Shown here: positions 1 through 64,000 of the stretch, piece after piece | Layout: each line of letters starts with the position of its first letter | How positions within the stretch are numbered: position 1 is the stretch's first letter | Virus record (IMG/VR): IMGVR_UViG_3300027822_000001 | Span: 1-64,000 of that record | Source: a virus | DNA length: 64,000 nucleotides | Strand: one strand, 5' to 3' | The notes under the pieces: generated by a model | Seen by the model: the letters and a program-made list of their open reading frames with translations, nothing else | Told to the model about the DNA's origin: nothing | The model's database searches: none | Program-made: the position numbers and the translations under genes

Positions 1-1103
1 ACGGAATTAAAACAAGCCCAATAAAAGTTAAAACTACTGATTTTAGTGGTTATGGTTTGAATACTTATACTAGAAGCGATGGAAATGATGATTTAGAAGT
101 TGATGTTCCAAATCTTGTAGGAGATGGCATGTATTCTTATCTTACTGGAAGTCCTGCTGATGGTGAAGATGATTATATATTTAATGTAAAAGTAGCTAAC
201 TTATTTGAAGCTACTAATGGACTTCAAACAGTTGTTGGAGTAGATGGCTTTAATGATATGGCTGTTCTTTCTGGAAAAGGTATAGCAGTTGATGCTAATG
301 GAGTAAATGCTGATGTTGATAATACATCAATGTATACTGATGGAAGTGATAAAATATCTATTAAAAATGGTACTTCGGGTAGTGATGGTGTATTAGCTAA
401 ACATTTAAACAGTGATACGGTAAATGAAGATAAAGGATTAGAATTGGATAACACAACTGGTATTGCAGTTAAATTGTCTCCTACTGCTCCACAACCATTA
501 GACTTTGATAACACAGGATTATTTATAAAAGAAGATGGAGTTCATGGTTTTCATCTTAACAAGGATGTTATTGATGAAGCTGGTGGCTTAACATATGATG
601 ATATTGCCGATACAATACAATCTAAAGTAACTGTCGGTGGTGGCTTACAAATCGTAGCTACTGGGTTACAAATAGATACTGGAGATTTAAGCTGGATGAA
701 TAATGCAGTTGTTAAGAAAGTAGAAGTTTGGGATTATTCAGGACACACAAACTTTGGAGATATACATGGAGATATTGCTATAGAAGGAGATGTGTCTAGT
801 GATACATATATGCAGATAAAACTTTCTTTAGTAGGCAATACAATAACAATAGCACCAGAAACAAACTTAGGAGCATTGACAGCACTTATTACAGCTACAG
901 CTCCTTCAGCAGTAACATCATTACCATGGACTAGTATAACAGGCAAACCTACTGATAGGGTTATTGAAGATACTGTTTATGGAGGTAATATGAAAATAAC
1001 AGATAATGGTTTATTCTTACAAGCACCCAATGGTGATTGGGGTAAACTTATTATTGTGGATGATAACTTTAGTCTAGGAATTGATGAGACAGCGACTCCA
1101 TAA
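1..1103 (+). CDS. Tail/head fibre protein, 5' end outside window
   Basis: The reading frame is open from base 3 with no stop, so the gene begins before the window. The first in-frame TTG at 57 is not a convincing start. The visible ~367 residues are rich in Gly, Asp, Thr and Asn and lack cysteine. They contain repeated short units of the type GL.(L/I)...TGIAVKL and GLQI.TGLQIDTG, which is typical of beta-structured phage fibre shafts. The next gene starts inside its last codons (ATG at 1084), so the two are probably translationally coupled. The fibre genes that follow support a role in host adsorption. No enzymatic motif is visible. The fibre assignment is inferred from composition, repeats and context. 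Confidence 0.7.
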   Translation, partial: GIKTSPIKVKTTDFSGYGLNTYTRSDGNDDLEVDVPNLVGDGMYSYLTGSPADGEDDYIFNVKVANLFEATNGLQTVVGVDGFNDMAVLSGKGIAVDANGVNADVDNTSMYTDGSDKISIKNGTSGSDGVLAKHLNSDTVNEDKGLELDNTTGIAVKLSPTAPQPLDFDNTGLFIKEDGVHGFHLNKDVIDEAGGLTYDDIADTIQSKVTVGGGLQIVATGLQIDTGDLSWMNNAVVKKVEVWDYSGHTNFGDIHGDIAIEGDVSSDTYMQIKLSLVGNTITIAPETNLGALTALITATAPSAVTSLPWTSITGKPTDRVIEDTVYGGNMKITDNGLFLQAPNGDWGKLIIVDDNFSLGIDETATP

Positions 1104-1491
1104 GGGCAGTAAAGACGCTCAACCTAAAGTACATCTTTTTGAAAAGCTTGATACTTTTTCTGACAAACTAACTATAATGGTTATAGGTAGTAAGGGAGAG
1201 AAGTATCAAGCTTCTTTTATAGATATAAAAGAATATTTATTAAGAGAAATACTTAAGGATTTAGAGAATGTAAAGAAGAAAGTTTCTGAAACAAAGGTTA
1301 CTAAAACTAATTTGCTTAAAGCTTTTGCTAAAGATAGTGATATTAGTTTAGGTAAACCTTATAATATAATGTCAAGTAACGGTATTGAAAAGAAAGGTAA
1401 GAATGGAGTTATCTATAGCGATGACAATCAAGTTAGAGTTAATCTAGGAGGTACTTGGCATACAATATTTGATAAGAATGGCATTCATTGA
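1084..1491 (+). CDS. Small fibre-cluster protein, unknown function
   Basis: This encodes 135 residues from the ATG at 1084, which overlaps the upstream fibre gene by 20 bases. A TTG three bases earlier is also in frame but less likely. The N-terminal half is basic and probably helical (around residues 45-75, Lys/Glu rich). The C-terminal part ends in a short segment resembling fibre tips, with NGVIYSDDNQVRVNLGGTWHTI. Overlap with both neighbours suggests a fixed cassette of fibre parts, perhaps an adaptor or chaperone between fibre proteins. I do not recognise the family. Confidence 0.65.
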   Translation: MRQRLHKGSKDAQPKVHLFEKLDTFSDKLTIMVIGSKGEKYQASFIDIKEYLLREILKDLENVKKKVSETKVTKTNLLKAFAKDSDISLGKPYNIMSSNGIEKKGKNGVIYSDDNQVRVNLGGTWHTIFDKNGIH

Positions 1492-3511
1492 CAATTATGC
1501 ATTTAATATTGAGAATCCACAGAAATTAGAGATACTGTGGAGTCCAGATATAGTTTGGGATTATGATAATGACGGATATCCCTCAGGAAATGAAACTTTA
1601 TTTGATTGGAAAGCAGAGTTTATGCCTTACTACACATCTCCAGATGGTTTTACTGTCTATCATGTGTGGATGAAGTATAAGGTTGGAGATAAAGGAAGTT
1701 GGTCTTTACCAATGAGAGTTAACTATCCAACAGTTGTTAAAGGAGAAAAAGGAGATAAAGGAGCCTATGGAGAACAAGGAACTAGAGGGCAAAGAGGTGC
1801 TGTTGGTAAAGGAATTGATATTCAATATGCAGATGAATATTATAATATAGTTCCATCAAATAGTTCTGCTTCAATGTATGTAAGATTTAGAATTGAAGGT
1901 GAGAATTGGAGTGTTTGGTTAAAAGCAATTGGAACTGATGGAGTTGATGGAGCTGATGGAATTGGCACTGGAGGTACTGGTGTTCCTTCGGGAGGCACTG
2001 ATGGGCAGGTTCTATCTAAAACAGCATTAAGTTATGCTTGGATTGATAAAGTTGATATATATAACAATTCTGACGCTATTTTAGCGATGGGGGTTAAAGA
2101 TGATACTAATTCATTAAATCATGATAAATATACTGATGGGGAAGCTGTTACTGCTATGGGAGTTAAAGGAGATAGTAATCCATTAAATCATGATAGGTAC
2201 ACAGGAGCTGAAGTATTGGCTTTATTCTCTGCTACATCTCCAATAGATATATTAGCTGGAACTATAAGTCATAAAGACACTGATGGAAATAAGCATATTC
2301 CAGCAAGTGGAACACAAGAGTACTCTATAACATTAGATGGCAGTGGAAACTTAGTATGGAAAGATGCTTTGTGGATGAGTGATTTAGATGATACTGCAAT
2401 ATTAGGAGCTACTGATAAATTATATAGTGCAAATAAGATACTAACTCTTTTTGCTGGATTACAATCTTATGGTATACGTTATGTATGGACTGATGCAGTA
2501 GCAAGAGCAGCCGAGGTTGGAATGAGTGCTGATGACTTAGGGGTGCAAGATGATACTAGAGATGTGTATAAGTATAGTGGGATTGCTTGGGAAGTGTTCT
2601 TTAACTTGGATGCAATACATAATCATGATGACTTATACTTTACTAAAAGTCAAGTAACAACTATGCTAGCAGATTACTATACTAAAGTAGCATTACAAGG
2701 TGATGGAACAGCTCAAGTACATTGGAATAATGTGACTAATGTTCCTTCTTTCATTCAGCTTACAGGTATATCAGCAACATCTCCTATATTATATGATGAT
2801 ACTACAGGGGTTATATCACATGCTACAAGTATGATTGGAGTTACTACTAATACATCCTTTGTGGTTCTAAATAGAGTCATTGATGATGGTTTTGGACATT
2901 TAGCAGGTATAGAAAAAATAGATTTAGAAACTTCTGGAAAACATATGATTGTTGATGGTGATGGATTGCAAGTAGTTAAGCATACTTCTGGGGGAGATGT
3001 TACTACTAACTATTATAATCCTTTTGATGATAGTATTAGCTATGAGCTAGCATTATTATTTGCTGGTTCTAGCGGAAACTATGGTACTAGTAATAAAGCA
3101 GCTAGGTCAGACCATAAACATTCTGACAAGAATTTGAGAATAACAGTTACAGATAGTCTTATTGGAGCTGATTTTGATTTAGACTTTGTAAATGGAATAC
3201 TTAACAACTATTCTTTAGTTTCAGCTGGACCAGTTGGTACAATAGGAACAGACGACTTTAATGGAGATTTGGGTAGTATAATAGCTGTAACAACTAAATG
3301 GTATGTAGGAACATCTACTGATACATCATGGTCAATTGTTCATATTAATGGAAATGATAACTGCTCATTTGAACGTTCTTCTGGAATTTATGAATCAAAT
3401 GCAAATCATATTGAACTTGTGGGAGACCCTGACTCTGAGGGTACTTATAATTTAGTATCTCATCCTTCAGAGACTGTTTTAGATGTATTACATGTAATTG
3501 TAAATCCGTAA
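1478..3511 (+). CDS. Tail fibre protein with collagen-like Gly-X-Y stretch
   Basis: I chose the ATG at 1478 (MAFIDNYAF) over the in-frame TTG at 1469; it overlaps the preceding gene by 14 bases. About 677 residues. Roughly residues 85-120 form a short collagen-like run of Gly-X-Y triplets with the GEKGDKG motif, followed by further glycine-rich repeats. The middle and C-terminal parts hold repeated units such as AVTAMGVKG(D/-)SNPLNHD(R/K)YT and a HKHSDKN motif, common in trimeric phage fibres. This is probably a distal fibre or receptor-binding shaft. A hairpin terminator follows 60 bases after the stop. Fibre role is well supported by architecture; the exact receptor is unknown. Confidence 0.8.
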   Translation: MAFIDNYAFNIENPQKLEILWSPDIVWDYDNDGYPSGNETLFDWKAEFMPYYTSPDGFTVYHVWMKYKVGDKGSWSLPMRVNYPTVVKGEKGDKGAYGEQGTRGQRGAVGKGIDIQYADEYYNIVPSNSSASMYVRFRIEGENWSVWLKAIGTDGVDGADGIGTGGTGVPSGGTDGQVLSKTALSYAWIDKVDIYNNSDAILAMGVKDDTNSLNHDKYTDGEAVTAMGVKGDSNPLNHDRYTGAEVLALFSATSPIDILAGTISHKDTDGNKHIPASGTQEYSITLDGSGNLVWKDALWMSDLDDTAILGATDKLYSANKILTLFAGLQSYGIRYVWTDAVARAAEVGMSADDLGVQDDTRDVYKYSGIAWEVFFNLDAIHNHDDLYFTKSQVTTMLADYYTKVALQGDGTAQVHWNNVTNVPSFIQLTGISATSPILYDDTTGVISHATSMIGVTTNTSFVVLNRVIDDGFGHLAGIEKIDLETSGKHMIVDGDGLQVVKHTSGGDVTTNYYNPFDDSISYELALLFAGSSGNYGTSNKAARSDHKHSDKNLRITVTDSLIGADFDLDFVNGILNNYSLVSAGPVGTIGTDDFNGDLGSIIAVTTKWYVGTSTDTSWSIVHINGNDNCSFERSSGIYESNANHIELVGDPDSEGTYNLVSHPSETVLDVLHVIVNP

Positions 3512-3570
3512 TTGATAACTAATACTATCTAAAAATTAGTATATAATACTATAAATTACAATAACTTAAT

Positions 3571-3603
3571 AGCTACTTTTTATTCATATAGAAAGTAGCT
3601 TTT
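3571..3603 (+). terminator. Hairpin terminator after the collagen-like fibre gene
   Basis: AGCTACTTT at 3571-3579 pairs perfectly with AAAGTAGCT at 3592-3600 around a 12-base loop, followed by a short T run. It separates the fibre genes from the 3635 gene. The surrounding 120-base gap holds no ORF; I see no convincing promoter in it. Confidence 0.6.
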
Positions 3604-3634
3604 AAAGTTATTATATTAAAATAAAAAAGAATAA

Positions 3635-4501
3635 ATGAAAGCAGACATAGCAATAGCTAAGATATTAAAGTTTATAGACCATGCTCTCAAGGGAAGTTTA
3701 GTTGTAACTTCAGTAGGAAGCAGTACTACTACTGAAACTAATAGTGCTGCTATCTTAGCTGAATTGGGAACTGTAGATAGCTCTATAAATAACATAAAAA
3801 GCACTCCAACTATAATGGCAACACACTGGAGTCCTACTGATTTTACAGCAGCATATACAAGTATTGATACTATTATATTATCAGGGCATCAAGACTTGTC
3901 CGATTCTTCACAAATTAGAGGAATCAAAGTAGTGAGAGCAGATAATACCTCAGAGATATTAGTTAATGGGGCAGGAGTTACAATGACTTATTTAGCTAAT
4001 GTAATAACTGTAGTAGGGTTAACAACTAACTTTAGTATAACAGATGTATTTGAAGTTGGTATTAATTATCAAGATAAGGCATATGATTCTGAATTAGATA
4101 CAGAAAAAAATGTGGTACAGAATCCATTATGGAAAAGATATACTCAAAAAGAACCATTAGTAACGGCACAGGATTTAACGGCAGCTTATGCAAACGTTGG
4201 CAGCTTAATTGATATGCAAGGCTACGGTAATTTAGTTATTGCGGTAACACGAGATATAAATGACAGCGAAGATGTATTATTAAAAGCTCTCGGAGAAATT
4301 GAATCAGGCGGTACTTTAAATGCCGAAATTGACGGGCTTAGTGAAAAAACATTATGGACAACCACGGCAGCAAGTGCAGACGGAACAACTATTTATACTT
4401 TTGAAACAGACGGAATACCTTATATACAGCTACAAGCAATAGCAGGAACATTAGGTGCTATGGCAGGTGATTTGACTATAAGTATTATAAAAAAATACTA
4501 A
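3635..4501 (+). CDS. Probable virion/fibre protein, chimeric
   Basis: This encodes 288 residues from an ATG placed 32 bases after the upstream hairpin. The N-terminal ~170 residues are Ser/Thr rich with short predicted helices (MKADIAIAKILKFIDHAL) that could anchor the protein to the virion. The C-terminal ~120 residues (from QKEPLVTAQDLTAAYANVG) read like a compact beta domain. The DNA changes character at about 4140: codons such as ACG, GCG and CTC and GC-ending choices become more frequent than in the 5' part. That suggests the C-terminal domain was acquired by recombination, as is common for exchangeable fibre tips. No known family recognised; virion role is inferred from position. Confidence 0.6.
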   Translation: MKADIAIAKILKFIDHALKGSLVVTSVGSSTTTETNSAAILAELGTVDSSINNIKSTPTIMATHWSPTDFTAAYTSIDTIILSGHQDLSDSSQIRGIKVVRADNTSEILVNGAGVTMTYLANVITVVGLTTNFSITDVFEVGINYQDKAYDSELDTEKNVVQNPLWKRYTQKEPLVTAQDLTAAYANVGSLIDMQGYGNLVIAVTRDINDSEDVLLKALGEIESGGTLNAEIDGLSEKTLWTTTAASADGTTIYTFETDGIPYIQLQAIAGTLGAMAGDLTISIIKKY

Positions 4502-4505
4502 TATT

Positions 4506-5120
4506 ATGGCAGGATTTAAAAACGGAAATAAGCAAGTAAATGAAATAGAATTTTTCGAAGAGAATCCTATAAAAATGAACGATACTGTTTGGAGAGATAT
4601 ATATGGTAGGGTTATTTCTAAGAATTTAGATACAGCAACAGGACATTGGGATTGGAATAGTGGCTATTTCAGAGCAGATGATTCTGCAAATGTTTCAAAT
4701 GATGACCATGCTCTTTATATTCTCACACAACTTAATCATTTTGTAGACTACAGAGCAGGCTCATACACTTCTTTGCACATACATTGGAAACAAGAACAAG
4801 ACCCTGCAAGTTATAAGCCTGCTTGGAAACTATAATATAAAATAATTGATTCAGGTGGAGAAGTTCCTACTTTTTGGACAGATGGTTCTGTTCTTGAAGA
4901 AAGTGCTTTTCCTTATAACAATGCAGGAAAGCAAGACCAAATCACAACTTTTAATCATATTGATATAGAAGGATTAAATGTGTCGAGTAGAATACTGTTT
5001 AAGTTGTGGAGAGATGGCACAAACGTATTAGATACATATCAACAATACTTATATTGTAGCGATTTTGATATTCATGTTCCTGTTTATATACAAGGAAGTA
5101 AAGAAGAAATAATAAGATAA
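4506..5120 (+). pseudogene. Structural gene interrupted by in-frame TAA
   Basis: One continuous frame runs from the ATG at 4506 to the TAA at 5118-5120, 204 sense codons, but it contains a TAA at 4833-4835 (codon 110). Before the stop the protein reads ...SLHIHWKQEQ...PAWKL; immediately after it continues YKIIDSGGEVPTFWTDG and runs 94 more codons with similar composition to a natural-looking end. The second half has no ATG, so it is unlikely to be a separate gene. A single change such as GAA to TAA would explain it; programmed read-through is possible but I see no evidence for it. The product is probably a virion protein, judging from its neighbours; family unknown. A 109-aa truncated product is expected if the stop is obeyed. 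Confidence 0.75.
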
Positions 5121-5146
5121 TTATTAACCAAAAAAAATAAAATAAT

Positions 5147-5524
5147 ATGTTTAAAATAAATATTAGTAACCATCCTAATTTTCCTGATATTACAAGGAAA
5201 GCTGAAATGATTGCCTTAACACAAGACAGCCAAAAAGGTAAAATTACAATGGAAGTTCAAATTGAACACTACTTAAATGATTTACCTTTTACCGAATACA
5301 ACAGACCGATAAAATTGTTGTTAAACAACACAGCACAATATCCTACCGGAGAAATGGATGCCGAAGGTAATCCCGTAACAATAGGAGACTATGATTATTT
5401 CACGATGCAGGCAGAAGCAGGAGCATCACTTAAGTCTTTGGTAGAAGGCGGTGTTATGCAAGTGGATAGTACAAAGGTATTAGATATTAAGTGTGCCTAT
5501 AAAGATGTACCTGAAGTAATTTAG
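5147..5524 (+). CDS. Small protein of the receptor-binding cassette
   Basis: This encodes 125 residues, starts 26 bases after the interrupted gene and ends in TAG six bases before the next ATG. It has no signal peptide, membrane segment or cysteine cluster, and looks like a single soluble alpha/beta or beta domain. Codon use (ACCGG, GCCG, CCCG) matches the 4140-8762 segment rather than the rest of the genome. I do not recognise the family. Position suggests a tail or baseplate-like accessory, or a linker for the LamG proteins. Confidence 0.6.
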   Translation: MFKINISNHPNFPDITRKAEMIALTQDSQKGKITMEVQIEHYLNDLPFTEYNRPIKLLLNNTAQYPTGEMDAEGNPVTIGDYDYFTMQAEAGASLKSLVEGGVMQVDSTKVLDIKCAYKDVPEVI

Positions 5525-5529
5525 AGGTT

Positions 5530-6759
5530 ATGGCTAAAGAGAGCTTATACGGTATAGATAAGAATCTTATATTCAGAGAAACTTTTAATAGTGAACAAGC
5601 TGTAAGAAATAATGGTGGTGTGCCTGTTGATGTAGATTTTAGTGAGGGTGTTGGTAGTTTTAATGGGAGTAGTAGTATTATTGACTTTGGGAATAAATTT
5701 GAAACTTTATTAGACAATGAATATTCTTTTAGAGCTATTGTTAAGCCTAACATAGATGATGGAATTGTTATTTATCTAAGTAACACTACAATTCAAAGTA
5801 GCATAACTATAAGACTTGATACAAATTGTATAGGTTTTTCAAGGGCAGGTGTAAACAGAGTAATGCTTCTTTCTGATTTAGATATTGCAACAAAACATGA
5901 AATAATAGGTATTTATGATGGTAGCGGTATTAAATGTTATATAGATAATATCAAAGTTATGCTAAATATATCTACTTGGTCTTCTATGGGTGACCAAAAA
6001 AAATTAATAATAGGAGATAGAGCAGTTAGTAATTCAAAAGAATACAATGGCACAATAGACCTAATAGAAATCTACAACAAAGCCCTAACAGCCGAAGAAG
6101 TTTCAAACTTATACAACAAAACAACACATCGAGCATTAAATCATGCAAATAAAATATTAAGTGTGAATACGTTGGGTGGTGTTATTAAAGATAAAGCAAG
6201 TAATCCTTTAACAAACACAAATGTTGAAGTGTTTAAAGCAGGACAATTTCCAAGTATGAAGTTTAATGGTGTTGATAGTATGATTGATACAGGTAGTGAT
6301 ATGATAGGTACGAAAGCTGTTACTGTTTTTGGGTGGATAAAACTGCATAGCTCTGGAGAAAATATAACAGGAAGAATTATAGACAACGGAAAGACTTATT
6401 TCTATATATATGGAACTACTATGAAATTATTTTTTTCAAGTAACTACTCCACTCCAGTAAGTTCAAATAATTATTCAATAAAATTAAATAAAGAACAATT
6501 TATAGTAGCAACAAGAAAAGCTGATGGTAAAGCATCCCTTTATATCGGAGATAAAAGCAATACACCTGTATTAAGTGGATTAACAGACCGAGATAGTGGA
6601 ACTCCGGAAATAGGAACAACAAATGTAATCATAGGTAATAGTGCAGACCAAACAAGAACTTTTGACGGCTTAATAAATCAACTAACAGTAGTAGAAGGCA
6701 TCCTAATACCTGAACAAATAACTCAAGCATGGTCAAGCACTAAACAATATATAGAATAA
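5530..6759 (+). CDS. Receptor-binding protein with two LamG-like domains
   Basis: A 409-residue protein with two tandem concanavalin/LamG-type jelly rolls. The first spans about residues 30-200 (VGSFNGSSSIIDFG ... YNGTIDLIEIYNKALTAEEVSNLYN). The second spans about 240-405 (MKFNGVDSMIDTGSDM ... FDGLINQLTVVEG.L..EQITQ). The paired signatures FNG..S.IDFG at the start and the G.I..(I/V)..Y...L..E(E/Q)(V/I) tail are typical of these folds, which usually bind glycans. This is likely a receptor-binding or fibre protein contacting capsular or surface polysaccharide. The start ATG lies six bases after the previous stop. The lectin fold is well supported; the ligand is unknown. Confidence 0.8.
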   Translation: MAKESLYGIDKNLIFRETFNSEQAVRNNGGVPVDVDFSEGVGSFNGSSSIIDFGNKFETLLDNEYSFRAIVKPNIDDGIVIYLSNTTIQSSITIRLDTNCIGFSRAGVNRVMLLSDLDIATKHEIIGIYDGSGIKCYIDNIKVMLNISTWSSMGDQKKLIIGDRAVSNSKEYNGTIDLIEIYNKALTAEEVSNLYNKTTHRALNHANKILSVNTLGGVIKDKASNPLTNTNVEVFKAGQFPSMKFNGVDSMIDTGSDMIGTKAVTVFGWIKLHSSGENITGRIIDNGKTYFYIYGTTMKLFFSSNYSTPVSSNNYSIKLNKEQFIVATRKADGKASLYIGDKSNTPVLSGLTDRDSGTPEIGTTNVIIGNSADQTRTFDGLINQLTVVEGILIPEQITQAWSSTKQYIE

Positions 6760-6764
6760 ATACA

Positions 6765-7166
6765 ATGAAAAAACTAATAACAATAGTAATAACATTGATG
6801 CTGTTCACACTAAACATGACAGCACAGACAGAAAATAACATATTCCAGCAAGACAAGGTAGCTCACTTCTCATGTGGCTATTTAATTAGTTCTTATACTA
6901 ACATACAAACCTATGAGCTATTAAGTTTCACACAAATGAACACTAAAACAGCCAAGGCAGTAAGTTTAATTACAGGAGTAGGAATGGGTGTGTTGGCAGG
7001 ACATTTAAAAGAAACATATGACAGAAGGCATGGAGGTACTTATAATATGGCAGACTTGAGAGCAACAATATATGGTAGCATAGCAGGAAGCATAACTATA
7101 AGATTAATACTATGGAATAGCTTTCCAAGAAGTAAACTTCCTGACGATGTATTTATTAACTATTAA
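6765..7166 (+). CDS. YfiM/DUF2279-like secreted or membrane protein
   Basis: A 133-residue protein with a Sec signal peptide (positively charged MKK, hydrophobic core, likely cut after TAQ at about residue 21). It carries two motifs of the YfiM/DUF2279 group: DKVAHFSCGYLISS near residue 31, and KETYDRRHGG.YNMADL followed by a Gly-rich hydrophobic segment near residues 88-118. A second hydrophobic segment lies around 65-80. YfiM-like proteins are small predicted lipoproteins or membrane proteins in Bacteroidota and enterobacteria without a firm biochemical role. Its place between two lectin-fold genes suggests a transferred cassette. It might alter the host envelope (lysis or superinfection exclusion); that is speculation. 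Confidence 0.65.
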   Translation: MKKLITIVITLMLFTLNMTAQTENNIFQQDKVAHFSCGYLISSYTNIQTYELLSFTQMNTKTAKAVSLITGVGMGVLAGHLKETYDRRHGGTYNMADLRATIYGSIAGSITIRLILWNSFPRSKLPDDVFINY

Positions 7167-7178
7167 ACATGAAATAAG

Positions 7179-8762
7179 ATGGCAAAAGTATTCGATTGGA
7201 AAGCAGGCAGTTTAATAGATAAAGTAAGCGGTAATTTACTTACTAATAACGGTGTTGTATTTAAGCAGACAGAAAAAGGGATGGCTGGGTATTTTGATAA
7301 CGGAAATTCTTTAACTCTTACAGGATTAAATTTAAATGTAATTAATTTTCTTAGCAATGTTAAAGGAATAGGAACTTTAAGAATAGCTGTCGGAGCAAAT
7401 AATACAGATATAATATTAACAGACAATTTATGGAAACAAGTTAAAAATACAGTATCTTATACATCTGAAACATCAATAACAATAAGTTGTATATCAGGTA
7501 ATATATATTTACAAGTAATAACTTTATTTGATACAACTTTAACAACACAAGAAATAAACAACGAATACAAAGACTTCCTAAACTCACAACCCTTAGCGAC
7601 AACAAAATTTAACTTTGATTACAGCTCTTTAAAACCGACAGATTTAAGTAATGAAGATGGTTTAATAGCTGCCTATAATTTTAAAGATGTAACTGATATT
7701 AGTTCAAAGGGGCATAACGGTACAAATATTGGGCATCCTTTAAGAACAAATGAAGGAATAAAGTATAACGGAGTTGATGATAAAACAAGTTTTGGAGATA
7801 TAGGAAATGTAAAATCAGTAGCATTTAGGATTAAACTAAATTCGGATACAGAAACGATATTAGAGGGAGCTGCAAATGATAAACTTATATATGCAAGTTC
7901 AGGAACGTTAAGTTACCCCGATTTTGACAGTGCTTATGTTAACGGAGTAACTTCAAATATAATAGTTGAAGGATTGTGGTTAAATGTTTTTATTACTAGC
8001 AGTACAGATGTCAATATGTCAGTTTTAACATTAGCTCTTAATAATACAAGTTGCGGAAAGTTTGAAATAGCTTATTTACGCTTTTATACAACCGAAAAAG
8101 ATATTAATTTTATAAGAAACTACCACAACCAATACGCCAAACAAGTAACATTTATTGATAACTTTATATATGAACCTGCCGACGGTACTAATATTGTACC
8201 TCAAGATTGGATAGCAGGAACAGGAGATTATAAAATTAGTGAGTTAATAGCAGATGACGTAGTATTACCGCACTTAAAGAAAGGTACTAAAATGTTAGAG
8301 TGTGTAAATACAGGTACAATAGCATTTCCGAGTAAGCAAGTTTATGGCACATGGGAATTTGATGTAAGCAGCAGTTCTCTTATTGTGTGCTATTTTATAA
8401 ATAATAATATTGACATTAATAACGGATATGCAATAACTTTAGAAACAAACAGATATTACACAATTACACTTTCAAAAGTAGTATCAGGAGTACACAATAT
8501 TTTATTTAAAACAGCAAATAATTATATTAGTGCAAATGTAAACTACCGCATTAAAATAACTTCATCATTAATTGGAAAATTTACAGTATATATTAAAGGT
8601 GGTACATTTGGAGATAATTATGTATTAGTATATGTAATAGGTGGTAGTGGCACAAATCCTGTAACAAGTGCTACATATAAAGTTTCTAATTTTACAATAT
8701 TATCTCTTTATCCAGGAAGTCAAGTAACAAACATCAAGTACACAAAAGGAATAGAACAATGA
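7179..8762 (+). CDS. Large LamG-like receptor-binding protein
   Basis: A 527-residue protein with at least one clear LamG-like jelly roll at about residues 160-320 (LIAAYNFKDVTD ... YNGVDDKTSFGDIGNVKSVAF.IKL). An incomplete-looking one lies at 1-130 (WKAGSLIDKVSGNLLTNNG ... GYFDNGNSLTLTGLNL). From about residue 325 (FIDNFIYEPADGTNIVPQDW) there is a third beta-rich domain resembling carbohydrate-binding modules. It shares architecture and codon use with the 5530 gene, so the two probably arose by duplication or were acquired together. Likely function is binding of host surface glycans. The stop overlaps a small ORF (8759) in an ATGA arrangement. Confidence 0.75.
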   Translation: MAKVFDWKAGSLIDKVSGNLLTNNGVVFKQTEKGMAGYFDNGNSLTLTGLNLNVINFLSNVKGIGTLRIAVGANNTDIILTDNLWKQVKNTVSYTSETSITISCISGNIYLQVITLFDTTLTTQEINNEYKDFLNSQPLATTKFNFDYSSLKPTDLSNEDGLIAAYNFKDVTDISSKGHNGTNIGHPLRTNEGIKYNGVDDKTSFGDIGNVKSVAFRIKLNSDTETILEGAANDKLIYASSGTLSYPDFDSAYVNGVTSNIIVEGLWLNVFITSSTDVNMSVLTLALNNTSCGKFEIAYLRFYTTEKDINFIRNYHNQYAKQVTFIDNFIYEPADGTNIVPQDWIAGTGDYKISELIADDVVLPHLKKGTKMLECVNTGTIAFPSKQVYGTWEFDVSSSSLIVCYFINNNIDINNGYAITLETNRYYTITLSKVVSGVHNILFKTANNYISANVNYRIKITSSLIGKFTVYIKGGTFGDNYVLVYVIGGSGTNPVTSATYKVSNFTILSLYPGSQVTNIKYTKGIEQ

Positions 8763-8842
8763 TAAAAATAAGTGAAATAAAAGATTTTGACTTATTCTTG
8801 TTCTACCCTTTACTAAGAGAATATAACAGAATTATAGTTTAA
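8759..8842 (+). CDS. Possible 27-residue ORF
   Basis: The ATG at 8759-8761 overlaps the stop of the LamG gene (ATGA), a common arrangement for coupled translation. The frame runs 27 codons to TAA at 8840-8842. The predicted peptide begins MIKISEIKDFDLF. There is no family resemblance and it could equally be the decayed start of a longer gene. It sits in a 114-base gap that otherwise holds nothing recognisable. Confidence 0.25.
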   Translation: MIKISEIKDFDLFLFYPLLREYNRIIV

Positions 8843-8876
8843 CTACTATAAATTCTATAATATATAAAATAAATTA

Positions 8877-9425
8877 ATGAAAGAAGGAAACTTAATATCT
8901 CTTACAAGAAGATATAAAAAGCCCAACTATAGAATTTTTATCTCTTATATGATAGCGAAGCTTACAAAAAGAAAAGGACAGCCTATAGATAAAGTTAAGG
9001 TACATTCAGCAATCATATATAAAAGAGATGGAATATTTATGGTAAGAGAGATGGAAAAAGATGGAGATTCACACCAAACATTAGAAGACTACTTAATAGA
9101 GTATAAAGATAGAGTTGAAATTAAAGAACATCCATACAGTTTCAAACCTGAAGAACTAGCTACATTTAATTACTTATGTAGATACCTTAAAGTTACCTAT
9201 GATTATAGAAATACATTCTTATGGCAGGTTGTTAAATACTTTACAGGAAAATTTCTAGGTAAACAAACAATGTATTCTAGAATGTGTGCAGAGGACTTTC
9301 AAGACCAATTTAATGTACTAAAGTATGGATACTTTAAGACCCCAGAAATTACAAATCCTAATGAGGTTCATTCTTTAGTTAAAGAGTGGAAGATTATTTA
9401 CATTAATAATCATTATGTTAATTAA
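8877..9425 (+). CDS. Permuted NlpC/P60 (YiiX-like) cysteine peptidase or amidase
   Basis: A 182-residue protein with the signature order of circularly permuted papain-like (YiiX/LRAT-type) enzymes. A histidine comes first (VHSAIIY, His43), then an acidic residue (MVREME, Glu58), then a cysteine at a helix start (SRMCAEDF, Cys137). These enzymes cleave amide or thioester bonds in lipids, peptides or cell-wall components. In a tail-operon position it may open peptidoglycan during entry or help lysis. No signal peptide is visible. The gene overlaps the next by 11 bases. Fold assignment is moderately sure from motif order; substrate is unknown. Confidence 0.6.
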   Translation: MKEGNLISLTRRYKKPNYRIFISYMIAKLTKRKGQPIDKVKVHSAIIYKRDGIFMVREMEKDGDSHQTLEDYLIEYKDRVEIKEHPYSFKPEELATFNYLCRYLKVTYDYRNTFLWQVVKYFTGKFLGKQTMYSRMCAEDFQDQFNVLKYGYFKTPEITNPNEVHSLVKEWKIIYINNHYVN

Positions 9426-9837
9426 CTATTTATTATTAGTTTCATTTCTTATTATAAACATATTTGATGCAATCGGAGATGGAATACGTTATTTAATAGA
9501 AATAAAAAAAGAACCAATAGCAGGTTGGAAGTATAAGTTATTTGAAGCTTTAGCATTAATATTAGCTTTCTCAACTTTTGCTTTTATACCAGCATTGAAT
9601 ACTACTCAATTTTTATTGCTATCTATTGCTTTCATACTAATAAGATACTTCTCTTTTGATTTCACATTTCTAATAGTTACTAATAGAAAGTTGAGAGATT
9701 TTGGAAATACTTCTTTAGTAGATAAAATACAAAAGTGGATGTTTAACTCTCCTTTTGGAGTTGTTATTATGATTAGTGTTAAAGTTTTATCTTTAGTACT
9801 TTCAATGATTCTTCTTTTAGATATTATACAATTTTAA
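9415..9837 (+). CDS. Multi-pass membrane protein, possible holin
   Basis: A 140-residue, strongly hydrophobic protein with about four predicted membrane helices (roughly residues 2-18, 42-60, 64-90 and 112-137) and short basic loops. It starts inside the last codons of the peptidase gene. A small membrane protein next to a peptidase is a plausible holin or envelope-penetration partner, but no holin family signature is recognisable. It is followed after seven bases by the metallophosphoesterase. Confidence 0.55.
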   Translation: MLINYLLLVSFLIINIFDAIGDGIRYLIEIKKEPIAGWKYKLFEALALILAFSTFAFIPALNTTQFLLLSIAFILIRYFSFDFTFLIVTNRKLRDFGNTSLVDKIQKWMFNSPFGVVIMISVKVLSLVLSMILLLDIIQF

Positions 9838-9844
9838 AATTTAT

Positions 9845-10672
9845 ATGATGATTGATACTATTAGATTTCCTTTTTCAGGCAGAACAACATTTAACATATT
9901 ATGGATAGCAGATGCTCACTATGATAGTAAATATTGCGATTTAAATAAACTAAAAAAGGATATGACTGAAGCTCAGTATATAATAGTTAGTGGAGACTTT
10001 TTCGACGTTATGGAGGGATACTTTGATAGAAGAAGGTCAGGAAAAGATGAAAGGTTTAAAAAAACACTTTACATTAATGACTTAATAGATGAGACAGTAT
10101 TGTTTTTAGAGCCCTTCAAAGATAAAATAATAGGCTGGAATAAAGGAAATCATGAGTTGGCTTTTGAAAAATATAGTCAGATTGATTTGACAGCTGAAAT
10201 ATTTAAAAGATTAAAAATAGATGTTCCAAGACATGGGATGCAAGGCTATTATGTTTTGTCATTTCATAATAAAGCATCAAAGCATTCCTATTCTACAGTA
10301 ATCTTTCACACACATAATACTGGATTTGGGGGAAGAAGAAGTAAAGGAGCTAATGCAGCTGATATACTTCTTGGAGAAAGACCTGATGCTGATGTGATAA
10401 TAGGGGAGCACTCACACAGAGGAGTTATAGTTCCTTTAAAAGTCGAGAAAGTTAATAAAGCTAGAAAAATAAAATATATAACTAGATATTTTGTTCAAGG
10501 ACTTATGTACAAAGCCGCTGATGAAGATACAAAAGGAATGTCCTTTGAGATAGACAAAGGAAGAGGTCTTATGCCAATAGGTGGTATAAATATAAATATT
10601 TCTATTCTTAGACGTGGTGCAAACACATCAAACACTGCATCAGATGTCGAAGTAAAAGTTAGTTATACATAA
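9845..10672 (+). CDS. Calcineurin-like metallophosphoesterase
   Basis: A 275-residue protein with the complete motif set of the metallophosphoesterase superfamily: DAH (Asp23, His25), GDFFD (Asp51), GNHE (Asn102, His103), FHTH (His155, His157) and GEHSH (His189, His191). These residues bind two divalent metals and hydrolyse phosphodiesters or phosphomonoesters. Substrates of phage members are mostly unknown; nucleic acid ends, cyclic nucleotides and phosphoproteins are all possible. ATG codons at 9845 and 9848 are both usable. Its position in the tail/connector operon rather than among replication genes is notable. An intact active site makes the enzyme class nearly certain. Confidence 0.85.
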   Translation: MMIDTIRFPFSGRTTFNILWIADAHYDSKYCDLNKLKKDMTEAQYIIVSGDFFDVMEGYFDRRRSGKDERFKKTLYINDLIDETVLFLEPFKDKIIGWNKGNHELAFEKYSQIDLTAEIFKRLKIDVPRHGMQGYYVLSFHNKASKHSYSTVIFHTHNTGFGGRRSKGANAADILLGERPDADVIIGEHSHRGVIVPLKVEKVNKARKIKYITRYFVQGLMYKAADEDTKGMSFEIDKGRGLMPIGGININISILRRGANTSNTASDVEVKVSYT

Positions 10673-10677
10673 TAGAT

Positions 10678-11097
10678 ATGATAGAATTTATAAAAGAATC
10701 ATGGTTTATAATACTAGCTGGATTTTTAATTCCTACCATATTCTTTATATTTAAAGAGTTTTTTAAATTAAAGAATAGAAAGATGGATGATGAAGTAGAA
10801 AGAATTAAAGAAGAAGCTAGTTTTAAAGAAATAATTAACAGAAAGTTAACAGATATAGAAAATAAAATAACAGAGCAGTTTACAAAACTAGAAAAGATGT
10901 ATTTAACTGCTAATTCAAAAGTAGAGGCAAATAGAAATGATATATATAGTAACAAGCGAGATATAGAATCTATTGAGAAAGAAATAGAGAATACTAAAGA
11001 GTGTCAAAAAGACATTGAAGATAAGATGTATGCTCTTAATAGAAAAGTTACAGATAGATTACTAATAATAGAAACCCTTAATAAACATAATAAATGA
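10678..11097 (+). CDS. Single-span membrane protein with long coiled coil
   Basis: A 139-residue protein: one N-terminal membrane helix (about residues 9-28), then a basic stretch and a Lys/Glu-rich coiled coil from about 35 to 125. This layout resembles inner-membrane spanins and some holin-associated proteins. The last base pairs overlap the next start (ATGA at 11094-11097). With the 140-aa membrane protein and the peptidase upstream it could form a lysis or membrane-penetration set, but I cannot assign a family. Confidence 0.55.
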   Translation: MIEFIKESWFIILAGFLIPTIFFIFKEFFKLKNRKMDDEVERIKEEASFKEIINRKLTDIENKITEQFTKLEKMYLTANSKVEANRNDIYSNKRDIESIEKEIENTKECQKDIEDKMYALNRKVTDRLLIIETLNKHNK

Positions 11098-11774
11098 CAC
11101 TAGATTATTATATAGCTGATATAAGAGCAGCAACTAGAAACTTACATGATGATGGCAATCTAGATGACAGACTTATAGTTAGATGGATTAATACACAAAG
11201 AGCACTATGGATTAAGAGGCAAATAGGAAAAGAATATATAATTAGTAGTAATATATCTCAAACTATACCTTGTATCGAACTCAAAGTAGCTACAGCATCT
11301 GAATGTAATTTATTTAAAACAGATAGTAGATTATTAGTTTCAACTAAAATTCCTAAACCAATAGAACTTAATGATAGGCTGGCAATTATTGATGTCAGAA
11401 CTCCAGAATTACTTGGATACTCAATTACTCTTGTTGATAGAACTGATTTAAAGTATGTAAATAATGGTAGATTTAATAGTATGGATATATATGCTACCTA
11501 CTTTAGAGATAGACTGTATCTTAAGGTGCCAGAAAATAACTTTAAAGCTGCTTTGTTAACTTATATATCTTATGAAGCAGTACTGGAGAATCCTACAGAA
11601 GCCTCTGGTTATAATAATTGTGATAACTCTCCATGTTTTGATATTGATAATGATAATTATCCACTTAGTGATGCTTTATGGGAGTACATTCAAGGACAAA
11701 TAATAACTAATAAATATGAAATTCGTGAACAAATTAGAGACACAGGAGAGAACAACGAGAGCGGGGACAGTTAA
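11094..11774 (+). CDS. Connector/ring-type virion protein
   Basis: A 226-residue acidic protein starting in an ATGA overlap. The N-terminus (DYYIADIRAATRNL.DDGNLDDRLIVRWINTQRALWIKRQI) resembles head-tail completion and ring proteins of crAss-like phages, which stack between portal and tail. Such proteins sit immediately before the large tail stabilisation protein in these genomes, as here. It has no enzymatic motif. Assignment rests on remembered similarity of the N-terminal helix region and on gene order. Confidence 0.55.
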   Translation: MTLDYYIADIRAATRNLHDDGNLDDRLIVRWINTQRALWIKRQIGKEYIISSNISQTIPCIELKVATASECNLFKTDSRLLVSTKIPKPIELNDRLAIIDVRTPELLGYSITLVDRTDLKYVNNGRFNSMDIYATYFRDRLYLKVPENNFKAALLTYISYEAVLENPTEASGYNNCDNSPCFDIDNDNYPLSDALWEYIQGQIITNKYEIREQIRDTGENNESGDS

Positions 11775-12222
11775 AGCCCACTTTACTAGAGAAGAAACAG
11801 TTTACTTAGATGGTATTTATAATATTCAGAGGAAATACTTAGGAACTAAGTTATCCTATAAACAGTATAAATACTTATTAGCTAGTATAAATGATAAGGT
11901 ATTTAATGCTATGCTAGAAGGCTATGAGCATACCTTACCAGCAGGCTTAGGTAAAATGCAAAATAACATCGTCAAATGTGAGATGGTGTCTGAGGGAGAT
12001 ATAATAAATAAAGGTAGAACTACTTATCCTATAGATTCAGCAGCTACTAGAGAGACTGTGGCTGCTGGAAAACCTCAAATAATATATGACTTTACAATTG
12101 ATAAAGTCTTGAAGTTTAGATGGTACAAACACTCATTTAAGAATAGAGCTAAGTACTTTCTTAAACTTAACCATAATATTCAGTTAAAACTGTATAAGTA
12201 TGCAAAATATAAATTACGTTGA
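11716..12222 (+). CDS. Conserved tail-operon protein, unknown function
   Basis: A 168-residue basic protein. The only early ATG gives a 59-base overlap with the preceding gene, which is long; a later non-ATG start near 11775 cannot be excluded. Central motif LPAGLGKMQ followed by IDSAATRE and a basic C-terminus (KHSFKNRAKYF.KLN). Its place between two ring-type proteins suggests a structural or assembly role, and the basic character would fit nucleic acid contact. Family not recognised. Confidence 0.55.
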   Translation: MKFVNKLETQERTTRAGTVKAHFTREETVYLDGIYNIQRKYLGTKLSYKQYKYLLASINDKVFNAMLEGYEHTLPAGLGKMQNNIVKCEMVSEGDIINKGRTTYPIDSAATRETVAAGKPQIIYDFTIDKVLKFRWYKHSFKNRAKYFLKLNHNIQLKLYKYAKYKLR

Positions 12223-12823
12223 TATAGATTTTATAATGGAGAAATATAATGAAGATAAACTCCCAAATACAGACTTAAAAGAGCATCAAGCTAAAGAATG
12301 GATATATGAATCCCTCCGCAAAATCGGTAGTATGCAACTATTCGAACAGAAGACGGAGATTTTGAAAGTTGTGAATAATCAGGCAAGAGTTCCTGGTTAC
12401 ATAAACAATATAATAAACATTAGAGACAAAAATAATAACAATATGGTGCTTGAGCAGTCAGAGTATAATAGAGCTTCATCGAAGATATATTATATGCTTA
12501 GAGGCAGAGTTATAAGACTGTCAACAAGTACCGAAGAAATACACATAGACTATTTAGGAATTCCGACGGATGAGAAAGGAAGTCCTTTAGTACTAGATAA
12601 CACGTATGTAATATCAGCAGTTCTTGCTTATCTACACTTTAAAATAGCTAAAAAGCTATGGATTACGAATAGATTAAGTCCTCAAAAATATATGGATTTT
12701 GAACAAGAATGGTTGTTTTACGTCAACTCTGCATCAGAAGCAGTTGATACACCCAGCTTTGACGATTTGGAAAGTTGGGATTCTTTGTTTCTGGGTTTCC
12801 CATTGAATAGAATGAGGAATTAA
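12200..12823 (+). CDS. Second connector/ring-type virion protein
   Basis: A 207-residue acidic protein overlapping the preceding gene by 23 bases. The N-terminus is helical (KEHQAKEWIYESLRKIGSMQLFEQK), the middle is beta-rich (VNNQARVPGYINNIINIRD ... IHIDYLGIPTDEKGSPLV), and a helical tail follows. That layout is typical of tail-accessory and ring proteins that precede the stabilisation protein in crAss-like phages. Codons between about 12310 and 12365 are unusually GC-rich for this genome. No enzymatic motif seen. Confidence 0.6.
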   Translation: MQNINYVDIDFIMEKYNEDKLPNTDLKEHQAKEWIYESLRKIGSMQLFEQKTEILKVVNNQARVPGYINNIINIRDKNNNNMVLEQSEYNRASSKIYYMLRGRVIRLSTSTEEIHIDYLGIPTDEKGSPLVLDNTYVISAVLAYLHFKIAKKLWITNRLSPQKYMDFEQEWLFYVNSASEAVDTPSFDDLESWDSLFLGFPLNRMRN

Positions 12824-12826
12824 TTT

Positions 12827-12833
12827 AAAGGAG
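12827..12833 (+). promoter_or_regulatory. Canonical Shine-Dalgarno sequence, unusual here
   Basis: AAAGGAG lies seven bases before the ATG at 12841. Other starts in the window lack such a match, as expected for Bacteroidota phages, so this site stands out and supports translation of the 25-codon ORF. Confidence 0.55.
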
Positions 12834-12840
12834 ATATAAG

Positions 12841-12918
12841 ATGAAGAAATACCTTAGAGAAGTCCGATTGCGGGCGAGAGCTATAATATATATATTCTCC
12901 CTACCGCCTGAAAACTAA
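12841..12918 (+). CDS. 25-residue basic peptide ORF before the muzzle gene
   Basis: ATG at 12841 to TAA at 12916-12918, preceded by a perfect Shine-Dalgarno sequence. The predicted peptide starts MKKYLREVRLRARA, is strongly basic in its first half, and ends hydrophobic then PPEN. The DNA here is GC-rich compared with its surroundings, and its 3' end carries a 22-bp exact copy of sequence found antisense in the 41762 gene. It may be a leader peptide for the large gene that follows four bases later, a small functional peptide, or a transferred fragment. Confidence 0.4.
   Translation: MKKYLREVRLRARAIIYIFSLPPEN
12890..12911 (+). repeat. 22-bp exact direct repeat, copy 1
   Basis: The 22 bases here, containing CTCCCTACCGCCTGA, recur exactly at 42368-42389 in the same orientation on the + strand. 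Here they lie in the end of a 25-codon ORF just before the muzzle gene. Confidence 0.85.
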
Positions 12919-12922
12919 TATT

Positions 12923-15900
12923 ATGGAAAGTATAAATGTTTTTACGCAAGGGATGGATAAAGATACCTCTGATGAGTTAATTTCGACACAACGATATAGA
13001 CATTTAGAGGGAGGAGATATTCTTTATAAAAGTGGAGATAGCGCTGGAACTGTAGTAGATATAAAAGGTAATGAAGTTTTAGATATAGTATGGGCTACAG
13101 ATACTGGTGAATATCCAGTAGGTTATATAGATGTTCTTACTGAAGTCGCAACAAATCCATACTCTTCTGTTTATAAGATTAGAGGAGTTGGATATATTAG
13201 AGATGACATTGTACTATTATATGCGGGAGCTAATTCTTACATGATAGTAGATTTATTAAAATATGATGAAGCTAATAACAGATACATAAGAATTAACATA
13301 TTCTATGAAGAACATTTAGATGTATCTCAGAGTAATTGGTTCGTTGTTAATACTAGATATGAGAATGAAGCTAGTTTAAAAGTTTATTTCTCAGAGAAGA
13401 ACAATGACGAAGGGGTTATAAATAATCTTAGATATTTAAATGTAGCCCCTGATATTGTTGATGGTGTTATTTTAAATAATAAGTTACAAGCTAGCTATAA
13501 TAGATATAGACCATTTCCTACAAGTGGAATAGAATCTTTGGGAAAAATTACATCTACTATGTTACCAGCTCCTACTTTAGATAGTAAGAGTAGTGGTGAT
13601 TTATATAATGGTGTTTATCAATATTGTTATAGGTATTTTAATGAGTTTGGAAATAAGTCTGGCATTAGTGATTTAAGTGAACTTATTCATTTAAGTAAAA
13701 GTGGTTATACAGATACTAGGGAATTAAGAGGGGGTCTTACTACTGGTACTATAGATGAGATAAATTCAAATAAAGCTATAAGTATATCTATACCGACAGA
13801 TACTTCATACACTCATGTAGAAGTTATAAGATTATGGTATAGTAGTTTTACTTCAATACCAACTATGGCTGTTATAAGACAGCTTCCTATGTCAACTTCA
13901 ACAAATCAAATTATAACAGATAGTTCTTTTGATTCTGTTGTTAGAGAACTAGACTATAATGAGCTTAATGCATTGAGCAACTTATATAGTGCTAAAGCAG
14001 TAGTAGATAAGGATGATGTACAGTTGCTGCTTAATATTGATGAAGATAGCTTTGATATTGATTTTGATGCTAGAGTTTATCAATATGATTCTGGACATAC
14101 TTGTCAACTACAAAATGAGAGTGGAGCAAGTGAGCTATCTTTTACAGCAGCAACTAAAGATTATGCTAACATACCAGAAGAGAATGATTGTGTTAATCCT
14201 ACGAATAAGCTATCAAATGACTTTTTAACAGCTCTCAATGGATTTAAGTATAATGAAGCAGGAACACTTGGTGCCGATGGTTTAAATGTTCATGTTACTT
14301 ACACTACTAAAACTATAACATTAGAAAGCTCTTCAATAGAACTCAACTCGTATTTAGAACTTAATACAGACTTTAGAGAAGATACCGCTTTAGGAAGAAA
14401 ACGTTTCTTTCAGAGTGATGAAATATATAGACTTGGACTAGTATTTAGAGATACATATGGAAGATTTACTCCTGCTAAATGGATGGGAGATTTGAGAATG
14501 CCTAGTTATGATGATTTATGGGGTGCCTCTGGAGCTATAGCTAATAGTCCTGCTGTAAGAGTGGCTGTTCCAAGAATTACAGTTAATACTGCTGGAACTG
14601 AAGCTGAAGGTTTAGCTTATAAAATTGTTTATGTAAAGAGAGAGAAACTAGATAGGACAGTTGTAACAGAAGGTCTAATGACTGGTGTTAGATATCCTGA
14701 TTCTGATTTACCAGAGTTTGAACATAGACCTGCTGAATATATGAATGCTAGATATGTTAATACTCATGGAGATATCGAAAGGTGTTTTGCTGCGTGTTTA
14801 CCACATAATTCGAGCTATCCATATACTGATGTTATGGGTATTGTTAGTCCTGAAGTTTTATATAATAAAGATACTAATTTTAACGGTTGTAGATTAGATG
14901 TAAAAGCTACTTTTGATATTAATACTTCTTCTACTGGTAATGGTAATGGAGAGCCTAATTATGACAATACTGTTATATTTTCAGCAGAGCCACCATTTGA
15001 AGGAGATACTATTCAAGATTTACCACAGTTTAAAATGTATAGAACTAAGACAGGAGATTTTGTTTCTAGAAGTGATAGTAGTACTTTTGATATTTTAGAA
15101 GATAAATTTGCTTTAAGTGGTAGTGCTGTTAGTATTAATGGAATAGAGATAGCACAATATGCTATATCGTTTGTTACTGATACTTCTGTTTCTTCTAAAG
15201 ATATATATATGATGGGTAATCCTTGCACAACACATTATGTTGCTTTAGACCAATCTGTATATAGTGTTGGAAATATTAATTCATGGTCTATTCCTTATGT
15301 AAGAGTAAGAAAGGATACTGTTCAGTATGGGGGAAGAAGTTATGAGGCAAGACAAAATAATGTATATATAAGTGCCAGCGAATTAACAACTGCTTCTTAT
15401 ATAGATTTATATTTTGGAGATACTTTTATAACTATGTTTGAGTATCAAAGAACACAATTTCCTTTAGATAACTTAGATGATAATAGCGACCCAGAAGATA
15501 AACCTTATAGAATAAGTGCATCAGAAACTGTTTTAGTTCCTGTTCAATCAACAATAAATACTAATTTTAGAAGTGCTGAAAGTTTCTGTTCTTTACAAAG
15601 GGGATTAATAGGAAATTCTACATATCATAATATGCAAGTAAGAGAAGAAGGATTAGGATACTTTCAAACAACATATGGTAGGTATTCAAGCACAGGTGCT
15701 CCTACAACTTTAACGGCATATAAAGTTAGTGGTTCTTCTATATCATTAAGACCTCTGTATGAATATAATTCTGTATATAGTAAAATAAATAATGCTAAAT
15801 TATTTATATCAACTTTACCAACTTCTTTTGACAACAAACATTTTGATACTAGAATAAGATATAGTGATAAAAAGAACAATGGAGAGTTATATGATTCTTG

Positions 15901-17302
15901 GCTAATATATAAAACTGCTAACTTTAAAGATTTAGATAATAAGTTTGGTAGTATAAATAATGCACTTAAGTTTAATAATGAAATAGTAGTATGGCAAGAT
16001 AATGCTACTGCTTTTTTAGTGATAAATCCAAATGTGCAGATGCAAGGAGATGATGGCATATCTATGTATATGGGAACTGGAAAGTTCTTACATGATGTAA
16101 AATACTTAAGTACTGATATAGGATTACAAGGAATAAATGAAGTAGTACCAAGTATATCATCTATTTATTGGTTAGATAATAATAAGAAGAAAATCTATAG
16201 ATTATTGCAAGGGTTGGAATCTGTATCTGATACTAAGTTGATGAATAGTTATTTTGCAGCTACAGTAAAAAGAGATACTAGATTTATAGGAGTATATGAT
16301 AACTCTAGAAAGACAGTTATAGCAACCTTACTTAATTATGTTGGTAACTATATAGATAATGATTTGTTTAGTGTCACATACAGCACAGAACCTACCATAA
16401 TTGTTGCAGGAGATACAAATAATGTAGAAATGATTTCTGGAGATTCATATAATTTAACTTCAGGAAGTTATTCTGGTGAATATATTTTAGATAAGTTAAC
16501 GTCTACTTCTTTAATGTTTACTAGAGTAAACGGAGATTTGTTGCCAATAGGAATTATATTTTTAAGGAAATATTTAAAGTATTATAGCTCTTATACTGTA
16601 GAATTTGATGAGATGCTAGATGCCTTTAAAGGATTCCAACCTTATATAACTTCTTTGTACTTGAAAGGAAACAAACAAGTATTTAGTACAGAAGATGATG
16701 CTTTATTGTATGAACATAATGTTGGTAATAGAAGAACATTCTATGGAATTAAATATGATTTGATACTTGACTATGTTTCTAATAAAGAACCAATAATAAA
16801 TAAAAAGTTTGAAGCTTTAACAGTAGATAATCAATCTATAGATGAAACTAGAGATTATGAAAATATCGTTGACTATGATGGAGCTGAAAATATCACATTC
16901 GATGGTGTAAGAGTTTTAGCAGATAGAAATATGACTGAGTATATAGATTTACATACTAAAGATGGTATGATAACTACTGAACTTATTAATGGAACTCCTA
17001 CTGGAAATATAGACCCTACTGTATATAATGGTGCAAATAGGGTAATACATGATACTAATGGAATAAGGATTATACCTTATCCAACACATTTATATAATGT
17101 CCGAATGACTTTAAACAAGTTTAGACTAACATTACCTAGAATTAAGACAGGCAGAGTAGATAGTACAAACAATAATAAGTTAATAACAGAACTTGTTAGA
17201 GGAACAACTGCTACTGTTAGATTAGTTTATTCTAACATAACTGAAAACATATTTAAAGTTAGGAACATCATAACACATTTTACTACAAATGAAATCCAAT
17301 AA
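12923..17302 (+). CDS. Tail stabilisation / muzzle protein (P22 gp10-like)
   Basis: A 1,459-residue protein. The N-terminus (INVFTQGMDKDTSDELISTQRYRHLEGGDILYKSG...GTVVDIKGN) fits the opening pattern F..GM..D.....(Y)R.(L/A)......G.v...KGN of the large stabilisation or muzzle proteins of crAss-like phages. These relate to P22 gp10-type tail tubes that close the tail exit. The rest is beta-rich with abundant Tyr, Asp, Thr and Ser and no catalytic motif. It follows the ring-protein genes and overlaps the next gene by 14 bases, the standard crAss order. It is thought to form the distal tail nozzle through which DNA and cargo proteins leave. Confidence 0.75.
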   Translation: MESINVFTQGMDKDTSDELISTQRYRHLEGGDILYKSGDSAGTVVDIKGNEVLDIVWATDTGEYPVGYIDVLTEVATNPYSSVYKIRGVGYIRDDIVLLYAGANSYMIVDLLKYDEANNRYIRINIFYEEHLDVSQSNWFVVNTRYENEASLKVYFSEKNNDEGVINNLRYLNVAPDIVDGVILNNKLQASYNRYRPFPTSGIESLGKITSTMLPAPTLDSKSSGDLYNGVYQYCYRYFNEFGNKSGISDLSELIHLSKSGYTDTRELRGGLTTGTIDEINSNKAISISIPTDTSYTHVEVIRLWYSSFTSIPTMAVIRQLPMSTSTNQIITDSSFDSVVRELDYNELNALSNLYSAKAVVDKDDVQLLLNIDEDSFDIDFDARVYQYDSGHTCQLQNESGASELSFTAATKDYANIPEENDCVNPTNKLSNDFLTALNGFKYNEAGTLGADGLNVHVTYTTKTITLESSSIELNSYLELNTDFREDTALGRKRFFQSDEIYRLGLVFRDTYGRFTPAKWMGDLRMPSYDDLWGASGAIANSPAVRVAVPRITVNTAGTEAEGLAYKIVYVKREKLDRTVVTEGLMTGVRYPDSDLPEFEHRPAEYMNARYVNTHGDIERCFAACLPHNSSYPYTDVMGIVSPEVLYNKDTNFNGCRLDVKATFDINTSSTGNGNGEPNYDNTVIFSAEPPFEGDTIQDLPQFKMYRTKTGDFVSRSDSSTFDILEDKFALSGSAVSINGIEIAQYAISFVTDTSVSSKDIYMMGNPCTTHYVALDQSVYSVGNINSWSIPYVRVRKDTVQYGGRSYEARQNNVYISASELTTASYIDLYFGDTFITMFEYQRTQFPLDNLDDNSDPEDKPYRISASETVLVPVQSTINTNFRSAESFCSLQRGLIGNSTYHNMQVREEGLGYFQTTYGRYSSTGAPTTLTAYKVSGSSISLRPLYEYNSVYSKINNAKLFISTLPTSFDNKHFDTRIRYSDKKNNGELYDSWLIYKTANFKDLDNKFGSINNALKFNNEIVVWQDNATAFLVINPNVQMQGDDGISMYMGTGKFLHDVKYLSTDIGLQGINEVVPSISSIYWLDNNKKKIYRLLQGLESVSDTKLMNSYFAATVKRDTRFIGVYDNSRKTVIATLLNYVGNYIDNDLFSVTYSTEPTIIVAGDTNNVEMISGDSYNLTSGSYSGEYILDKLTSTSLMFTRVNGDLLPIGIIFLRKYLKYYSSYTVEFDEMLDAFKGFQPYITSLYLKGNKQVFSTEDDALLYEHNVGNRRTFYGIKYDLILDYVSNKEPIINKKFEALTVDNQSIDETRDYENIVDYDGAENITFDGVRVLADRNMTEYIDLHTKDGMITTELINGTPTGNIDPTVYNGANRVIHDTNGIRIIPYPTHLYNVRMTLNKFRLTLPRIKTGRVDSTNNNKLITELVRGTTATVRLVYSNITENIFKVRNIITHFTTNEIQ

Positions 17303-19949
17303 AAAGAAAAAGACAAGTAAAAAGTTACCTTTTAGAAGAGAGGAGTCTGGATTACCATTGGCTTGGGTAGGAGCTATGCTTGATTTAATAGGCTCTGGTT
17401 CTAAAATGGTGTCTTCTGGTCAAGATGCTTTAGGACATACTAATGAGTATGGGTATAGAACTGATAGTTCTACTATGCTTGGTGGAGAAAATATGCTTAA
17501 TCCAGTAGGAAAATCTGGTTCTATCTTAAAAAGTGATATGTCTGGTAGAGATAAGCTTAAAGGAATAGGTGGAGCTTGGTTGGGAGTCGTTCCCGGACTT
17601 GCTGGAGTTAGTGGAAACGTAACTGAAAGATTAAATGATAAATATTCTAGTTTATCGGCAGAAGATGAAAAGATTAGACAAGGACTAGATACAATGTTAA
17701 ACACGCAACATGTAGATAGAAATATACCTACCTTTGCATTAGGAGGAGACATAGGAGACCCACCAACACCAATTATACCTAACTCATACTTTTCGGGTTT
17801 TGGAATAGATACTACTAGACTTAGTACAAATGATAAAGAAAGATTTGATACTATGAAAGGAATAGTTCAATTTCAAAAAAGAGACTTTACAGATATTGAA
17901 AGACAGTATGGCTTAGAGTACTTTAAAAATGTAGATAAGAAAGATTCTATTCGTAGAGAACAAGAGCTTCAAGATGCTATGGATTTAGTTAAAGATAATA
18001 AACTACCAGAATTAGCCTTAGGTGGACCGATACGTAGTCAGGTTGCTCTATTAAATAAGCAAGCTTCTAATAGAGGTATAACAGAAGAAGAACAAATTAT
18101 GATAGATAATAATACTAGACCAGAAGATAATCCTTACTCTTACTTATTTGAGGAAATGGTAGGAGATAGGGAGCCACAATTAGAGTATGCTGGAGGTGGA
18201 GAAATTCCTAATGGTATTGATAAAATAATAGGAAACAATCATGAACAAGGTGGAGTTAATATTGGAGGTAGAGTTGAAGGCGAAGGTGGAGAAACTAAGG
18301 ATGCTAATTATATCTACTCTGATAGATTTAAAATTGATAAAGAAGATATTAAGAGGTTTGACTTACCTAAACATTATGCTGGCAAAACGCTTGCAAATAT
18401 AACTGAGAAAATATCTAAGAAGTATGAACTTAGGGAAAATGACCCTTTAGATAATAGAGATAAGAGAGCAGAAATGGATGTCATTAAGGGAATACAAAAA
18501 CAAAAACAAGCTATAGAGTTATTAGAAAGAATGAAGAAATTAGCTAAAACCAATCCTGAAGCTCTTGCTCAAATGCAACAACAAGGAATGGGTCAGCCTA
18601 GAAGGGATGGCAGTGGTCAAGGCATGGGAATAGGACAACAGTTAGCTCAAACTAATGGTGGTGCTGGAATACCTAAAGCAGCATATGGAATGGATATATC
18701 TCCAATAGATAAACCAAATCCTTATGGAACTTATGATATGTCTAAATTAACAGCACAAGATAAAACTAATTTAAATAGCTTTAATAAGTCGGAACTTTCA
18801 GCCTATAACGATTCATTTGATTGGAATAATGTAGATAGCATTAAAGGATTACAACAGCATTTAATAGATAATGGTGTTACTATTCCTGGAGGAGCTGATA
18901 ATAAAGGGCAATGGTTTACTTTAGATGCAATGAAGAATAATCAAGGTTTAGTAAATGACTACTTAGTTTCAACTAATTATAATGGTAATGATTCTACTAC
19001 TGGAGATGAGGTTTATGATAACTATGCTGATGAAAAAGAAGATGCTACTGGAGCAGGCTTACTAACAAGACCAGAAGATAAAAATTGGTTTAGTGACTAT
19101 CTTAATGGATTAAATAATAATAAAGAGAAAAGCTCATTACCATTGTATGCAGACGGATTAAGTCATTCTTCAGCAGGAGATAACTCTATTACACCAGACA
19201 GTATAAGTGCTAATGATGGAGAGTCTAGTAACATTGAAGATAAGTTTCATTCATCAGGAGCAACACTAGCTAATGTATTTGATATAGCTAGAGGAGTTAT
19301 TGGCTCTTTTGCTCCTAAGAAGCAACCAAACCTTATAGGTGCACCACAAGTAAATGCTGCCTATTTAGACCCAACAAGAGCACTACAGTCAGCTACTACT
19401 TCAGAACTTACTACTGAGAGTAATATAGCTAATTCTGGCATAGGAGCTGGCTCAATATTAGCTTCAAGACTAGCATTAGCAAGTAATGCAGCTAAGACTA
19501 AAGCAACTATTAATGCTCAATATGATGCTCAGAATAGTGCAATCTTTAATAAAGCTAACATGTTTAATGCCCAAATGCAAATGACAAAAGCTCAAACAAA
19601 TCAAGGAGAACTTAGATATAATGAACAAATAAATCAACAAGAAAAAGATGTTGCTTTAAACACTATACAGACTGGCTTACAAAATGTTGCTGAGAATAGA
19701 CAGATGCAACAGTATATGTCTAATCAAAAAGAAAATCAAGATATGCTATTAGGAACTATCGGAGGAGATTATGTTAAACTTGTTCGTGATGGTAATACAC
19801 TATCTATAGTTCCTACAAACACTAGTAATACAGACACAGGAGACACTAGAGATGAGGCTGGAATAGTCAAATATCTTAAGTCTCTTGGTAGAACAGATGA
19901 GGAGATTAAAACAATGATGGATGAGTATAGAGCATCTTATGGTGGCTAA
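17289..19949 (+). CDS. GG-motif virion protein with coiled-coil C-terminus
   Basis: An 886-residue protein with a lysine-rich start (KSNKKKKTSKK). Short recurring hydrophobic-GG motifs occur at about residues 149-153 (FALGG), 242-246 (LALGG) and 300-304 (YAGGG). They are followed by a segment with HEQGGVNIGG and VEGEGGET (318-335), a combination I associate with large virion proteins of Bacteroidota phages. Residues 650-800 are helical, rich in Ala, Gln and Asn, and probably a coiled coil. Position after the muzzle gene and before the terminator cluster marks it as the last gene of the tail operon. It may be a tail-associated or internal protein. Function not established. Confidence 0.6.
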   Translation: MKSNKKKKTSKKLPFRREESGLPLAWVGAMLDLIGSGSKMVSSGQDALGHTNEYGYRTDSSTMLGGENMLNPVGKSGSILKSDMSGRDKLKGIGGAWLGVVPGLAGVSGNVTERLNDKYSSLSAEDEKIRQGLDTMLNTQHVDRNIPTFALGGDIGDPPTPIIPNSYFSGFGIDTTRLSTNDKERFDTMKGIVQFQKRDFTDIERQYGLEYFKNVDKKDSIRREQELQDAMDLVKDNKLPELALGGPIRSQVALLNKQASNRGITEEEQIMIDNNTRPEDNPYSYLFEEMVGDREPQLEYAGGGEIPNGIDKIIGNNHEQGGVNIGGRVEGEGGETKDANYIYSDRFKIDKEDIKRFDLPKHYAGKTLANITEKISKKYELRENDPLDNRDKRAEMDVIKGIQKQKQAIELLERMKKLAKTNPEALAQMQQQGMGQPRRDGSGQGMGIGQQLAQTNGGAGIPKAAYGMDISPIDKPNPYGTYDMSKLTAQDKTNLNSFNKSELSAYNDSFDWNNVDSIKGLQQHLIDNGVTIPGGADNKGQWFTLDAMKNNQGLVNDYLVSTNYNGNDSTTGDEVYDNYADEKEDATGAGLLTRPEDKNWFSDYLNGLNNNKEKSSLPLYADGLSHSSAGDNSITPDSISANDGESSNIEDKFHSSGATLANVFDIARGVIGSFAPKKQPNLIGAPQVNAAYLDPTRALQSATTSELTTESNIANSGIGAGSILASRLALASNAAKTKATINAQYDAQNSAIFNKANMFNAQMQMTKAQTNQGELRYNEQINQQEKDVALNTIQTGLQNVAENRQMQQYMSNQKENQDMLLGTIGGDYVKLVRDGNTLSIVPTNTSNTDTGDTRDEAGIVKYLKSLGRTDEEIKTMMDEYRASYGG

Positions 19950-19963
19950 TCCAAAATCATCTA

Positions 19964-19986
19964 AAAAGTTCGATTTCTGAACTTTT
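19964..19986 (+). terminator. Operon-end element copy a, AAAAGT-N11-ACTTTT
   Basis: The inverted repeat AAAAGTTC/GAACTTTT begins 15 bases after the stop of the 886-aa gene and is followed by ATTTTT within a few bases. It is the first of six related elements with an 11-base centre (see findings). It probably ends the tail operon transcript. Confidence 0.55.
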
Positions 19987-19992
19987 AATTTT

Positions 19993-20007
19993 TGATACAT
20001 CGTATCA
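19993..20007. repeat. Short palindrome TGATAC-ATC-GTATCA
   Basis: Perfect 6-base arms around a 3-base centre, lying between two operon-end elements. It could be a protein-binding site or an RNA hairpin; no further evidence. Confidence 0.4.
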
Positions 20008-20018
20008 TTTTTATAAAA

Positions 20019-20039
20019 AAAGTCTGAAATTTGGACTTT
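20019..20039 (+). terminator. Operon-end element copy b, AAAGT-N11-ACTTT
   Basis: Arms AAAGTC/GACTTT with centre containing TGAAATTTGG; same spacing as the other five copies and same orientation as the upstream gene. It lies 33 bases after copy a. Confidence 0.5.
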
Positions 20040-20071
20040 AAAGTATCTTAAAATTTAAAATTCTGCAATTT

Positions 20072-20106
20072 TCCCCGACAATTTTCTAAGTTTTCGGGGA
20101 TTTTTG
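20072..20106 (+). terminator. Intrinsic terminator before the giant-protein operon
   Basis: TCCCCGA at 20072-20078 pairs with TCGGGGA at 20094-20100, followed by TTTTTG. This is the most conventional intrinsic terminator of the 19950-20156 gap, which holds no gene. A promoter for the following operon is expected at 20107-20156, but no clear consensus is visible. Confidence 0.75.
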
Positions 20107-20156
20107 TAGGCATACATTATAAGACACTTTAATAATTAACACAATAAAAAAACAAT

Positions 20157-22484
20157 ATGGCAAGATTTTGGAAAAGTAGGTACACTAGACCTATTAATAC
20201 TTTCGTACCACTACCATTAGATTATCTAAGGAAAGTAGTGGACAAAGAAAATAAAGGCTTTGCAGATATAAAGGACGCAGCAGGAAATATAGATACAACA
20301 AGTTTAAATTACAATGCTTGGTCTCCTAATGATGTAGCTGTTGCTGAGAAGTTTAATAAAGATAGGATGGATTATATAAGTGGAGCAATAGGTGCGATAG
20401 ACCCATCTAATCTAACAAAAGAAAATTGGAGAAACCAAAAAGATAAGGCAGCATCTTTTGTAATGAAGGCTAAAAGGTTAAATGCTAGTAAGAATACTCA
20501 AGGAACGGATGCTTGGCAGGTAGAACAAAATAAGAAAGCTTCTGATGCTAGTGATGTGGCTGTCAATAAATTAGGACATTATGATGCAGATATGAAACGT
20601 AATGCTATTTATGAAGGTAGGCGTAATTATTTGGCAAGAGATGCAGCCAGAACTGCCGGTAGCATAGGCTCTTTTGATAAGTATATTAGTGGTAGCTATT
20701 ATGACAAGGATAAGTTTTATACTGCTATGAAATCAATTGTACCTCAAAAGATAGGTAAATCTAGTAATTGGGGTTTTAATTCGGAATGGCTTGGTCATAC
20801 ATATAAAACTACGGAAACTAGAGATTTCGCTACTCTACTATCTAAAGGAAGTGGCTTATATAGAAGCAACAATGAACTTCAAAGTTGGCATAAAGAGCTG
20901 GCACGTTTAAATTCATATAATTGGACAACAAGAGATGCTAATGGTAATATAAGACATCTTACTGAGAATGAAAGAACACAAAGACTATCTCGTGAATATT
21001 CATCAATAGAAACTGGTGGATTAGATGCTAATAAATATAATAATTATATGACCGGGTTAGCTAATGCTCAAGAAGCTGAAGCTAATGGAAAAAAAGATGC
21101 TGTTAAAAATTATTATAATAGTAATCCTTTTAAAATAGAAGATATGATGGCTAGAGGTACTATTGCTGGAGATTTATTAGTTAGTAATGCTAATGCACTA
21201 CAACAAGAAGATGTAACAAAAAATACTACTTATAGTCATAATCCTAACTTTAATGCTGATGGAACAAGAAAAGGAATGCCCACTACAGGGTCTGAATCTA
21301 GAGGAGGTAACACAACTGAAGTATTTAATCCTACTAATTTCGTTTATGATTATAATAAAGCTAAAAATAATGGCACATTAAAAAATAATATATATGATTT
21401 TGGGATTAAGGCTTTTTCTTCACTCAATTCAAAAGCTAATGGAAGAGGTAAAGAAATGGTTAATGCAGTATATAATTTAAATCCTAGTTTATTTGATAAA
21501 CAAATGATTAAGTTAGGATATACACCAGATAAAACTCCAGGATTCAATTGGACAGAAGGTAATAAGTCTAAGAAATATGTATGGAAACCAAATGACTTTA
21601 ATAGAGGAATGGCAACTATTATGCAGAGTGGAGATTATGGTGATAAACAATATAGCAGGTCAGTAAATGCTTCTGATTGGGCTAATCGATTTATGACTCC
21701 TAAGATTGGAGTAGAAACTTCAGAGTTAGATAATATTAACGATTTTGCTAAGAAAGTTCATAGTATAAACAAACAATATACTAATGAAAGTAGTTTAACT
21801 GGAGCAGAACCACAAGAATATATAGTACAAGGAACTGATTTGATAATAACAAGTGAAAGCCCTCACTTTAAAAACTATATGGGTTATATAAAGAGGTCTT
21901 TAACAGGAAAACAATTAGGGACTGACTTAGAAGATAATCCTAATATAAGTGGTGTTGGCTTTTCTATAAATAATGGAGAATTTAGAGCTAAGATAAAAAC
22001 ACAAAAATATAAAGAAGACGGAACTGTAGAAGCTGGAAAGTCCACTTCACACTATGTTACTCTTAATGAAAACAACATTGGACTTCCTGGAGTTATAGGA
22101 GCTAATCTTATTGTTTCAGCTGAAAAGTACAATCTTGGAACAGACCAAAATATAGTAAATAAACAAACAGGATATAAGTATGGAGCTATATCTTTAATTC
22201 CTATAGATGAGTTAGAGCAAGCTGGAAGTAATACAGACCCTGATAAAGGATTTACTATAAATGCAGCTAGAAATAATGGACATGCAGTATCTTATCAATA
22301 TATTGGTACTGATGGTGCTGGTAACAATCATTATGCTGCTTATACATATGATAAAGCAGAAAATGGTTTTAAACCAATACAAAGTGTTTCAGGAAGTTCT
22401 GAATTTGTTGGTAATGATGGTATATTAGAAGCTTATGGAACTGCTAATAAAGAGGCTATTAAAACAAGTTTTTTAATTCAATAG
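20157..22484 (+). CDS. Virion (probably internal/cargo) protein of crAss-like phages
   Basis: A 775-residue protein. The N-terminus (MARFWKSRYTRPINTFVPLPLDYLRKVV) matches a start I associate with a conserved crAss-like protein encoded just upstream of the RNA polymerase giants. Residues 40-330 are mostly helical and Asn/Asp/Lys rich; the C-terminal half contains beta-rich stretches ending with NHYAAYTYDKAENGFKPIQS. No signal peptide or enzymatic motif. It is first in an operon of four genes for very large proteins, all with short spacing. A structural or capsid-stored cargo role is inferred from family context. Confidence 0.6.
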   Translation: MARFWKSRYTRPINTFVPLPLDYLRKVVDKENKGFADIKDAAGNIDTTSLNYNAWSPNDVAVAEKFNKDRMDYISGAIGAIDPSNLTKENWRNQKDKAASFVMKAKRLNASKNTQGTDAWQVEQNKKASDASDVAVNKLGHYDADMKRNAIYEGRRNYLARDAARTAGSIGSFDKYISGSYYDKDKFYTAMKSIVPQKIGKSSNWGFNSEWLGHTYKTTETRDFATLLSKGSGLYRSNNELQSWHKELARLNSYNWTTRDANGNIRHLTENERTQRLSREYSSIETGGLDANKYNNYMTGLANAQEAEANGKKDAVKNYYNSNPFKIEDMMARGTIAGDLLVSNANALQQEDVTKNTTYSHNPNFNADGTRKGMPTTGSESRGGNTTEVFNPTNFVYDYNKAKNNGTLKNNIYDFGIKAFSSLNSKANGRGKEMVNAVYNLNPSLFDKQMIKLGYTPDKTPGFNWTEGNKSKKYVWKPNDFNRGMATIMQSGDYGDKQYSRSVNASDWANRFMTPKIGVETSELDNINDFAKKVHSINKQYTNESSLTGAEPQEYIVQGTDLIITSESPHFKNYMGYIKRSLTGKQLGTDLEDNPNISGVGFSINNGEFRAKIKTQKYKEDGTVEAGKSTSHYVTLNENNIGLPGVIGANLIVSAEKYNLGTDQNIVNKQTGYKYGAISLIPIDELEQAGSNTDPDKGFTINAARNNGHAVSYQYIGTDGAGNNHYAAYTYDKAENGFKPIQSVSGSSEFVGNDGILEAYGTANKEAIKTSFLIQ

Positions 22485-22487
22485 ACT

Positions 22488-25400
22488 ATGAAGATACTTG
22501 ATAATGACCCAACTAAGAATAAAAAACAAGAAACTCCAAAATTAGATAGTGAATCATTAGAGGAGTTACGTAAAGACGCAGAAAGAATAGAAGAGATAAA
22601 CAAATCTGGAATAGTGATGCATTCTCCAGATTTAAGAATGAACACAAGAAGAGAGAAGTTTAATTACAGTGATTATACAGATTATATAGATTTAGATGAG
22701 ATAAATTTAAATGATATAGAAGCTACTAATAAACTTAGAGCTAGCAGGCAATCTACAAGAGAACAAATAGGGTTATCTGTAGGTAACTTAGTAGGTAATA
22801 CTGCTGTTGGTATAATACATGATATTGGAGCAATTGGAGCTCTAGCTTCTGAGTGGGGTAGTGATAGAGATTATACTAATCCAATAACTGAGTGGGCTGA
22901 GAAGAATAGAAATCCTTTTGGAGAGGTTTATTCTGAGTCTGCTGATGGTATGGGCTGGGATAGCGGAAGTATTATAAATCATATATCAGGAGTTGTACAA
23001 CCAGTAATACAATTTGGCTTAGAATCTATACTACTTGCTCAAGCGTTCAAACCTTTATCAGCTATTGGTGAAGGTATGAGTCAATTAACTAGAGCTAAAA
23101 ATGTAGCACAAGCAGTAGAGAAAGCTAATTGGGCAACTAATATGACTAAAAGTGTTATTAATGGAGGAGCTAGAGCTATGGAAGGCTTTGTTCCACAAGC
23201 ATTAAATAGCTACTCAATAGGTTACTTTGCTAGTGTTGATGGGGCTCATAATGCATACACACAAGCATATGACCATGCTCTTAAGAATATGAGTATAGAA
23301 GACCCTTCAGATGCTACTCCAGAACAGGTAGAAAGAGCTAAGAAATTTGCTTCAAGTTTTGCTTCTGACTATGCTAAATTCAACACAATGTTATTTGGTA
23401 GTTTGAACTTTAGCTTACTTAAGCCAGGAATGCAAACCACCGCTATTAGAAATGAAGTATTAGGAGCTTTAAAAAATGAAGAAAAACAAATGTTAGCAAG
23501 TCAAGCTGAAGCTGGTTTAAACAGAACAATAAGTGCTGGTAATTTAAAAGAAGCCCTGAAAGGAATGGATGAGAAGATTGCATCTAACTTTGTCAGAAAA
23601 GGAGAGCGAGGAATAGACTATGCTAAAAAAGCAGCTCATGGAGCATGGGTTTTTGGAGCTATGGATATACTAGCTAACGAAAATACAACTAAGAAAGCAT
23701 TAGCTAATTATGAAAATGTTCTTGATGCTAATAAAGGAGAGCTACCATCATTTCTTTCAAGTGTTGGTAGAATGACTGGATACATGAAAGCAGCATCTGA
23801 TGAGTTGGATGATATTGTTAGAGGTAACGATCCTGACGGAGCTAAGAAGCTTAGGCTATCCCTATTAACTGGTGCTGCCTTTAGTCCAATACATAGTTTA
23901 GTAAATTCTAGGCTATCTAGAACAAAAGTATATACAAAAGATGCGGATGGAAATGTTATTCCTGTGTTGAATGAAGCAGGAGAACCTACTGGAAAGTATG
24001 AATCATATAAAACATCTAAGTATAAAGCACATAAAGTTGAAAGACAAAGAGTATTTGATTACTATAAAAACAGTCTTATAAAAGATTTAGATGTAATTGA
24101 AAATGCTGATAATAAATTAAAGCTTATTGCTGATGTTGGTGAAGAAGAAGCAGGTATAACTCAAGATGAAGTTTTTAGGGACTTATTTGATTTACAATCA
24201 TATGAAATGATTACAAGAGGTGGTAAAGATTTTCTTATTAACTCTCTTAAAGATGTTATGAATGTAGATAATACTGTAGATATGGGAGCTAAGATGGTTG
24301 AACAAAAAGCTATGTTAGATGCTAAGATAGCTGAAATTGAAAAGATTCCTTCAGAGAAGAAAACAACTGAGCAATTTGATGAGTTAAAGTCTTTAAAAGA
24401 GCAATCTAAAGACTTAGCTGAGAAGTCTGTACGTTATAGTGGAAAATCTGAAGCAATGATTAAAGGATTTGCTGATGAGATGGAAACTAAAGAAAGGGCT
24501 GGAAAAGCTTCTAAATATAGAGAAAAAGCTAATAAACTTATTGAAGATATTAAATACTTAGATTCTAAATATAAAGAATATAAAGATAATTTTGGGCACG
24601 GTAAGACTGCTGCTTTGGGACTTCCTGAGTTTCTTCTTAAGCTTGAACAAAATAAACTAACTGCATCTAATTGGTTAAAAGAAAACCCCTTAATTGATAA
24701 TCTTACTAAAGGTAAAGATGAATCTTATAATAATCTAGTTAAATATAAGTTACTAGATAATAAGTTAGAGATTTTAGCAACAGCTATGGTTGGAGCTTCT
24801 CCTTTAGAAGTTTCTACGCTTAAAGCTGATTTTGATAAGACAAGAAATGAAATACGAGAAACAGAATCTTATAAATATAGAGATGAGTTAGATAAAGCAA
24901 GTGAAGAAATAAAAAGTAAGTCACAGCAGTTAACTACTGAGTTAGACGCTACAATAACAGATAATAAAGAAGTATCGGAACCTTTAAGGAAGAAATCTAC
25001 TGAGAATAAGAAGTTAAGTAGAGAATGGAACAACTTAGTTAAAGAAACATCTACATTAAATGATAAGAAAATAGAACTTAAAGATAAATTAGATAATAAA
25101 GAGGTATCAGAAAAGGATTATAGAAATCAAAGCAAAAAGATATATAAGGAGTTGTCTTCTCAGTATGATAAGATGGCTAAATTAAGAAAAACAGTTTCAA
25201 CTAATAAGATGGAATTGTCTAGACTAACTAATTCTAGGGAAACTTTTGATAAGCAAGAGGAAAGAATTACATCTGAAATAGAAGAATTATCTAAACAATT
25301 TAAGGATAATGTAGCTAATATAGATAAGTTTTATAGTGACCTAAAAGAGTTAGATAAAAGAATTAAAGTAGATAAAGAACTTACTGCCTATAATTCTAAG

Positions 25401-28373
25401 CAAGTTGCTGAGATTGTTTCTGATAGTAAATTATCTAAGTACCAAACTAATGAGGGTATTAAAGACTATATAAAAGATGCTACTAAAGAGGCTAGAAAGT
25501 TGCAAGAAAGAATAAATAAAGTCAATGATAAAGAAGACAGTAAAGAAGTCTTAAAACGTCGAGTTAAAGAGTCTAAGGTTGGAAAAGTAGTTCAGAAAGC
25601 TACTAATAAGATTAAAGAAAAGATGCCTAAGAAAGAATCGAAGAAAGAGACCGACATCAGGCTTGAGGAAGAAATAGATACTAATGAAAGTTCTAAAAAA
25701 GCTGGACTTAATAAGAATTTAAAGGAAGAGAGTACTCCCTCGCAAAATAAAGAAAACGAAGTAAAGAAAGCTAAGATTGTTAAAAAAACTAAACCTATCA
25801 AAGTTAACGGAACAACAGTATATGATGCTTTTGATTCTAATGACCCTAACTTTGAAGCTAAGTTAAATAATGCCGAAATAGTAACTGAGGCTTCTAGTAA
25901 TATTAGAGAATTAGCTAAAGTTAATAAAGAAGACACTTCTTCTTTAAACTCATTTGCTGATTATATGGATAGTTATGAGTATTTACTATTAGGGCAAAAA
26001 GATGCTACTTGGAAAGATGCTAATTCAGCTTCTTACATGAGAGATTTGGCTAATTTACTTGGTAAGTACTATAAAGATAAAAGTCCTGAAGCTTTGTCTG
26101 CTTTAATAAAGGAACTTGGAGTTAAAACTGGAGAGGAAAGTACTACTGCAGGATATATTATAGATAACGCTCTTAACGATATTTCTGCAAAAACAAATAA
26201 TGTATTGAATGGCTTATTTAATACATTTAATAAAAGGAGAATGGCTGATGGCATGGAGCTGTTAGAAACTATTGTAAAAGCTCCTACATTTACTGAATAT
26301 ATGGAGGCAGGTTCTCCTGAAGAACTAATAAAAGGTTTATATGATTCTGTTAAAGGTGGTAAAGCAGTATTTGAAACTATAAAATCAGGTAAAACTATTG
26401 TTAATAGTGATGCTATGCATAAAACAGCTAAAACAATATCTGATTTGATATTTAAAGAAAGACTTGGTAATGATAGCTTAGAGGAAACATATGGTAATGT
26501 CTCCAGCTATATATTGAAGTCTTTAAAAGATGCTTCTAGATTTAAAGAAATTGTAGGAAAGAAAGACAAGAAAGATAGTTTAAGAAGTGCTAAAGAGATA
26601 ATGAGAGCTGTCAATCTATACTTTGATTCTGCCAATGCTTATAATAAGGGTAAAAGTAGAGTTGAGAAGGAAGACCAAATCTTTGCTGATAACTATGTAG
26701 ATGATAATTTTAATTTAGTTAAGATAACAGAAGAAGATGTTACTAATGATGTTGTAAATGATAACACTAATCCTGCTGCTGATGCTGATGCTACTTTAAA
26801 TAGAGCTCATGTAGGCACAAAGCATAAGAGAGAATATAGTGTTGTTATTGCAAATGATTCCACTGGCTTTGATAAAGAGTCTGGTACTCAAGAAGCCATA
26901 CCTACAAAAGCTCTTATAAAAGAAAGTCCTACTTTAACTAAGATTGGAAATAAAGTTACTTTAGAAGTGGATAATGAATATAGTGGAGATGTATTCTATA
27001 ATGGTCATAAAGTTAAATGGCAAGACCTCAAACGAGGGCACACTAAAGATACTGAATGGCTTAATAATCATACTCCAATAAAGATATTAATGGATGGAGA
27101 AAAGGTTGGATATGTTCCGATGTTATCTTCTGTTAATAAAGAAACAATAGCTAAGAGTTCAAATTTAGAAGTTGAACGAATAAACCTTAGAAACTTTAGA
27201 GCTGACATTGCCGACGGACATACTGTTGCTGAAATAGGAGATGTAAGAAAAGGACACCTTAATTTAGTAGAAGAGTTTAATACTCCAGAAACATACTCTC
27301 CAAAGCTTATGGAAAAGAAGCGTTCTATTGGAGTAATTAAGAATGATGGTATATATGCTGGCGGTAAAAGAGTTATGACTATTCCAAAAAAGTTAAAGGA
27401 ACTTTATAATGAATTAGCTGGTAGTGGAGTTTTGATAGTAACTGCAAACGATGGCTCTTTAATGTCATCTGTTGCTTACAAATTTAAGCTTGATGGAACT
27501 ACTAATTTGTCTGAAACAGTCAATTCTAAAAACTCTGTGGTTGATGTGGCTGAAGCTATGAAGAAAATATTAGATAAGAACAGTAGTAAAAAAGTAAGAA
27601 ATGAATTTTATGATGCTTTGAATAACACTGTAAATATAAAATCTGTAGACCCAAATAATATTGATTTAGTTGATAACTATTCAATACTATTAGGAATAGA
27701 TAACATGGCTGTATTTGCTGTAAAAGGTAAAGAGGGTAACATTGAGAAGTTCATTTTAGGTAACAGTGAGAAACAAATAGAAGTTGATGCTACTACTATA
27801 AATAAGAATGCCACTGAAGTGGAAGAAGCTTTAGGTATGACTTATTATGGTATTAATGATAGAAGCTTAGATAAAAGAGTTAATTTACTTGAACGAAACG
27901 CTGAAACTAATGAACTTGAAGTCAAAAAGTCTAGTTATAATGCTCATTTGAAAGATAAGTTATTATCTAGGTTAGTTGAGAAAACATTAGAATTACCTAA
28001 AGGAAACTATTCTGAGTCTAATAGAAGAATAGTAAAAACAGAAAAAGGTCATAGTGAATTGATATTTACAAATAATGCACCTGTATATTTAGAAATGAAA
28101 GGTAAAACAGAAATTGATAAAACAGATGTTAAAGTAGTTGTTGATAAGAAAGAAGTTTCTTTTAATAAGGGAGAGTCTAATAGGGCTGAAAAAGTAATAG
28201 AAGACACTAATAAAAAAGAAGAAAGTTCAGCTAATATTAATGATATTTCTGAAACAAGATTAAAAGAAGAGTTAGAAAAAGATGGTAGTGAATTAGACTT
28301 AACTGATGACTCTAATAAATCTAGCTTAGATATACCAATTAAGAAAACTAATGGTAATAATAAGGGATGTTAA
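22488..28373 (+). CDS. Giant virion protein of the RNA polymerase operon
   Basis: A 1,961-residue protein starting three bases after the previous TAG. Residues about 85-240 hold several hydrophobic or amphipathic helices (SVGNLVGNTAVGIIHDIGAIG; ISGVVQPVIQFGLESILLAQ) that might contact membrane during injection. Residues about 530-1080 are long Lys/Glu-rich coiled coil, followed by a highly basic Lys-rich linker near 1030-1110. The last third is mixed alpha/beta (SVVIANDSTGFDKESG ... SKLLSRLVEKTLELPKGNYSE). Neither RNA polymerase catalytic motif occurs here. In crAss-like phages such giants are packaged in the head with the polymerase and ejected into the cell. I infer the same role. Confidence 0.6.
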   Translation: MKILDNDPTKNKKQETPKLDSESLEELRKDAERIEEINKSGIVMHSPDLRMNTRREKFNYSDYTDYIDLDEINLNDIEATNKLRASRQSTREQIGLSVGNLVGNTAVGIIHDIGAIGALASEWGSDRDYTNPITEWAEKNRNPFGEVYSESADGMGWDSGSIINHISGVVQPVIQFGLESILLAQAFKPLSAIGEGMSQLTRAKNVAQAVEKANWATNMTKSVINGGARAMEGFVPQALNSYSIGYFASVDGAHNAYTQAYDHALKNMSIEDPSDATPEQVERAKKFASSFASDYAKFNTMLFGSLNFSLLKPGMQTTAIRNEVLGALKNEEKQMLASQAEAGLNRTISAGNLKEALKGMDEKIASNFVRKGERGIDYAKKAAHGAWVFGAMDILANENTTKKALANYENVLDANKGELPSFLSSVGRMTGYMKAASDELDDIVRGNDPDGAKKLRLSLLTGAAFSPIHSLVNSRLSRTKVYTKDADGNVIPVLNEAGEPTGKYESYKTSKYKAHKVERQRVFDYYKNSLIKDLDVIENADNKLKLIADVGEEEAGITQDEVFRDLFDLQSYEMITRGGKDFLINSLKDVMNVDNTVDMGAKMVEQKAMLDAKIAEIEKIPSEKKTTEQFDELKSLKEQSKDLAEKSVRYSGKSEAMIKGFADEMETKERAGKASKYREKANKLIEDIKYLDSKYKEYKDNFGHGKTAALGLPEFLLKLEQNKLTASNWLKENPLIDNLTKGKDESYNNLVKYKLLDNKLEILATAMVGASPLEVSTLKADFDKTRNEIRETESYKYRDELDKASEEIKSKSQQLTTELDATITDNKEVSEPLRKKSTENKKLSREWNNLVKETSTLNDKKIELKDKLDNKEVSEKDYRNQSKKIYKELSSQYDKMAKLRKTVSTNKMELSRLTNSRETFDKQEERITSEIEELSKQFKDNVANIDKFYSDLKELDKRIKVDKELTAYNSKQVAEIVSDSKLSKYQTNEGIKDYIKDATKEARKLQERINKVNDKEDSKEVLKRRVKESKVGKVVQKATNKIKEKMPKKESKKETDIRLEEEIDTNESSKKAGLNKNLKEESTPSQNKENEVKKAKIVKKTKPIKVNGTTVYDAFDSNDPNFEAKLNNAEIVTEASSNIRELAKVNKEDTSSLNSFADYMDSYEYLLLGQKDATWKDANSASYMRDLANLLGKYYKDKSPEALSALIKELGVKTGEESTTAGYIIDNALNDISAKTNNVLNGLFNTFNKRRMADGMELLETIVKAPTFTEYMEAGSPEELIKGLYDSVKGGKAVFETIKSGKTIVNSDAMHKTAKTISDLIFKERLGNDSLEETYGNVSSYILKSLKDASRFKEIVGKKDKKDSLRSAKEIMRAVNLYFDSANAYNKGKSRVEKEDQIFADNYVDDNFNLVKITEEDVTNDVVNDNTNPAADADATLNRAHVGTKHKREYSVVIANDSTGFDKESGTQEAIPTKALIKESPTLTKIGNKVTLEVDNEYSGDVFYNGHKVKWQDLKRGHTKDTEWLNNHTPIKILMDGEKVGYVPMLSSVNKETIAKSSNLEVERINLRNFRADIADGHTVAEIGDVRKGHLNLVEEFNTPETYSPKLMEKKRSIGVIKNDGIYAGGKRVMTIPKKLKELYNELAGSGVLIVTANDGSLMSSVAYKFKLDGTTNLSETVNSKNSVVDVAEAMKKILDKNSSKKVRNEFYDALNNTVNIKSVDPNNIDLVDNYSILLGIDNMAVFAVKGKEGNIEKFILGNSEKQIEVDATTINKNATEVEEALGMTYYGINDRSLDKRVNLLERNAETNELEVKKSSYNAHLKDKLLSRLVEKTLELPKGNYSESNRRIVKTEKGHSELIFTNNAPVYLEMKGKTEIDKTDVKVVVDKKEVSFNKGESNRAEKVIEDTNKKEESSANINDISETRLKEELEKDGSELDLTDDSNKSSLDIPIKKTNGNNKGC

Positions 28374-28391
28374 TAATTATATATATGATAT

Positions 28392-31300
28392 ATGAGGTGT
28401 AATGAATTAATTAAAAGAAAGGATGGCTTAGCTAATTATAATTTTTTAGAAGCTTCAGTTGGAGAAAATGCTGCTATTGAGTCTTTAAAGAGTTATGACT
28501 TTAGTAAAGATGTCGTTCCTTTCGACCATACATTTAAAGGAGAAAAATCTAAGTTGTTTGATGAGCTTACTAATCAGTATGGCTTAAAGAAAGCTATACA
28601 AGTTAGTTTTTTAATTAGAACAACTGATTTTCTTGAAAAGTATGGAGATTGGACAGTTGATAAGAATGACTTCGTTGGTAAGTTGAATGAACAGAAAGAA
28701 CCAACATTAGATGCAGTAAATAAGATATTTAGAAATGAGAGTGCTAGCAAAGAAATGGAAGAGCCTACTAAACATGATGTGCTTAGAAAGAAACTAGAAT
28801 CTGATTCTAATTATAAATTGGGTGAGGCTTCTGTAGAAGAAGTAAGTGATATGTTAGAGTCTGGTGTTGCTCTTGCTACAAATCTTGTTATTAGAGATAA
28901 TGTTAAAAAGAGTACTATATTCAATGCCTTATTAAATACTTTTAGTATTCAAAGAAATAAAGCATCTAAGTTTATAGATTACCAAGAGTCCTTAGCTGAG
29001 CATAATAAACTTCCAAAGTCTGAGCTAGATAAAATAAAGAGAGGAAAAGAGTTATTAGATACTATATTAGATAATGAAGAATATAAAACTAATTATCTAA
29101 CCTTAATAGATTCTGAATTAGATAGTATGGGATTTAATACTATCAATAAAGAAGCCACTACAGACATAAATGATAAAAATGCTGAAAATCCTATACTTAA
29201 AGAAATGTGGGATGAGCAATCTAAGTTTGAAGTTCCTATTAAGAACACTTTGCAATTTAATATAAGGATGCTATTAGGCTCTATTCCTATTCCTGAGTTA
29301 GATAATGGAAATTTAACGGGTAATTATAAAACCAACTCTATAGGACTAGCACATACATATACTTCAAATAATATAACTTTAAAATTATTAGACTACTTTA
29401 ATCATAGGGTTGTAGATAGAAATTCATTTATGAGTGATTTGAAGTCCTCTGGAATACCTGAGTTTGTTGAGCTTGCAAGTAAAGTAGATAAACTATCATA
29501 TAATAAAGATAGATTACTTAATGCTTTAACTGCTACTGTTGGTAGACTAAAAAACAATAAAGTTGTTGCTATATCTGAAGGAAATAATTTTATTGTTTAT
29601 AATACTAATAACAGGTCTGATAGAAAATATATAACAGATACATGGTATGGAAATCAAAATATTCTATTTAAAGAATCCGATATTGTAGAGCTTAATAAAA
29701 ACAATGAATTAGTTTACTCTGAAACAGGCAAAAAAAGATTACAGCATGAGTATAATAATATACATCAAATATTAAATTCATCAAATACTAGACATATAGC
29801 TGCATCTCATTTTGTAGGTAAACTTAGTAGTTTAGTACACTCTGATAAGTTTGGAGAAGCTAAATCAGAAGAAAAGACTAAGATGCTTAATGATATGATA
29901 AGTATGAAAGAAGGCAAGACTATAAAAAGTAATAGTTTATTGATGCCTGTGGAAGATGTATATTCATTATTACCTACCATACTAAAGAAAGGAAAAGACG
30001 GAAGAATTTCTTTTAAAACTTCTGACTATGATGAGCTGTCTAAAAAACTCTTAGACTTAGATATAAAAGAAGATACCGAAAATGTAGACGATGCAATTAA
30101 CATAAATAAAATAAATGTTGTATCTCCTTTAATACGACATTATTTAGCTCTTACTGGAATGGATTTTGAACTTGATACTATTAAGAAGTTCTTACAAAAT
30201 CCAGGAAGATACATGACTGATTTAACAGATGGAGTAACAGAACCAACTGTTAAACTTTCTGACTTAACTACTCCAAGAAAAGTAGCGAATGGTGTAAATG
30301 TTTTACATTTATTAATACAGGATATAAATAAAGGGGGCTCTGGACAAAAAGATGAAAATGCTAACAGTCTTAGAAATAACAACCCATTAAATACTAATGC
30401 TTCTAAAAAGGTATTTACTAAGTTGAAAGAAATTGAAGAGGTTGCTGATTTATCTTCTACTTTTATCAATTCTTTCGGTAAACAAGAGTCTTCTTATGGC
30501 TTTAATACATTCTTATCAAAAGAGATTAACAACTTAAAAGGAAATACATTAGATGGAATGAATACAGACCCCCTATCAAGAAGAAGTCTCTGGTATAAAG
30601 CCTTTAAAGGAGACGATTCTGTTGCTGGTTTGATTGAAAGACCTGAAAGATTATCTCTTTTGTTTGGTGATGGAGTTAAAGAAGCAAAGACTGGAAAAAT
30701 AATTAACAGAGCTTCAGCATCACCTCTTGATAAAGAAGTTATGAGAATAAACTTATTTGCTTATAATAATGCTGGTTTTACTGATAGACTATCTGTTATA
30801 GATGCTTTAGTGTTTTCTGATAAATCTAGAACTAGAAAGATATTAGCTCCAAGAATTAGTTTAAAAGGAGAAGATTATAACTTTAATCTTGACTTTAAAA
30901 ATAAGGAGAGTTTAAAAGACTATTCTATAAGTGATGTTCAATATGGAGATGACGTAAAACATGTACTTACTGATATGGCGTTAACTGAAATAGACAGAAT
31001 TAATGATACTGTATTAAGACACAAAGAAGCAAAAGATGTAATGACTTCTGAAAGAAGTATAGGTGGCTCTAAATTTTTAATATTTCCCTCATTAGATAAT
31101 AAAGTTATAAATTCTTTTAAAAGGTCTGATGGAAGTTTTGATACCTCTAATAAGGAGTTTATATCAAAGGTTCAAAAACATATGAATTTACTTTTAACAG
31201 CAAATGCTAATGAGAACTTAAAAGAATGGAAAGATGTTGATTTGATAAGAGCTTCTGGTGGTATTAAATATTTAGATAGTAGGCATAAAAAACATGTTGG

Positions 31301-34300
31301 AGAGAAGATATCTGTAAAGGATAGTAATGATAGAAACATATTTAATTATGATAAAAGAACAAAAGATTCTTATGTAACAGCTGATACCGCTTTAGAATTA
31401 GCTCTTAATGAAATGGTAACTAATCTCAATATGATTCAGTTAGTTGGAGATGTTGCTGACTACTATAAAGCAGGAAATACTCCTGAAGAAACATCAGACA
31501 ACACTTTCTCAAACTACTATAAAAGACTTGGAAGTGTAGGGGGTGCTAAAATGAATATAGCACAAGAATTTAGAGCAAAGTTTGGTAAAGTTACTAAGAA
31601 TGTTAAACATAATAGAATAAATTATGTATATGCTAAAGATATTAAAACTAATAAATATGCTAAAGAATATTTAAATGCTCTTAATGTCTCTGGTTGGGAA
31701 AATGTAAATATGTCTGATGCTGCAGAATATACAACACTTAGAGACCACATAGTAACATTACATGGAGAAGGAAGACTTAATGATAATGTCTTTAATAAGA
31801 TACATTCCAAAATAATAGAAAGTTATAGAAATGACACTCTTGTTAAATTAACTGAAGATGAGGCTATTGCTATAATACCACAAAAACCTTTATATGCGGG
31901 TACTAATAATGTTGATGGACTTAGAGTTGCTACTATTGTTAAGTCAAGTGCATTTCCTTTATTAGAAAGTATAACTGGAGGAACTCCTTTTGATGCTGTT
32001 AGAAAAGCAATGGAAGCTAAAGAGAAAGAAGAAATATTTGATAGAGACAATAAGTTAGCTTTTGATGATTCTAATGAAATTTTAGAGTTATCTACTACTA
32101 GACTTGCTTTTGAATCTGGAGTAAAAGTAGGTAATGCTAAACTAAATGATATTTTTAATGAGGATTTTACAATTAAAGATGGAGCTTTAAAAGACATAAA
32201 ATATACTAACGTAGACAGAGAACATTTAGGCATTCAACAAGAAGAAAGTGAGAATGATAGTAGAAAGATAAATATTGTAAGTCAAATGAATAAACTCGTT
32301 ACTTCTGAAATATTAGATACAAAAGGCTTTAAACTTCCTGATAAAGAAAAAGAAATGAGTGGTATTGAGTTAAGAGACTTAAAAGAGAAACTTAAAAAAG
32401 CTATAATGGATAAGAAAGCCATTAAGTTATTTAAAGATGTAGGATATGATGAAGCTACTAATTCATTTACAGATGAAAAGAAATTCATGAAGTATCTTGA
32501 ATCTAAATTATCTGCTAATGAGATATCAGCAGAAGATGTAAAGATGCTTATTGATAAGGATGGAAATCAAGTAGCTCCTCTATATCTTAATAAATCTTAT
32601 GGAAAGATAATGAGTTCTTTATTAGCATCTATTAGTAAAGATGTGATAAAACCTAAAATAAGTGGTAAAGGAGCAGTTCAATTAAGTAGTGTCGGATTGC
32701 TATTTAATGGAGATATGAATAACTCTAACATCATATTTACTAGAAGAACTGATGCAGATGGCAACATAATTAAACTTGATAGATTAGAACATACTAAATA
32801 TAAAAATGGAGAACTTAAAAGAGCTCAACTTTTAGTATCTAGAGAGTTCTTTGAAAAGTTTGGAATAGATTTAGATAATGCTACTGAAATCATTGATGGT
32901 AGGAAAGTTATGAAAGAGGGAGTAATTGATGATAGACTATTAAAAGCAATATCAGCTCGTATTCCTAATCAAAAACACTCTAGTATGTTGCAAGCTGAAA
33001 TAGTAGGCTTTCTACCAAAAGATGTTAAAGAAACAGTAATTGTATCAGATGGAATAACAAAACAGATGGGTTCTGACTTTGATATTGACCATTTATATAA
33101 CTATTTATATAACTATAAAGTACAGAAAATTACTCATAAAGAAGATTTAACAAAAGATTTAACTAAGTTTAACAAACTTGTGGAAAGAGCTAAAGAAGGA
33201 TATGCTCCTAGAAAAAGTAATCTTCATAAAGTTTTAAAAAGTATGGATAGAGAAGACTATAATGAGGAACTAATAAAAATAGGAATAGCTAAACATTTAG
33301 ATAAATTTTATGATACTAAATCTAAACAACTTTACGATATAGTTAGAGATTTTAAGCTAAGTAAAATAACTATGGTTGATGCTAATAGAGATAAAATTAA
33401 TAAAATAACAGACTTATCTACAGAAGCATTAGAAAATAGATATATAGATATTCATCACTCTATACTGGAACATAAAGAAGTATTACCTAAAATGTTAGAA
33501 GTACTTGATTTACCTGATGCTAAATTAATTACTAAAGATATAGATAGCTCAGTTCCTAAAATAGAAAATACAATGTTCTCTCCTTTATCTGGAGTATATA
33601 ATAAAAGACAATATGAGAGTAATCAAGGAGGTAAAGATGGTATATCTATACAAAGTTCTTTGAGTATGCTTCATATTGCTTTAGAAAAAGATAACTTTGA
33701 GTTACAGTTTAAAAAGTTTAGTGAAACTAAGAGAGAAAATGAAAATGTATTTAAATTTATAGTAGATGGTAAAGAAGTAGTATTTAAAGCTATAGGTAGA
33801 GGAAGTTATAATTTTAAAGGAAACAAGAGAACAAATCTTACTACTAATACTATACTACAAAATGAAGCTGTTGATAATGCTAAAAATAAATTACTATTTA
33901 GATTAGGCTATTCAGCAGTAACTTCTCCAGCTTATAATTTATTAAACTTTCTTGCAAAAGATGGAAAGTCTATGCCTTTAAGTATGATAGCTAAGATGTT
34001 TAGACAGAAAGGAGTATTAGAAGCTTATAGATATGCTGAGAATAAGACATCTATGTTTAATGATTCTTCTAAATCTTTCTCTGAGTATATGAAAGAATAT
34101 GCATTAAATAAGTATGATGGAGATAAAAACTTTTCAATATCAGAGGAAATTTTAGATAAGGGGTTAAAAGGTAAAAATACTAGTGATTCTAGTTTAAATA
34201 ATTCTGATTATGAAAGCTTGCAATCTACTCTTATTGATAAGTTATCTAAAGCTCAGGAATTTGGTTCTAATCTACTTAGAATATATTCATCAGCTAATTT

Positions 34301-37300
34301 AGAAACTAAAGGAATAGGAAGTTCTACTGGAGAGCTATTATTAAAAGAATACAACATAAATAAATTTGTAGTAAATAACTCTAGATTTAGAGGAACTTAT
34401 AGATTACTTGGAGATGCTATAAATATGGATAATGGAGTAAGAAATGTTGGTGGCAATCTTACAGAGCTTGGTAGAATTTATGATTATGGAATAAGAAAAG
34501 CTCTTAATTTTTATGAGTTAAGAGATATTAAGAATAATCCTAGAACAATGTTGGGAAGCTCTAGATATAAAAATACAATCAGACAGTTTATACGTTCTGG
34601 AGCAAATAGTGAGAAAGCTATAAAGAGAGTAGATGGAGCTTATGCTACATATGCTAATCTTAATATAGATAATCCATTCTTTAAATCATCTGGAGAAGCT
34701 GTAACTATTAATTCAGTAAGAAAAGTTTTATTAACTGGAGATAATGATGTTTATACCAGACTTATCAAGCATTTAAAAGAACCTAGTAACTTAGAGGGTA
34801 GAACATTCTTAAATAACATTAATGTTCTTCCAAAGAAAAATGTAGCAGACCCTGTTATACTTAAGTTAGTATCAGGAGACCTTTCGGATATAAAGATAGA
34901 TGAGTATATACGAAGTTTTAATGAGCTACTAACTAGTAATAATAGTAAGTCTCGAAACTTAGGTAAAGATATATTAAGAGTTATGCTTTCTCAAGGAAAT
35001 GCATATTCTCCTAATGGAATAAATAAATTATTACCTAGAGCTTATTTAATGGAACATCCAGATTTTGTTAATGCTATTAAGAATAGTAGCTTGAAAGATA
35101 TAAATTCTACTATACTGCATGAACAGATAGTTCAACATAATCCAACATTATCTGAGAAAGATTCTAACTATAAAAGAACTAAACAATTAGCCGAAACTGA
35201 TGGCTCTTATGTTCAGATAAATATTGAAGCAGATAAGGCGGATACTTTACCTGAATACTTATCTGGTAAAGACCCTGAAAGAGGATATGTTCCACTTAAG
35301 AAAGTAGGTGTTGTAGAGTCGTTATCTAATGAAGAAACTATAGAAGTTATTTATAAAGCAATTTCTAAATTAGGAAGTGGTAACTCTAATATGACTGAAT
35401 ATGACCCTTATAGTGTTGAAACTACTAGCCTTTTTAAGAACAACAACCCTTTAATGTCTTTTGAAGAATATGCTGAAAATAATAATTTAGAGCATTTAAA
35501 AGATTTAGCAAATAACAGCTTACGATTACAAGATGATTATGGTTCTTATACAGTAGAAAGAAATGATAAAGATTTAATATTTGATGAATATAATATAAAA
35601 GGAGATACACCAGAAGATTTAAGTTCTGTATTAAATAATGTAAGTGGTACAAATAAAGTAATAGCTGATGTTACTTCTGAGCTTTTAGATAAGTCTGCTA
35701 AATTTAAATTTAAAGTAACAGATGAAGCTAAGGATGGAGAATCTAGTCCATCAGCCAGAGGAGTTGTTACTGAAGATGGTTTAAGTATAAGACTACATAA
35801 CTTTGATACTGCTAATTCTGATAATCCAGAAGCATTTAGAAAAGAATTTGAAGAAGTAGTATCACATGAATCTAGCCATCAAGTGTTATTTAACGAAGCT
35901 GTTGCTTATGATAAAGGACTTTCTAAAAATAAGGGTAATAGGTTAGAAAAACAATTTGCTTTATTAGATACCTATTTAGGTAAACTAAAAAAAGCTATTA
36001 TAGATGGAGATAATACAGAACGAGGTGAAGAGTTTAAAACTTTTGAAGATAAATACAATAATAAAATAGAAGGAGACATCTCTGTAAGTGAAAGAGATAG
36101 AAATCAAGGACTTATGTCTGTTCACGAATTAATAGCTGATATAGCTAATGATGGTTTCTTAGATTCTCTTAATGGCTATGAAGTTGATGGCTTAGATGTT
36201 GCCAATACTCTATCTACTAAGATGAAAAGATTATATGTAGCACTCATTGAAAGTAAAGGGTTGCAGAATAACAAAGGAGCTCAAGAATTAATAGCTAATG
36301 TGCTTAAATTTTATGATGATGTTGCTAAGGCAAAAAAAGTTGATACTAGTGTTGAAAAGAAGGGAGAAGAAGCTCTTCCTGATGCACTTTTAAAACAAAA
36401 AGAACATGAAGTTGTTAAGCCAGAAGAAGCTAAAGATATAAAATTTGATGATATTTTAGTTAAAAAAGAAAAAGGTGTTAAACCTAAACAATTAGAAAAA
36501 GATGAAAAAGGTTTCTATAATGTTAATATTAGTAGAGGAATAAAAATACCTAAAGACACTTCTACTATAGACTATTTAAGAGAGAAAGGAACATTTTCTA
36601 AGATAGCTGAGTATGGTACTAAGAATAGTAATGAAGCTCTGTATGAAATTGATAGATTAAATAAAATAGGAGCTGAAGACAATAAAAGATTTGCACTTGA
36701 TTCTTATATAAAACCGGATGGTTCTAGAATATACAAGCCAATAGAAGTGAGCTCTAGAAAGGATAGGATGTATAATTTTAGAGATAAAGAAACTACTTCT
36801 GGAGTTCTTAAGGATATTGCATCCAACAAAGAATTTAGTAAAGATGTTAGAAATGCTGCAAATGACTTATTGAAATTTGAAAACACTGATAAAATAGGAA
36901 CATTCATTAGAAGTGATAAATACTTTATGGCTGAAAATGTGTTAAAAGATGAGAGCTTTGACTTTTTAGAGGAAGCCAATGGAACTGCTTCTGGAAATCT
37001 TGTAAGAGTTAGAGATGGAGCTACTGTAAGTGAATATTTACATGAAGTATATCATACATATTTAACAGACTTGATAGCTAATAATCCTAAGTTTAGAAAT
37101 AAACTTAAAGATTATCAAAAAAGAGTGCTAGAAAATTTTAAAGATAATAGAATAATTGATGACATATATAAAGATTTAGACGAATTTGCTGTTATGGCAG
37201 TAACTAAACCTGAGTTAATTTCCTTATTAAAATCTATGCACAGTGTAGATAAAGAAGGAAGTGTGTTATACGATGAACTTGTAGATAAGTATAAAGAAGC

Positions 37301-37580
37301 TGGTAAAGACACTGGAATATATGAAGAAATAAAGACCTTATTGAACGACAATATAAATATGAATAAAGGTGAGTTGTCGATTTCACAAGAGGCTGCGAAT
37401 TGGAGCGATTACTATAATAGAGGTGGTACTGTTGATGGATTATCTGTTGAACAAAAATATCTAATAGGTATTGGAAAAGAACCAACAGAAGTCAATAGTC
37501 ATCTCAAAGAAATACAAGAAAGAGTTCCTAATTTTACAATGGCTGACCTAACAGAGTTGGCAAGAAGTATTTACTGTTAA
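28392..37580 (+). CDS. Virion RNA polymerase with two zincin-type domains
   Basis: A 3,062-residue protein. Asp1562, Asp1564 and Asp1566 form DFDID in KQMGSDFDIDHLY, the Mg-binding loop of the beta'-type double-psi barrel. Lys1184 (VKSSAFPL) and Lys1245 (SGVKVG), after FPLL-type and PQKPLYAG segments, fit the paired lysines of the beta-type barrel. Both barrels on one chain is the arrangement of the crAss-like phi14:2 gp66 polymerase. The C-terminal part carries two HExxH motifs: HESSH (2492-2496) with a later HELIAD glutamate (Glu2579), and HEVYH (2884-2888) with Glu2931 in DEFAVMAV. Each looks like a zinc metallopeptidase domain, perhaps processing this or neighbouring giant proteins. The enzyme is expected to enter the cell with the DNA and transcribe early genes. 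Polymerase call is firm; peptidase activity is inferred. Confidence 0.88.
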   Translation: MRCNELIKRKDGLANYNFLEASVGENAAIESLKSYDFSKDVVPFDHTFKGEKSKLFDELTNQYGLKKAIQVSFLIRTTDFLEKYGDWTVDKNDFVGKLNEQKEPTLDAVNKIFRNESASKEMEEPTKHDVLRKKLESDSNYKLGEASVEEVSDMLESGVALATNLVIRDNVKKSTIFNALLNTFSIQRNKASKFIDYQESLAEHNKLPKSELDKIKRGKELLDTILDNEEYKTNYLTLIDSELDSMGFNTINKEATTDINDKNAENPILKEMWDEQSKFEVPIKNTLQFNIRMLLGSIPIPELDNGNLTGNYKTNSIGLAHTYTSNNITLKLLDYFNHRVVDRNSFMSDLKSSGIPEFVELASKVDKLSYNKDRLLNALTATVGRLKNNKVVAISEGNNFIVYNTNNRSDRKYITDTWYGNQNILFKESDIVELNKNNELVYSETGKKRLQHEYNNIHQILNSSNTRHIAASHFVGKLSSLVHSDKFGEAKSEEKTKMLNDMISMKEGKTIKSNSLLMPVEDVYSLLPTILKKGKDGRISFKTSDYDELSKKLLDLDIKEDTENVDDAININKINVVSPLIRHYLALTGMDFELDTIKKFLQNPGRYMTDLTDGVTEPTVKLSDLTTPRKVANGVNVLHLLIQDINKGGSGQKDENANSLRNNNPLNTNASKKVFTKLKEIEEVADLSSTFINSFGKQESSYGFNTFLSKEINNLKGNTLDGMNTDPLSRRSLWYKAFKGDDSVAGLIERPERLSLLFGDGVKEAKTGKIINRASASPLDKEVMRINLFAYNNAGFTDRLSVIDALVFSDKSRTRKILAPRISLKGEDYNFNLDFKNKESLKDYSISDVQYGDDVKHVLTDMALTEIDRINDTVLRHKEAKDVMTSERSIGGSKFLIFPSLDNKVINSFKRSDGSFDTSNKEFISKVQKHMNLLLTANANENLKEWKDVDLIRASGGIKYLDSRHKKHVGEKISVKDSNDRNIFNYDKRTKDSYVTADTALELALNEMVTNLNMIQLVGDVADYYKAGNTPEETSDNTFSNYYKRLGSVGGAKMNIAQEFRAKFGKVTKNVKHNRINYVYAKDIKTNKYAKEYLNALNVSGWENVNMSDAAEYTTLRDHIVTLHGEGRLNDNVFNKIHSKIIESYRNDTLVKLTEDEAIAIIPQKPLYAGTNNVDGLRVATIVKSSAFPLLESITGGTPFDAVRKAMEAKEKEEIFDRDNKLAFDDSNEILELSTTRLAFESGVKVGNAKLNDIFNEDFTIKDGALKDIKYTNVDREHLGIQQEESENDSRKINIVSQMNKLVTSEILDTKGFKLPDKEKEMSGIELRDLKEKLKKAIMDKKAIKLFKDVGYDEATNSFTDEKKFMKYLESKLSANEISAEDVKMLIDKDGNQVAPLYLNKSYGKIMSSLLASISKDVIKPKISGKGAVQLSSVGLLFNGDMNNSNIIFTRRTDADGNIIKLDRLEHTKYKNGELKRAQLLVSREFFEKFGIDLDNATEIIDGRKVMKEGVIDDRLLKAISARIPNQKHSSMLQAEIVGFLPKDVKETVIVSDGITKQMGSDFDIDHLYNYLYNYKVQKITHKEDLTKDLTKFNKLVERAKEGYAPRKSNLHKVLKSMDREDYNEELIKIGIAKHLDKFYDTKSKQLYDIVRDFKLSKITMVDANRDKINKITDLSTEALENRYIDIHHSILEHKEVLPKMLEVLDLPDAKLITKDIDSSVPKIENTMFSPLSGVYNKRQYESNQGGKDGISIQSSLSMLHIALEKDNFELQFKKFSETKRENENVFKFIVDGKEVVFKAIGRGSYNFKGNKRTNLTTNTILQNEAVDNAKNKLLFRLGYSAVTSPAYNLLNFLAKDGKSMPLSMIAKMFRQKGVLEAYRYAENKTSMFNDSSKSFSEYMKEYALNKYDGDKNFSISEEILDKGLKGKNTSDSSLNNSDYESLQSTLIDKLSKAQEFGSNLLRIYSSANLETKGIGSSTGELLLKEYNINKFVVNNSRFRGTYRLLGDAINMDNGVRNVGGNLTELGRIYDYGIRKALNFYELRDIKNNPRTMLGSSRYKNTIRQFIRSGANSEKAIKRVDGAYATYANLNIDNPFFKSSGEAVTINSVRKVLLTGDNDVYTRLIKHLKEPSNLEGRTFLNNINVLPKKNVADPVILKLVSGDLSDIKIDEYIRSFNELLTSNNSKSRNLGKDILRVMLSQGNAYSPNGINKLLPRAYLMEHPDFVNAIKNSSLKDINSTILHEQIVQHNPTLSEKDSNYKRTKQLAETDGSYVQINIEADKADTLPEYLSGKDPERGYVPLKKVGVVESLSNEETIEVIYKAISKLGSGNSNMTEYDPYSVETTSLFKNNNPLMSFEEYAENNNLEHLKDLANNSLRLQDDYGSYTVERNDKDLIFDEYNIKGDTPEDLSSVLNNVSGTNKVIADVTSELLDKSAKFKFKVTDEAKDGESSPSARGVVTEDGLSIRLHNFDTANSDNPEAFRKEFEEVVSHESSHQVLFNEAVAYDKGLSKNKGNRLEKQFALLDTYLGKLKKAIIDGDNTERGEEFKTFEDKYNNKIEGDISVSERDRNQGLMSVHELIADIANDGFLDSLNGYEVDGLDVANTLSTKMKRLYVALIESKGLQNNKGAQELIANVLKFYDDVAKAKKVDTSVEKKGEEALPDALLKQKEHEVVKPEEAKDIKFDDILVKKEKGVKPKQLEKDEKGFYNVNISRGIKIPKDTSTIDYLREKGTFSKIAEYGTKNSNEALYEIDRLNKIGAEDNKRFALDSYIKPDGSRIYKPIEVSSRKDRMYNFRDKETTSGVLKDIASNKEFSKDVRNAANDLLKFENTDKIGTFIRSDKYFMAENVLKDESFDFLEEANGTASGNLVRVRDGATVSEYLHEVYHTYLTDLIANNPKFRNKLKDYQKRVLENFKDNRIIDDIYKDLDEFAVMAVTKPELISLLKSMHSVDKEGSVLYDELVDKYKEAGKDTGIYEEIKTLLNDNINMNKGELSISQEAANWSDYYNRGGTVDGLSVEQKYLIGIGKEPTEVNSHLKEIQERVPNFTMADLTELARSIYC

Positions 37581-37589
37581 TTTGTATAA

Positions 37590-40500
37590 ATGGCTAAATG
37601 TATAACATTTGATGCAACTCAAAGAAAAGAATTAGTTAATTTAATAGGGTATGACAAAGCTGAAGAACTAATAAATAAATATAAATCAAAAATACCTGAA
37701 GCTGAAGTAATAAAAGGTATTAGAATTTGGGATGAATTAAGTAATAATCCAACCTATGCAGAAAGTAATGCTGACTTGCTAGAGAAATCAACTATAGAAT
37801 TTACAGCTTCTGCTAGCTCAGCTATCGGAAAGACTTTATTTAAGTTAAACAATGAACTTAAAAAACAAAGATTAAATCTACGAAATGATGTTGATGCTGA
37901 AAAATCCAACGCTAAGATTGTAGAATTGGAAGATAATATAAGACAGCTTAAAAATAATAAAAGCTTAATGTCTATTGTAGATATAACTAAGACGAGCTTA
38001 GATAGCTGGATAAAAAAAGATGTGTTTGAAAGTAAAGATTATTCTATATCTACAGTTAAAAAAGCATATGATGAATTAGAAGTGCTTGATGGCATTATAA
38101 AAGAATTACTTGTTAGAGAAGTAGATTTAAAAACTGGTAAAAATAAATATAAATTTACTAATAAAAAAGTATTTGATGAAGCTGAAAAAGTCGTAGGAGA
38201 GATAGCAATTACTAAGAATAAACTTAATGGTATCTTAGATAAAGTTGTATTAACAGAACATAATAAAGTAATGAATCGTAATGCTACAATAGATGACTTA
38301 ACTAACTATATAGATACAGATATGGGTACAGCTGTATTTCTAGACCCATCAAGGACTAAAAATCCAATAGCTAAATTTGTTCACAAAATAATGGCATTTA
38401 GAAGTAAGAATGCTAAGGTGGAATTAAATGAAACATTAGTTAAAACTATTGATAAGTTAGCTAAAGATTCAGGTTTAGATATGACAAAACAAGCCAATAA
38501 TGATATCTTCTTACAGAAAGACAAGAATGGAAAAACATTACCAAATATACTATCTGAATATAGCTATGAATACTCTGAATTTTATACTGATTTAAGAGAC
38601 TCTTTAGCATCATACTCTAGAGTAGCTGAACATGTAAGTAGAAAGAATTCAAAGTTGGCTAAGAGAGGAAACGAATTAGTTGATAAAATAAATAAAAATT
38701 ATATAGTAGCAGATACTAGAAAGCTACTAAGTAGTGATGAGAAAGTGGTAGAAGAAGAAAAAAGTAGGATGATTTCTGAAGTTGGTGAAGAAAAAGCAAC
38801 CGAGTTAATTGAACAAGCCATAGATAGATATGATAAGTATCAAAATCAATATGAAGCTTATAAAGAGAGATTAGATATGAGTAAAGATAACGACTCAGAT
38901 AGTATAGAAAGTGCTTCTAAGTTAGCCGCAAAACTAAAAAGCTTTGAAAATAGATATAGCCCTCTAAAAGTACTGGAGGCTTTAAGTGGTGAAGGCGGAG
39001 ATATTCTTCTTAATGGTTTTTATAAGTTAGCAATAGCTCCAAAAAGAATGATAGACAATAAAGACACTGGCTTTTATGATAAACGATATAATGCTTTAAA
39101 AAACAATAAAGAAAACAGTAAAAAATATGAGCTACTTAGCTTTATTAAGAACAAATTAAAAGAATATTATAGCTATTTTCCGCCAGAAGTTACAGATAAA
39201 TTACAAGATAATTATTTAGCGGAAGTCTTTGGAGATAACTTATTTGATGTATTTAAAAAAGGCAATGTAAATATTCTAAAAGATAAAATATATGAATCCG
39301 TAGCTACTAAAGAAGTTAATAATATACAGAGAGGTATTGTTAATGCTAAAAATCAACAAATAAAGAAAGTTCCTATAGAATACATGTCAGATAAAATAGG
39401 AAATCTTAATTATAGAATAAAGCGGATAAATAGTAAAATTGAAGAAAATAATGATATTATAGAATCTTATTTGCAAGACATAGAAAAGTATCAGACATCG
39501 CAACTAAAGTTTACAAATGTTAAGTCTATATTTGACAGCTATAACGAACGTATTAAAAGTAAATATGACAAAATAGCTGAATTAGAACAACAAAATAGTG
39601 AACTTTCTTCTAAACCTAAAGAGTTAGAAGATGCTAAAAATCTAATGCTAGAAAAGAAATCTACTAATATTGTAGAAGTTATGAAGAACTTAGGTTTGAT
39701 GTCTTTAAATTATAAGAATAAGATACAAATTCAAGATATAGTGGAACTAGCACGAAGAAAATTAGTCGATGGTGCTAATCAATTAGTAGAAACTAAGAAG
39801 GGAAGACCCTTACGTGCGGCAGTTACAGAGTATGTCAACAAGAACGGTCAATCTGCAGTAGAAAAAATGGTTAATGATTCTATGGATGCCATGCTATATG
39901 GAGAATTTAAAAACAATAAAGGATTTACTGATAAGTATATTGGAATTGATGCTAAATCTAGAGAAAAGGTTTCTGACTACAAAAAAGAAAAAACTAAGCT
40001 AAAAGATAAGTTATTTAAAGGCGAGATTAAAGATGATGAATTCATAGAGTCTCTTGATACTATGAAAGAAATGTTAAATAAGGAAGCAGGAGTTAGAACA
40101 ATGACTTTATCTGATGTTGCTGATACTTTTAATGCTTATGTATACAGACTTAATATGGGATGGAATCCTCTTAGTGCTGCCTCTAATGTTGTTTATGGTA
40201 AGATGGCTAATCAGATAGAAGCAGGTGCTAATGTATTTTATAACAGTAAAGATTTAAAGAAAGCCTATAGACTACTAGGGGCTTCTGCAATGAAATCATT
40301 AACTGGGAGTGCTAATACTACAGCTACAAAGATATATAACTTAATACTTAACTATGGTACTATGTTTGATTTGCTTGAAGATAGCTTTGGGGCTACTAAA
40401 GGTCTATCAGACAAACAAAAGAAGCTAGGATTTCTTAATATGATGGAAGGTCAAAGAAGAGGTGAATATAGAAATCAAGGTGCTGTACTTTTAGCCATGA

Positions 40501-41345
40501 TGGAACATGTTAAAGTTAAGCTTAAAGACGGTACTGAAATGTCTTTATTAGATGCACATGATAATTCTGGAAAGATAAGAGATGACGTAGAAAACGTATC
40601 AGAATGGAAAGCTTTCACTGAAGATGGTACTATAAATAAAGCAGCTAAGTTTAGAGCTTCAGTTCAACAACTTGTTAAAAGATTGCACGGTAACTATGAC
40701 CCTGACTCAATGATGGCGATTAAGAAAAGTGTATTAGGTAGATTTCTAATGACCTTTCATACTTACTTACCAGAAGCTATAGCTACTAGATTTGAAACTG
40801 AAAAGTTTGATGAGGAACTTAACTATATAGTAAAAGGAAGGTATAGAACTTATGGTACTTTAGGATTTAAAAGGTCTTTAACGGCACTGTCAGATATAAT
40901 TATGAATAAATATTTTAATAAAGATATAAGTAAGTATGAGAGTATACCTAAGATAGATTTAGAAAACATGAAAAGAAATGCAGTTGAGGTTCAGTGGGGC
41001 TTATCTATGATGGCTCTTACATTACTGTCTACTATGTTCTTTGATGATGATGATAGAAAAACATTTGCTATGAGGCATACCTTAGATTTACTAGGAAGAG
41101 CACAAAATGATATAAGTCAATTTGTTAGTCCACCTGCTATTTTAAATATGGTAAAGAATCCTTTTCCGCAGTATAGAGTATTACAAAGTATGTTCAAGTA
41201 TCCAGAAGTTATATATAAATATAGCACTATGGATGACATACATCATGATAATGAATATTTATTTAGAAATACAGCTAAACAATTTCCAGGAGCTAAACAA
41301 TTTCACAAGATGTTTTTAGCAGAGCCTTATAAAGGTAATCAATAA
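37590..41345 (+). CDS. Giant internal virion protein, last of the late operon
   Basis: A 1,251-residue protein beginning nine bases after the polymerase gene. It is predominantly helical, with coiled coils around residues 85-130 and 600-690. A semi-hydrophobic region lies around 840-1130 (MNMGWNPLSAASNVVYGKM; WGLSMMALTLLSTMFFDDDD), and the C-terminus ends PQYRVLQSMFKYPEVIYKY. The hydrophobic segments might insert into host membrane during ejection, as proposed for internal proteins of other podoviruses. No catalytic motif recognised. Two terminators follow, so it ends the + strand block. Confidence 0.55.
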   Translation: MAKCITFDATQRKELVNLIGYDKAEELINKYKSKIPEAEVIKGIRIWDELSNNPTYAESNADLLEKSTIEFTASASSAIGKTLFKLNNELKKQRLNLRNDVDAEKSNAKIVELEDNIRQLKNNKSLMSIVDITKTSLDSWIKKDVFESKDYSISTVKKAYDELEVLDGIIKELLVREVDLKTGKNKYKFTNKKVFDEAEKVVGEIAITKNKLNGILDKVVLTEHNKVMNRNATIDDLTNYIDTDMGTAVFLDPSRTKNPIAKFVHKIMAFRSKNAKVELNETLVKTIDKLAKDSGLDMTKQANNDIFLQKDKNGKTLPNILSEYSYEYSEFYTDLRDSLASYSRVAEHVSRKNSKLAKRGNELVDKINKNYIVADTRKLLSSDEKVVEEEKSRMISEVGEEKATELIEQAIDRYDKYQNQYEAYKERLDMSKDNDSDSIESASKLAAKLKSFENRYSPLKVLEALSGEGGDILLNGFYKLAIAPKRMIDNKDTGFYDKRYNALKNNKENSKKYELLSFIKNKLKEYYSYFPPEVTDKLQDNYLAEVFGDNLFDVFKKGNVNILKDKIYESVATKEVNNIQRGIVNAKNQQIKKVPIEYMSDKIGNLNYRIKRINSKIEENNDIIESYLQDIEKYQTSQLKFTNVKSIFDSYNERIKSKYDKIAELEQQNSELSSKPKELEDAKNLMLEKKSTNIVEVMKNLGLMSLNYKNKIQIQDIVELARRKLVDGANQLVETKKGRPLRAAVTEYVNKNGQSAVEKMVNDSMDAMLYGEFKNNKGFTDKYIGIDAKSREKVSDYKKEKTKLKDKLFKGEIKDDEFIESLDTMKEMLNKEAGVRTMTLSDVADTFNAYVYRLNMGWNPLSAASNVVYGKMANQIEAGANVFYNSKDLKKAYRLLGASAMKSLTGSANTTATKIYNLILNYGTMFDLLEDSFGATKGLSDKQKKLGFLNMMEGQRRGEYRNQGAVLLAMMEHVKVKLKDGTEMSLLDAHDNSGKIRDDVENVSEWKAFTEDGTINKAAKFRASVQQLVKRLHGNYDPDSMMAIKKSVLGRFLMTFHTYLPEAIATRFETEKFDEELNYIVKGRYRTYGTLGFKRSLTALSDIIMNKYFNKDISKYESIPKIDLENMKRNAVEVQWGLSMMALTLLSTMFFDDDDRKTFAMRHTLDLLGRAQNDISQFVSPPAILNMVKNPFPQYRVLQSMFKYPEVIYKYSTMDDIHHDNEYLFRNTAKQFPGAKQFHKMFLAEPYKGNQ

Positions 41346-41354
41346 ATAATAATT

Positions 41355-41382
41355 AGGGGATGCCGTTAGGTGTCCCTTTTTT
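41355..41382 (+). terminator. Intrinsic terminator ending the late operon
   Basis: AGGGGATGCC at 41355-41364 pairs with GGTGTCCCTT at 41369-41378 (three G-T wobbles) around a GTTA loop, and six T bases end it (41377-41382). It lies just after the stop of the 1,251-aa gene. Confidence 0.8.
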
Positions 41383-41412
41383 GTTTTTACTCCAAACTTC
41401 GACAGATTGAAC

Positions 41413-41464
41413 AAAAAAAAGTCCAAAAATCACACTTTTTAGTATGAAATTTGGACTTTTTTTT
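41413..41464. terminator. Bidirectional terminator between convergent blocks
   Basis: A perfect 15-base inverted repeat: eight A plus GTCCAAA at 41413-41427 and its complement at 41450-41464. Read on either strand it gives a hairpin followed by eight T, so it can stop transcripts from both sides. Two copies of the AAAGT-N11-ACTTT element are nested in it (copy c at 41416-41440, - orientation; copy d at 41441-41460, + orientation). Confidence 0.8.
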
Positions 41465-41492
41465 ATAAATTGAACTTTGCGTCATCGCCTAA

Positions 41493-41765
41493 TTATTTTG
41501 AATCTTCGAGACTTTCTAGACTGTCTTTGTACTCTTTGAATATAGCTTCATAATCAACAGCTACCACATCAGATGCTTCTCCTGTGCTTATTGTATCATT
41601 AAGCTTCTCATTTCCTCTTATTATTAGCTTCTTTTTAGTACCAACAGCCTCTAGTAAATTAGTAACTAGTAAGTTTGCGGCAGTTACATTCTTTGCTACA
41701 GTATATATTGAATACCATTCAGATTCCTTTGTTCCTATTGCTACTTTGTATAAGCTTAGTCTCAT
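41493..41765 (-). CDS. Small acidic protein, unknown function
   Basis: This encodes 90 residues and is the last gene of the - strand replication block, overlapping the upstream gene by four bases (ATGA type). It begins MRLSLYKVAIGTKESEWYSIYTVAKNV and ends with an acidic helix (YKDSLESLEDSK). The acidic tail might contact a DNA-binding partner, but no family is recognisable. Confidence 0.6.
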   Translation of the reverse strand: MRLSLYKVAIGTKESEWYSIYTVAKNVTAANLLVTNLLEAVGTKKKLIIRGNEKLNDTISTGEASDVVAVDYEAIFKEYKDSLESLEDSK

Positions 41766-42556
41766 ATGTTTCTTTTAAATGATTCTTTATTAATATTAGT
41801 TTGTTGCGGTGGAAGCTCTTTATATTTAGCTATTTCTTTTCTTATATAGTCTAAGCTTTCTTCCGGAGTTTCATTAGCTTTAGTGTAGTTAACATAGGTA
41901 TTATTAGGCTCTCCTAAAATAACTGTTGCTACTTCATATACTGGTTTTTTTATGTCATCTTCTAAAAAATATACTTCTTTAAGTTGTTTTACTCTTCTTG
42001 TTGCTCCTCCAACAGTCATTGCAACATTAGTATATCTTCTAATTAAACTTTTATCTCTATATTTTGCAAGCAGCTTCTTATACTTATATTCATTACCATT
42101 AGCTTCATTAAAAGCTCTAATTGATATACTTTCTGGAGTTTTTGTATATTGGTTTATTTGCATATTAAAGTACTCTCCAGTAACTTCACTCTTAGGATTA
42201 GGTAGTATGGCTTTTAAGAAGTTTCTAGCTCCATCTCCTTTTGTAACCCACTTATCAGATAGGCTATCAAATTGTAGATTTATGAAGTCATCTTCTGTTA
42301 TTCCAATATTTTCTAGGCTATGTCTTAAATGTTTAAGGACTGATTCTATGCTCCACACTGATTTTGCATATATTCTCCCTACCGCCTGAGATTTGTATGT
42401 CGTAGCAGGTTCAAATGTTCTTGAATGAGGGGTCTTATTAGTAGACCCCTTCATCCAAATAAACACATTCTTACTATTACTTAACACTTGTTGAAATCCT
42501 ATTATAGATAAGGTATCTACTGCAAAGACTGATTGTTTAGAGTTATAGTAATTCAT
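41762..42556 (-). CDS. Conserved replication-block protein, unknown function
   Basis: A 264-residue, mildly basic protein directly downstream of the dUTPase. There are no membrane segments. Recognisable features are a Ser/Thr-rich N-terminal third (STNKTPHSRTFEPATTYKS), a QAVGRIYAKSVW segment encoded by the 22-bp repeat, and a helical C-terminus. I do not recognise a family. It could be a DNA-metabolism accessory given its operon. Confidence 0.6.
   Translation of the reverse strand: MNYYNSKQSVFAVDTLSIIGFQQVLSNSKNVFIWMKGSTNKTPHSRTFEPATTYKSQAVGRIYAKSVWSIESVLKHLRHSLENIGITEDDFINLQFDSLSDKWVTKGDGARNFLKAILPNPKSEVTGEYFNMQINQYTKTPESISIRAFNEANGNEYKYKKLLAKYRDKSLIRRYTNVAMTVGGATRRVKQLKEVYFLEDDIKKPVYEVATVILGEPNNTYVNYTKANETPEESLDYIRKEIAKYKELPPQQTNINKESFKRNI
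42368..42389 (+). repeat. 22-bp exact direct repeat, copy 2
   Basis: Identical to 12890-12911. Here it lies inside the - strand 264-aa gene, where the complementary strand encodes the QAVGRIY part of that protein. Confidence 0.85.
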
Positions 42557-42567
42557 ATTTTATACTT

Positions 42568-42990
42568 TTATTGTATTCCAGTACTACCAAATCCATCTTT
42601 TCCTCGGTCAGTTTCATTAAGAGACTTAACCTCTTCTAATGTTACTTTTGTTATTGGATTTATAACCATTTGAGCAATTCTATCTCCTTTATGTATTATT
42701 TGTACTCCTTCTCCATGATTGATTAAAATAATACCTATTTCGCCTCTATAATCATAGTCTATAGTGCCTGGAGAGTTAAGAACTGTTATTCCTTTCTTAG
42801 CAGCCAGACCACTTCTAGGTCTTATCTGAGCTTCTAATCCTACTGGAAGTTCAATATACAATCCTGTAGATATAACTTCCCACTCACCCGAACGTATTAC
42901 TTGTTCTACGTTACTTCTTAAATCCATTCCTATACTACCTGTAGTTTCATATTTAGGTAATGGATTGTCAGATTTGTTTACTATTTTCAT
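42568..42990 (-). CDS. dut: dUTP diphosphatase (trimeric dUTPase)
   Basis: A 140-residue protein with all five motifs of trimeric dUTPases in order: GSIGMDLRS (18-26), RPRSGLAAKKG (58-67), SPGTIDYDYRGEIG (73-86, with catalytic Asp78), KGDRIAQMVI (101-110) and the C-terminal arm DRGKDGFGSTG (128-138). It converts dUTP to dUMP and diphosphate, keeping uracil out of phage DNA and supplying dUMP. It pairs functionally with the uracil-DNA glycosylase at 62887. Length is typical. It overlaps the upstream gene by four bases. Assignment is essentially certain. Confidence 0.97.
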   Translation of the reverse strand: MKIVNKSDNPLPKYETTGSIGMDLRSNVEQVIRSGEWEVISTGLYIELPVGLEAQIRPRSGLAAKKGITVLNSPGTIDYDYRGEIGIILINHGEGVQIIHKGDRIAQMVINPITKVTLEEVKSLNETDRGKDGFGSTGIQ

Positions 42991-43517
42991 ATTGTATTTA
43001 GTTTTATTTTTTCAAGTAGCTCTAATCTACTTCTTATTGCAGTTGGTTCGGAATCAAATAAGTCTTTGGCTCTTTCCAGCCTATGTTTTTCATCTCTTCC
43101 AGATATCTTTGTTGCTAACTTTGTTATATAAGCGTCATCACTATCTGATATGGTTTCTTGTAAAAATTTATATTCTTCTGAACTAATCATCTTATAAAAA
43201 TCTGATAGACTTGATAAAGGTAATCTTTTATAGTTTCCTTGTATCAAAATATTCCATATTTCTTTCTTTTTTGGTAAGCATTCAAATTCTAGAATATAAT
43301 AGTTTTCTTCTTTATAGATAGCCTTAGCTTTATTTTTAGTTTCCATTTTAGTTGCCAACGCTAAATCAGAAACTCTTATAAATAATCTATATCTTCTATA
43401 TCTATCTTTATATTTAAATCCAATAACTATCATTGTAAGTATATTGTCTCTAAATATTGTCTTATTTATTCCAACGAGGGGCAGAAATAGCCTTCTAAGC
43501 TTCGTTTGTTGTAACAT
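42987..43517 (-). CDS. Basic protein of the replication block, unknown
   Basis: A 176-residue, strongly basic protein (FKYKDRYRRYRLFIRVSD; KISGRDEKHRLERAKDLF), possibly nucleic-acid binding. The ATG overlaps the upstream gene by 23 bases. No motif or family recognised. Its position between primase-side genes and dUTPase suggests a replication accessory. Confidence 0.55.
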   Translation of the reverse strand: MLQQTKLRRLFLPLVGINKTIFRDNILTMIVIGFKYKDRYRRYRLFIRVSDLALATKMETKNKAKAIYKEENYYILEFECLPKKKEIWNILIQGNYKRLPLSSLSDFYKMISSEEYKFLQETISDSDDAYITKLATKISGRDEKHRLERAKDLFDSEPTAIRSRLELLEKIKLNTI

Positions 43518-43896
43518 CCCTTAATTCATCCTTTTTATCTAAAAAATCAATAACGTAGCTATGTGCTTCTTCAATTAATTCGTTATACCTGTTTTTTAAT
43601 AGAGCTATTGCATCTTTTTTATCTGATAGAAAAGCGTCGATATAGCAAACAAGACCATCAGTCATCTTTACTATATCACAAAAATTGGCTATTTCTACTA
43701 CTCTATTAACAGCATTTTTATAAATTCTCCTACTAAAAGTTTCTCCATTTTTCATTTGTACTCCTTTAAACATTGCTACTGTCTCGTAGGCATAATTTAT
43801 GTGTGGTATTATGTCATAAGTTGTAATATTAGCTACTTCGTCTTTAAGTTCTAATTCAACTCTAATAATTTTCTTCTCTTCCATTAAATCTTCCAT
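43495..43896 (-). CDS. Acidic helical protein next to the primase
   Basis: This encodes 133 residues from an ATG overlapping the primase stop by 13 bases. It ends in TAG, one of several genes showing that TAG is a genuine stop in this genome. The protein is acidic with helical C-terminal half (LLKNRYNELIEEAHSYVIDFLDKKDEL). No family recognised. Confidence 0.55.
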   Translation of the reverse strand: MEDLMEEKKIIRVELELKDEVANITTYDIIPHINYAYETVAMFKGVQMKNGETFSRRIYKNAVNRVVEIANFCDIVKMTDGLVCYIDAFLSDKKDAIALLKNRYNELIEEAHSYVIDFLDKKDELRDVTTNEA

Positions 43897-44879
43897 TTAT
43901 TTATTAACATTTTCACTGTCTCTCTATTTAATTTGGATATAAGTTCAGCTGTATCCGTTGCTTCATAATGTTCTGATATTTTTATTTCATTTATACCATA
44001 CATATTTGCATATTTGTTGCTTAAAATATATCCTTTATTTTCTTCTTTATTATAATCACAATCATATAATAAAAATAAATTAAAGTTGTCCTTTAATACT
44101 TCTATTATATCTCTTGGGATTTCCATGTCTTCCCCTTGTGTGTTGCATACATTAAATCCTAAAGAGTCTAAGATAATACAATCTTTATTTGATTTAGTTA
44201 TGATAACTTCATCTTTACTAAAATCTAAATTTTCTAGATTATGTATCATTCTCTTTGCATTAGGATAATCAGACCTCCATTTATCTCCAAGTCTATCCAG
44301 TGGTTTATAGGCTTTTGAATGTACCTTACTTAGATATTTCTCTCTGTAGATATATATAGGGTCACCATAATATGCAGACCACACTCTTGCATTGTTTATA
44401 AGAAGTTCTTTTGCACTATATACATGATGCTTAATCAAATAGTTTAAACTTCCTATTTTCAACCTATCAAGCCAATATATTTTATCAAATTCAGTATATA
44501 CTGGTTTATTATTATATTTAAAATATATAGGTTGTAATATTTTTTCTCTTTTTATGCTACTTTGTATTTTATCTCTTTTAACAACAGCTTCTCTATATTT
44601 TATTCCTAAGCTAGTATCTATTTTTAAGTCTATTATTATCCTATTAATAGCTTCAGTAAAAGTCATTCTATATAATTCCATTACAAAATCTATAGCATTT
44701 CCTTTAGTGTTTCCAAAGTCCTTAAAAAAGAGCAGACCTACGTTATTAACAAATATGTTAAACGAAGGTCTCTTCTCTTTTCTAAAAGGAGACTTATAAT
44801 AAGTTCCTATCTTATAGCTACCAAAGTAGTATTTAAAGATGGAGCTGCTGTACTGTAGAACTCTATCTTTAACAGTCAT
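43884..44879 (-). CDS. DNA primase (DnaG-type, TOPRIM)
   Basis: A 331-residue protein. The N-terminus has the CHC2-like primase pattern without its zinc ligands: YYFGSYKIGTYYKSPFR.EKRPSFNIF and FFKDFG...GNAIDFV (residues 18-66). A TOPRIM domain follows at about 223-290, with DEVIITKSNKDCIILDSLG, QGED, then LLYDCDYN.E.NKGY (Asp273, Asp275, Gly283). It should make RNA primers for the phage fork. It is shorter than bacterial DnaG and lacks the helicase-binding tail; the helicase is encoded separately at 47812. Lineage is clear, although the lost zinc site is a deviation. Confidence 0.85.
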   Translation of the reverse strand: MTVKDRVLQYSSSIFKYYFGSYKIGTYYKSPFRKEKRPSFNIFVNNVGLLFFKDFGNTKGNAIDFVMELYRMTFTEAINRIIIDLKIDTSLGIKYREAVVKRDKIQSSIKREKILQPIYFKYNNKPVYTEFDKIYWLDRLKIGSLNYLIKHHVYSAKELLINNARVWSAYYGDPIYIYREKYLSKVHSKAYKPLDRLGDKWRSDYPNAKRMIHNLENLDFSKDEVIITKSNKDCIILDSLGFNVCNTQGEDMEIPRDIIEVLKDNFNLFLLYDCDYNKEENKGYILSNKYANMYGINEIKISEHYEATDTAELISKLNRETVKMLINKWKI

Positions 44880-44886
44880 TTATTGG

Positions 44887-45981
44887 TTAGAAGAAATTAA
44901 CATCTTCTGTACCTCCATCTCCAAACGGATTGTCTGTTTCTGTTGGTTTAGAGGTTGCTGCAGCTTGTTGTCTGTTTATTACACCACTCATTAATTTTTC
45001 AGTATAGCTACTTTTAAACTCTTTTAATCCTAAATGTGGCATTCCATTATGTCCTACAAAAATACCTTTTGATTCTGCACTATAAACCTTACCATTAGAT
45101 GCAGGCTTTCGTTCTTCTGCTAACGATTTCAAGATTCTACTAAACTCTTTATTTACTGTTAAGTTGTTATCTAAATACCAACGTTCAAATACAGGATAAT
45201 AAGACTGTCTGAACTCGTTTCTGGTACTGTTATTATTTTCAACAGTCATTAGAAGAGTAGAACCATAAGCAGATTTACCATCAGCTGTTCTTATATCTTC
45301 ATGAATAATAGATATAAGCTCTTCAAGAGATGACATATCACCTTCTAACATAGCATCGACATCTAAGTCTTCTACCAATGCAACTTTTCTATTTAAGGTA
45401 GAGTAAGCATACAAGAAGTTAATTAAATCTTCAAAGTCTAAATGACCAGTAGAGAAAGGCATACCATGTACACCATCATCATCACCATGTTCAAACTTCT
45501 CACTTCCGAAAGCTCCGTCAACAGCAACATATGTGGTTTTACCAAATTTATTGAAGACTTTTACTTTGTCTCCTTTTTTAGTAATACTTTTTGCTTTCAT
45601 AAATCTAAAAGTCAATAACTTTTTCATTTTTAAAGCATCCAAAGTTTCAACTACTAAAGTTACTTTAGCATAAGTTACTTCGTCTTCGACGACAACAGAT
45701 TCTCTGTCTGAAGGAGCTAATTCATCATATTCTTTTTGAGATACTCTTTTTTTACCACCTCGTTCTTTAAAGTCAGTCCAACCCCAACCTAGTTTAGTTG
45801 TTCCCGTATAAACTCGTTCATCTTTGTCTGTATTATAGCCATCAAATAATTTAGCCATAGTTGCATTATCAGGATTTATGATAGGCATTCCTTTTTCATC
45901 TTCTACAATTTTAACTCCAGTAACTCCAAAATATTTAGTAAATTCCTGTCGTTCCGTAAACGTATTTGCTAATTTTCCCAT
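44887..45981 (-). CDS. Putative single-stranded DNA-binding protein
   Basis: A 364-residue protein with central alpha/beta segments and a low-complexity Ala/Thr/Pro linker leading to an acidic, aromatic end (NPFGDGGTEDVNFF). An acidic C-terminal tip with terminal Phe is the hallmark of phage and bacterial ssDNA-binding proteins that dock replication partners. It sits between primase and the ATPase/helicase genes, where such a protein is expected. The fold itself is not recognisable by eye. ssDNA binding is therefore inferred from tail and context. Confidence 0.5.
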   Translation of the reverse strand: MGKLANTFTERQEFTKYFGVTGVKIVEDEKGMPIINPDNATMAKLFDGYNTDKDERVYTGTTKLGWGWTDFKERGGKKRVSQKEYDELAPSDRESVVVEDEVTYAKVTLVVETLDALKMKKLLTFRFMKAKSITKKGDKVKVFNKFGKTTYVAVDGAFGSEKFEHGDDDGVHGMPFSTGHLDFEDLINFLYAYSTLNRKVALVEDLDVDAMLEGDMSSLEELISIIHEDIRTADGKSAYGSTLLMTVENNNSTRNEFRQSYYPVFERWYLDNNLTVNKEFSRILKSLAEERKPASNGKVYSAESKGIFVGHNGMPHLGLKEFKSSYTEKLMSGVINRQQAAATSKPTETDNPFGDGGTEDVNFF

Positions 45982-46015
45982 TTATTATATATAAATCTTA
46001 AATTATTATTACTTG

Positions 46016-47047
46016 TTAAATAGAGTCAATAATTGAAGCTGCATCTGCTTCATTCAATGTTTGCACTTCTTCTTCAATAGGTGCCGATGCAACAGCAACA
46101 TCTTCTAATGTATTAGTATTACCTCTACGTTTTTTTACTCTAAAGTCTGAAAGTTTATAAGCTGCTCTATCTGTTAATTTAGCTGCTACATTACCATCTC
46201 CATCAAAAATAGCTACTGTTACTGCTTTATTATTGTAGCTAAATTTACCTACTTTTAATTTGCCAGATTTACTCATATCATCAGGGGCAACAACTCCATA
46301 CATAGGATGTCTGAATACTTTACCTAATCTACTTCCAATAGATAATTTACCACCAGAACGAAGTGGGTATAATTTAATGAAGTTTTGTTCTCCAATGCCA
46401 CCTTCTACCATATAAGTACCTTCAGTACCTTTAATGATATTTCCAGCTCCGTCAATTTCTACTCCTGAGAAGAAACCTAAATCACACATAGATACATAGC
46501 AATAAGCACTAGTAGTCAAAATAAAGTTTCCGTTTTCATCAGAGCCATCAGCTTTATCTTCACTGATATCTTCATATGTACTTGTATAATATTGTTTATA
46601 CAAAGGAACATTATGGTCTATTTTTATCCATTTTCCATCTCTTTTTTCTGCTTCTGAGATAACTACTCCATTATCATCTTTTTTAGAATATGTCCAATCA
46701 GATACTTCTCCATTTTTAGGAGTAATACCTTCAGGCAATTCATCAGTGATTTTACTCATTGATACAAGGGGTAATGGCATAACTCTTTCAGTAGTTTCAT
46801 CAGTAACAATATTATCTAAGTAGCCACAAAACGGACTATCTTGATGATATGCTCCTCTTACTTTAAGAATATTCTTTCCACTTGAATCTAAGATAAAAGA
46901 TTGAGTAGATACAGCATTTTTATCCAGTTGTTTGCCATCCCATCCAATTTGAGGTACTTTAACTTTAACTTCTCCACCAGCACGTGATAAAATTTTTAAA
47001 TCTACATTTTCAAAACTGCTGCTAAATGTTCTTCTTTTTAATCCCAT
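46016..47047 (-). CDS. Conserved beta-rich replication-block protein
   Basis: A 343-residue protein with many Gly/Asp turns and short beta strands (EIDGAGNIIKGTEGTYMVEGG; VTVAIFDGDGNVAAKL). A basic patch (FRVKKRRGNTN, near 305) is followed by an acidic C-terminus (EEEVQTLNEADAASIIDSI). Adjacent to the putative ssDNA-binding protein and similar in size and in having an acidic tail; the two may work together. Precise function unknown. Confidence 0.55.
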   Translation of the reverse strand: MGLKRRTFSSSFENVDLKILSRAGGEVKVKVPQIGWDGKQLDKNAVSTQSFILDSSGKNILKVRGAYHQDSPFCGYLDNIVTDETTERVMPLPLVSMSKITDELPEGITPKNGEVSDWTYSKKDDNGVVISEAEKRDGKWIKIDHNVPLYKQYYTSTYEDISEDKADGSDENGNFILTTSAYCYVSMCDLGFFSGVEIDGAGNIIKGTEGTYMVEGGIGEQNFIKLYPLRSGGKLSIGSRLGKVFRHPMYGVVAPDDMSKSGKLKVGKFSYNNKAVTVAIFDGDGNVAAKLTDRAAYKLSDFRVKKRRGNTNTLEDVAVASAPIEEEVQTLNEADAASIIDSI

Positions 47048-47053
47048 TGTTTA

Positions 47054-47812
47054 TTAATTTATTTTAAATTTATAGTAGAGATTGAAAGCATTTCTTACAA
47101 TCCCTAAGTCATTAGGTATTTCTTTAACTAGTCTACCTTGTTCATTAACAAATACGCCTAATACTGATTTCGCAATATCATTCTCATGTTGTGGTAATGT
47201 TCTGAATGAATATACCATATTTCTTCCTTTAAGTCTCCTTTGTGCTACTAATACTGTCGAGAATAATCCTTCTATAGTAAACTTCTCATCTAACATCTTT
47301 CCAATAGTCTTTAATTTTATAAATATTTCTTTATCTTCTTTGTATTCATCTGTGTGCATAATAATAAACACTATTATGTCTTCTCTTAACTCTCTTAAAT
47401 CATGCATTATTAAGTTAACAAATGAAAAACCCATTTGAGCATATTTCTCAAACCCAGTTTGTACTCTGCGGTCAAAGAAATCCATACTGAGAAGATATTG
47501 AGCATCTTCTACAATTATGTTTTTAATCTTGGGGTTCTTATTAATTAACTGTAATGAGCTTGATATTTTATTATAGTTCCATCCTGTTATTTTATTTCCA
47601 ACTACTCCTTTCTTTCCGTCTTTTTCTATCATTCTAAATTCTGTGAATGTTCCTGGTGGAACAGGTAGTTCTTTGTTTACAGTATTTATTAAAAAGGTTT
47701 CTTCTGGCTTTAATCCTTCTATCTTTATATTGTCGTCTGGATAATCTAACTTACAGTAAGCAGTTGACTTTCCTGAAGCTGATTTTCCAGCAATAACTAC
47801 AATTTTTGACAT
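47054..47812 (-). CDS. RecA/Sak4-type P-loop ATPase
   Basis: A 252-residue protein with Walker A GKSASGKST at 9-17 and a Walker B-like strand NIIVEDAQYL around 98-107, then IIVFIIMHTDEY (sensor-like strand). Size and motif layout fit the Sak4/RecA-core ATPases of phages, which assist single-strand annealing and recombination together with a phage ssDNA-binding protein. It abuts the helicase gene (1-base overlap). ATPase is certain; the Sak4 subgroup is likely. Confidence 0.75.
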   Translation of the reverse strand: MSKIVVIAGKSASGKSTAYCKLDYPDDNIKIEGLKPEETFLINTVNKELPVPPGTFTEFRMIEKDGKKGVVGNKITGWNYNKISSSLQLINKNPKIKNIIVEDAQYLLSMDFFDRRVQTGFEKYAQMGFSFVNLIMHDLRELREDIIVFIIMHTDEYKEDKEIFIKLKTIGKMLDEKFTIEGLFSTVLVAQRRLKGRNMVYSFRTLPQHENDIAKSVLGVFVNEQGRLVKEIPNDLGIVRNAFNLYYKFKIN

Positions 47813-48918
47813 TATACTATATTGTATTTTTTAAATTCATACTTTTCATAGTTTAAGTCCTCTGGATTTTCAATATCTCTAAATATTCCATTTTCTCCTA
47901 CGTATGCAGCAGCAACTCTTATAGCAGAGCCTCCATATCTATCTTTCTCAATACCAAATAGCCTGAATCTATCTAATAAGCCTAAGTTGTTGTTTTCTTC
48001 TGTTGGCTTTATATAATACATACTATTTTTAAATCTTACACTAGATATCTCCTCATGATAAGGACTTCCTATTGCTATACAAACATCACAATCTTGAAAG
48101 GTATTTTTTGTATCCCTTGCATCTGCATGCCCATATATTAATTTCTTCGGTCCTTCTCCTTTCTTCTCTGGGTTAACTTGTTGAATGACAACTGGAGTTA
48201 GCCCAAACTGTCTTTTCAGGTCTACAAATATCATCTTACTTACCATATCCATTGTCTTTTTTAAAGTTGAACTTGGTAATTCTGGTATTAATGCCATATG
48301 GTCTACAGCAGCTATTACCATCTTTTTTCTATTTTTAAAATGATATAATGGTTTACCTAAAGCATCTACTCCAAATTGAACAGACTGTTGCACACATCTC
48401 TTATGTATATAATCATACATATCCATTGGTTTTGCAGAAGTAAAGATAGTAGTTATTTTATCAATTACTTCTAAGTATCTAATAAAACCCTCATCTTTCA
48501 TGATGTTTGAAATATCCTTTGGTGGTTTTCCATACACTCCAAGTAACTTTTTTATTCCTGTTAGAGTATTCTTATGAATAAAGAGGTATCTTACAGCTGC
48601 TTTAGCTGAAATCATTACTCTATCTATCTCTAAAGAATATAAAATTACTTCAATATCATCAGCATCTAACTCTCCACTTACCACTCTATCTGCTAAATTA
48701 AATATAAACTGGTCATAAAAGAAACTACTTTTACCAGCTTTTGATGCTCCTAGTATTAAATAATACATTCCTCTCATAATTCCTCCCACTGGAGCATTTA
48801 ATTTATTTATTGTGAATGGTAATCCTTGATTAAAACCATCAATTCCATCTTGTACTGCTTTTCCTAAGGCTTTAGTTAAACTATAAGTCCTGCCCAAATC
48901 CTCCATATGAGTCATCAT
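47812..48918 (-). CDS. Replicative DNA helicase (DnaB/SF4 type)
   Basis: A 368-residue protein with Walker A GASKAGKSS (57-65), a conserved YSLEID strand (motif 1a-like, near 93), VIAAVDHMALI (Walker B-like), VVIQQVNPE (motif 3) and FGIEKDRYGGSA near the end (motif 4 / arginine-finger region). It should unwind duplex DNA as a hexameric ring. The N-terminal primase-binding domain of bacterial DnaB is missing, as in other short phage SF4 helicases. An alternative start is Met5 at 48906. It overlaps the upstream gene by 38 bases. Confidence 0.85.
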   Translation of the reverse strand: MMTHMEDLGRTYSLTKALGKAVQDGIDGFNQGLPFTINKLNAPVGGIMRGMYYLILGASKAGKSSFFYDQFIFNLADRVVSGELDADDIEVILYSLEIDRVMISAKAAVRYLFIHKNTLTGIKKLLGVYGKPPKDISNIMKDEGFIRYLEVIDKITTIFTSAKPMDMYDYIHKRCVQQSVQFGVDALGKPLYHFKNRKKMVIAAVDHMALIPELPSSTLKKTMDMVSKMIFVDLKRQFGLTPVVIQQVNPEKKGEGPKKLIYGHADARDTKNTFQDCDVCIAIGSPYHEEISSVRFKNSMYYIKPTEENNNLGLLDRFRLFGIEKDRYGGSAIRVAAAYVGENGIFRDIENPEDLNYEKYEFKKYNIV

Positions 48919-49513
48919 TTCCTCTAAATATAGTTTTCTGATGTGCTCTTCTTTCCATTATATTATGGCAATATTCTATTAAATACCCATTTTTAGCGTT
49001 TCCTGTAATAAACGTAGAACACTTTGGGGCATACTTTAAATAACCCATAGAATCTTTATCTATATTTTCTAAAAACTCCTCATTAGCTTTTAATATCACA
49101 TCTACCTCGATGTCTTCGTTATCTCTTATAAAATCATATAGATATTTTTCTGCTGCTTTTTTATCTAATAATGGATATTTTTTCATCTCTTTAGTTATTC
49201 CCATCTTGCCTCTCCAATTAGATAAAAATCTTTTAGTTACTGTATTTATAGATAGAGTACTGGAACAGGCATCTAATATCTTACAATATTTACTTCCATC
49301 ATACATAGTATAGTTAAGCTCATAATTACTACCTCTCTTTAATATTATATTAGCATCTACTAATCTATTCACTATCTTCATAAGTTCTGGAACTGTAACT
49401 ATTAAGTTAGGTAATAATTTATATTTTGCAGCTTCTATTACAAGTAAAGATAAAAGTTCTTCTATTCCTACATTATTAGATATTACTTTTTCATATATTC
49501 TTTTTAAATCCAT
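48881..49513 (-). CDS. Replication-block protein, possible helicase partner
   Basis: I chose the ATG at 49513 (MDLKRIYEKVIS) rather than the in-frame TTG at 49528; this gives 210 residues and avoids overlap with the polymerase gene. The protein is helical, and a winged-helix-like region is possible at residues 30-75. The stop is TAG and lies inside the helicase gene start. Placement between polymerase and helicase suggests a helicase loader or polymerase accessory; no motif proves it. Confidence 0.6.
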   Translation of the reverse strand: MDLKRIYEKVISNNVGIEELLSLLVIEAAKYKLLPNLIVTVPELMKIVNRLVDANIILKRGSNYELNYTMYDGSKYCKILDACSSTLSINTVTKRFLSNWRGKMGITKEMKKYPLLDKKAAEKYLYDFIRDNEDIEVDVILKANEEFLENIDKDSMGYLKYAPKCSTFITGNAKNGYLIEYCHNIMERRAHQKTIFRGNDDSYGGFGQDL

Positions 49514-49515
49514 TA

Positions 49516-51804
49516 TTAATGTATCCAATAATCATTTATATATGGTTTGGCTTCTATTGTTAATACTTCAGTGTATATAACAGAAGCTTCTTCCATTGAA
49601 AGTCTTAAAAGAGAAGCTGCCATTTTACTCTTATTTTTGTCTGTTTCTAACATTATCTCATCATGTATATGATTAACTGGTTTTATTGTAGATACCAAAT
49701 CTATTCCTTTATCTTCTAATTTTTCCATCAATAAACATTCTGCTGTTTTAGTCATGTCAGCTGCAGTTCCTTGTATTCCTGTATTCATAGCTGCTCTTTC
49801 CATATCTCCTTTCAACGAACTTGTTCTTCTATTTAGTTGATATAAATCTGAGCCTTTTTCTTTTATTCTCTTATAAAACATACTGACTCCTTCTCTGCTA
49901 AATTGTTTTGTAAATTCTTTCTTTCTTCTGTCAAGTTCATTCATTCCTTGTCTATACTCTTTCCAATCTGGAAGCCATCTTCTTCGATTTGTTATGTTAT
50001 TTACTATAATAAATCCATGTTTGATAACTTTCTTTTTTTCTTCATCAAAGTAAATTTTTAATTCTGGAAAACCTTTCCAAAAACCATTCAATAAATCATT
50101 AGCATCTTCTAAGCTTATTCCTTGGGAATCTTTTAAATTATAAGCACTTCCTCCAAATGAAATAAAAAAGTTTAAAACTTTTCCCTTTTGACGAAGAGAA
50201 CAACTTATTCTATCATCTTCTACTTCATTAGTATCTTCATAAAAAGCATATAGCTTTTTATTAATCTCTTTTAAAGATGCTTTTGATATATCTATAGGAT
50301 ATAAGTTACTCAGCATTTGCTTTGCAGTTTCTTCATCATTTTGAACTTCAACAGCTAAGCTATACTTTTTTACTATTATATCTCTATGTTCTTTGATTGA
50401 GTATACTCTACTAGCAACCATACTATGACTGTCTCCATCTCCATTTTTAAAGAATTCTACAAAAGCTTTATCTTCAGATTTATCAGCCATCACTTGACTT
50501 TCCTGACCGGAGTAATCAGCCCCTACTATATCAGTATCTTCTTGAGACCTAAATAGCATCCTCCACTCAAGTCCTCCAGGTATCTGTGCTAAGTTCGGTT
50601 TCTTTAAAGCAACTCTACCTGTCTCTAATACTTGATTTACAGAACAGTGTATTCTATTAGTTCTTAAATTAATATGCTCCTTGTATTTTATACCATAAGA
50701 GCTAATAAGTTTTGATATTTTCTTATATTTTATAAATTTAGATACTAAAGAGTATTGTTTATAGGCAGGTTTATCTAATTCTTTTATACCGATAGTTTCT
50801 TTACCATACTTATCTTTTATTGTTTTACCTACAGTTTTAAATATAATAGGTTTTATTTGTTTTTGAGAGTTCCAATTAAGTCTTTTACTGTCTTTTCCTT
50901 TATTTAACACTCTCACATCTTCTTCAAATAATGATTTTTGTATTACTTTTTTGACATTAAAAGGAATCTCTCTATATCCTTTTAACTCTTCAAATTCGGC
51001 AATAGCTTGCTTATTTAAACTTAGTTCAATATCGTATCTTCTTTCTATATTTTTATCGTAAAGTTTTAACATTTCTGGAAGGTCAATAAATATACCATTA
51101 TACATCATATCGGCAAAATATAAAGATACTTTATTTTCTAACACAGTTACACTTAATTCATGCCTATTTGCTAAATCTTTTATTCTATCAGTTAAACTAT
51201 AATTTTTGTGAATTAAATTAAAAGTTAAAAGCTTTTCAATAAGTTTTTCATATATATCAAATAGTTCAACATCTCTTGCAGCATATTTTATCTGACTTAG
51301 AGAGTAATTATTTCCATATAGAAAACTAGATTGTTCTGATTTTGGTATACTTATATCTAAATATTCTTTATATAGACCAGCTAAACTTGTTATAAAAGCT
51401 CTTCCATAATCGGTATATACAAATCTGTCTTTTCTTCCTTGTCTTAAAACTTTAGCACTAATAAGTAAATCAAATGTGTTATTTATTACAAGTCCAATAC
51501 TTCTAAGCATATTTCTTTCAAAATATACATTAGCTACTATCTTTTCTATTTTTTTACTACTTAAGATATCTCCTAATTTATCAATATCACAAGTTGTAGC
51601 ATCAAATACATATTGATTTTCTTTAGTGCCTAATTGTATTAATCTTACTTGATTAGGCTTAGTAAAGTCTAATCCAAAAGTTTCAGTATCTTCGCATATG
51701 ATAGCTTCTCTATTAATATCTTCTATTGCTTTATCTATAGAAAGTGGAGATATGCTACCATCGTTGTCTATAATTCTTCTTATATCTCCTACAAAATAAA
51801 TCAT
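49516..51804 (-). CDS. Family A DNA polymerase with 3'-5' exonuclease
   Basis: A 762-residue protein. The exonuclease domain occupies about residues 25-200: exo I with Asp39 and Glu41 in EDTETFGLDF, and a later AARDVELFDIYEKL block. The polymerase domain has motif A in VGADYSGQESQ (Asp430), motif B in LRQKGKVLNFFISFGGSAYNL and motif C NHIHDEIML (His714, Asp715, Glu716). In motif A the usual Ile-Glu becomes Gln-Glu (DYSGQE). There is no 5' nuclease domain. This is the main phage replicase, flanked by helicase and nucleotide-metabolism genes. Assignment is certain. Confidence 0.96.
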   Translation of the reverse strand: MIYFVGDIRRIIDNDGSISPLSIDKAIEDINREAIICEDTETFGLDFTKPNQVRLIQLGTKENQYVFDATTCDIDKLGDILSSKKIEKIVANVYFERNMLRSIGLVINNTFDLLISAKVLRQGRKDRFVYTDYGRAFITSLAGLYKEYLDISIPKSEQSSFLYGNNYSLSQIKYAARDVELFDIYEKLIEKLLTFNLIHKNYSLTDRIKDLANRHELSVTVLENKVSLYFADMMYNGIFIDLPEMLKLYDKNIERRYDIELSLNKQAIAEFEELKGYREIPFNVKKVIQKSLFEEDVRVLNKGKDSKRLNWNSQKQIKPIIFKTVGKTIKDKYGKETIGIKELDKPAYKQYSLVSKFIKYKKISKLISSYGIKYKEHINLRTNRIHCSVNQVLETGRVALKKPNLAQIPGGLEWRMLFRSQEDTDIVGADYSGQESQVMADKSEDKAFVEFFKNGDGDSHSMVASRVYSIKEHRDIIVKKYSLAVEVQNDEETAKQMLSNLYPIDISKASLKEINKKLYAFYEDTNEVEDDRISCSLRQKGKVLNFFISFGGSAYNLKDSQGISLEDANDLLNGFWKGFPELKIYFDEEKKKVIKHGFIIVNNITNRRRWLPDWKEYRQGMNELDRRKKEFTKQFSREGVSMFYKRIKEKGSDLYQLNRRTSSLKGDMERAAMNTGIQGTAADMTKTAECLLMEKLEDKGIDLVSTIKPVNHIHDEIMLETDKNKSKMAASLLRLSMEEASVIYTEVLTIEAKPYINDYWIH

Positions 51805-52244
51805 TTTACTTTGTCATACTTTACTACCATCATTACTTCACTAAGACTAGCTAAAGTTAATAAGCTACTCATACTTTTTCCTCTTACTAGAACTTTTGTA
51901 GCTCCATTAAAGTTTTCACTTAAAACATGAGTTACAATAACTAAATCTCCTATTTCCACTTCAATATTATAATTATCAGTTCTTTCTCCAGCAAGTATTA
52001 CTTCATACACTGCTTCTTCTTTACTATTATAGTTAGGACTTCCAGGAACTATAATTTTATTTGTTTTTGGATATAATCTTACTTTCTCTAAAAGAAGCAT
52101 ATTACTTTTAAGCTTAACTATATTTAAAATTACTTCTTTCTCAACTAGTCTGTTCTTTTCGGCAATTTCTTCAATTTCATCTATTGATGTAGACTTTAAA
52201 GCATTTTCATACTTTGTAGCCATATTCTTAGGTTTACTAGACAT
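51801..52244 (-). CDS. Possible GroES-like co-chaperonin
   Basis: A 147-residue protein. Residues about 48-147 read like a GroES barrel: LLLEKVRLYPKTNKIIVPGSPN, then VYEVILAGER...EVEIGDLVIV and a final SEVMMVVKYDK, matching the strand order and the GD turn of co-chaperonins. A basic, helical 45-residue N-terminal extension is unusual. Phage GroES homologues (T4 gp31 type) help fold capsid proteins with host GroEL. The resemblance is partial and the usual mobile loop is not obvious, so this is tentative. It overlaps the polymerase gene by four bases. Confidence 0.4.
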   Translation of the reverse strand: MSSKPKNMATKYENALKSTSIDEIEEIAEKNRLVEKEVILNIVKLKSNMLLLEKVRLYPKTNKIIVPGSPNYNSKEEAVYEVILAGERTDNYNIEVEIGDLVIVTHVLSENFNGATKVLVRGKSMSSLLTLASLSEVMMVVKYDKVK

Positions 52245-52268
52245 ATAATACTAGTTTTATTGTTAATA

Positions 52269-54533
52269 TTATCCACATTTGTCATAGCCGCATGATTTAC
52301 ATACTGTACAGCCATTTTCTATAACTAAGGGAGCTCCACACTTTGGGCACTCTTCATTAGTTTCTCTTACTCCAGTATACTGTCCTAAAACTCTTTTTAT
52401 AACATTTTCAAAAGTTCCTACAATCATTGTTACTTTATCAAAACTTTTTAATATATCTTTAACTTCTACTCCATTACTTAAAAGCGTAGAAATAAGTCTT
52501 GTAAATACTTCTTCAGTTCCAGAACTATAATGACTTATAATATCATTTATGATGAGTTCTGTGCTTATTAAGTTATATATAGATTGTTTATTACCCTTTA
52601 TTTTTTCTAATTTGGCATTTGTTATTTTCTTTAAAACTATTCCTTTAACTTTAAGTGCAAATAGTTCATAAGGTTTGTCATCAATCAAACCTACCAATAC
52701 TACCCAGTCTTTACCGTCGATTTTTACATTATGTACCTCACACATGAGAAGCGTAGGTCTATTCTTTGCGGTCGCCAAATCTGTACTGCCAAATTTCTTT
52801 AATATACCTTCCCTCGAGCCGTCACGATACAAGGTGAATCCCTTTAGTTTCTTATCATAAGCATACCTAACTAGCTTATGTACTTCTTCTAGAGGAAAGT
52901 TTCTCTTTACATTATGAGTAACACTTATTGATTGGTCTGTATGTTTTTGAAGAGTAGCTTGTAAATCTATTTTATCATAAACATCAATCTCTTCTGCTGT
53001 ATTTTTATAATATGGACTTTTATCTACATGTTCCATAGGATTATCATTATAGCCAGCAATCTTAGCCCACTCTAAGAAAGGTGGATGATAAGTCTCAAAC
53101 TCTACCCAACCTTCTCCATTTTTATCAGTCTTAAATATAGTATCTTCTGTTGTTGCTCTTCTTCTTCTCTTAAAATGAAGTGCAAAAGCAGGTTCCATAC
53201 CACTAGTTACTCCAGCTATCATACTTCCAGTACCAACAGGTGCTACTGTTAAAAATCCAATGTTAGCGGGAACTTTATTCTTATACTCAGAGCCTAATAC
53301 TTTTAAAGTATCTTTCATAAATTTATGATTCATGAAAGCTTTTCTATTTCTGGCTATCTTTAATATTGGAGCTTCAATATCTAAATCAAGTGATGTTTTA
53401 ATAACTTCTACTTTTATAATTCTTGAAATCTTATCTACTATATCTCTATTTCCATAAGATAAGTTTAAAGCAGCTAAGAAGTCTCCAATGCCTGTCTTTC
53501 CTATTCCTATTCTTCTTCCTTCTCTTAAGATAGCCTTTATTTTAGTCCATAATTCAGTCTCTACTCCAGGTTCGCTTACTTTCAATATTTTATCTAAATG
53601 TTTTAATTCTTCCTCTACCACTGTATTCATAAATTTAGTAAGAACTTCGGTATCTCTTTTTATTAAACCAACATCTATTCTAGCATTAGAAGTAAATTTA
53701 TTCTCTACATAAGAATACCAATTGAGATGAGCTAATAAACAACTTCCATAAGGATTAAGAGGTATTTCGCCACAAGGATTAGTTCCTGTTGTACTAAACT
53801 TGTGTACTTTCATAGCATCTATAGGGTTGTCAAGAACAGTATCCCAAAATAGCAATCCTGGTTCTGCATTCTTCCACATATTCATAATAGCTTTCTTTCT
53901 TAATGTGCTGTGTTCAGACAGAAAAAAATCTTCATCTACTTTTAATGATATGTTTGCTCCAGTTATACTAATAGTATCTGTCTTAGCATCTACAAAATGT
54001 GTTGCATCTTTATGTTTGTAGGAAAGAGCTAACATTAAAGCTCCTCTTCTACCCTCTTGTGACACTTCTAATGTTGTATTAGAGTATCTTTTCATAAAAG
54101 GAACTAGTCCAGTTGAGGTAGAAGCAGCATTATTTATAACGCTTCCTCTAGGCCTTATGTTATCTAAAGAAGTTCCTACTCCTCCTCGTCTCTTCATGAT
54201 ATCTACTAGCATATTATCAATTTTGCAAATGCTATCGTAGTTATCTTCTGGAGATGGAATTACATAGCAATTAGATAATGATGTTAGTAGGGCAGTCCCA
54301 TAAGAAGCTGTTATACTTCCACCAAGAACAACTCTTTTGTTTACAAGCATTGAATGTAAATGAGCTATATCATCCTCAGACATTATAGTATTCTTGTATC
54401 TTTTAACTTTTGCTGTTATTCTGTTAATTATATCTAAATAACTATTTTCTATATATTTACCATCCTTTTTCAAAGCATACTTTCCTCTTAATGTCTTTCC
54501 AAAGGCTTCTCCAAATTCTTGTTCAAATGTCAT
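52269..54533 (-). CDS. nrdJ: Class II (B12-dependent) ribonucleotide reductase
   Basis: A 754-residue protein. Signatures: SNCYVIPSPEDNYDSI, the KRRGGVGTSLDNIRPRG loop, NPCGEIPL (catalytic Asn-Cys-Glu), and a C-terminal zinc ribbon with CPKCG and CKSCGYDKC. The zinc ribbon and TLYRDGSREGILKKF-type region mark the adenosylcobalamin-dependent NrdJ class. It reduces ribonucleotides to deoxyribonucleotides with a radical from coenzyme B12 and works with or without oxygen, an advantage in the gut. No partner subunit is needed and none is seen. The phage would depend on host cobalamin. Confidence 0.93.
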   Translation of the reverse strand: MTFEQEFGEAFGKTLRGKYALKKDGKYIENSYLDIINRITAKVKRYKNTIMSEDDIAHLHSMLVNKRVVLGGSITASYGTALLTSLSNCYVIPSPEDNYDSICKIDNMLVDIMKRRGGVGTSLDNIRPRGSVINNAASTSTGLVPFMKRYSNTTLEVSQEGRRGALMLALSYKHKDATHFVDAKTDTISITGANISLKVDEDFFLSEHSTLRKKAIMNMWKNAEPGLLFWDTVLDNPIDAMKVHKFSTTGTNPCGEIPLNPYGSCLLAHLNWYSYVENKFTSNARIDVGLIKRDTEVLTKFMNTVVEEELKHLDKILKVSEPGVETELWTKIKAILREGRRIGIGKTGIGDFLAALNLSYGNRDIVDKISRIIKVEVIKTSLDLDIEAPILKIARNRKAFMNHKFMKDTLKVLGSEYKNKVPANIGFLTVAPVGTGSMIAGVTSGMEPAFALHFKRRRRATTEDTIFKTDKNGEGWVEFETYHPPFLEWAKIAGYNDNPMEHVDKSPYYKNTAEEIDVYDKIDLQATLQKHTDQSISVTHNVKRNFPLEEVHKLVRYAYDKKLKGFTLYRDGSREGILKKFGSTDLATAKNRPTLLMCEVHNVKIDGKDWVVLVGLIDDKPYELFALKVKGIVLKKITNAKLEKIKGNKQSIYNLISTELIINDIISHYSSGTEEVFTRLISTLLSNGVEVKDILKSFDKVTMIVGTFENVIKRVLGQYTGVRETNEECPKCGAPLVIENGCTVCKSCGYDKCG

Positions 54534-55225
54534 TTTTTATTAAATAATAAATAAGGTTTCTTATTAAGCTGAGTCATTTCAACAGCTTCTTCTACTTTAG
54601 ACATGTTCTTAGCCAGTATAAAATAATACTGTAAAAGCATAGCCTCATCATAAGAATCATCTAATCCATTATGCTTTTCAGAATAATCTAAAGTATTAAA
54701 AGCATATTTATAGAAAGCTTCAACTGTAGTCTTAACTTTTCCTGTTTTAGTTGTAAATCCATTCTTTCTACAAAAGCAGTCATAGCAAGGCTTTTGACTT
54801 TCTACTAAAGCTGCTAATATAGCAATATCTAAAACAGGCATTATTTTTCTTATAATGTGATTACTAAGAGGTTTTTTGGCATGAGTATACTTTGAAAAAG
54901 TATAGCTTAATGCTCTAACGTCAAAGTTTACATTAAAAGCAGAAAACATATCATAGTTATTAAAGAGTTCTTCTTTAAATATCTCTTTAAACTCAGAGAC
55001 AGTAACTACACGTGCTTTACCTTGTATAATTCTTTCTTCTAGTATATCTTTATTTTGATTATAAAAATAGGCTTTCTTGAACATTGGACTATTATATACA
55101 TCTGATATTATATAATCCTTACTTTTTATGTCTCCTGTTTCAGTATCTAAAATTGACAGTCCTGCTTCATATATGTCAGCATTCTTTAAATCTATTGTTT
55201 CAGTATCTATAACTAATATTCTCAT
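54530..55225 (-). CDS. DnaQ-type 3'-5' exonuclease
   Basis: A 231-residue protein with the DEDD exonuclease pattern: DTET at the N-terminus (Asp7, Glu9), NVNFDVRAL in the middle and HNGLDDSYDEAML near residue 195. The YxxxD-type or HxAxxD-type ending here is H...DD..DE. It could proofread or trim DNA, or degrade host nucleic acid. The polymerase already has its own exonuclease domain, so a separate repair or RNA-processing role is plausible. It overlaps nrdJ by four bases. Confidence 0.8.
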   Translation of the reverse strand: MRILVIDTETIDLKNADIYEAGLSILDTETGDIKSKDYIISDVYNSPMFKKAYFYNQNKDILEERIIQGKARVVTVSEFKEIFKEELFNNYDMFSAFNVNFDVRALSYTFSKYTHAKKPLSNHIIRKIMPVLDIAILAALVESQKPCYDCFCRKNGFTTKTGKVKTTVEAFYKYAFNTLDYSEKHNGLDDSYDEAMLLQYYFILAKNMSKVEEAVEMTQLNKKPYLLFNKK

Positions 55226-55428
55226 ACTATTAAATTATAACTATCTCCAATACCTCTTAAAACTTTAGCAAGATGTAGTGCAAGATTAGCTTTACCCTCA
55301 TCACACATGCCTTCTAATATCTCCATTTGTTTATCTTTAGGGCAGTCTTCAAAAACAGTAAGTTGTCTTTTCTCTTCATCTTCAAATTTATAGAAGTAAA
55401 ATACTCCCGATAAGTTTCTCCTATGCAT
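55222..55428 (-). CDS. Small conserved protein, unknown
   Basis: A 68-residue protein beginning MHRRNLSGVFYFYKFEDEEKRQLT, with helical C-terminal half (MEILEGMCDEGKANLALHLAKVLRGIGD). It overlaps both neighbours (4 and 8 bases), so it is firmly part of the operon. No family recognised. Confidence 0.6.
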   Translation of the reverse strand: MHRRNLSGVFYFYKFEDEEKRQLTVFEDCPKDKQMEILEGMCDEGKANLALHLAKVLRGIGDSYNLIV

Positions 55429-56029
55429 ATAATTTATATTTGAAGTTATTAAAACTTTCTATACTTTTAAAACTCTTATATTTCTTTTCATCGTTTTCTA
55501 TATAAGATATTAAAAGCATGTGTCTATTATCTTTCGTATTATCTACTTTTGAGGATATATGAATCCAACTTGGATTATCAATATCTCCAAATTCCCATAT
55601 AAGTTGGTCAAAATCTAAGTTTTCAACAACAAAATAGAACATTTCAGAATTAGTTACTCTTCCATAAGTATCATCTATATCCATTGCCTCACACTTTACA
55701 TGTTGAGACCTATAAGAACCGCCAACTTTGATATTTAAAAATAGACATCTATACATGGAGTTTATCTTAATCATGACTCCAAAGTTATCTCTTATAGGCT
55801 CAAATAGGAGTAGTCCTAATTTTTTTAATTTAGTAAATTGAGCTTTTGAAGGGCGATTATCTATTCCTAACCTTTTAGCCTTATATGAGTAATAACATTC
55901 TTTTATAGATATGTGTGGTGTTAACATACCTTTTCTTAGCATTTTCTTTTCATTTAAATTGTTATATTGTTTATTATTAATTAGCATTATTAGTGCTTCC
56001 TCTAACGTTTTAGGCAACTTATCTTTCAT
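55421..56029 (-). CDS. M15-type peptidase, probable endolysin
   Basis: A 202-residue protein with the zinc ligands of the M15 (D-Ala-D-Ala carboxypeptidase / L-Ala-D-Glu endopeptidase) family: SYRSQHVKCEAMDID (His110, Asp117) and PSWIHIS (His157), with the preceding RCLFLN and LIWEFG strands. The usual glycine after the lysine of SQH(M/V)KG is a cysteine here. Such enzymes cut peptidoglycan cross-bridges for lysis. No signal peptide is visible, so a holin or other export route is needed. It heads the replication operon, next to a 137-base gap, which is an odd place for a lysis gene. Confidence 0.8.
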   Translation of the reverse strand: MKDKLPKTLEEALIMLINNKQYNNLNEKKMLRKGMLTPHISIKECYYSYKAKRLGIDNRPSKAQFTKLKKLGLLLFEPIRDNFGVMIKINSMYRCLFLNIKVGGSYRSQHVKCEAMDIDDTYGRVTNSEMFYFVVENLDFDQLIWEFGDIDNPSWIHISSKVDNTKDNRHMLLISYIENDEKKYKSFKSIESFNNFKYKLYA

Positions 56030-56044
56030 TTTTCTGTATTTTTT

Positions 56045-56069
56045 AAAAAGTTAAAAATTCGTACTTTTT
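56045..56069 (-). terminator. Operon-end element copy e, AAAAAGT-N11-ACTTTTT
   Basis: Seven-base arms around an 11-base centre, oriented on the - strand. It lies just before the M15 gene and after copy f, in the 56030-56166 gap between the early and the replication operons. The gap holds no gene. Confidence 0.5.
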
Positions 56070-56123
56070 GTAAATTAAAAAAGCATCCTGATTTATAGTA
56101 GCGGGATAGCATCAAAAACCGGT

Positions 56124-56145
56124 AAAAGTCCAAAAAATCAACTTT
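56124..56145 (-). terminator. Operon-end element copy f, AAAGT-N11-ACTTTT
   Basis: On the - strand the arms are AAAGT and ACTTTT with a centre containing GATTTTTTGG when read through; spacing equals the other copies. It lies 21 bases after the stop of the upstream early gene. Confidence 0.5.
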
Positions 56146-56166
56146 AAATAGAAAATTCGACAATTT

Positions 56167-56376
56167 TTAGTGCTTAAAAATAATTTCTGTATCAAATTTC
56201 CACCCTGTTTCTTGTTCTACTTCAACTAGCCATCTAGAAAGACGTAACTCTAAATTAATTAAATGTGTAGAAGTTTTATCTTTTATTGGAATATCTTTTG
56301 TAGCTTTTAACTTTATAGCAACAGTATAGTTCTTATTTTCTATCGGTTCTATATCTATTAACTTAGGTTGTTCCAT
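56167..56376 (-). CDS. Small early protein, unknown
   Basis: I chose the ATG at 56376 over an in-frame TTG at 56400; this gives 69 residues (MEQPKLIDIEPIENKNYTV...) with a 14-base overlap with the upstream gene. It is the last gene of the early - strand block and the operon-end elements follow. Mixed beta/helix composition; no family recognised. Confidence 0.6.
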   Translation of the reverse strand: MEQPKLIDIEPIENKNYTVAIKLKATKDIPIKDKTSTHLINLELRLSRWLVEVEQETGWKFDTEIIFKH

Positions 56377-57073
56377 CTGCAATTTTTTTAAAGTCTTCAA
56401 AAGCTTTTAATATTAAGTTCTCTTCTTCAACTGCTAAAATAGTAGCTCTTTTGAAAAACTTTAAAGCTAAATTGTAATTGCCATCACATATGTCTAAATA
56501 TTCTGTTTTAAATACTTTTTTATACCTTTCTATTCTCGCATACTTCTCTTTAACGAAATTAATTTTATCTTGAACTTCTGTAACTATTAAAGCTCTTTTT
56601 TTAGTATATTCATCATATACTTTTTTATTCTCTTTATATACGCTTAAATTTTTACTATAACTAGTAATTAAATGTTTTACTTTTTTATAAGCTTCTTTTT
56701 TTAAAACTTTAGTTTCTGTTATACTACTTAATTTTTCTTCATAATAGCTATCAGATTCAGTTACTATTTTAAGCTCTTCATTTTGACTAACGCCTGCCTT
56801 ATCTGCATTTTTTGTAAGAGTTAATATTTTCTCTAATTCTTCTTTATTTCTAAAATACATATAAGATAAAGAATAATTAGAATATAAAGTAGTTGTTTCT
56901 AAGTTGTTTAAAGCTGCTGGTTTAATTGGTTCAATTGGCTCATCTATTTTCTCTATTCCAGCTTTTAATTCTTTTATTTTTATAACTTTTTTTATTTCTT
57001 CTTCTGATAGTTTAAGTATAACTTCTTCTTTAAAAGAGTCGAAGTTAAATAAATCTAACTTCTTTTTAGTCAT
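56363..57073 (-). CDS. Coiled-coil early protein, unknown
   Basis: A 236-residue, Lys/Glu-rich helical protein, with the N-terminal third proline-containing (KIDEPIEPIKPAA) and the rest probably coiled coil (residues 75-230). The ATG overlaps the upstream stop by four bases. No motif recognised. Confidence 0.6.
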   Translation of the reverse strand: MTKKKLDLFNFDSFKEEVILKLSEEEIKKVIKIKELKAGIEKIDEPIEPIKPAALNNLETTTLYSNYSLSYMYFRNKEELEKILTLTKNADKAGVSQNEELKIVTESDSYYEEKLSSITETKVLKKEAYKKVKHLITSYSKNLSVYKENKKVYDEYTKKRALIVTEVQDKINFVKEKYARIERYKKVFKTEYLDICDGNYNLALKFFKRATILAVEEENLILKAFEDFKKIADGTT

Positions 57074-57642
57074 CGTTTCAATATTGTTATTTCTTCGGTA
57101 GTAGTTTCTCCACTACATTTATTAATTGTATTAACATGAGTTTCTTTATGTCCAAAAGGAAAGAAAGTTCTATTTCCTTTATTTCCAACCCTTTTCCACC
57201 AGTAAACACTAGCAGAACGGTAATCTACCATTAGTGTATCAAATGTTATGCTATCAGCAAGTACTAATCCACTTACATGTACACAACTATCTGGCTTATA
57301 ATTAAATCTTCTGATAGAATCTCCTGCCATTACTATAGTTGTGTCATAATCATATTTATAATGATTATTTATAACTCTAGTAACATTTTTTACTTTTATA
57401 TTATTTGCTTTAATTACCTCTTTGAGTAAGCTATCATTCTTTAAAACATACTGTCTAAATTCATCTTTAGATACTGTATAACTTTTATCATTAGTACTTT
57501 TTATAAGCTCAGTTATTGTATGCTCCATCTCCTTATTACTACTAAGTAATGTTGCAAATTTAGATAAAAACCCTACTATCATAAGTATTACAGCAATTAT
57601 AACTAATATAGTTACTAAATACTTTTCTATTTTATTAAACAT
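57070..57642 (-). CDS. Membrane-anchored periplasmic protein, spanin-like
   Basis: A 190-residue protein with one N-terminal membrane helix (about residues 9-27: short cytoplasmic basic start, then a hydrophobic run), a coiled-coil-prone segment (35-80) and a beta-rich tail with Tyr-Trp-Trp-Lys-Arg near residue 150. The layout is that of inner-membrane spanins and of small Bacteroidota phage proteins with a W(W/F)KR..G tail. Membrane topology is clear; the lysis role is a guess. Confidence 0.55.
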   Translation of the reverse strand: MFNKIEKYLVTILVIIAVILMIVGFLSKFATLLSSNKEMEHTITELIKSTNDKSYTVSKDEFRQYVLKNDSLLKEVIKANNIKVKNVTRVINNHYKYDYDTTIVMAGDSIRRFNYKPDSCVHVSGLVLADSITFDTLMVDYRSASVYWWKRVGNKGNRTFFPFGHKETHVNTINKCSGETTTEEITILKR

Positions 57643-57644
57643 AA

Positions 57645-57959
57645 TTAGAACTTAGGAGTGTATTTCTTTTTAATCTCTGCTTTTTTAGCTTCTACAAGTA
57701 CTTTAGTTTCAATTTCTTTTACTTCTTTTACTTGTATGTCATTACTACTTTCTTTAGCATAATTTAGCCACCATTCTTCTTTTTTGAAGTCTTGTTCAGC
57801 AGTAGTTCCATCTTTTAATCCTGCCCTCATTCTATAGAAAAAAGCTGTTATCTCTGCTGCAATTTTCAATGCTTCTTTTCCCCATATTCTCTTAGCCATC
57901 TCTGCAGATTCTACAGAATATTTATTATAGTGTGTTGGATGATTTACAAATGTACCCAT
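57645..57959 (-). CDS. DUF3310-type phage protein
   Basis: A 104-residue protein with the typical DUF3310 pattern: VNHPTHYNKYSVESAEMAKRIWG, then an EITAFFYRMRAGLKDG segment and an acidic QDFKKEEWWLNY helix. DUF3310 proteins are common in phages and often sit among nucleotide-metabolism genes; their biochemical role is not established. A Lys/Glu-rich C-terminal extension of ~30 residues is additional. Early operon position. Confidence 0.75.
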   Translation of the reverse strand: MGTFVNHPTHYNKYSVESAEMAKRIWGKEALKIAAEITAFFYRMRAGLKDGTTAEQDFKKEEWWLNYAKESSNDIQVKEVKEIETKVLVEAKKAEIKKKYTPKF

Positions 57960-57962
57960 ATT

Positions 57963-58358
57963 TTATATTGTTATTGTTTTTACTACTCTTGATTTTAATT
58001 TTTCATTTAAAGCTAGAATCATAGCTGGCTTTTCATATCCCCTTATAGACTTATTGTGTTCAAATATATTTATATCATCTTCTTTAAAATATACATAGCC
58101 GTTTTCTAAGTTTATTTTAGCTCTCAATATCGAAGATTTCATTTTTCTTCTTGTTTTTAGACTCTTTATATAAGATATGGCTTTAATATCAGTAGAGAAC
58201 GTTAATATTTCAAATTTTACCATGTAATAAGAACCACCATGCTCTTTTGTTGCTGTAAATCCTTTTAGAGGAGACCAAATTATTCTTTTTCTTTCTATAT
58301 AGTAATAAGGACTTTTTACAGTATCTTCTTGTTTTAATATTCTATATTTTGTTTTCAT
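57963..58358 (-). CDS. Small basic early protein, unknown
   Basis: A 131-residue basic protein (KRIIWSPLKGFTATKEHGG; SLKTRRKMKSSILRAKINLENG), beta-rich and possibly nucleic-acid binding. It overlaps the upstream gene by 17 bases. No family recognised. Confidence 0.55.
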   Translation of the reverse strand: MKTKYRILKQEDTVKSPYYYIERKRIIWSPLKGFTATKEHGGSYYMVKFEILTFSTDIKAISYIKSLKTRRKMKSSILRAKINLENGYVYFKEDDINIFEHNKSIRGYEKPAMILALNEKLKSRVVKTITI

Positions 58359-58773
58359 CTTTTAATTTTAATATTTTCTTCTTAATATATTTAAGAGAAT
58401 CTATTGAAGAATTTATTTTCTTAGCTTTTTTCTTATTTATTAACTTTAAAATCTTATAAATAATAGTATTCATATCTAATATTTGCATTTTTTGAGCAAT
58501 TATAGTTGCTTTGAAAAAATCAATATATCCATTTAAGATTAAAATATGCTTTGTTAATTTAACTAAGTTCTCATTTGTTCTTTCTATTTCCTGATTTAAT
58601 TCTTCTGTTTTATCACAATATTTTCGATTCTTTAATATTATATCTTTTACTATATCACCGTTAAATCTACTATTTGTAACTCTTCTAATATCTCTTAAAT
58701 AGCTTTCATACAATCTAATTTTAGCAATTGCATCACTCAGTTCATTTCTTAAATACTTTTTAGTTGCCATCAT
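58342..58773 (-). CDS. Helical early protein, unknown
   Basis: A 143-residue protein, Lys/Ile/Asn rich and helical throughout (coiled coil about 25-75). It begins MMATKKYLRNELSDAIAKIRLYE and ends in TAG. Two adjacent ATG codons are possible starts. It overlaps both neighbours. Function unknown. Confidence 0.55.
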   Translation of the reverse strand: MMATKKYLRNELSDAIAKIRLYESYLRDIRRVTNSRFNGDIVKDIILKNRKYCDKTEELNQEIERTNENLVKLTKHILILNGYIDFFKATIIAQKMQILDMNTIIYKILKLINKKKAKKINSSIDSLKYIKKKILKLKDENKI

Positions 58774-59023
58774 TGTTTTCTTTTAAATATATTGATATTG
58801 CTGTTAACCATTGTCCTTCATTTCCAGTAATATGTGTTGCAATTAAATGGTACTTTCTTCCTGCTATTTCTTTCAATATCTTATGGATTTCTGAATGAAA
58901 TTCTGTAAAACCATAATCTTTCTCTAAGCTATTTATTAACCTTTCTGTATATTGCGTAAGACTTTCAATATCTTTGTCTCTTTCTCTAAAATAATCAAAT
59001 ATTAGTTTTTTATTAATCTTCAT
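58760..59023 (-). CDS. Small early protein, unknown
   Basis: An 87-residue protein (KINKKLIFDYFRERDKDI...), helical, with a C-terminal GNEGQWLTAISIYLKEN segment. It overlaps the upstream gene by 11 bases and the downstream gene by 14. Not recognised. Confidence 0.5.
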   Translation of the reverse strand: MKINKKLIFDYFRERDKDIESLTQYTERLINSLEKDYGFTEFHSEIHKILKEIAGRKYHLIATHITGNEGQWLTAISIYLKENNDGN

Positions 59024-59309
59024 TTTGTTGTTCTTCTAGAAATCTAGCATATAATTCAAGCATTTTTATGTGCTTTGTACTATCTTCTATAAATTCAAAT
59101 AAGTTTCTAAGTTCCATAGTTACATAATTAGCAGGCTCTTCTGCAAATTCGTTTGGAATTTTTTGCATGAGAAGTAATACTGTAATTTGAAGTTTAGTAT
59201 GTTCTATTGTTTGTAATTCACTTTCAATTTCGTCTTCCACTTCCCCTACTGTCTTATAAGTTTCTTTATTTAGAAATAAATCCATAGTGAAGTCTGTTCC
59301 CCATCCCAT
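59013..59309 (-). CDS. Small acidic early protein, unknown
   Basis: A 98-residue acidic helical protein (VGEVEDEIESELQTIEH; FLEEQQNED end). Tight overlap with the downstream gene. No motif. Small acidic early proteins in phages often act by binding host enzymes, but nothing here proves it. Confidence 0.55.
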   Translation of the reverse strand: MGWGTDFTMDLFLNKETYKTVGEVEDEIESELQTIEHTKLQITVLLLMQKIPNEFAEEPANYVTMELRNLFEFIEDSTKHIKMLELYARFLEEQQNED

Positions 59310-59315
59310 AATATG

Positions 59316-59696
59316 TTATTTAATATTGTTATTAATTTTTATTCCAGCCATTTCCTGTAAAGCTTCTATTCTTTCATCGTTATTGCTAAACCAATAAGCA
59401 CTTATTTCTGATTTATAATCTTTAAGCTCTGGAAATAATAACGTGGCATTATTATAACATATATTTAAATTGTATATAGATGAAGCTATAGAAGTTAAAG
59501 CTACACATAAACCCTCTTTAAGTTCAAAAGGAACACTATAATGTTTATACTGTAAAGTAAAATTAGCCTCTAACTCTTCAATTAGAGTTCTCTCAAATGC
59601 TCTTAGTATTGCTTTATAAATTTGAACTCTTACTCTTTTCTTTAAAAGCTTAACAGTCTGCCCAGAATTTATTAAAATAGACTTAGTTGTATACAT
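59316..59696 (-). CDS. Early protein of a repeated family (paralog 1)
   Basis: A 126-residue protein sharing features with the 61781 gene, also 126 residues: a central G(L/M)C segment (EGLCVALTSIA) and a C-terminal (Y/F)WF....ERIE.L signature (AYWFSNNDERIEALQEM). Duplicated small early genes of this kind are frequent in Bacteroidota phages. Function unknown. It overlaps the upstream gene by 25 bases. Confidence 0.6.
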   Translation of the reverse strand: MYTTKSILINSGQTVKLLKKRVRVQIYKAILRAFERTLIEELEANFTLQYKHYSVPFELKEGLCVALTSIASSIYNLNICYNNATLLFPELKDYKSEISAYWFSNNDERIEALQEMAGIKINNNIK

Positions 59697-60136
59697 GTCT
59701 CTTTATTTTTATTGTTTTTATTATTATATATTTTTAATTTATCTTCTATTGATTTTTTAGCTTCTTTCTTATTAGCTAGATATTTTTCTAACTCTTTATT
59801 TAAATTATTAGCAATATAAAAGTCTTCTTTATAAAAGTTAGCTAAAAAAGTATCCCAGTAACCATAGCCACAATCTTTACACCCCCAAAATAAAGATTTA
59901 TCTAAAGGATGTCGTCTAGTATTACTTGAATCGCATATTGGACAAATTCCATTTCTATATTGATGAATTAGTTTCTCACAATCCATTCCAAGCACCCATA
60001 ACTTATCTTCTACAATAGTAGTTCCAGCATTTAATACCCAAAATAGTTGAAGGTCTTCTTTATCAGTTCTAGAAACAAAGTGCATACTATGAATATTATT
60101 TTTAGGTTTTTTTAGCTTAAGAGCTTTCTGTACCAT
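59672..60136 (-). CDS. Zinc-ribbon protein, unknown role
   Basis: A 154-residue basic protein with a four-cysteine ribbon: CPICDSS, then about 20 residues and WGCKDCGYGYWDTF. A Lys-rich helical tail follows (NLNKELEKYLANKKEAKKS). Zinc ribbons of this form occur in DNA- or RNA-binding proteins and in some primases and topoisomerases. The protein may bind nucleic acid or an RNA polymerase. Family unknown. Confidence 0.6.
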   Translation of the reverse strand: MVQKALKLKKPKNNIHSMHFVSRTDKEDLQLFWVLNAGTTIVEDKLWVLGMDCEKLIHQYRNGICPICDSSNTRRHPLDKSLFWGCKDCGYGYWDTFLANFYKEDFYIANNLNKELEKYLANKKEAKKSIEDKLKIYNNKNNKNKETCIQLSLF

Positions 60137-60140
60137 TATA

Positions 60141-60410
60141 TTAGTTGTTAACTTTAGATGGATATTGTAAGAATTTAGTACTAAAAGCAGCTTTTATTTT
60201 AGTTCTTCCTAATAGTTTATAAGCAAGTACTCTATGTCTACCGTCTTTTATTTTATATCCTCCTTTAGATAATCTAGAAACCTTTATAGCTGGAGCTTCT
60301 TTACCTTGTCTTAAATAATCAATTAAACTAAGAGTAGTTGGATTTATTGGATACCTATCCATTTTTATTAATGAAATATCTATGTCAGCTTCTTGTCTTT
60401 TAGTACTCAT
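60141..60410 (-). CDS. ParB-like nuclease-fold protein
   Basis: An 89-residue protein with the ParB/sulfiredoxin signature DGRHRVLAYKLLG (Asp56, Gly57, Arg58, His59, Arg60) preceded by a YPINPTTLSLIDYLRQG segment. The N-terminal ParB fold binds CTP/ATP or acts as nuclease or kinase in other proteins. It lacks a helix-turn-helix, so partition of DNA is unlikely. Small ParB-like phage proteins often modify DNA or host factors. Fold is likely; function open. Confidence 0.7.
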   Translation of the reverse strand: MSTKRQEADIDISLIKMDRYPINPTTLSLIDYLRQGKEAPAIKVSRLSKGGYKIKDGRHRVLAYKLLGRTKIKAAFSTKFLQYPSKVNN

Positions 60411-60421
60411 AACTTTATTAT

Positions 60422-60640
60422 TTAAATTAATTCTCTTCTTTTAATTTTAATGCCTTTAAAACTTAAGCCTTTATGCATTTCTTTAAGCATCCTAAGAGAA
60501 GCTCTAGTAGTCATCAAAACTGGTATTTCACCTCCAGCCCATGTATAACTAGTTTCATCCAGTTTAACAATATGAGCATACTTACCAAGAGTTTCTCTTC
60601 TGATATCTGTAAATTCTAAGACTTTAAAGATTTCTTTCAT
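60422..60640 (-). CDS. Small early protein, unknown
   Basis: A 72-residue basic protein (MKEIFKVLEFTDIRRETLGK ... GIKIKRRELI). Short gaps of 11 and 4 bases link it to neighbours. Not recognised. Confidence 0.5.
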   Translation of the reverse strand: MKEIFKVLEFTDIRRETLGKYAHIVKLDETSYTWAGGEIPVLMTTRASLRMLKEMHKGLSFKGIKIKRRELI

Positions 60641-60644
60641 ACTT

Positions 60645-61055
60645 TTAAATCAAGACTAAAGTTAATGCTTCTTGTAATCCTTTCTCTAAAGCTTTTTCAT
60701 ATGTTTTATAATATGAGGGAGCTTCATCTTTTGGATTTCTGCTTTCTTCTTCTTTAGTATATAATATCCAACAGGCAAAACTTATCTTAGTTTTTTCTAT
60801 ATTCCCCCAAAGTGCCTCTATTTCAATAATTAAATTATGTTTCTTTCTTAGCCACTTTTGTAACAACGCTTGAGTTGGAGCAGAATACTTAGAAGGGCAA
60901 CGATTAAAATAGTCATCAATTTCTCCTGCATCTAAATCTTCAGCATTGTCATGTAGAGTCTTACTCGGTAATGTATAATAGAATCTACATTCTTCATCAA
61001 ATTCCTTCCTTTTAGCTAATTCAGCTGTTTTATATGATATAATTTGCTCTTTCAT
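60645..61055 (-). CDS. Conserved early protein with APTQ..LQ(K)W motif
   Basis: A 136-residue protein. The centre reads YSAPTQALLQKWLRKKHNLIIEI, a motif I recognise as recurrent in uncharacterised early proteins of Bacteroidota phages, followed by a YKTYEKALEKGLQEAL end. Possibly a host-interaction protein. Function unknown. Confidence 0.6.
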   Translation of the reverse strand: MKEQIISYKTAELAKRKEFDEECRFYYTLPSKTLHDNAEDLDAGEIDDYFNRCPSKYSAPTQALLQKWLRKKHNLIIEIEALWGNIEKTKISFACWILYTKEEESRNPKDEAPSYYKTYEKALEKGLQEALTLVLI

Positions 61056-61064
61056 TTTATTGAC

Positions 61065-61349
61065 TTATATGTTAATATTAAATTCTCCTTGTGTTAAAGA
61101 ATAGTTATCTGAATTCGGCATAATAGTACCACTTTCACAAGTAATCCAGAGATAGTTAGGATAGCTAGGAGGACTATATGGTTCTATAGTAATAGGATTT
61201 ATCCAATTTGTAATATATCCTACTTTAAGTGTAAATTCTTTCCATTTTGCACTAGGTAAAAGCGCTTCTAATTGTAATATGAGTGTATTAATATTTATCT
61301 ATTCTTCAAGTTCAATTGTTTTATTTACTGTATCTATTTTTATTTTCAT
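61065..61349 (-). pseudogene. Early gene interrupted by in-frame TAG
   Basis: One frame runs from the ATG at 61347-61349 to TAA at 61065-61067, 95 codons, with a TAG at codon 17 (61299-61301). The start MKIKIDTVNKTIELEE and the continuation INTLILQLEALLPSAKWKEFTLKVGYI fit one conserved small-protein pattern of Bacteroidota phages, so the TAG seems to interrupt a real gene. Glutamine at the stop (CAG or CAA to TAG) would fit. The second part has only a late ATG. The 61056-61369 stretch contains no other gene. Confidence 0.65.
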
Positions 61350-61369
61350 AACTTATTTAGATTATGTTA

Positions 61370-61771
61370 TCATTTATTTATAAGTTTAATTCTTGTTGAT
61401 ATTGTAGACATGCTATTAGCTTTATTAGCTATATTATATTTTATAATATACTCTTCATTATCTTTTAAAATCTTTTTTAATATTTTACATCTTAAAAGTT
61501 CTCCATAAGTAAAAGATTTTGCGTCATCTCCTGCTAAAATATAAGCTTCTTTGTATGCTCTTTTTCTCTCGTAATAAGACAGAACTCCAAAAATTTGAGC
61601 AATATGATTAAAACAAAAACAAAAACCCATAGAATAAAGTATCTTTTGCTCTATTTCTATATCATTAATAGTAGTCTTTATAATATAATTCTTTTGTTCT
61701 TTTCTAGCCTTATCCATTAAGTAGTATATTATAAACCTATACTTCTTTGGAACTATTTTAAATTTTTTCAT
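61370..61771 (-). CDS. Early protein, possible member of the repeated family
   Basis: A 133-residue basic protein with a MGFCFCFNHIAQIFGVL segment resembling the G(L/M)C region of the 59316 and 61781 products but without a clear WF..ERIE end. It lies directly beside the 61781 paralog, so duplication and divergence are likely. Function unknown. Confidence 0.5.
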   Translation of the reverse strand: MKKFKIVPKKYRFIIYYLMDKARKEQKNYIIKTTINDIEIEQKILYSMGFCFCFNHIAQIFGVLSYYERKRAYKEAYILAGDDAKSFTYGELLRCKILKKILKDNEEYIIKYNIANKANSMSTISTRIKLINK

Positions 61772-61780
61772 TTTAGTTGT

Positions 61781-62161
61781 TTACTTAATTCTTTTTTTAC
61801 TTCTTTTTTCTTCTTCTAATATATTCTCTAAACATTCAATTCTTTCTTCAAAAGAGTCAAACCAAAAAGATTCATTATGTTTGCTCCTATCTCCTACATA
61901 TTGTGCTACTTCTATTAACATTTGTTTATTTGCTTTTTTTAGATGTAAAGCGTCCATAATTTCATCAGCATTTGCACACATACCAACAAAAGAATCAAAA
62001 TATAAATCTACTTCAATAACTGTGCGATTTTTAAATGTTATCAGTATAGTTTCTATAATAGTTTTTTGAAGCTTATAAGACTCTAACATTTTTTTATATG
62101 CATACATTCTTAATTCTTTGGGAGCAACTACATAATTTTTTCTAATTTTAAACTCTTTCAT
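61781..62161 (-). CDS. Early protein of a repeated family (paralog 2)
   Basis: A 126-residue basic protein with FVGMCANADEIMDAL and ESFWFDSFEERIECLENI, corresponding to the GLC and WF..ERIE.L blocks of the 59316 product. A Lys/Arg-rich tail ends it. It is probably translated from the same early transcript as its neighbours. Function unknown. Confidence 0.55.
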   Translation of the reverse strand: MKEFKIRKNYVVAPKELRMYAYKKMLESYKLQKTIIETILITFKNRTVIEVDLYFDSFVGMCANADEIMDALHLKKANKQMLIEVAQYVGDRSKHNESFWFDSFEERIECLENILEEEKRSKKRIK

Positions 62162-62165
62162 ATCG

Positions 62166-62426
62166 TTATTTTTTACTTGAATTTATAAGTTCATCTAAAG
62201 TTGGACAATAACATTCGTCTTTTCTTCCCTCTATATATAATTTAACATTGGCAAGAGTTCCTAATAGTGTATGACAAACATGCTCTTTATTTACTAGTTC
62301 CTTTATTGCTTTATTTAAAGTCTTTAATTCTTCTGATAGTGTTTTTTCCATCAATTTATAGTATAAGAAACTTCTATAGCTAAATATGTATAGAATATAA
62401 TTTTTTATTTCTTTTATGTATTTCAT
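62166..62426 (-). CDS. Small helical early protein, unknown
   Basis: An 86-residue protein, aromatic and basic at the N-terminus (MKYIKEIKNYILYIFSYRSFLYYKL), with three cysteines in its second half (EHVCHTLLG; DECYCP). A membrane association is possible. It overlaps the upstream gene by four bases. Confidence 0.5.
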   Translation of the reverse strand: MKYIKEIKNYILYIFSYRSFLYYKLMEKTLSEELKTLNKAIKELVNKEHVCHTLLGTLANVKLYIEGRKDECYCPTLDELINSSKK

Positions 62427-62929
62427 ATCTTGTATTTATCGGTTAATTTATTTCTCTGTGGTAATTTAAACATTCTAACTAATGACATAAGAACTTCTTC
62501 TCTATTATCATCGCTTTTAGTTCTTACCCCATTAATACTTACGTTCCTAATATAGTTGTTAAACATAAATTCCCAGCTTTTAAGTAAATCTTCAGCTGTA
62601 AAATCTTTATCGTTTAACACTTTCCTTACTTTTATTATGCCATATCGTTCCGTCTCCGGAAATTCATGTTTATTTATAGCATCATCATCTATCTCTGGAA
62701 ATCCATACTTTTCAGAAACATATCTTACGGCATCAGCTGAGCTGGAAGCAGTAAAATTCTTAATTATTCCTCTAACTTCTCCCCCATCTTCATCATAAGG
62801 AACTACAAAATGTACTTCATACTCTTGTCTTTTCAAAAAATCTGTATCTATTTGACCCAATGCTTTAAAAACTAACTCTTCAGTACTTATTTCAGGAGTC
62901 TTATTGGTTTTCTTATTTTCTTTAGGCAT
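62423..62929 (-). CDS. Early protein with acidic N-terminal half, unknown
   Basis: A 168-residue protein. A flexible charged start (KENKKTNKTPEISTEEL) precedes an alpha/beta region (YEVHFVVPYDEDGGEVRGIIKNF). It overlaps the udg gene by 43 bases. No family recognised. Confidence 0.55.
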   Translation of the reverse strand: MPKENKKTNKTPEISTEELVFKALGQIDTDFLKRQEYEVHFVVPYDEDGGEVRGIIKNFTASSSADAVRYVSEKYGFPEIDDDAINKHEFPETERYGIIKVRKVLNDKDFTAEDLLKSWEFMFNNYIRNVSINGVRTKSDDNREEVLMSLVRMFKLPQRNKLTDKYKI

Positions 62930-63546
62930 TGTAATAATATATCAGAGTTATATAAGTTTTTATTCTTATTATATTTACTTGCAGCTGGATGTATATCTTT
63001 AAATACATTATGATTCTTTTTATCCACTGCATATTCAAGTCGTTTAGCAACACTACCTAATAGTAAAAAGCAGACATTGCTATTGTATTTCTGTATTATC
63101 TTCATTATATTAGCTGTAAAAGTGTACCAATAAGGGTGGTCAAAAGCTAAAGATTTTCCATATCTTACAGTCCATATTGTGTTTATTAGAAGAACTCCTC
63201 TACCTAATAAATAATATAAATTGTTATTCTCCTCTCCTTCTTGCCCTAATTCTTTAGAAGTATTAATAAATAACTTATTTAATACTTGTAGAGAATATGG
63301 AGTTTTCAAAGTGTTCTTAGAAGAGAAAGCTAATCCATCATAATGATATTTAAATTCTCCAAACTCAATAAGTCCAGTAGCATAAGGGTCTTGTCCTATT
63401 ATTACTAGATTTATGTCTCTTAAGTCTATCTTTTTAAGAATTTCAAAAGGTAGCTTGTTTGGAATAACATCATTGTACTTATAGACCTCTTTTAACAGTT
63501 TCTGCATATAAGGAAGTTCTATTTGCTTTTTTATTAAATCTAACAT
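62887..63546 (-). CDS. ung: Uracil-DNA glycosylase (family 1)
   Basis: A 219-residue protein with the family 1 motifs: GQDPYATG (51-58, catalytic Asp53), GRGVLLINTIWTVRYGKSLAFDH (115-137), the CFLLLGS strand and HPAAS (catalytic His186), a variant of the canonical HPSPLS. It removes uracil from DNA. In combination with the phage dUTPase it would keep uracil out of, or repair it in, phage DNA; some phages use it against uracil-containing host or rival DNA. A terminator lies four bases ahead of its ATG. Assignment is firm. Confidence 0.93.
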   Translation of the reverse strand: MLDLIKKQIELPYMQKLLKEVYKYNDVIPNKLPFEILKKIDLRDINLVIIGQDPYATGLIEFGEFKYHYDGLAFSSKNTLKTPYSLQVLNKLFINTSKELGQEGEENNNLYYLLGRGVLLINTIWTVRYGKSLAFDHPYWYTFTANIMKIIQKYNSNVCFLLLGSVAKRLEYAVDKKNHNVFKDIHPAASKYNKNKNLYNSDILLQCLKKIRKPIRLLK

Positions 63547-63549
63547 AAC

Positions 63550-63591
63550 AAAAAAAAGCTACAACAGATATATGAAATACCTGCTGTAGCT
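63550..63591 (-). terminator. Terminator immediately before the udg start codon
   Basis: On the - strand an 11-pair stem (one G-U), with arms at 63581-63591 and 63557-63567, is followed by eight U, ending three bases before the ATG of the glycosylase. It terminates the transcript of the upstream gene or acts as attenuator for udg. No other promoter signal is visible in the remaining bases of the gap. Confidence 0.75.
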
Positions 63592-63602
63592 AATTAGTAA
63601 AT

Positions 63603-64000
63603 TTAATAGCGATTACAAGCAAGTCTTAAACTAATAGATAGTTTGGTTTCTTCATCAGACAACATCATACTCAAATGATTTTCATCAAAATAACCTGTAT
63701 CTTTTATTTCATTCACTATACTTAGTGCTCTTAATGAAATATCTGTTTTAAACTTGTTCTGCATCTCTTTAAATCCATCTTTAGTAGTAAGAACTATAAA
63801 AGCAGACATAAAATCTGTTTTTTGCCTAATATTATTGTCTCTTATTACATTTATCTTTCTAAATCCCAAAATTCGGAAGTTATTAAAGTTTCCATTAGCA
63901 ATTTCAATGAATCCAATAGCTTCGTCTATTCGTTGAATAAGATGTTTTCTCGTTTTATTAGCTTGTACCCAAGCCAAAGAACGTTCTAATTCTTCATCTT
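63603..64000 (-). CDS. Early protein, 5' end outside window
   Basis: The frame stays open to the window edge (DEELERSLAWVQANKTRKHLIQRIDEAIGF), so the TTG at 63977 is not the start. The visible ~132 residues are alpha-helical at both ends with a central strand region (GRNF-type NFRILGFRKINVI). The LERSLAWVQANKTRKHL start looks like a conserved helix. No family recognised. It is followed by a strong terminator. Confidence 0.55.
   Translation of the reverse strand, partial: DEELERSLAWVQANKTRKHLIQRIDEAIGFIEIANGNFNNFRILGFRKINVIRDNNIRQKTDFMSAFIVLTTKDGFKEMQNKFKTDISLRALSIVNEIKDTGYFDENHLSMMLSDEETKLSISLRLACNRY

Follow-up and report, generated by a model that had tools for sequence, protein, structure and literature searches.

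The reading frame at positions 4506-5120 (plus strand) of the window, as we call the whole 64,000-nucleotide stretch of viral DNA analysed here, is interrupted by one in-frame TAA, and the explanation that we favour as a whole, at a probability of about 0.6, is that a gene which is accessory and probably associated with the tail has suffered a nonsense mutation. The stop, an intact second half and homologs that run through the stop column were directly observed, and we infer that the change is genuinely present in the phage population and recent. According to this explanation, the product of the frame is, or was until recently, a single beta-sandwich domain of some 180 residues, and the domain would belong to a large phage family in which it usually closes its protein at the C-terminus. 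One nonsense mutation would have struck codon 110, which lies within a central beta-strand, and the phage as written would make the first half only. Because that half should not fold into the domain, the gene would by now have become a pseudogene of recent origin. The cassette around it would be accessory and probably serve the tail, and the related phages searched showed no counterpart of it.

The frame comprises 109 sense codons, the TAA at 4833-4835, 94 further sense codons and a closing TAA (203 sense codons in total), with the following features:

4506..4835, plus strand: ORF as translated by the standard code, 109 aa, the putative N-terminal half of the beta-sandwich domain; 23.9 bits by itself against the family profile
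4833..4835, plus strand: in-frame TAA, next base T (TAAT), inside predicted strand 107-114; a stop in 0 of 108 homologs
4836..5120, plus strand: same-frame continuation, 94 codons and a stop that matches the usual end of the family; 45.2 bits by itself
4980..4982, plus strand: in-frame GTG, the first common start codon past the TAA, which would leave 46 residues only
4572..5111, plus strand: span of the match to the domain family, read-through residues 23-202; 82.3 bits

At the local base composition, 94 stop-free codons are expected by chance with P of about 1e-4, and each of the other five frames contains 4-11 stops between 4836 and 5117. The coding signal in the reading frame is 0.38 bits per codon in the first half and 0.345 in the second, and it is negative in the other five frames (the codon table was made from 50 genes, the first half itself among them); the second half thus retains its full coding signal, and no further lesion is apparent. 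The preliminary description, in which the frame carried on for 94 natural-looking codons past the TAA, is borne out by this signal and by the profile match of each half. Its statement that the second half has no start codon holds for ATG, but there is an in-frame GTG at 4980 and a TTG at 5004, both too late for making the domain. Among the 83 ORFs of 80 aa or more kept for the complete record (92,595 bases, virus, classed linear), this is the only one with a read-through extension of at least 50 codons and no ATG; each of the seven other extensions of that length has an ATG within its first 4 codons, i.e. the next gene. That termination and re-initiation yield two polypeptides which assemble into a split domain is hardly credible. 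The GTG at 4980 is preceded, some bases before, by AGAAGGA, and the rare starts ATA and ATT lie 3-4 codons past the stop, but the GTG would provide 46 of the 94 residues, ATA and ATT start codons are very rare, and no relative in the blind sample described below is split likewise.

Direct searches returned no relatives for either half in viral contigs or phage records, and none for the first half in genome contigs; the protein had no match in PHROGs, Pfam or a PDB sequence search, nor did the DNA of 3500-8000 match any phage record. A match to MT836619 (E = 9) covers 41 residues only, in an ORF that looks unrelated by eye, and was dropped. The family was entered through a marginal tblastn match (E = 0.06 in the database search) to OP947162, the Rhodobacteraceae phage LS06-2018-MD06, whose protein WBK39843.1 carries the same domain at its C-terminus and aligns with 28% identity over 172 residues across the stop (E = 2 × 10-8 as a single comparison), with E at the stop column. 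Its gene follows that of a distal tail protein, and a tail spike gene lies two further on; unlike 4506-5120, it is intact, and about 190 residues of other sequence precede the domain in the same protein. A first DNA pattern (HVHW, then W..EY), drawn from this match, found 83 stretches in viral contigs; 77 of the 80 that were listed are in frame and clearly one family, and three are out of frame. Loci L138-L140 were fetched from outside those 80. The second pattern ends before the stop column, so that the collection is blind to it, and it found at least 120 stretches. Both scans together give at least 191 viral-contig loci (L058-L140 and L147-L254), and the domain is present in 185 of the 188 examined. 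Neither of two collections yielded a match to a two-row alignment, two family members run by tblastn against phage records (E = 1e-3) gave 0 and 0 matches, and the three matches of a PDB profile search were all at chance level.

A profile was built from the 65 distinct first-scan members with a stop in reach, the sequence of 4506-5120 being left out. The read-through protein, with X at the stop, scores 82.3 bits over profile positions 7-179 of 181 (173 of 181 matched); the best of 1000 shuffled controls reached 6.3 bits for the read-through protein, 4.8 for the first half and 7.5 for the second. A profile of 50 sequences that includes the protein itself (alignment A3) gives 140.6 bits. In A3, the invariant residues F55, R169 and G197 and the residues W29, D31, D176, H190 and S198 (conserved at 90% or more), none of them forced by the search patterns, are all present in the read-through protein; the protein likewise has the invariant H78, G85, H91, H93 and W94 and the 90%-conserved W107 and Y111, which one or both of the patterns dictate. 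By these matches, the protein can be assigned to what we call, as a working name from the present analysis, the 'HVHW' phage beta-sandwich family, and its interrupted frame would make it a broken member. Across 151 members, the open frame has a median of 242 residues and is longer than 350 in 39; the domain stands at its end in nearly all members that were examined.

Since only E at the stop column can satisfy the first pattern, the 77 in-frame members that it gave were kept out of the residue count, which covers all 108 loci new in the second scan (106 distinct; L139 and L140 match the first pattern and were excluded). All 108 match the family profile. In none does a stop occur at the column or in the codons that lead to it from the pattern, and the column holds E in 46, D in 21, T in 9, R in 6, Y, K and A in 5 each, I in 4, N and Q in 3 each, and S in 1. 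Their own stop comes 86-115 codons past the column (median 95; 104 of 108 in reach, the open frame of the other four extending to the end of the fetched stretch), and that of 4506-5120 comes at 95. Since the relatives read through the column and stop 86-115 codons on, and since the TAA falls inside a predicted strand, the TAA at 4833-4835 is an interruption of the gene and not its natural end. Both checks on homologs proposed in the preliminary description thus came out for an interruption: 108 of 108 blind-collected homologs have a sense residue at codon 110, and none normally ends there. The 109-residue product is what standard decoding gives, but it is very improbable that it is a natural short form followed by dead sequence; apart from the relatives, none of which ends there, the second half still outscores the first against the profile (45.2 vs 23.9 bits).

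Nonsense-type lesions are rare in the family, since the stretch from the pattern to the usual end is free of in-frame nonsense codons in all 108 relatives; this rarity counts against a nonsense mutation in 4506-5120. Damaged copies of the domain do occur, because 2 of the 65 profile members (L103 and L134) have, from a reading of the three frames, a frameshift inside the domain with the remainder readable in another frame; a third profile member, with 81 residues, ends slightly early. The frameshifted L103 is very similar to the intact L080. Such copies, damaged or misassembled, also count for a sequencing or assembly error, by which the gene would be intact in the phage and the consensus wrong at the stop. 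This error is the most serious competitor of a nonsense mutation, though an unlikely one. The record is of the IMG/VR kind and classed as linear, and the intact second half with no other lesion fits an error equally well; against it, the change is of the substitution type and not an indel, and it is the only such case among the 83 ORFs of the record.

In an AlphaFold2 model of the read-through protein (Q at 110, 49 relatives in the alignment), which is all beta with a pLDDT of 76.7 and a pTM of 0.74, residue 110 lies inside the predicted central beta-strand 107-114, and truncation there would remove 6 of the 11 strands wholly or in part. The matches of this fold in the PDB are beta-sandwiches with Z of about 7-8, ephrin-receptor and carbohydrate-binding types among others. 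In a specific comparison with CBM6/35/36/22, VIA-align placed CBMs at Z of about 7-8, level with ephrin-receptor, seipin and Cry beta domains, and Foldseek at E ≤ 0.001 found only two PDB chains, neither of them a CBM; fold matches of this predicted kind are too common for naming a function, and among the families listed the search singled out no specific one. The best viral model matches (BFVD) are collagen-repeat proteins of Catovirus CTV1 (A0A1V0SAG0_2; E = 2.1 × 10-9, 203 columns, 21% identity, TMq 0.63) and Klosneuvirus KNV1 (A0A1V0SLI4; E = 6.3 × 10-7, TMq 0.60). These are giant-virus proteins, and homology to them is suggested by a single structural search, whose query model has a pLDDT of 77. 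We would only guess at a link of the domain with collagen-like fibres; (GXX)8 or more occurs upstream in the same ORF in 3 of 151 phage ORFs of the family.

The source is, by its sequence, assigned to the crAss-like phages (Crassvirales) as a distant member, both its terminase and its capsid being of crAss-like type. PHROG matches in the record are terminase, portal and capsid; the ORFs for terminase and capsid, both open, cover most of the PHROG profiles that they match. The terminase matches 145 phage records, and the 15 matches listed are mostly 'cr' crAss-like references (37-40% over 91-93%); for the major capsid, which matches 93 records, the 10 matches listed show 27-28% over 95-96% and include PhiCrAssBcn phages. 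In a test for a target of a diversity-generating retroelement, reverse transcriptase PF00078 was found in 0 of 1 records, this one, which may be incomplete, and the control was positive in 3 of 14 genomes. The genes around the split frame are as follows:

1469..3511, plus strand: 680-aa protein, probably a tail fibre, with visible GxY repeats in a short collagen-like stretch (weak matches: tail fiber in PHROGs, E about 0.04; Collagen in Pfam, E 0.026, which misses the cut-off)
3635..4501, plus strand: upstream neighbour, 288 aa, no family match; matched in 0 of 36 crAss-like relatives, many of them fragments
5147..5524, plus strand: downstream neighbour, 125 aa, no family match
5530..6759, plus strand: 409-aa protein with a Laminin_G_3 (concanavalin A-like lectin) domain (PF13385, E 1.1 × 10-22)

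The split gene therefore stands after the probable tail-fibre gene and before the lectin-domain gene, separated from each by one gene. The structural, receptor-binding cassette of the preliminary description has indirect support only, from the lectin domain two genes downstream, the weak collagen-like stretch upstream, the distal tail protein beside the one annotated relative, and the lectin- and CBM-like domains that stand with unrelated ones among the fold matches. From its neighbours and the unspecific fold match, the product of 4506-5120 probably served the tail.

A terminase search for the closest crAss-like relatives gave 51 loci, and the large protein of 12923-17302 and the capsid, used as queries for close relatives, gave none. 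The protein of 4506-5120 was compared with 49 of the 51 (all except L055 and L056), and none matched; 17 of these records exceed 85 kb and the rest are shorter, many being fragments. The family profile likewise matched none of 36 records, with our own record as a positive control that gave a single place. The same 36 were also searched with the neighbour gene and the 11094-11774 protein, and 20 with the 21801-23090 stretch. Because the protein found no match in 49 of 49 records and the profile none in 36 of 36, the gene appears to be accessory. In-frame TAG occurs 4, 4 and 1 times in the homologs of the gene at 11094-11774 from three crAss-like relatives (G016, G044 and G048, at loci L145, L146 and L144), which fits the known recoding of TAG; the source phage and the relative G004 have none in this gene. 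The very large genes 20157-22484, which ends in TAG, and 22488-28373 are in the same frame, separated by the TAG, one codon and an ATG. A TAG read-through across 20157-28373 was considered and rejected, since a 1970-residue frame in G004 matches the second part only, so that the region looks like two genes.

As for the decoding of this phage, TAA ends 56 of the 83 ORFs, the first half of 4506-5120 counted, as the preliminary description had it in saying that TAA ends most genes; TAAT is the commonest stop context of the genome (25 of 83, the same ORF again counted), and no tRNA genes were found in the record. CrAss-like phages reassign TAG (to Gln) and TGA (to Trp) (PMC7886860, PMC9523058), and the earlier statement that reassignment of TAA is not known among them agrees with section 10 of PMC7886860; in one genome, OKSC01000115, a tRNA has mutated into a TAA suppressor, with no trace of TAA reassignment (PMC7886860). 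The likeness of those systems to ours is a probably structural gene with an in-frame standard stop; they differ in that their recoding concerns TAG and TGA, whereas 4506-5120 is a single case of TAA in a record in which TAA is the main stop and no tRNA genes were found. Reassignment of TAA to an amino acid in the source phage has next to no probability. It could invoke the one in-frame TAA, the TAG and TGA reassignments of other crAss-like phages (PMC7886860, PMC9523058) and the three relatives with in-frame TAG in one gene, but stop usage nearly refutes it, and the terminase and capsid ORFs are open.

A leaky or programmed read-through of the UAA, by a near-cognate or a suppressor tRNA of the phage or the host, would give short and full-length products, and it could explain why the second half is undamaged and stops at the usual end of the family. 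The suppressor tRNA of OKSC01000115 speaks for it as well, as do the same-frame fragments split by standard stops described in crAss-like phages, where host-encoded suppressors could go unseen (PMC7886860). However, a stop conserved in relatives would be expected of a programmed event; no conserved signal is indicated, because 0 of the 108 relatives, all distant ones, stop at the column. UAAU, moreover, has been suggested as the most efficient bacterial terminator (PMC5289835), and the short form would, in the model, end inside a strand. The prevalence of TAA as terminator, the rank of TAAT as the most frequent context, the failure to find tRNA genes and the absence of a second such extension from the record all disfavour read-through and reassignment; read-through of either kind is improbable. 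Partial suppression of the UAA by a host or unseen tRNA, with a small share of full-length product and a large share of the short form, is somewhat more improbable still; if true, ochre read-through would dose a tail protein in a crAss-like phage.

The strain variation of tail genes in p-crAssphage (PMC6962324) resembles the present case in that both concern a change to the coding sequence of what is probably a tail gene in a crAss-like phage; there, however, the variants were measured from reads, whereas 4506-5120 is known from one consensus sequence. In the mothers' samples of that study, nonsense variants were less common than expected (PMC6962324), and this counts against a nonsense mutation here. 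A literature search found, among titles and abstract openings, no paper on such a case.

In short, of the three causes put forward in the preliminary description, nonsense mutation and error are the most likely and read-through is disfavoured. Most likely the event is of a kind already known, namely common damage to an accessory gene or a fault in assembly, and not a new decoding trick; the split gene, as one interrupted accessory gene, matters little by itself, and decoding novelty should not be claimed. Scans of 50 'HVHW' members gave no match in Pfam and one weak match in PHROGs, to a PHROG without description; the family is nevertheless widespread in phages, and this side result outweighs the split gene.
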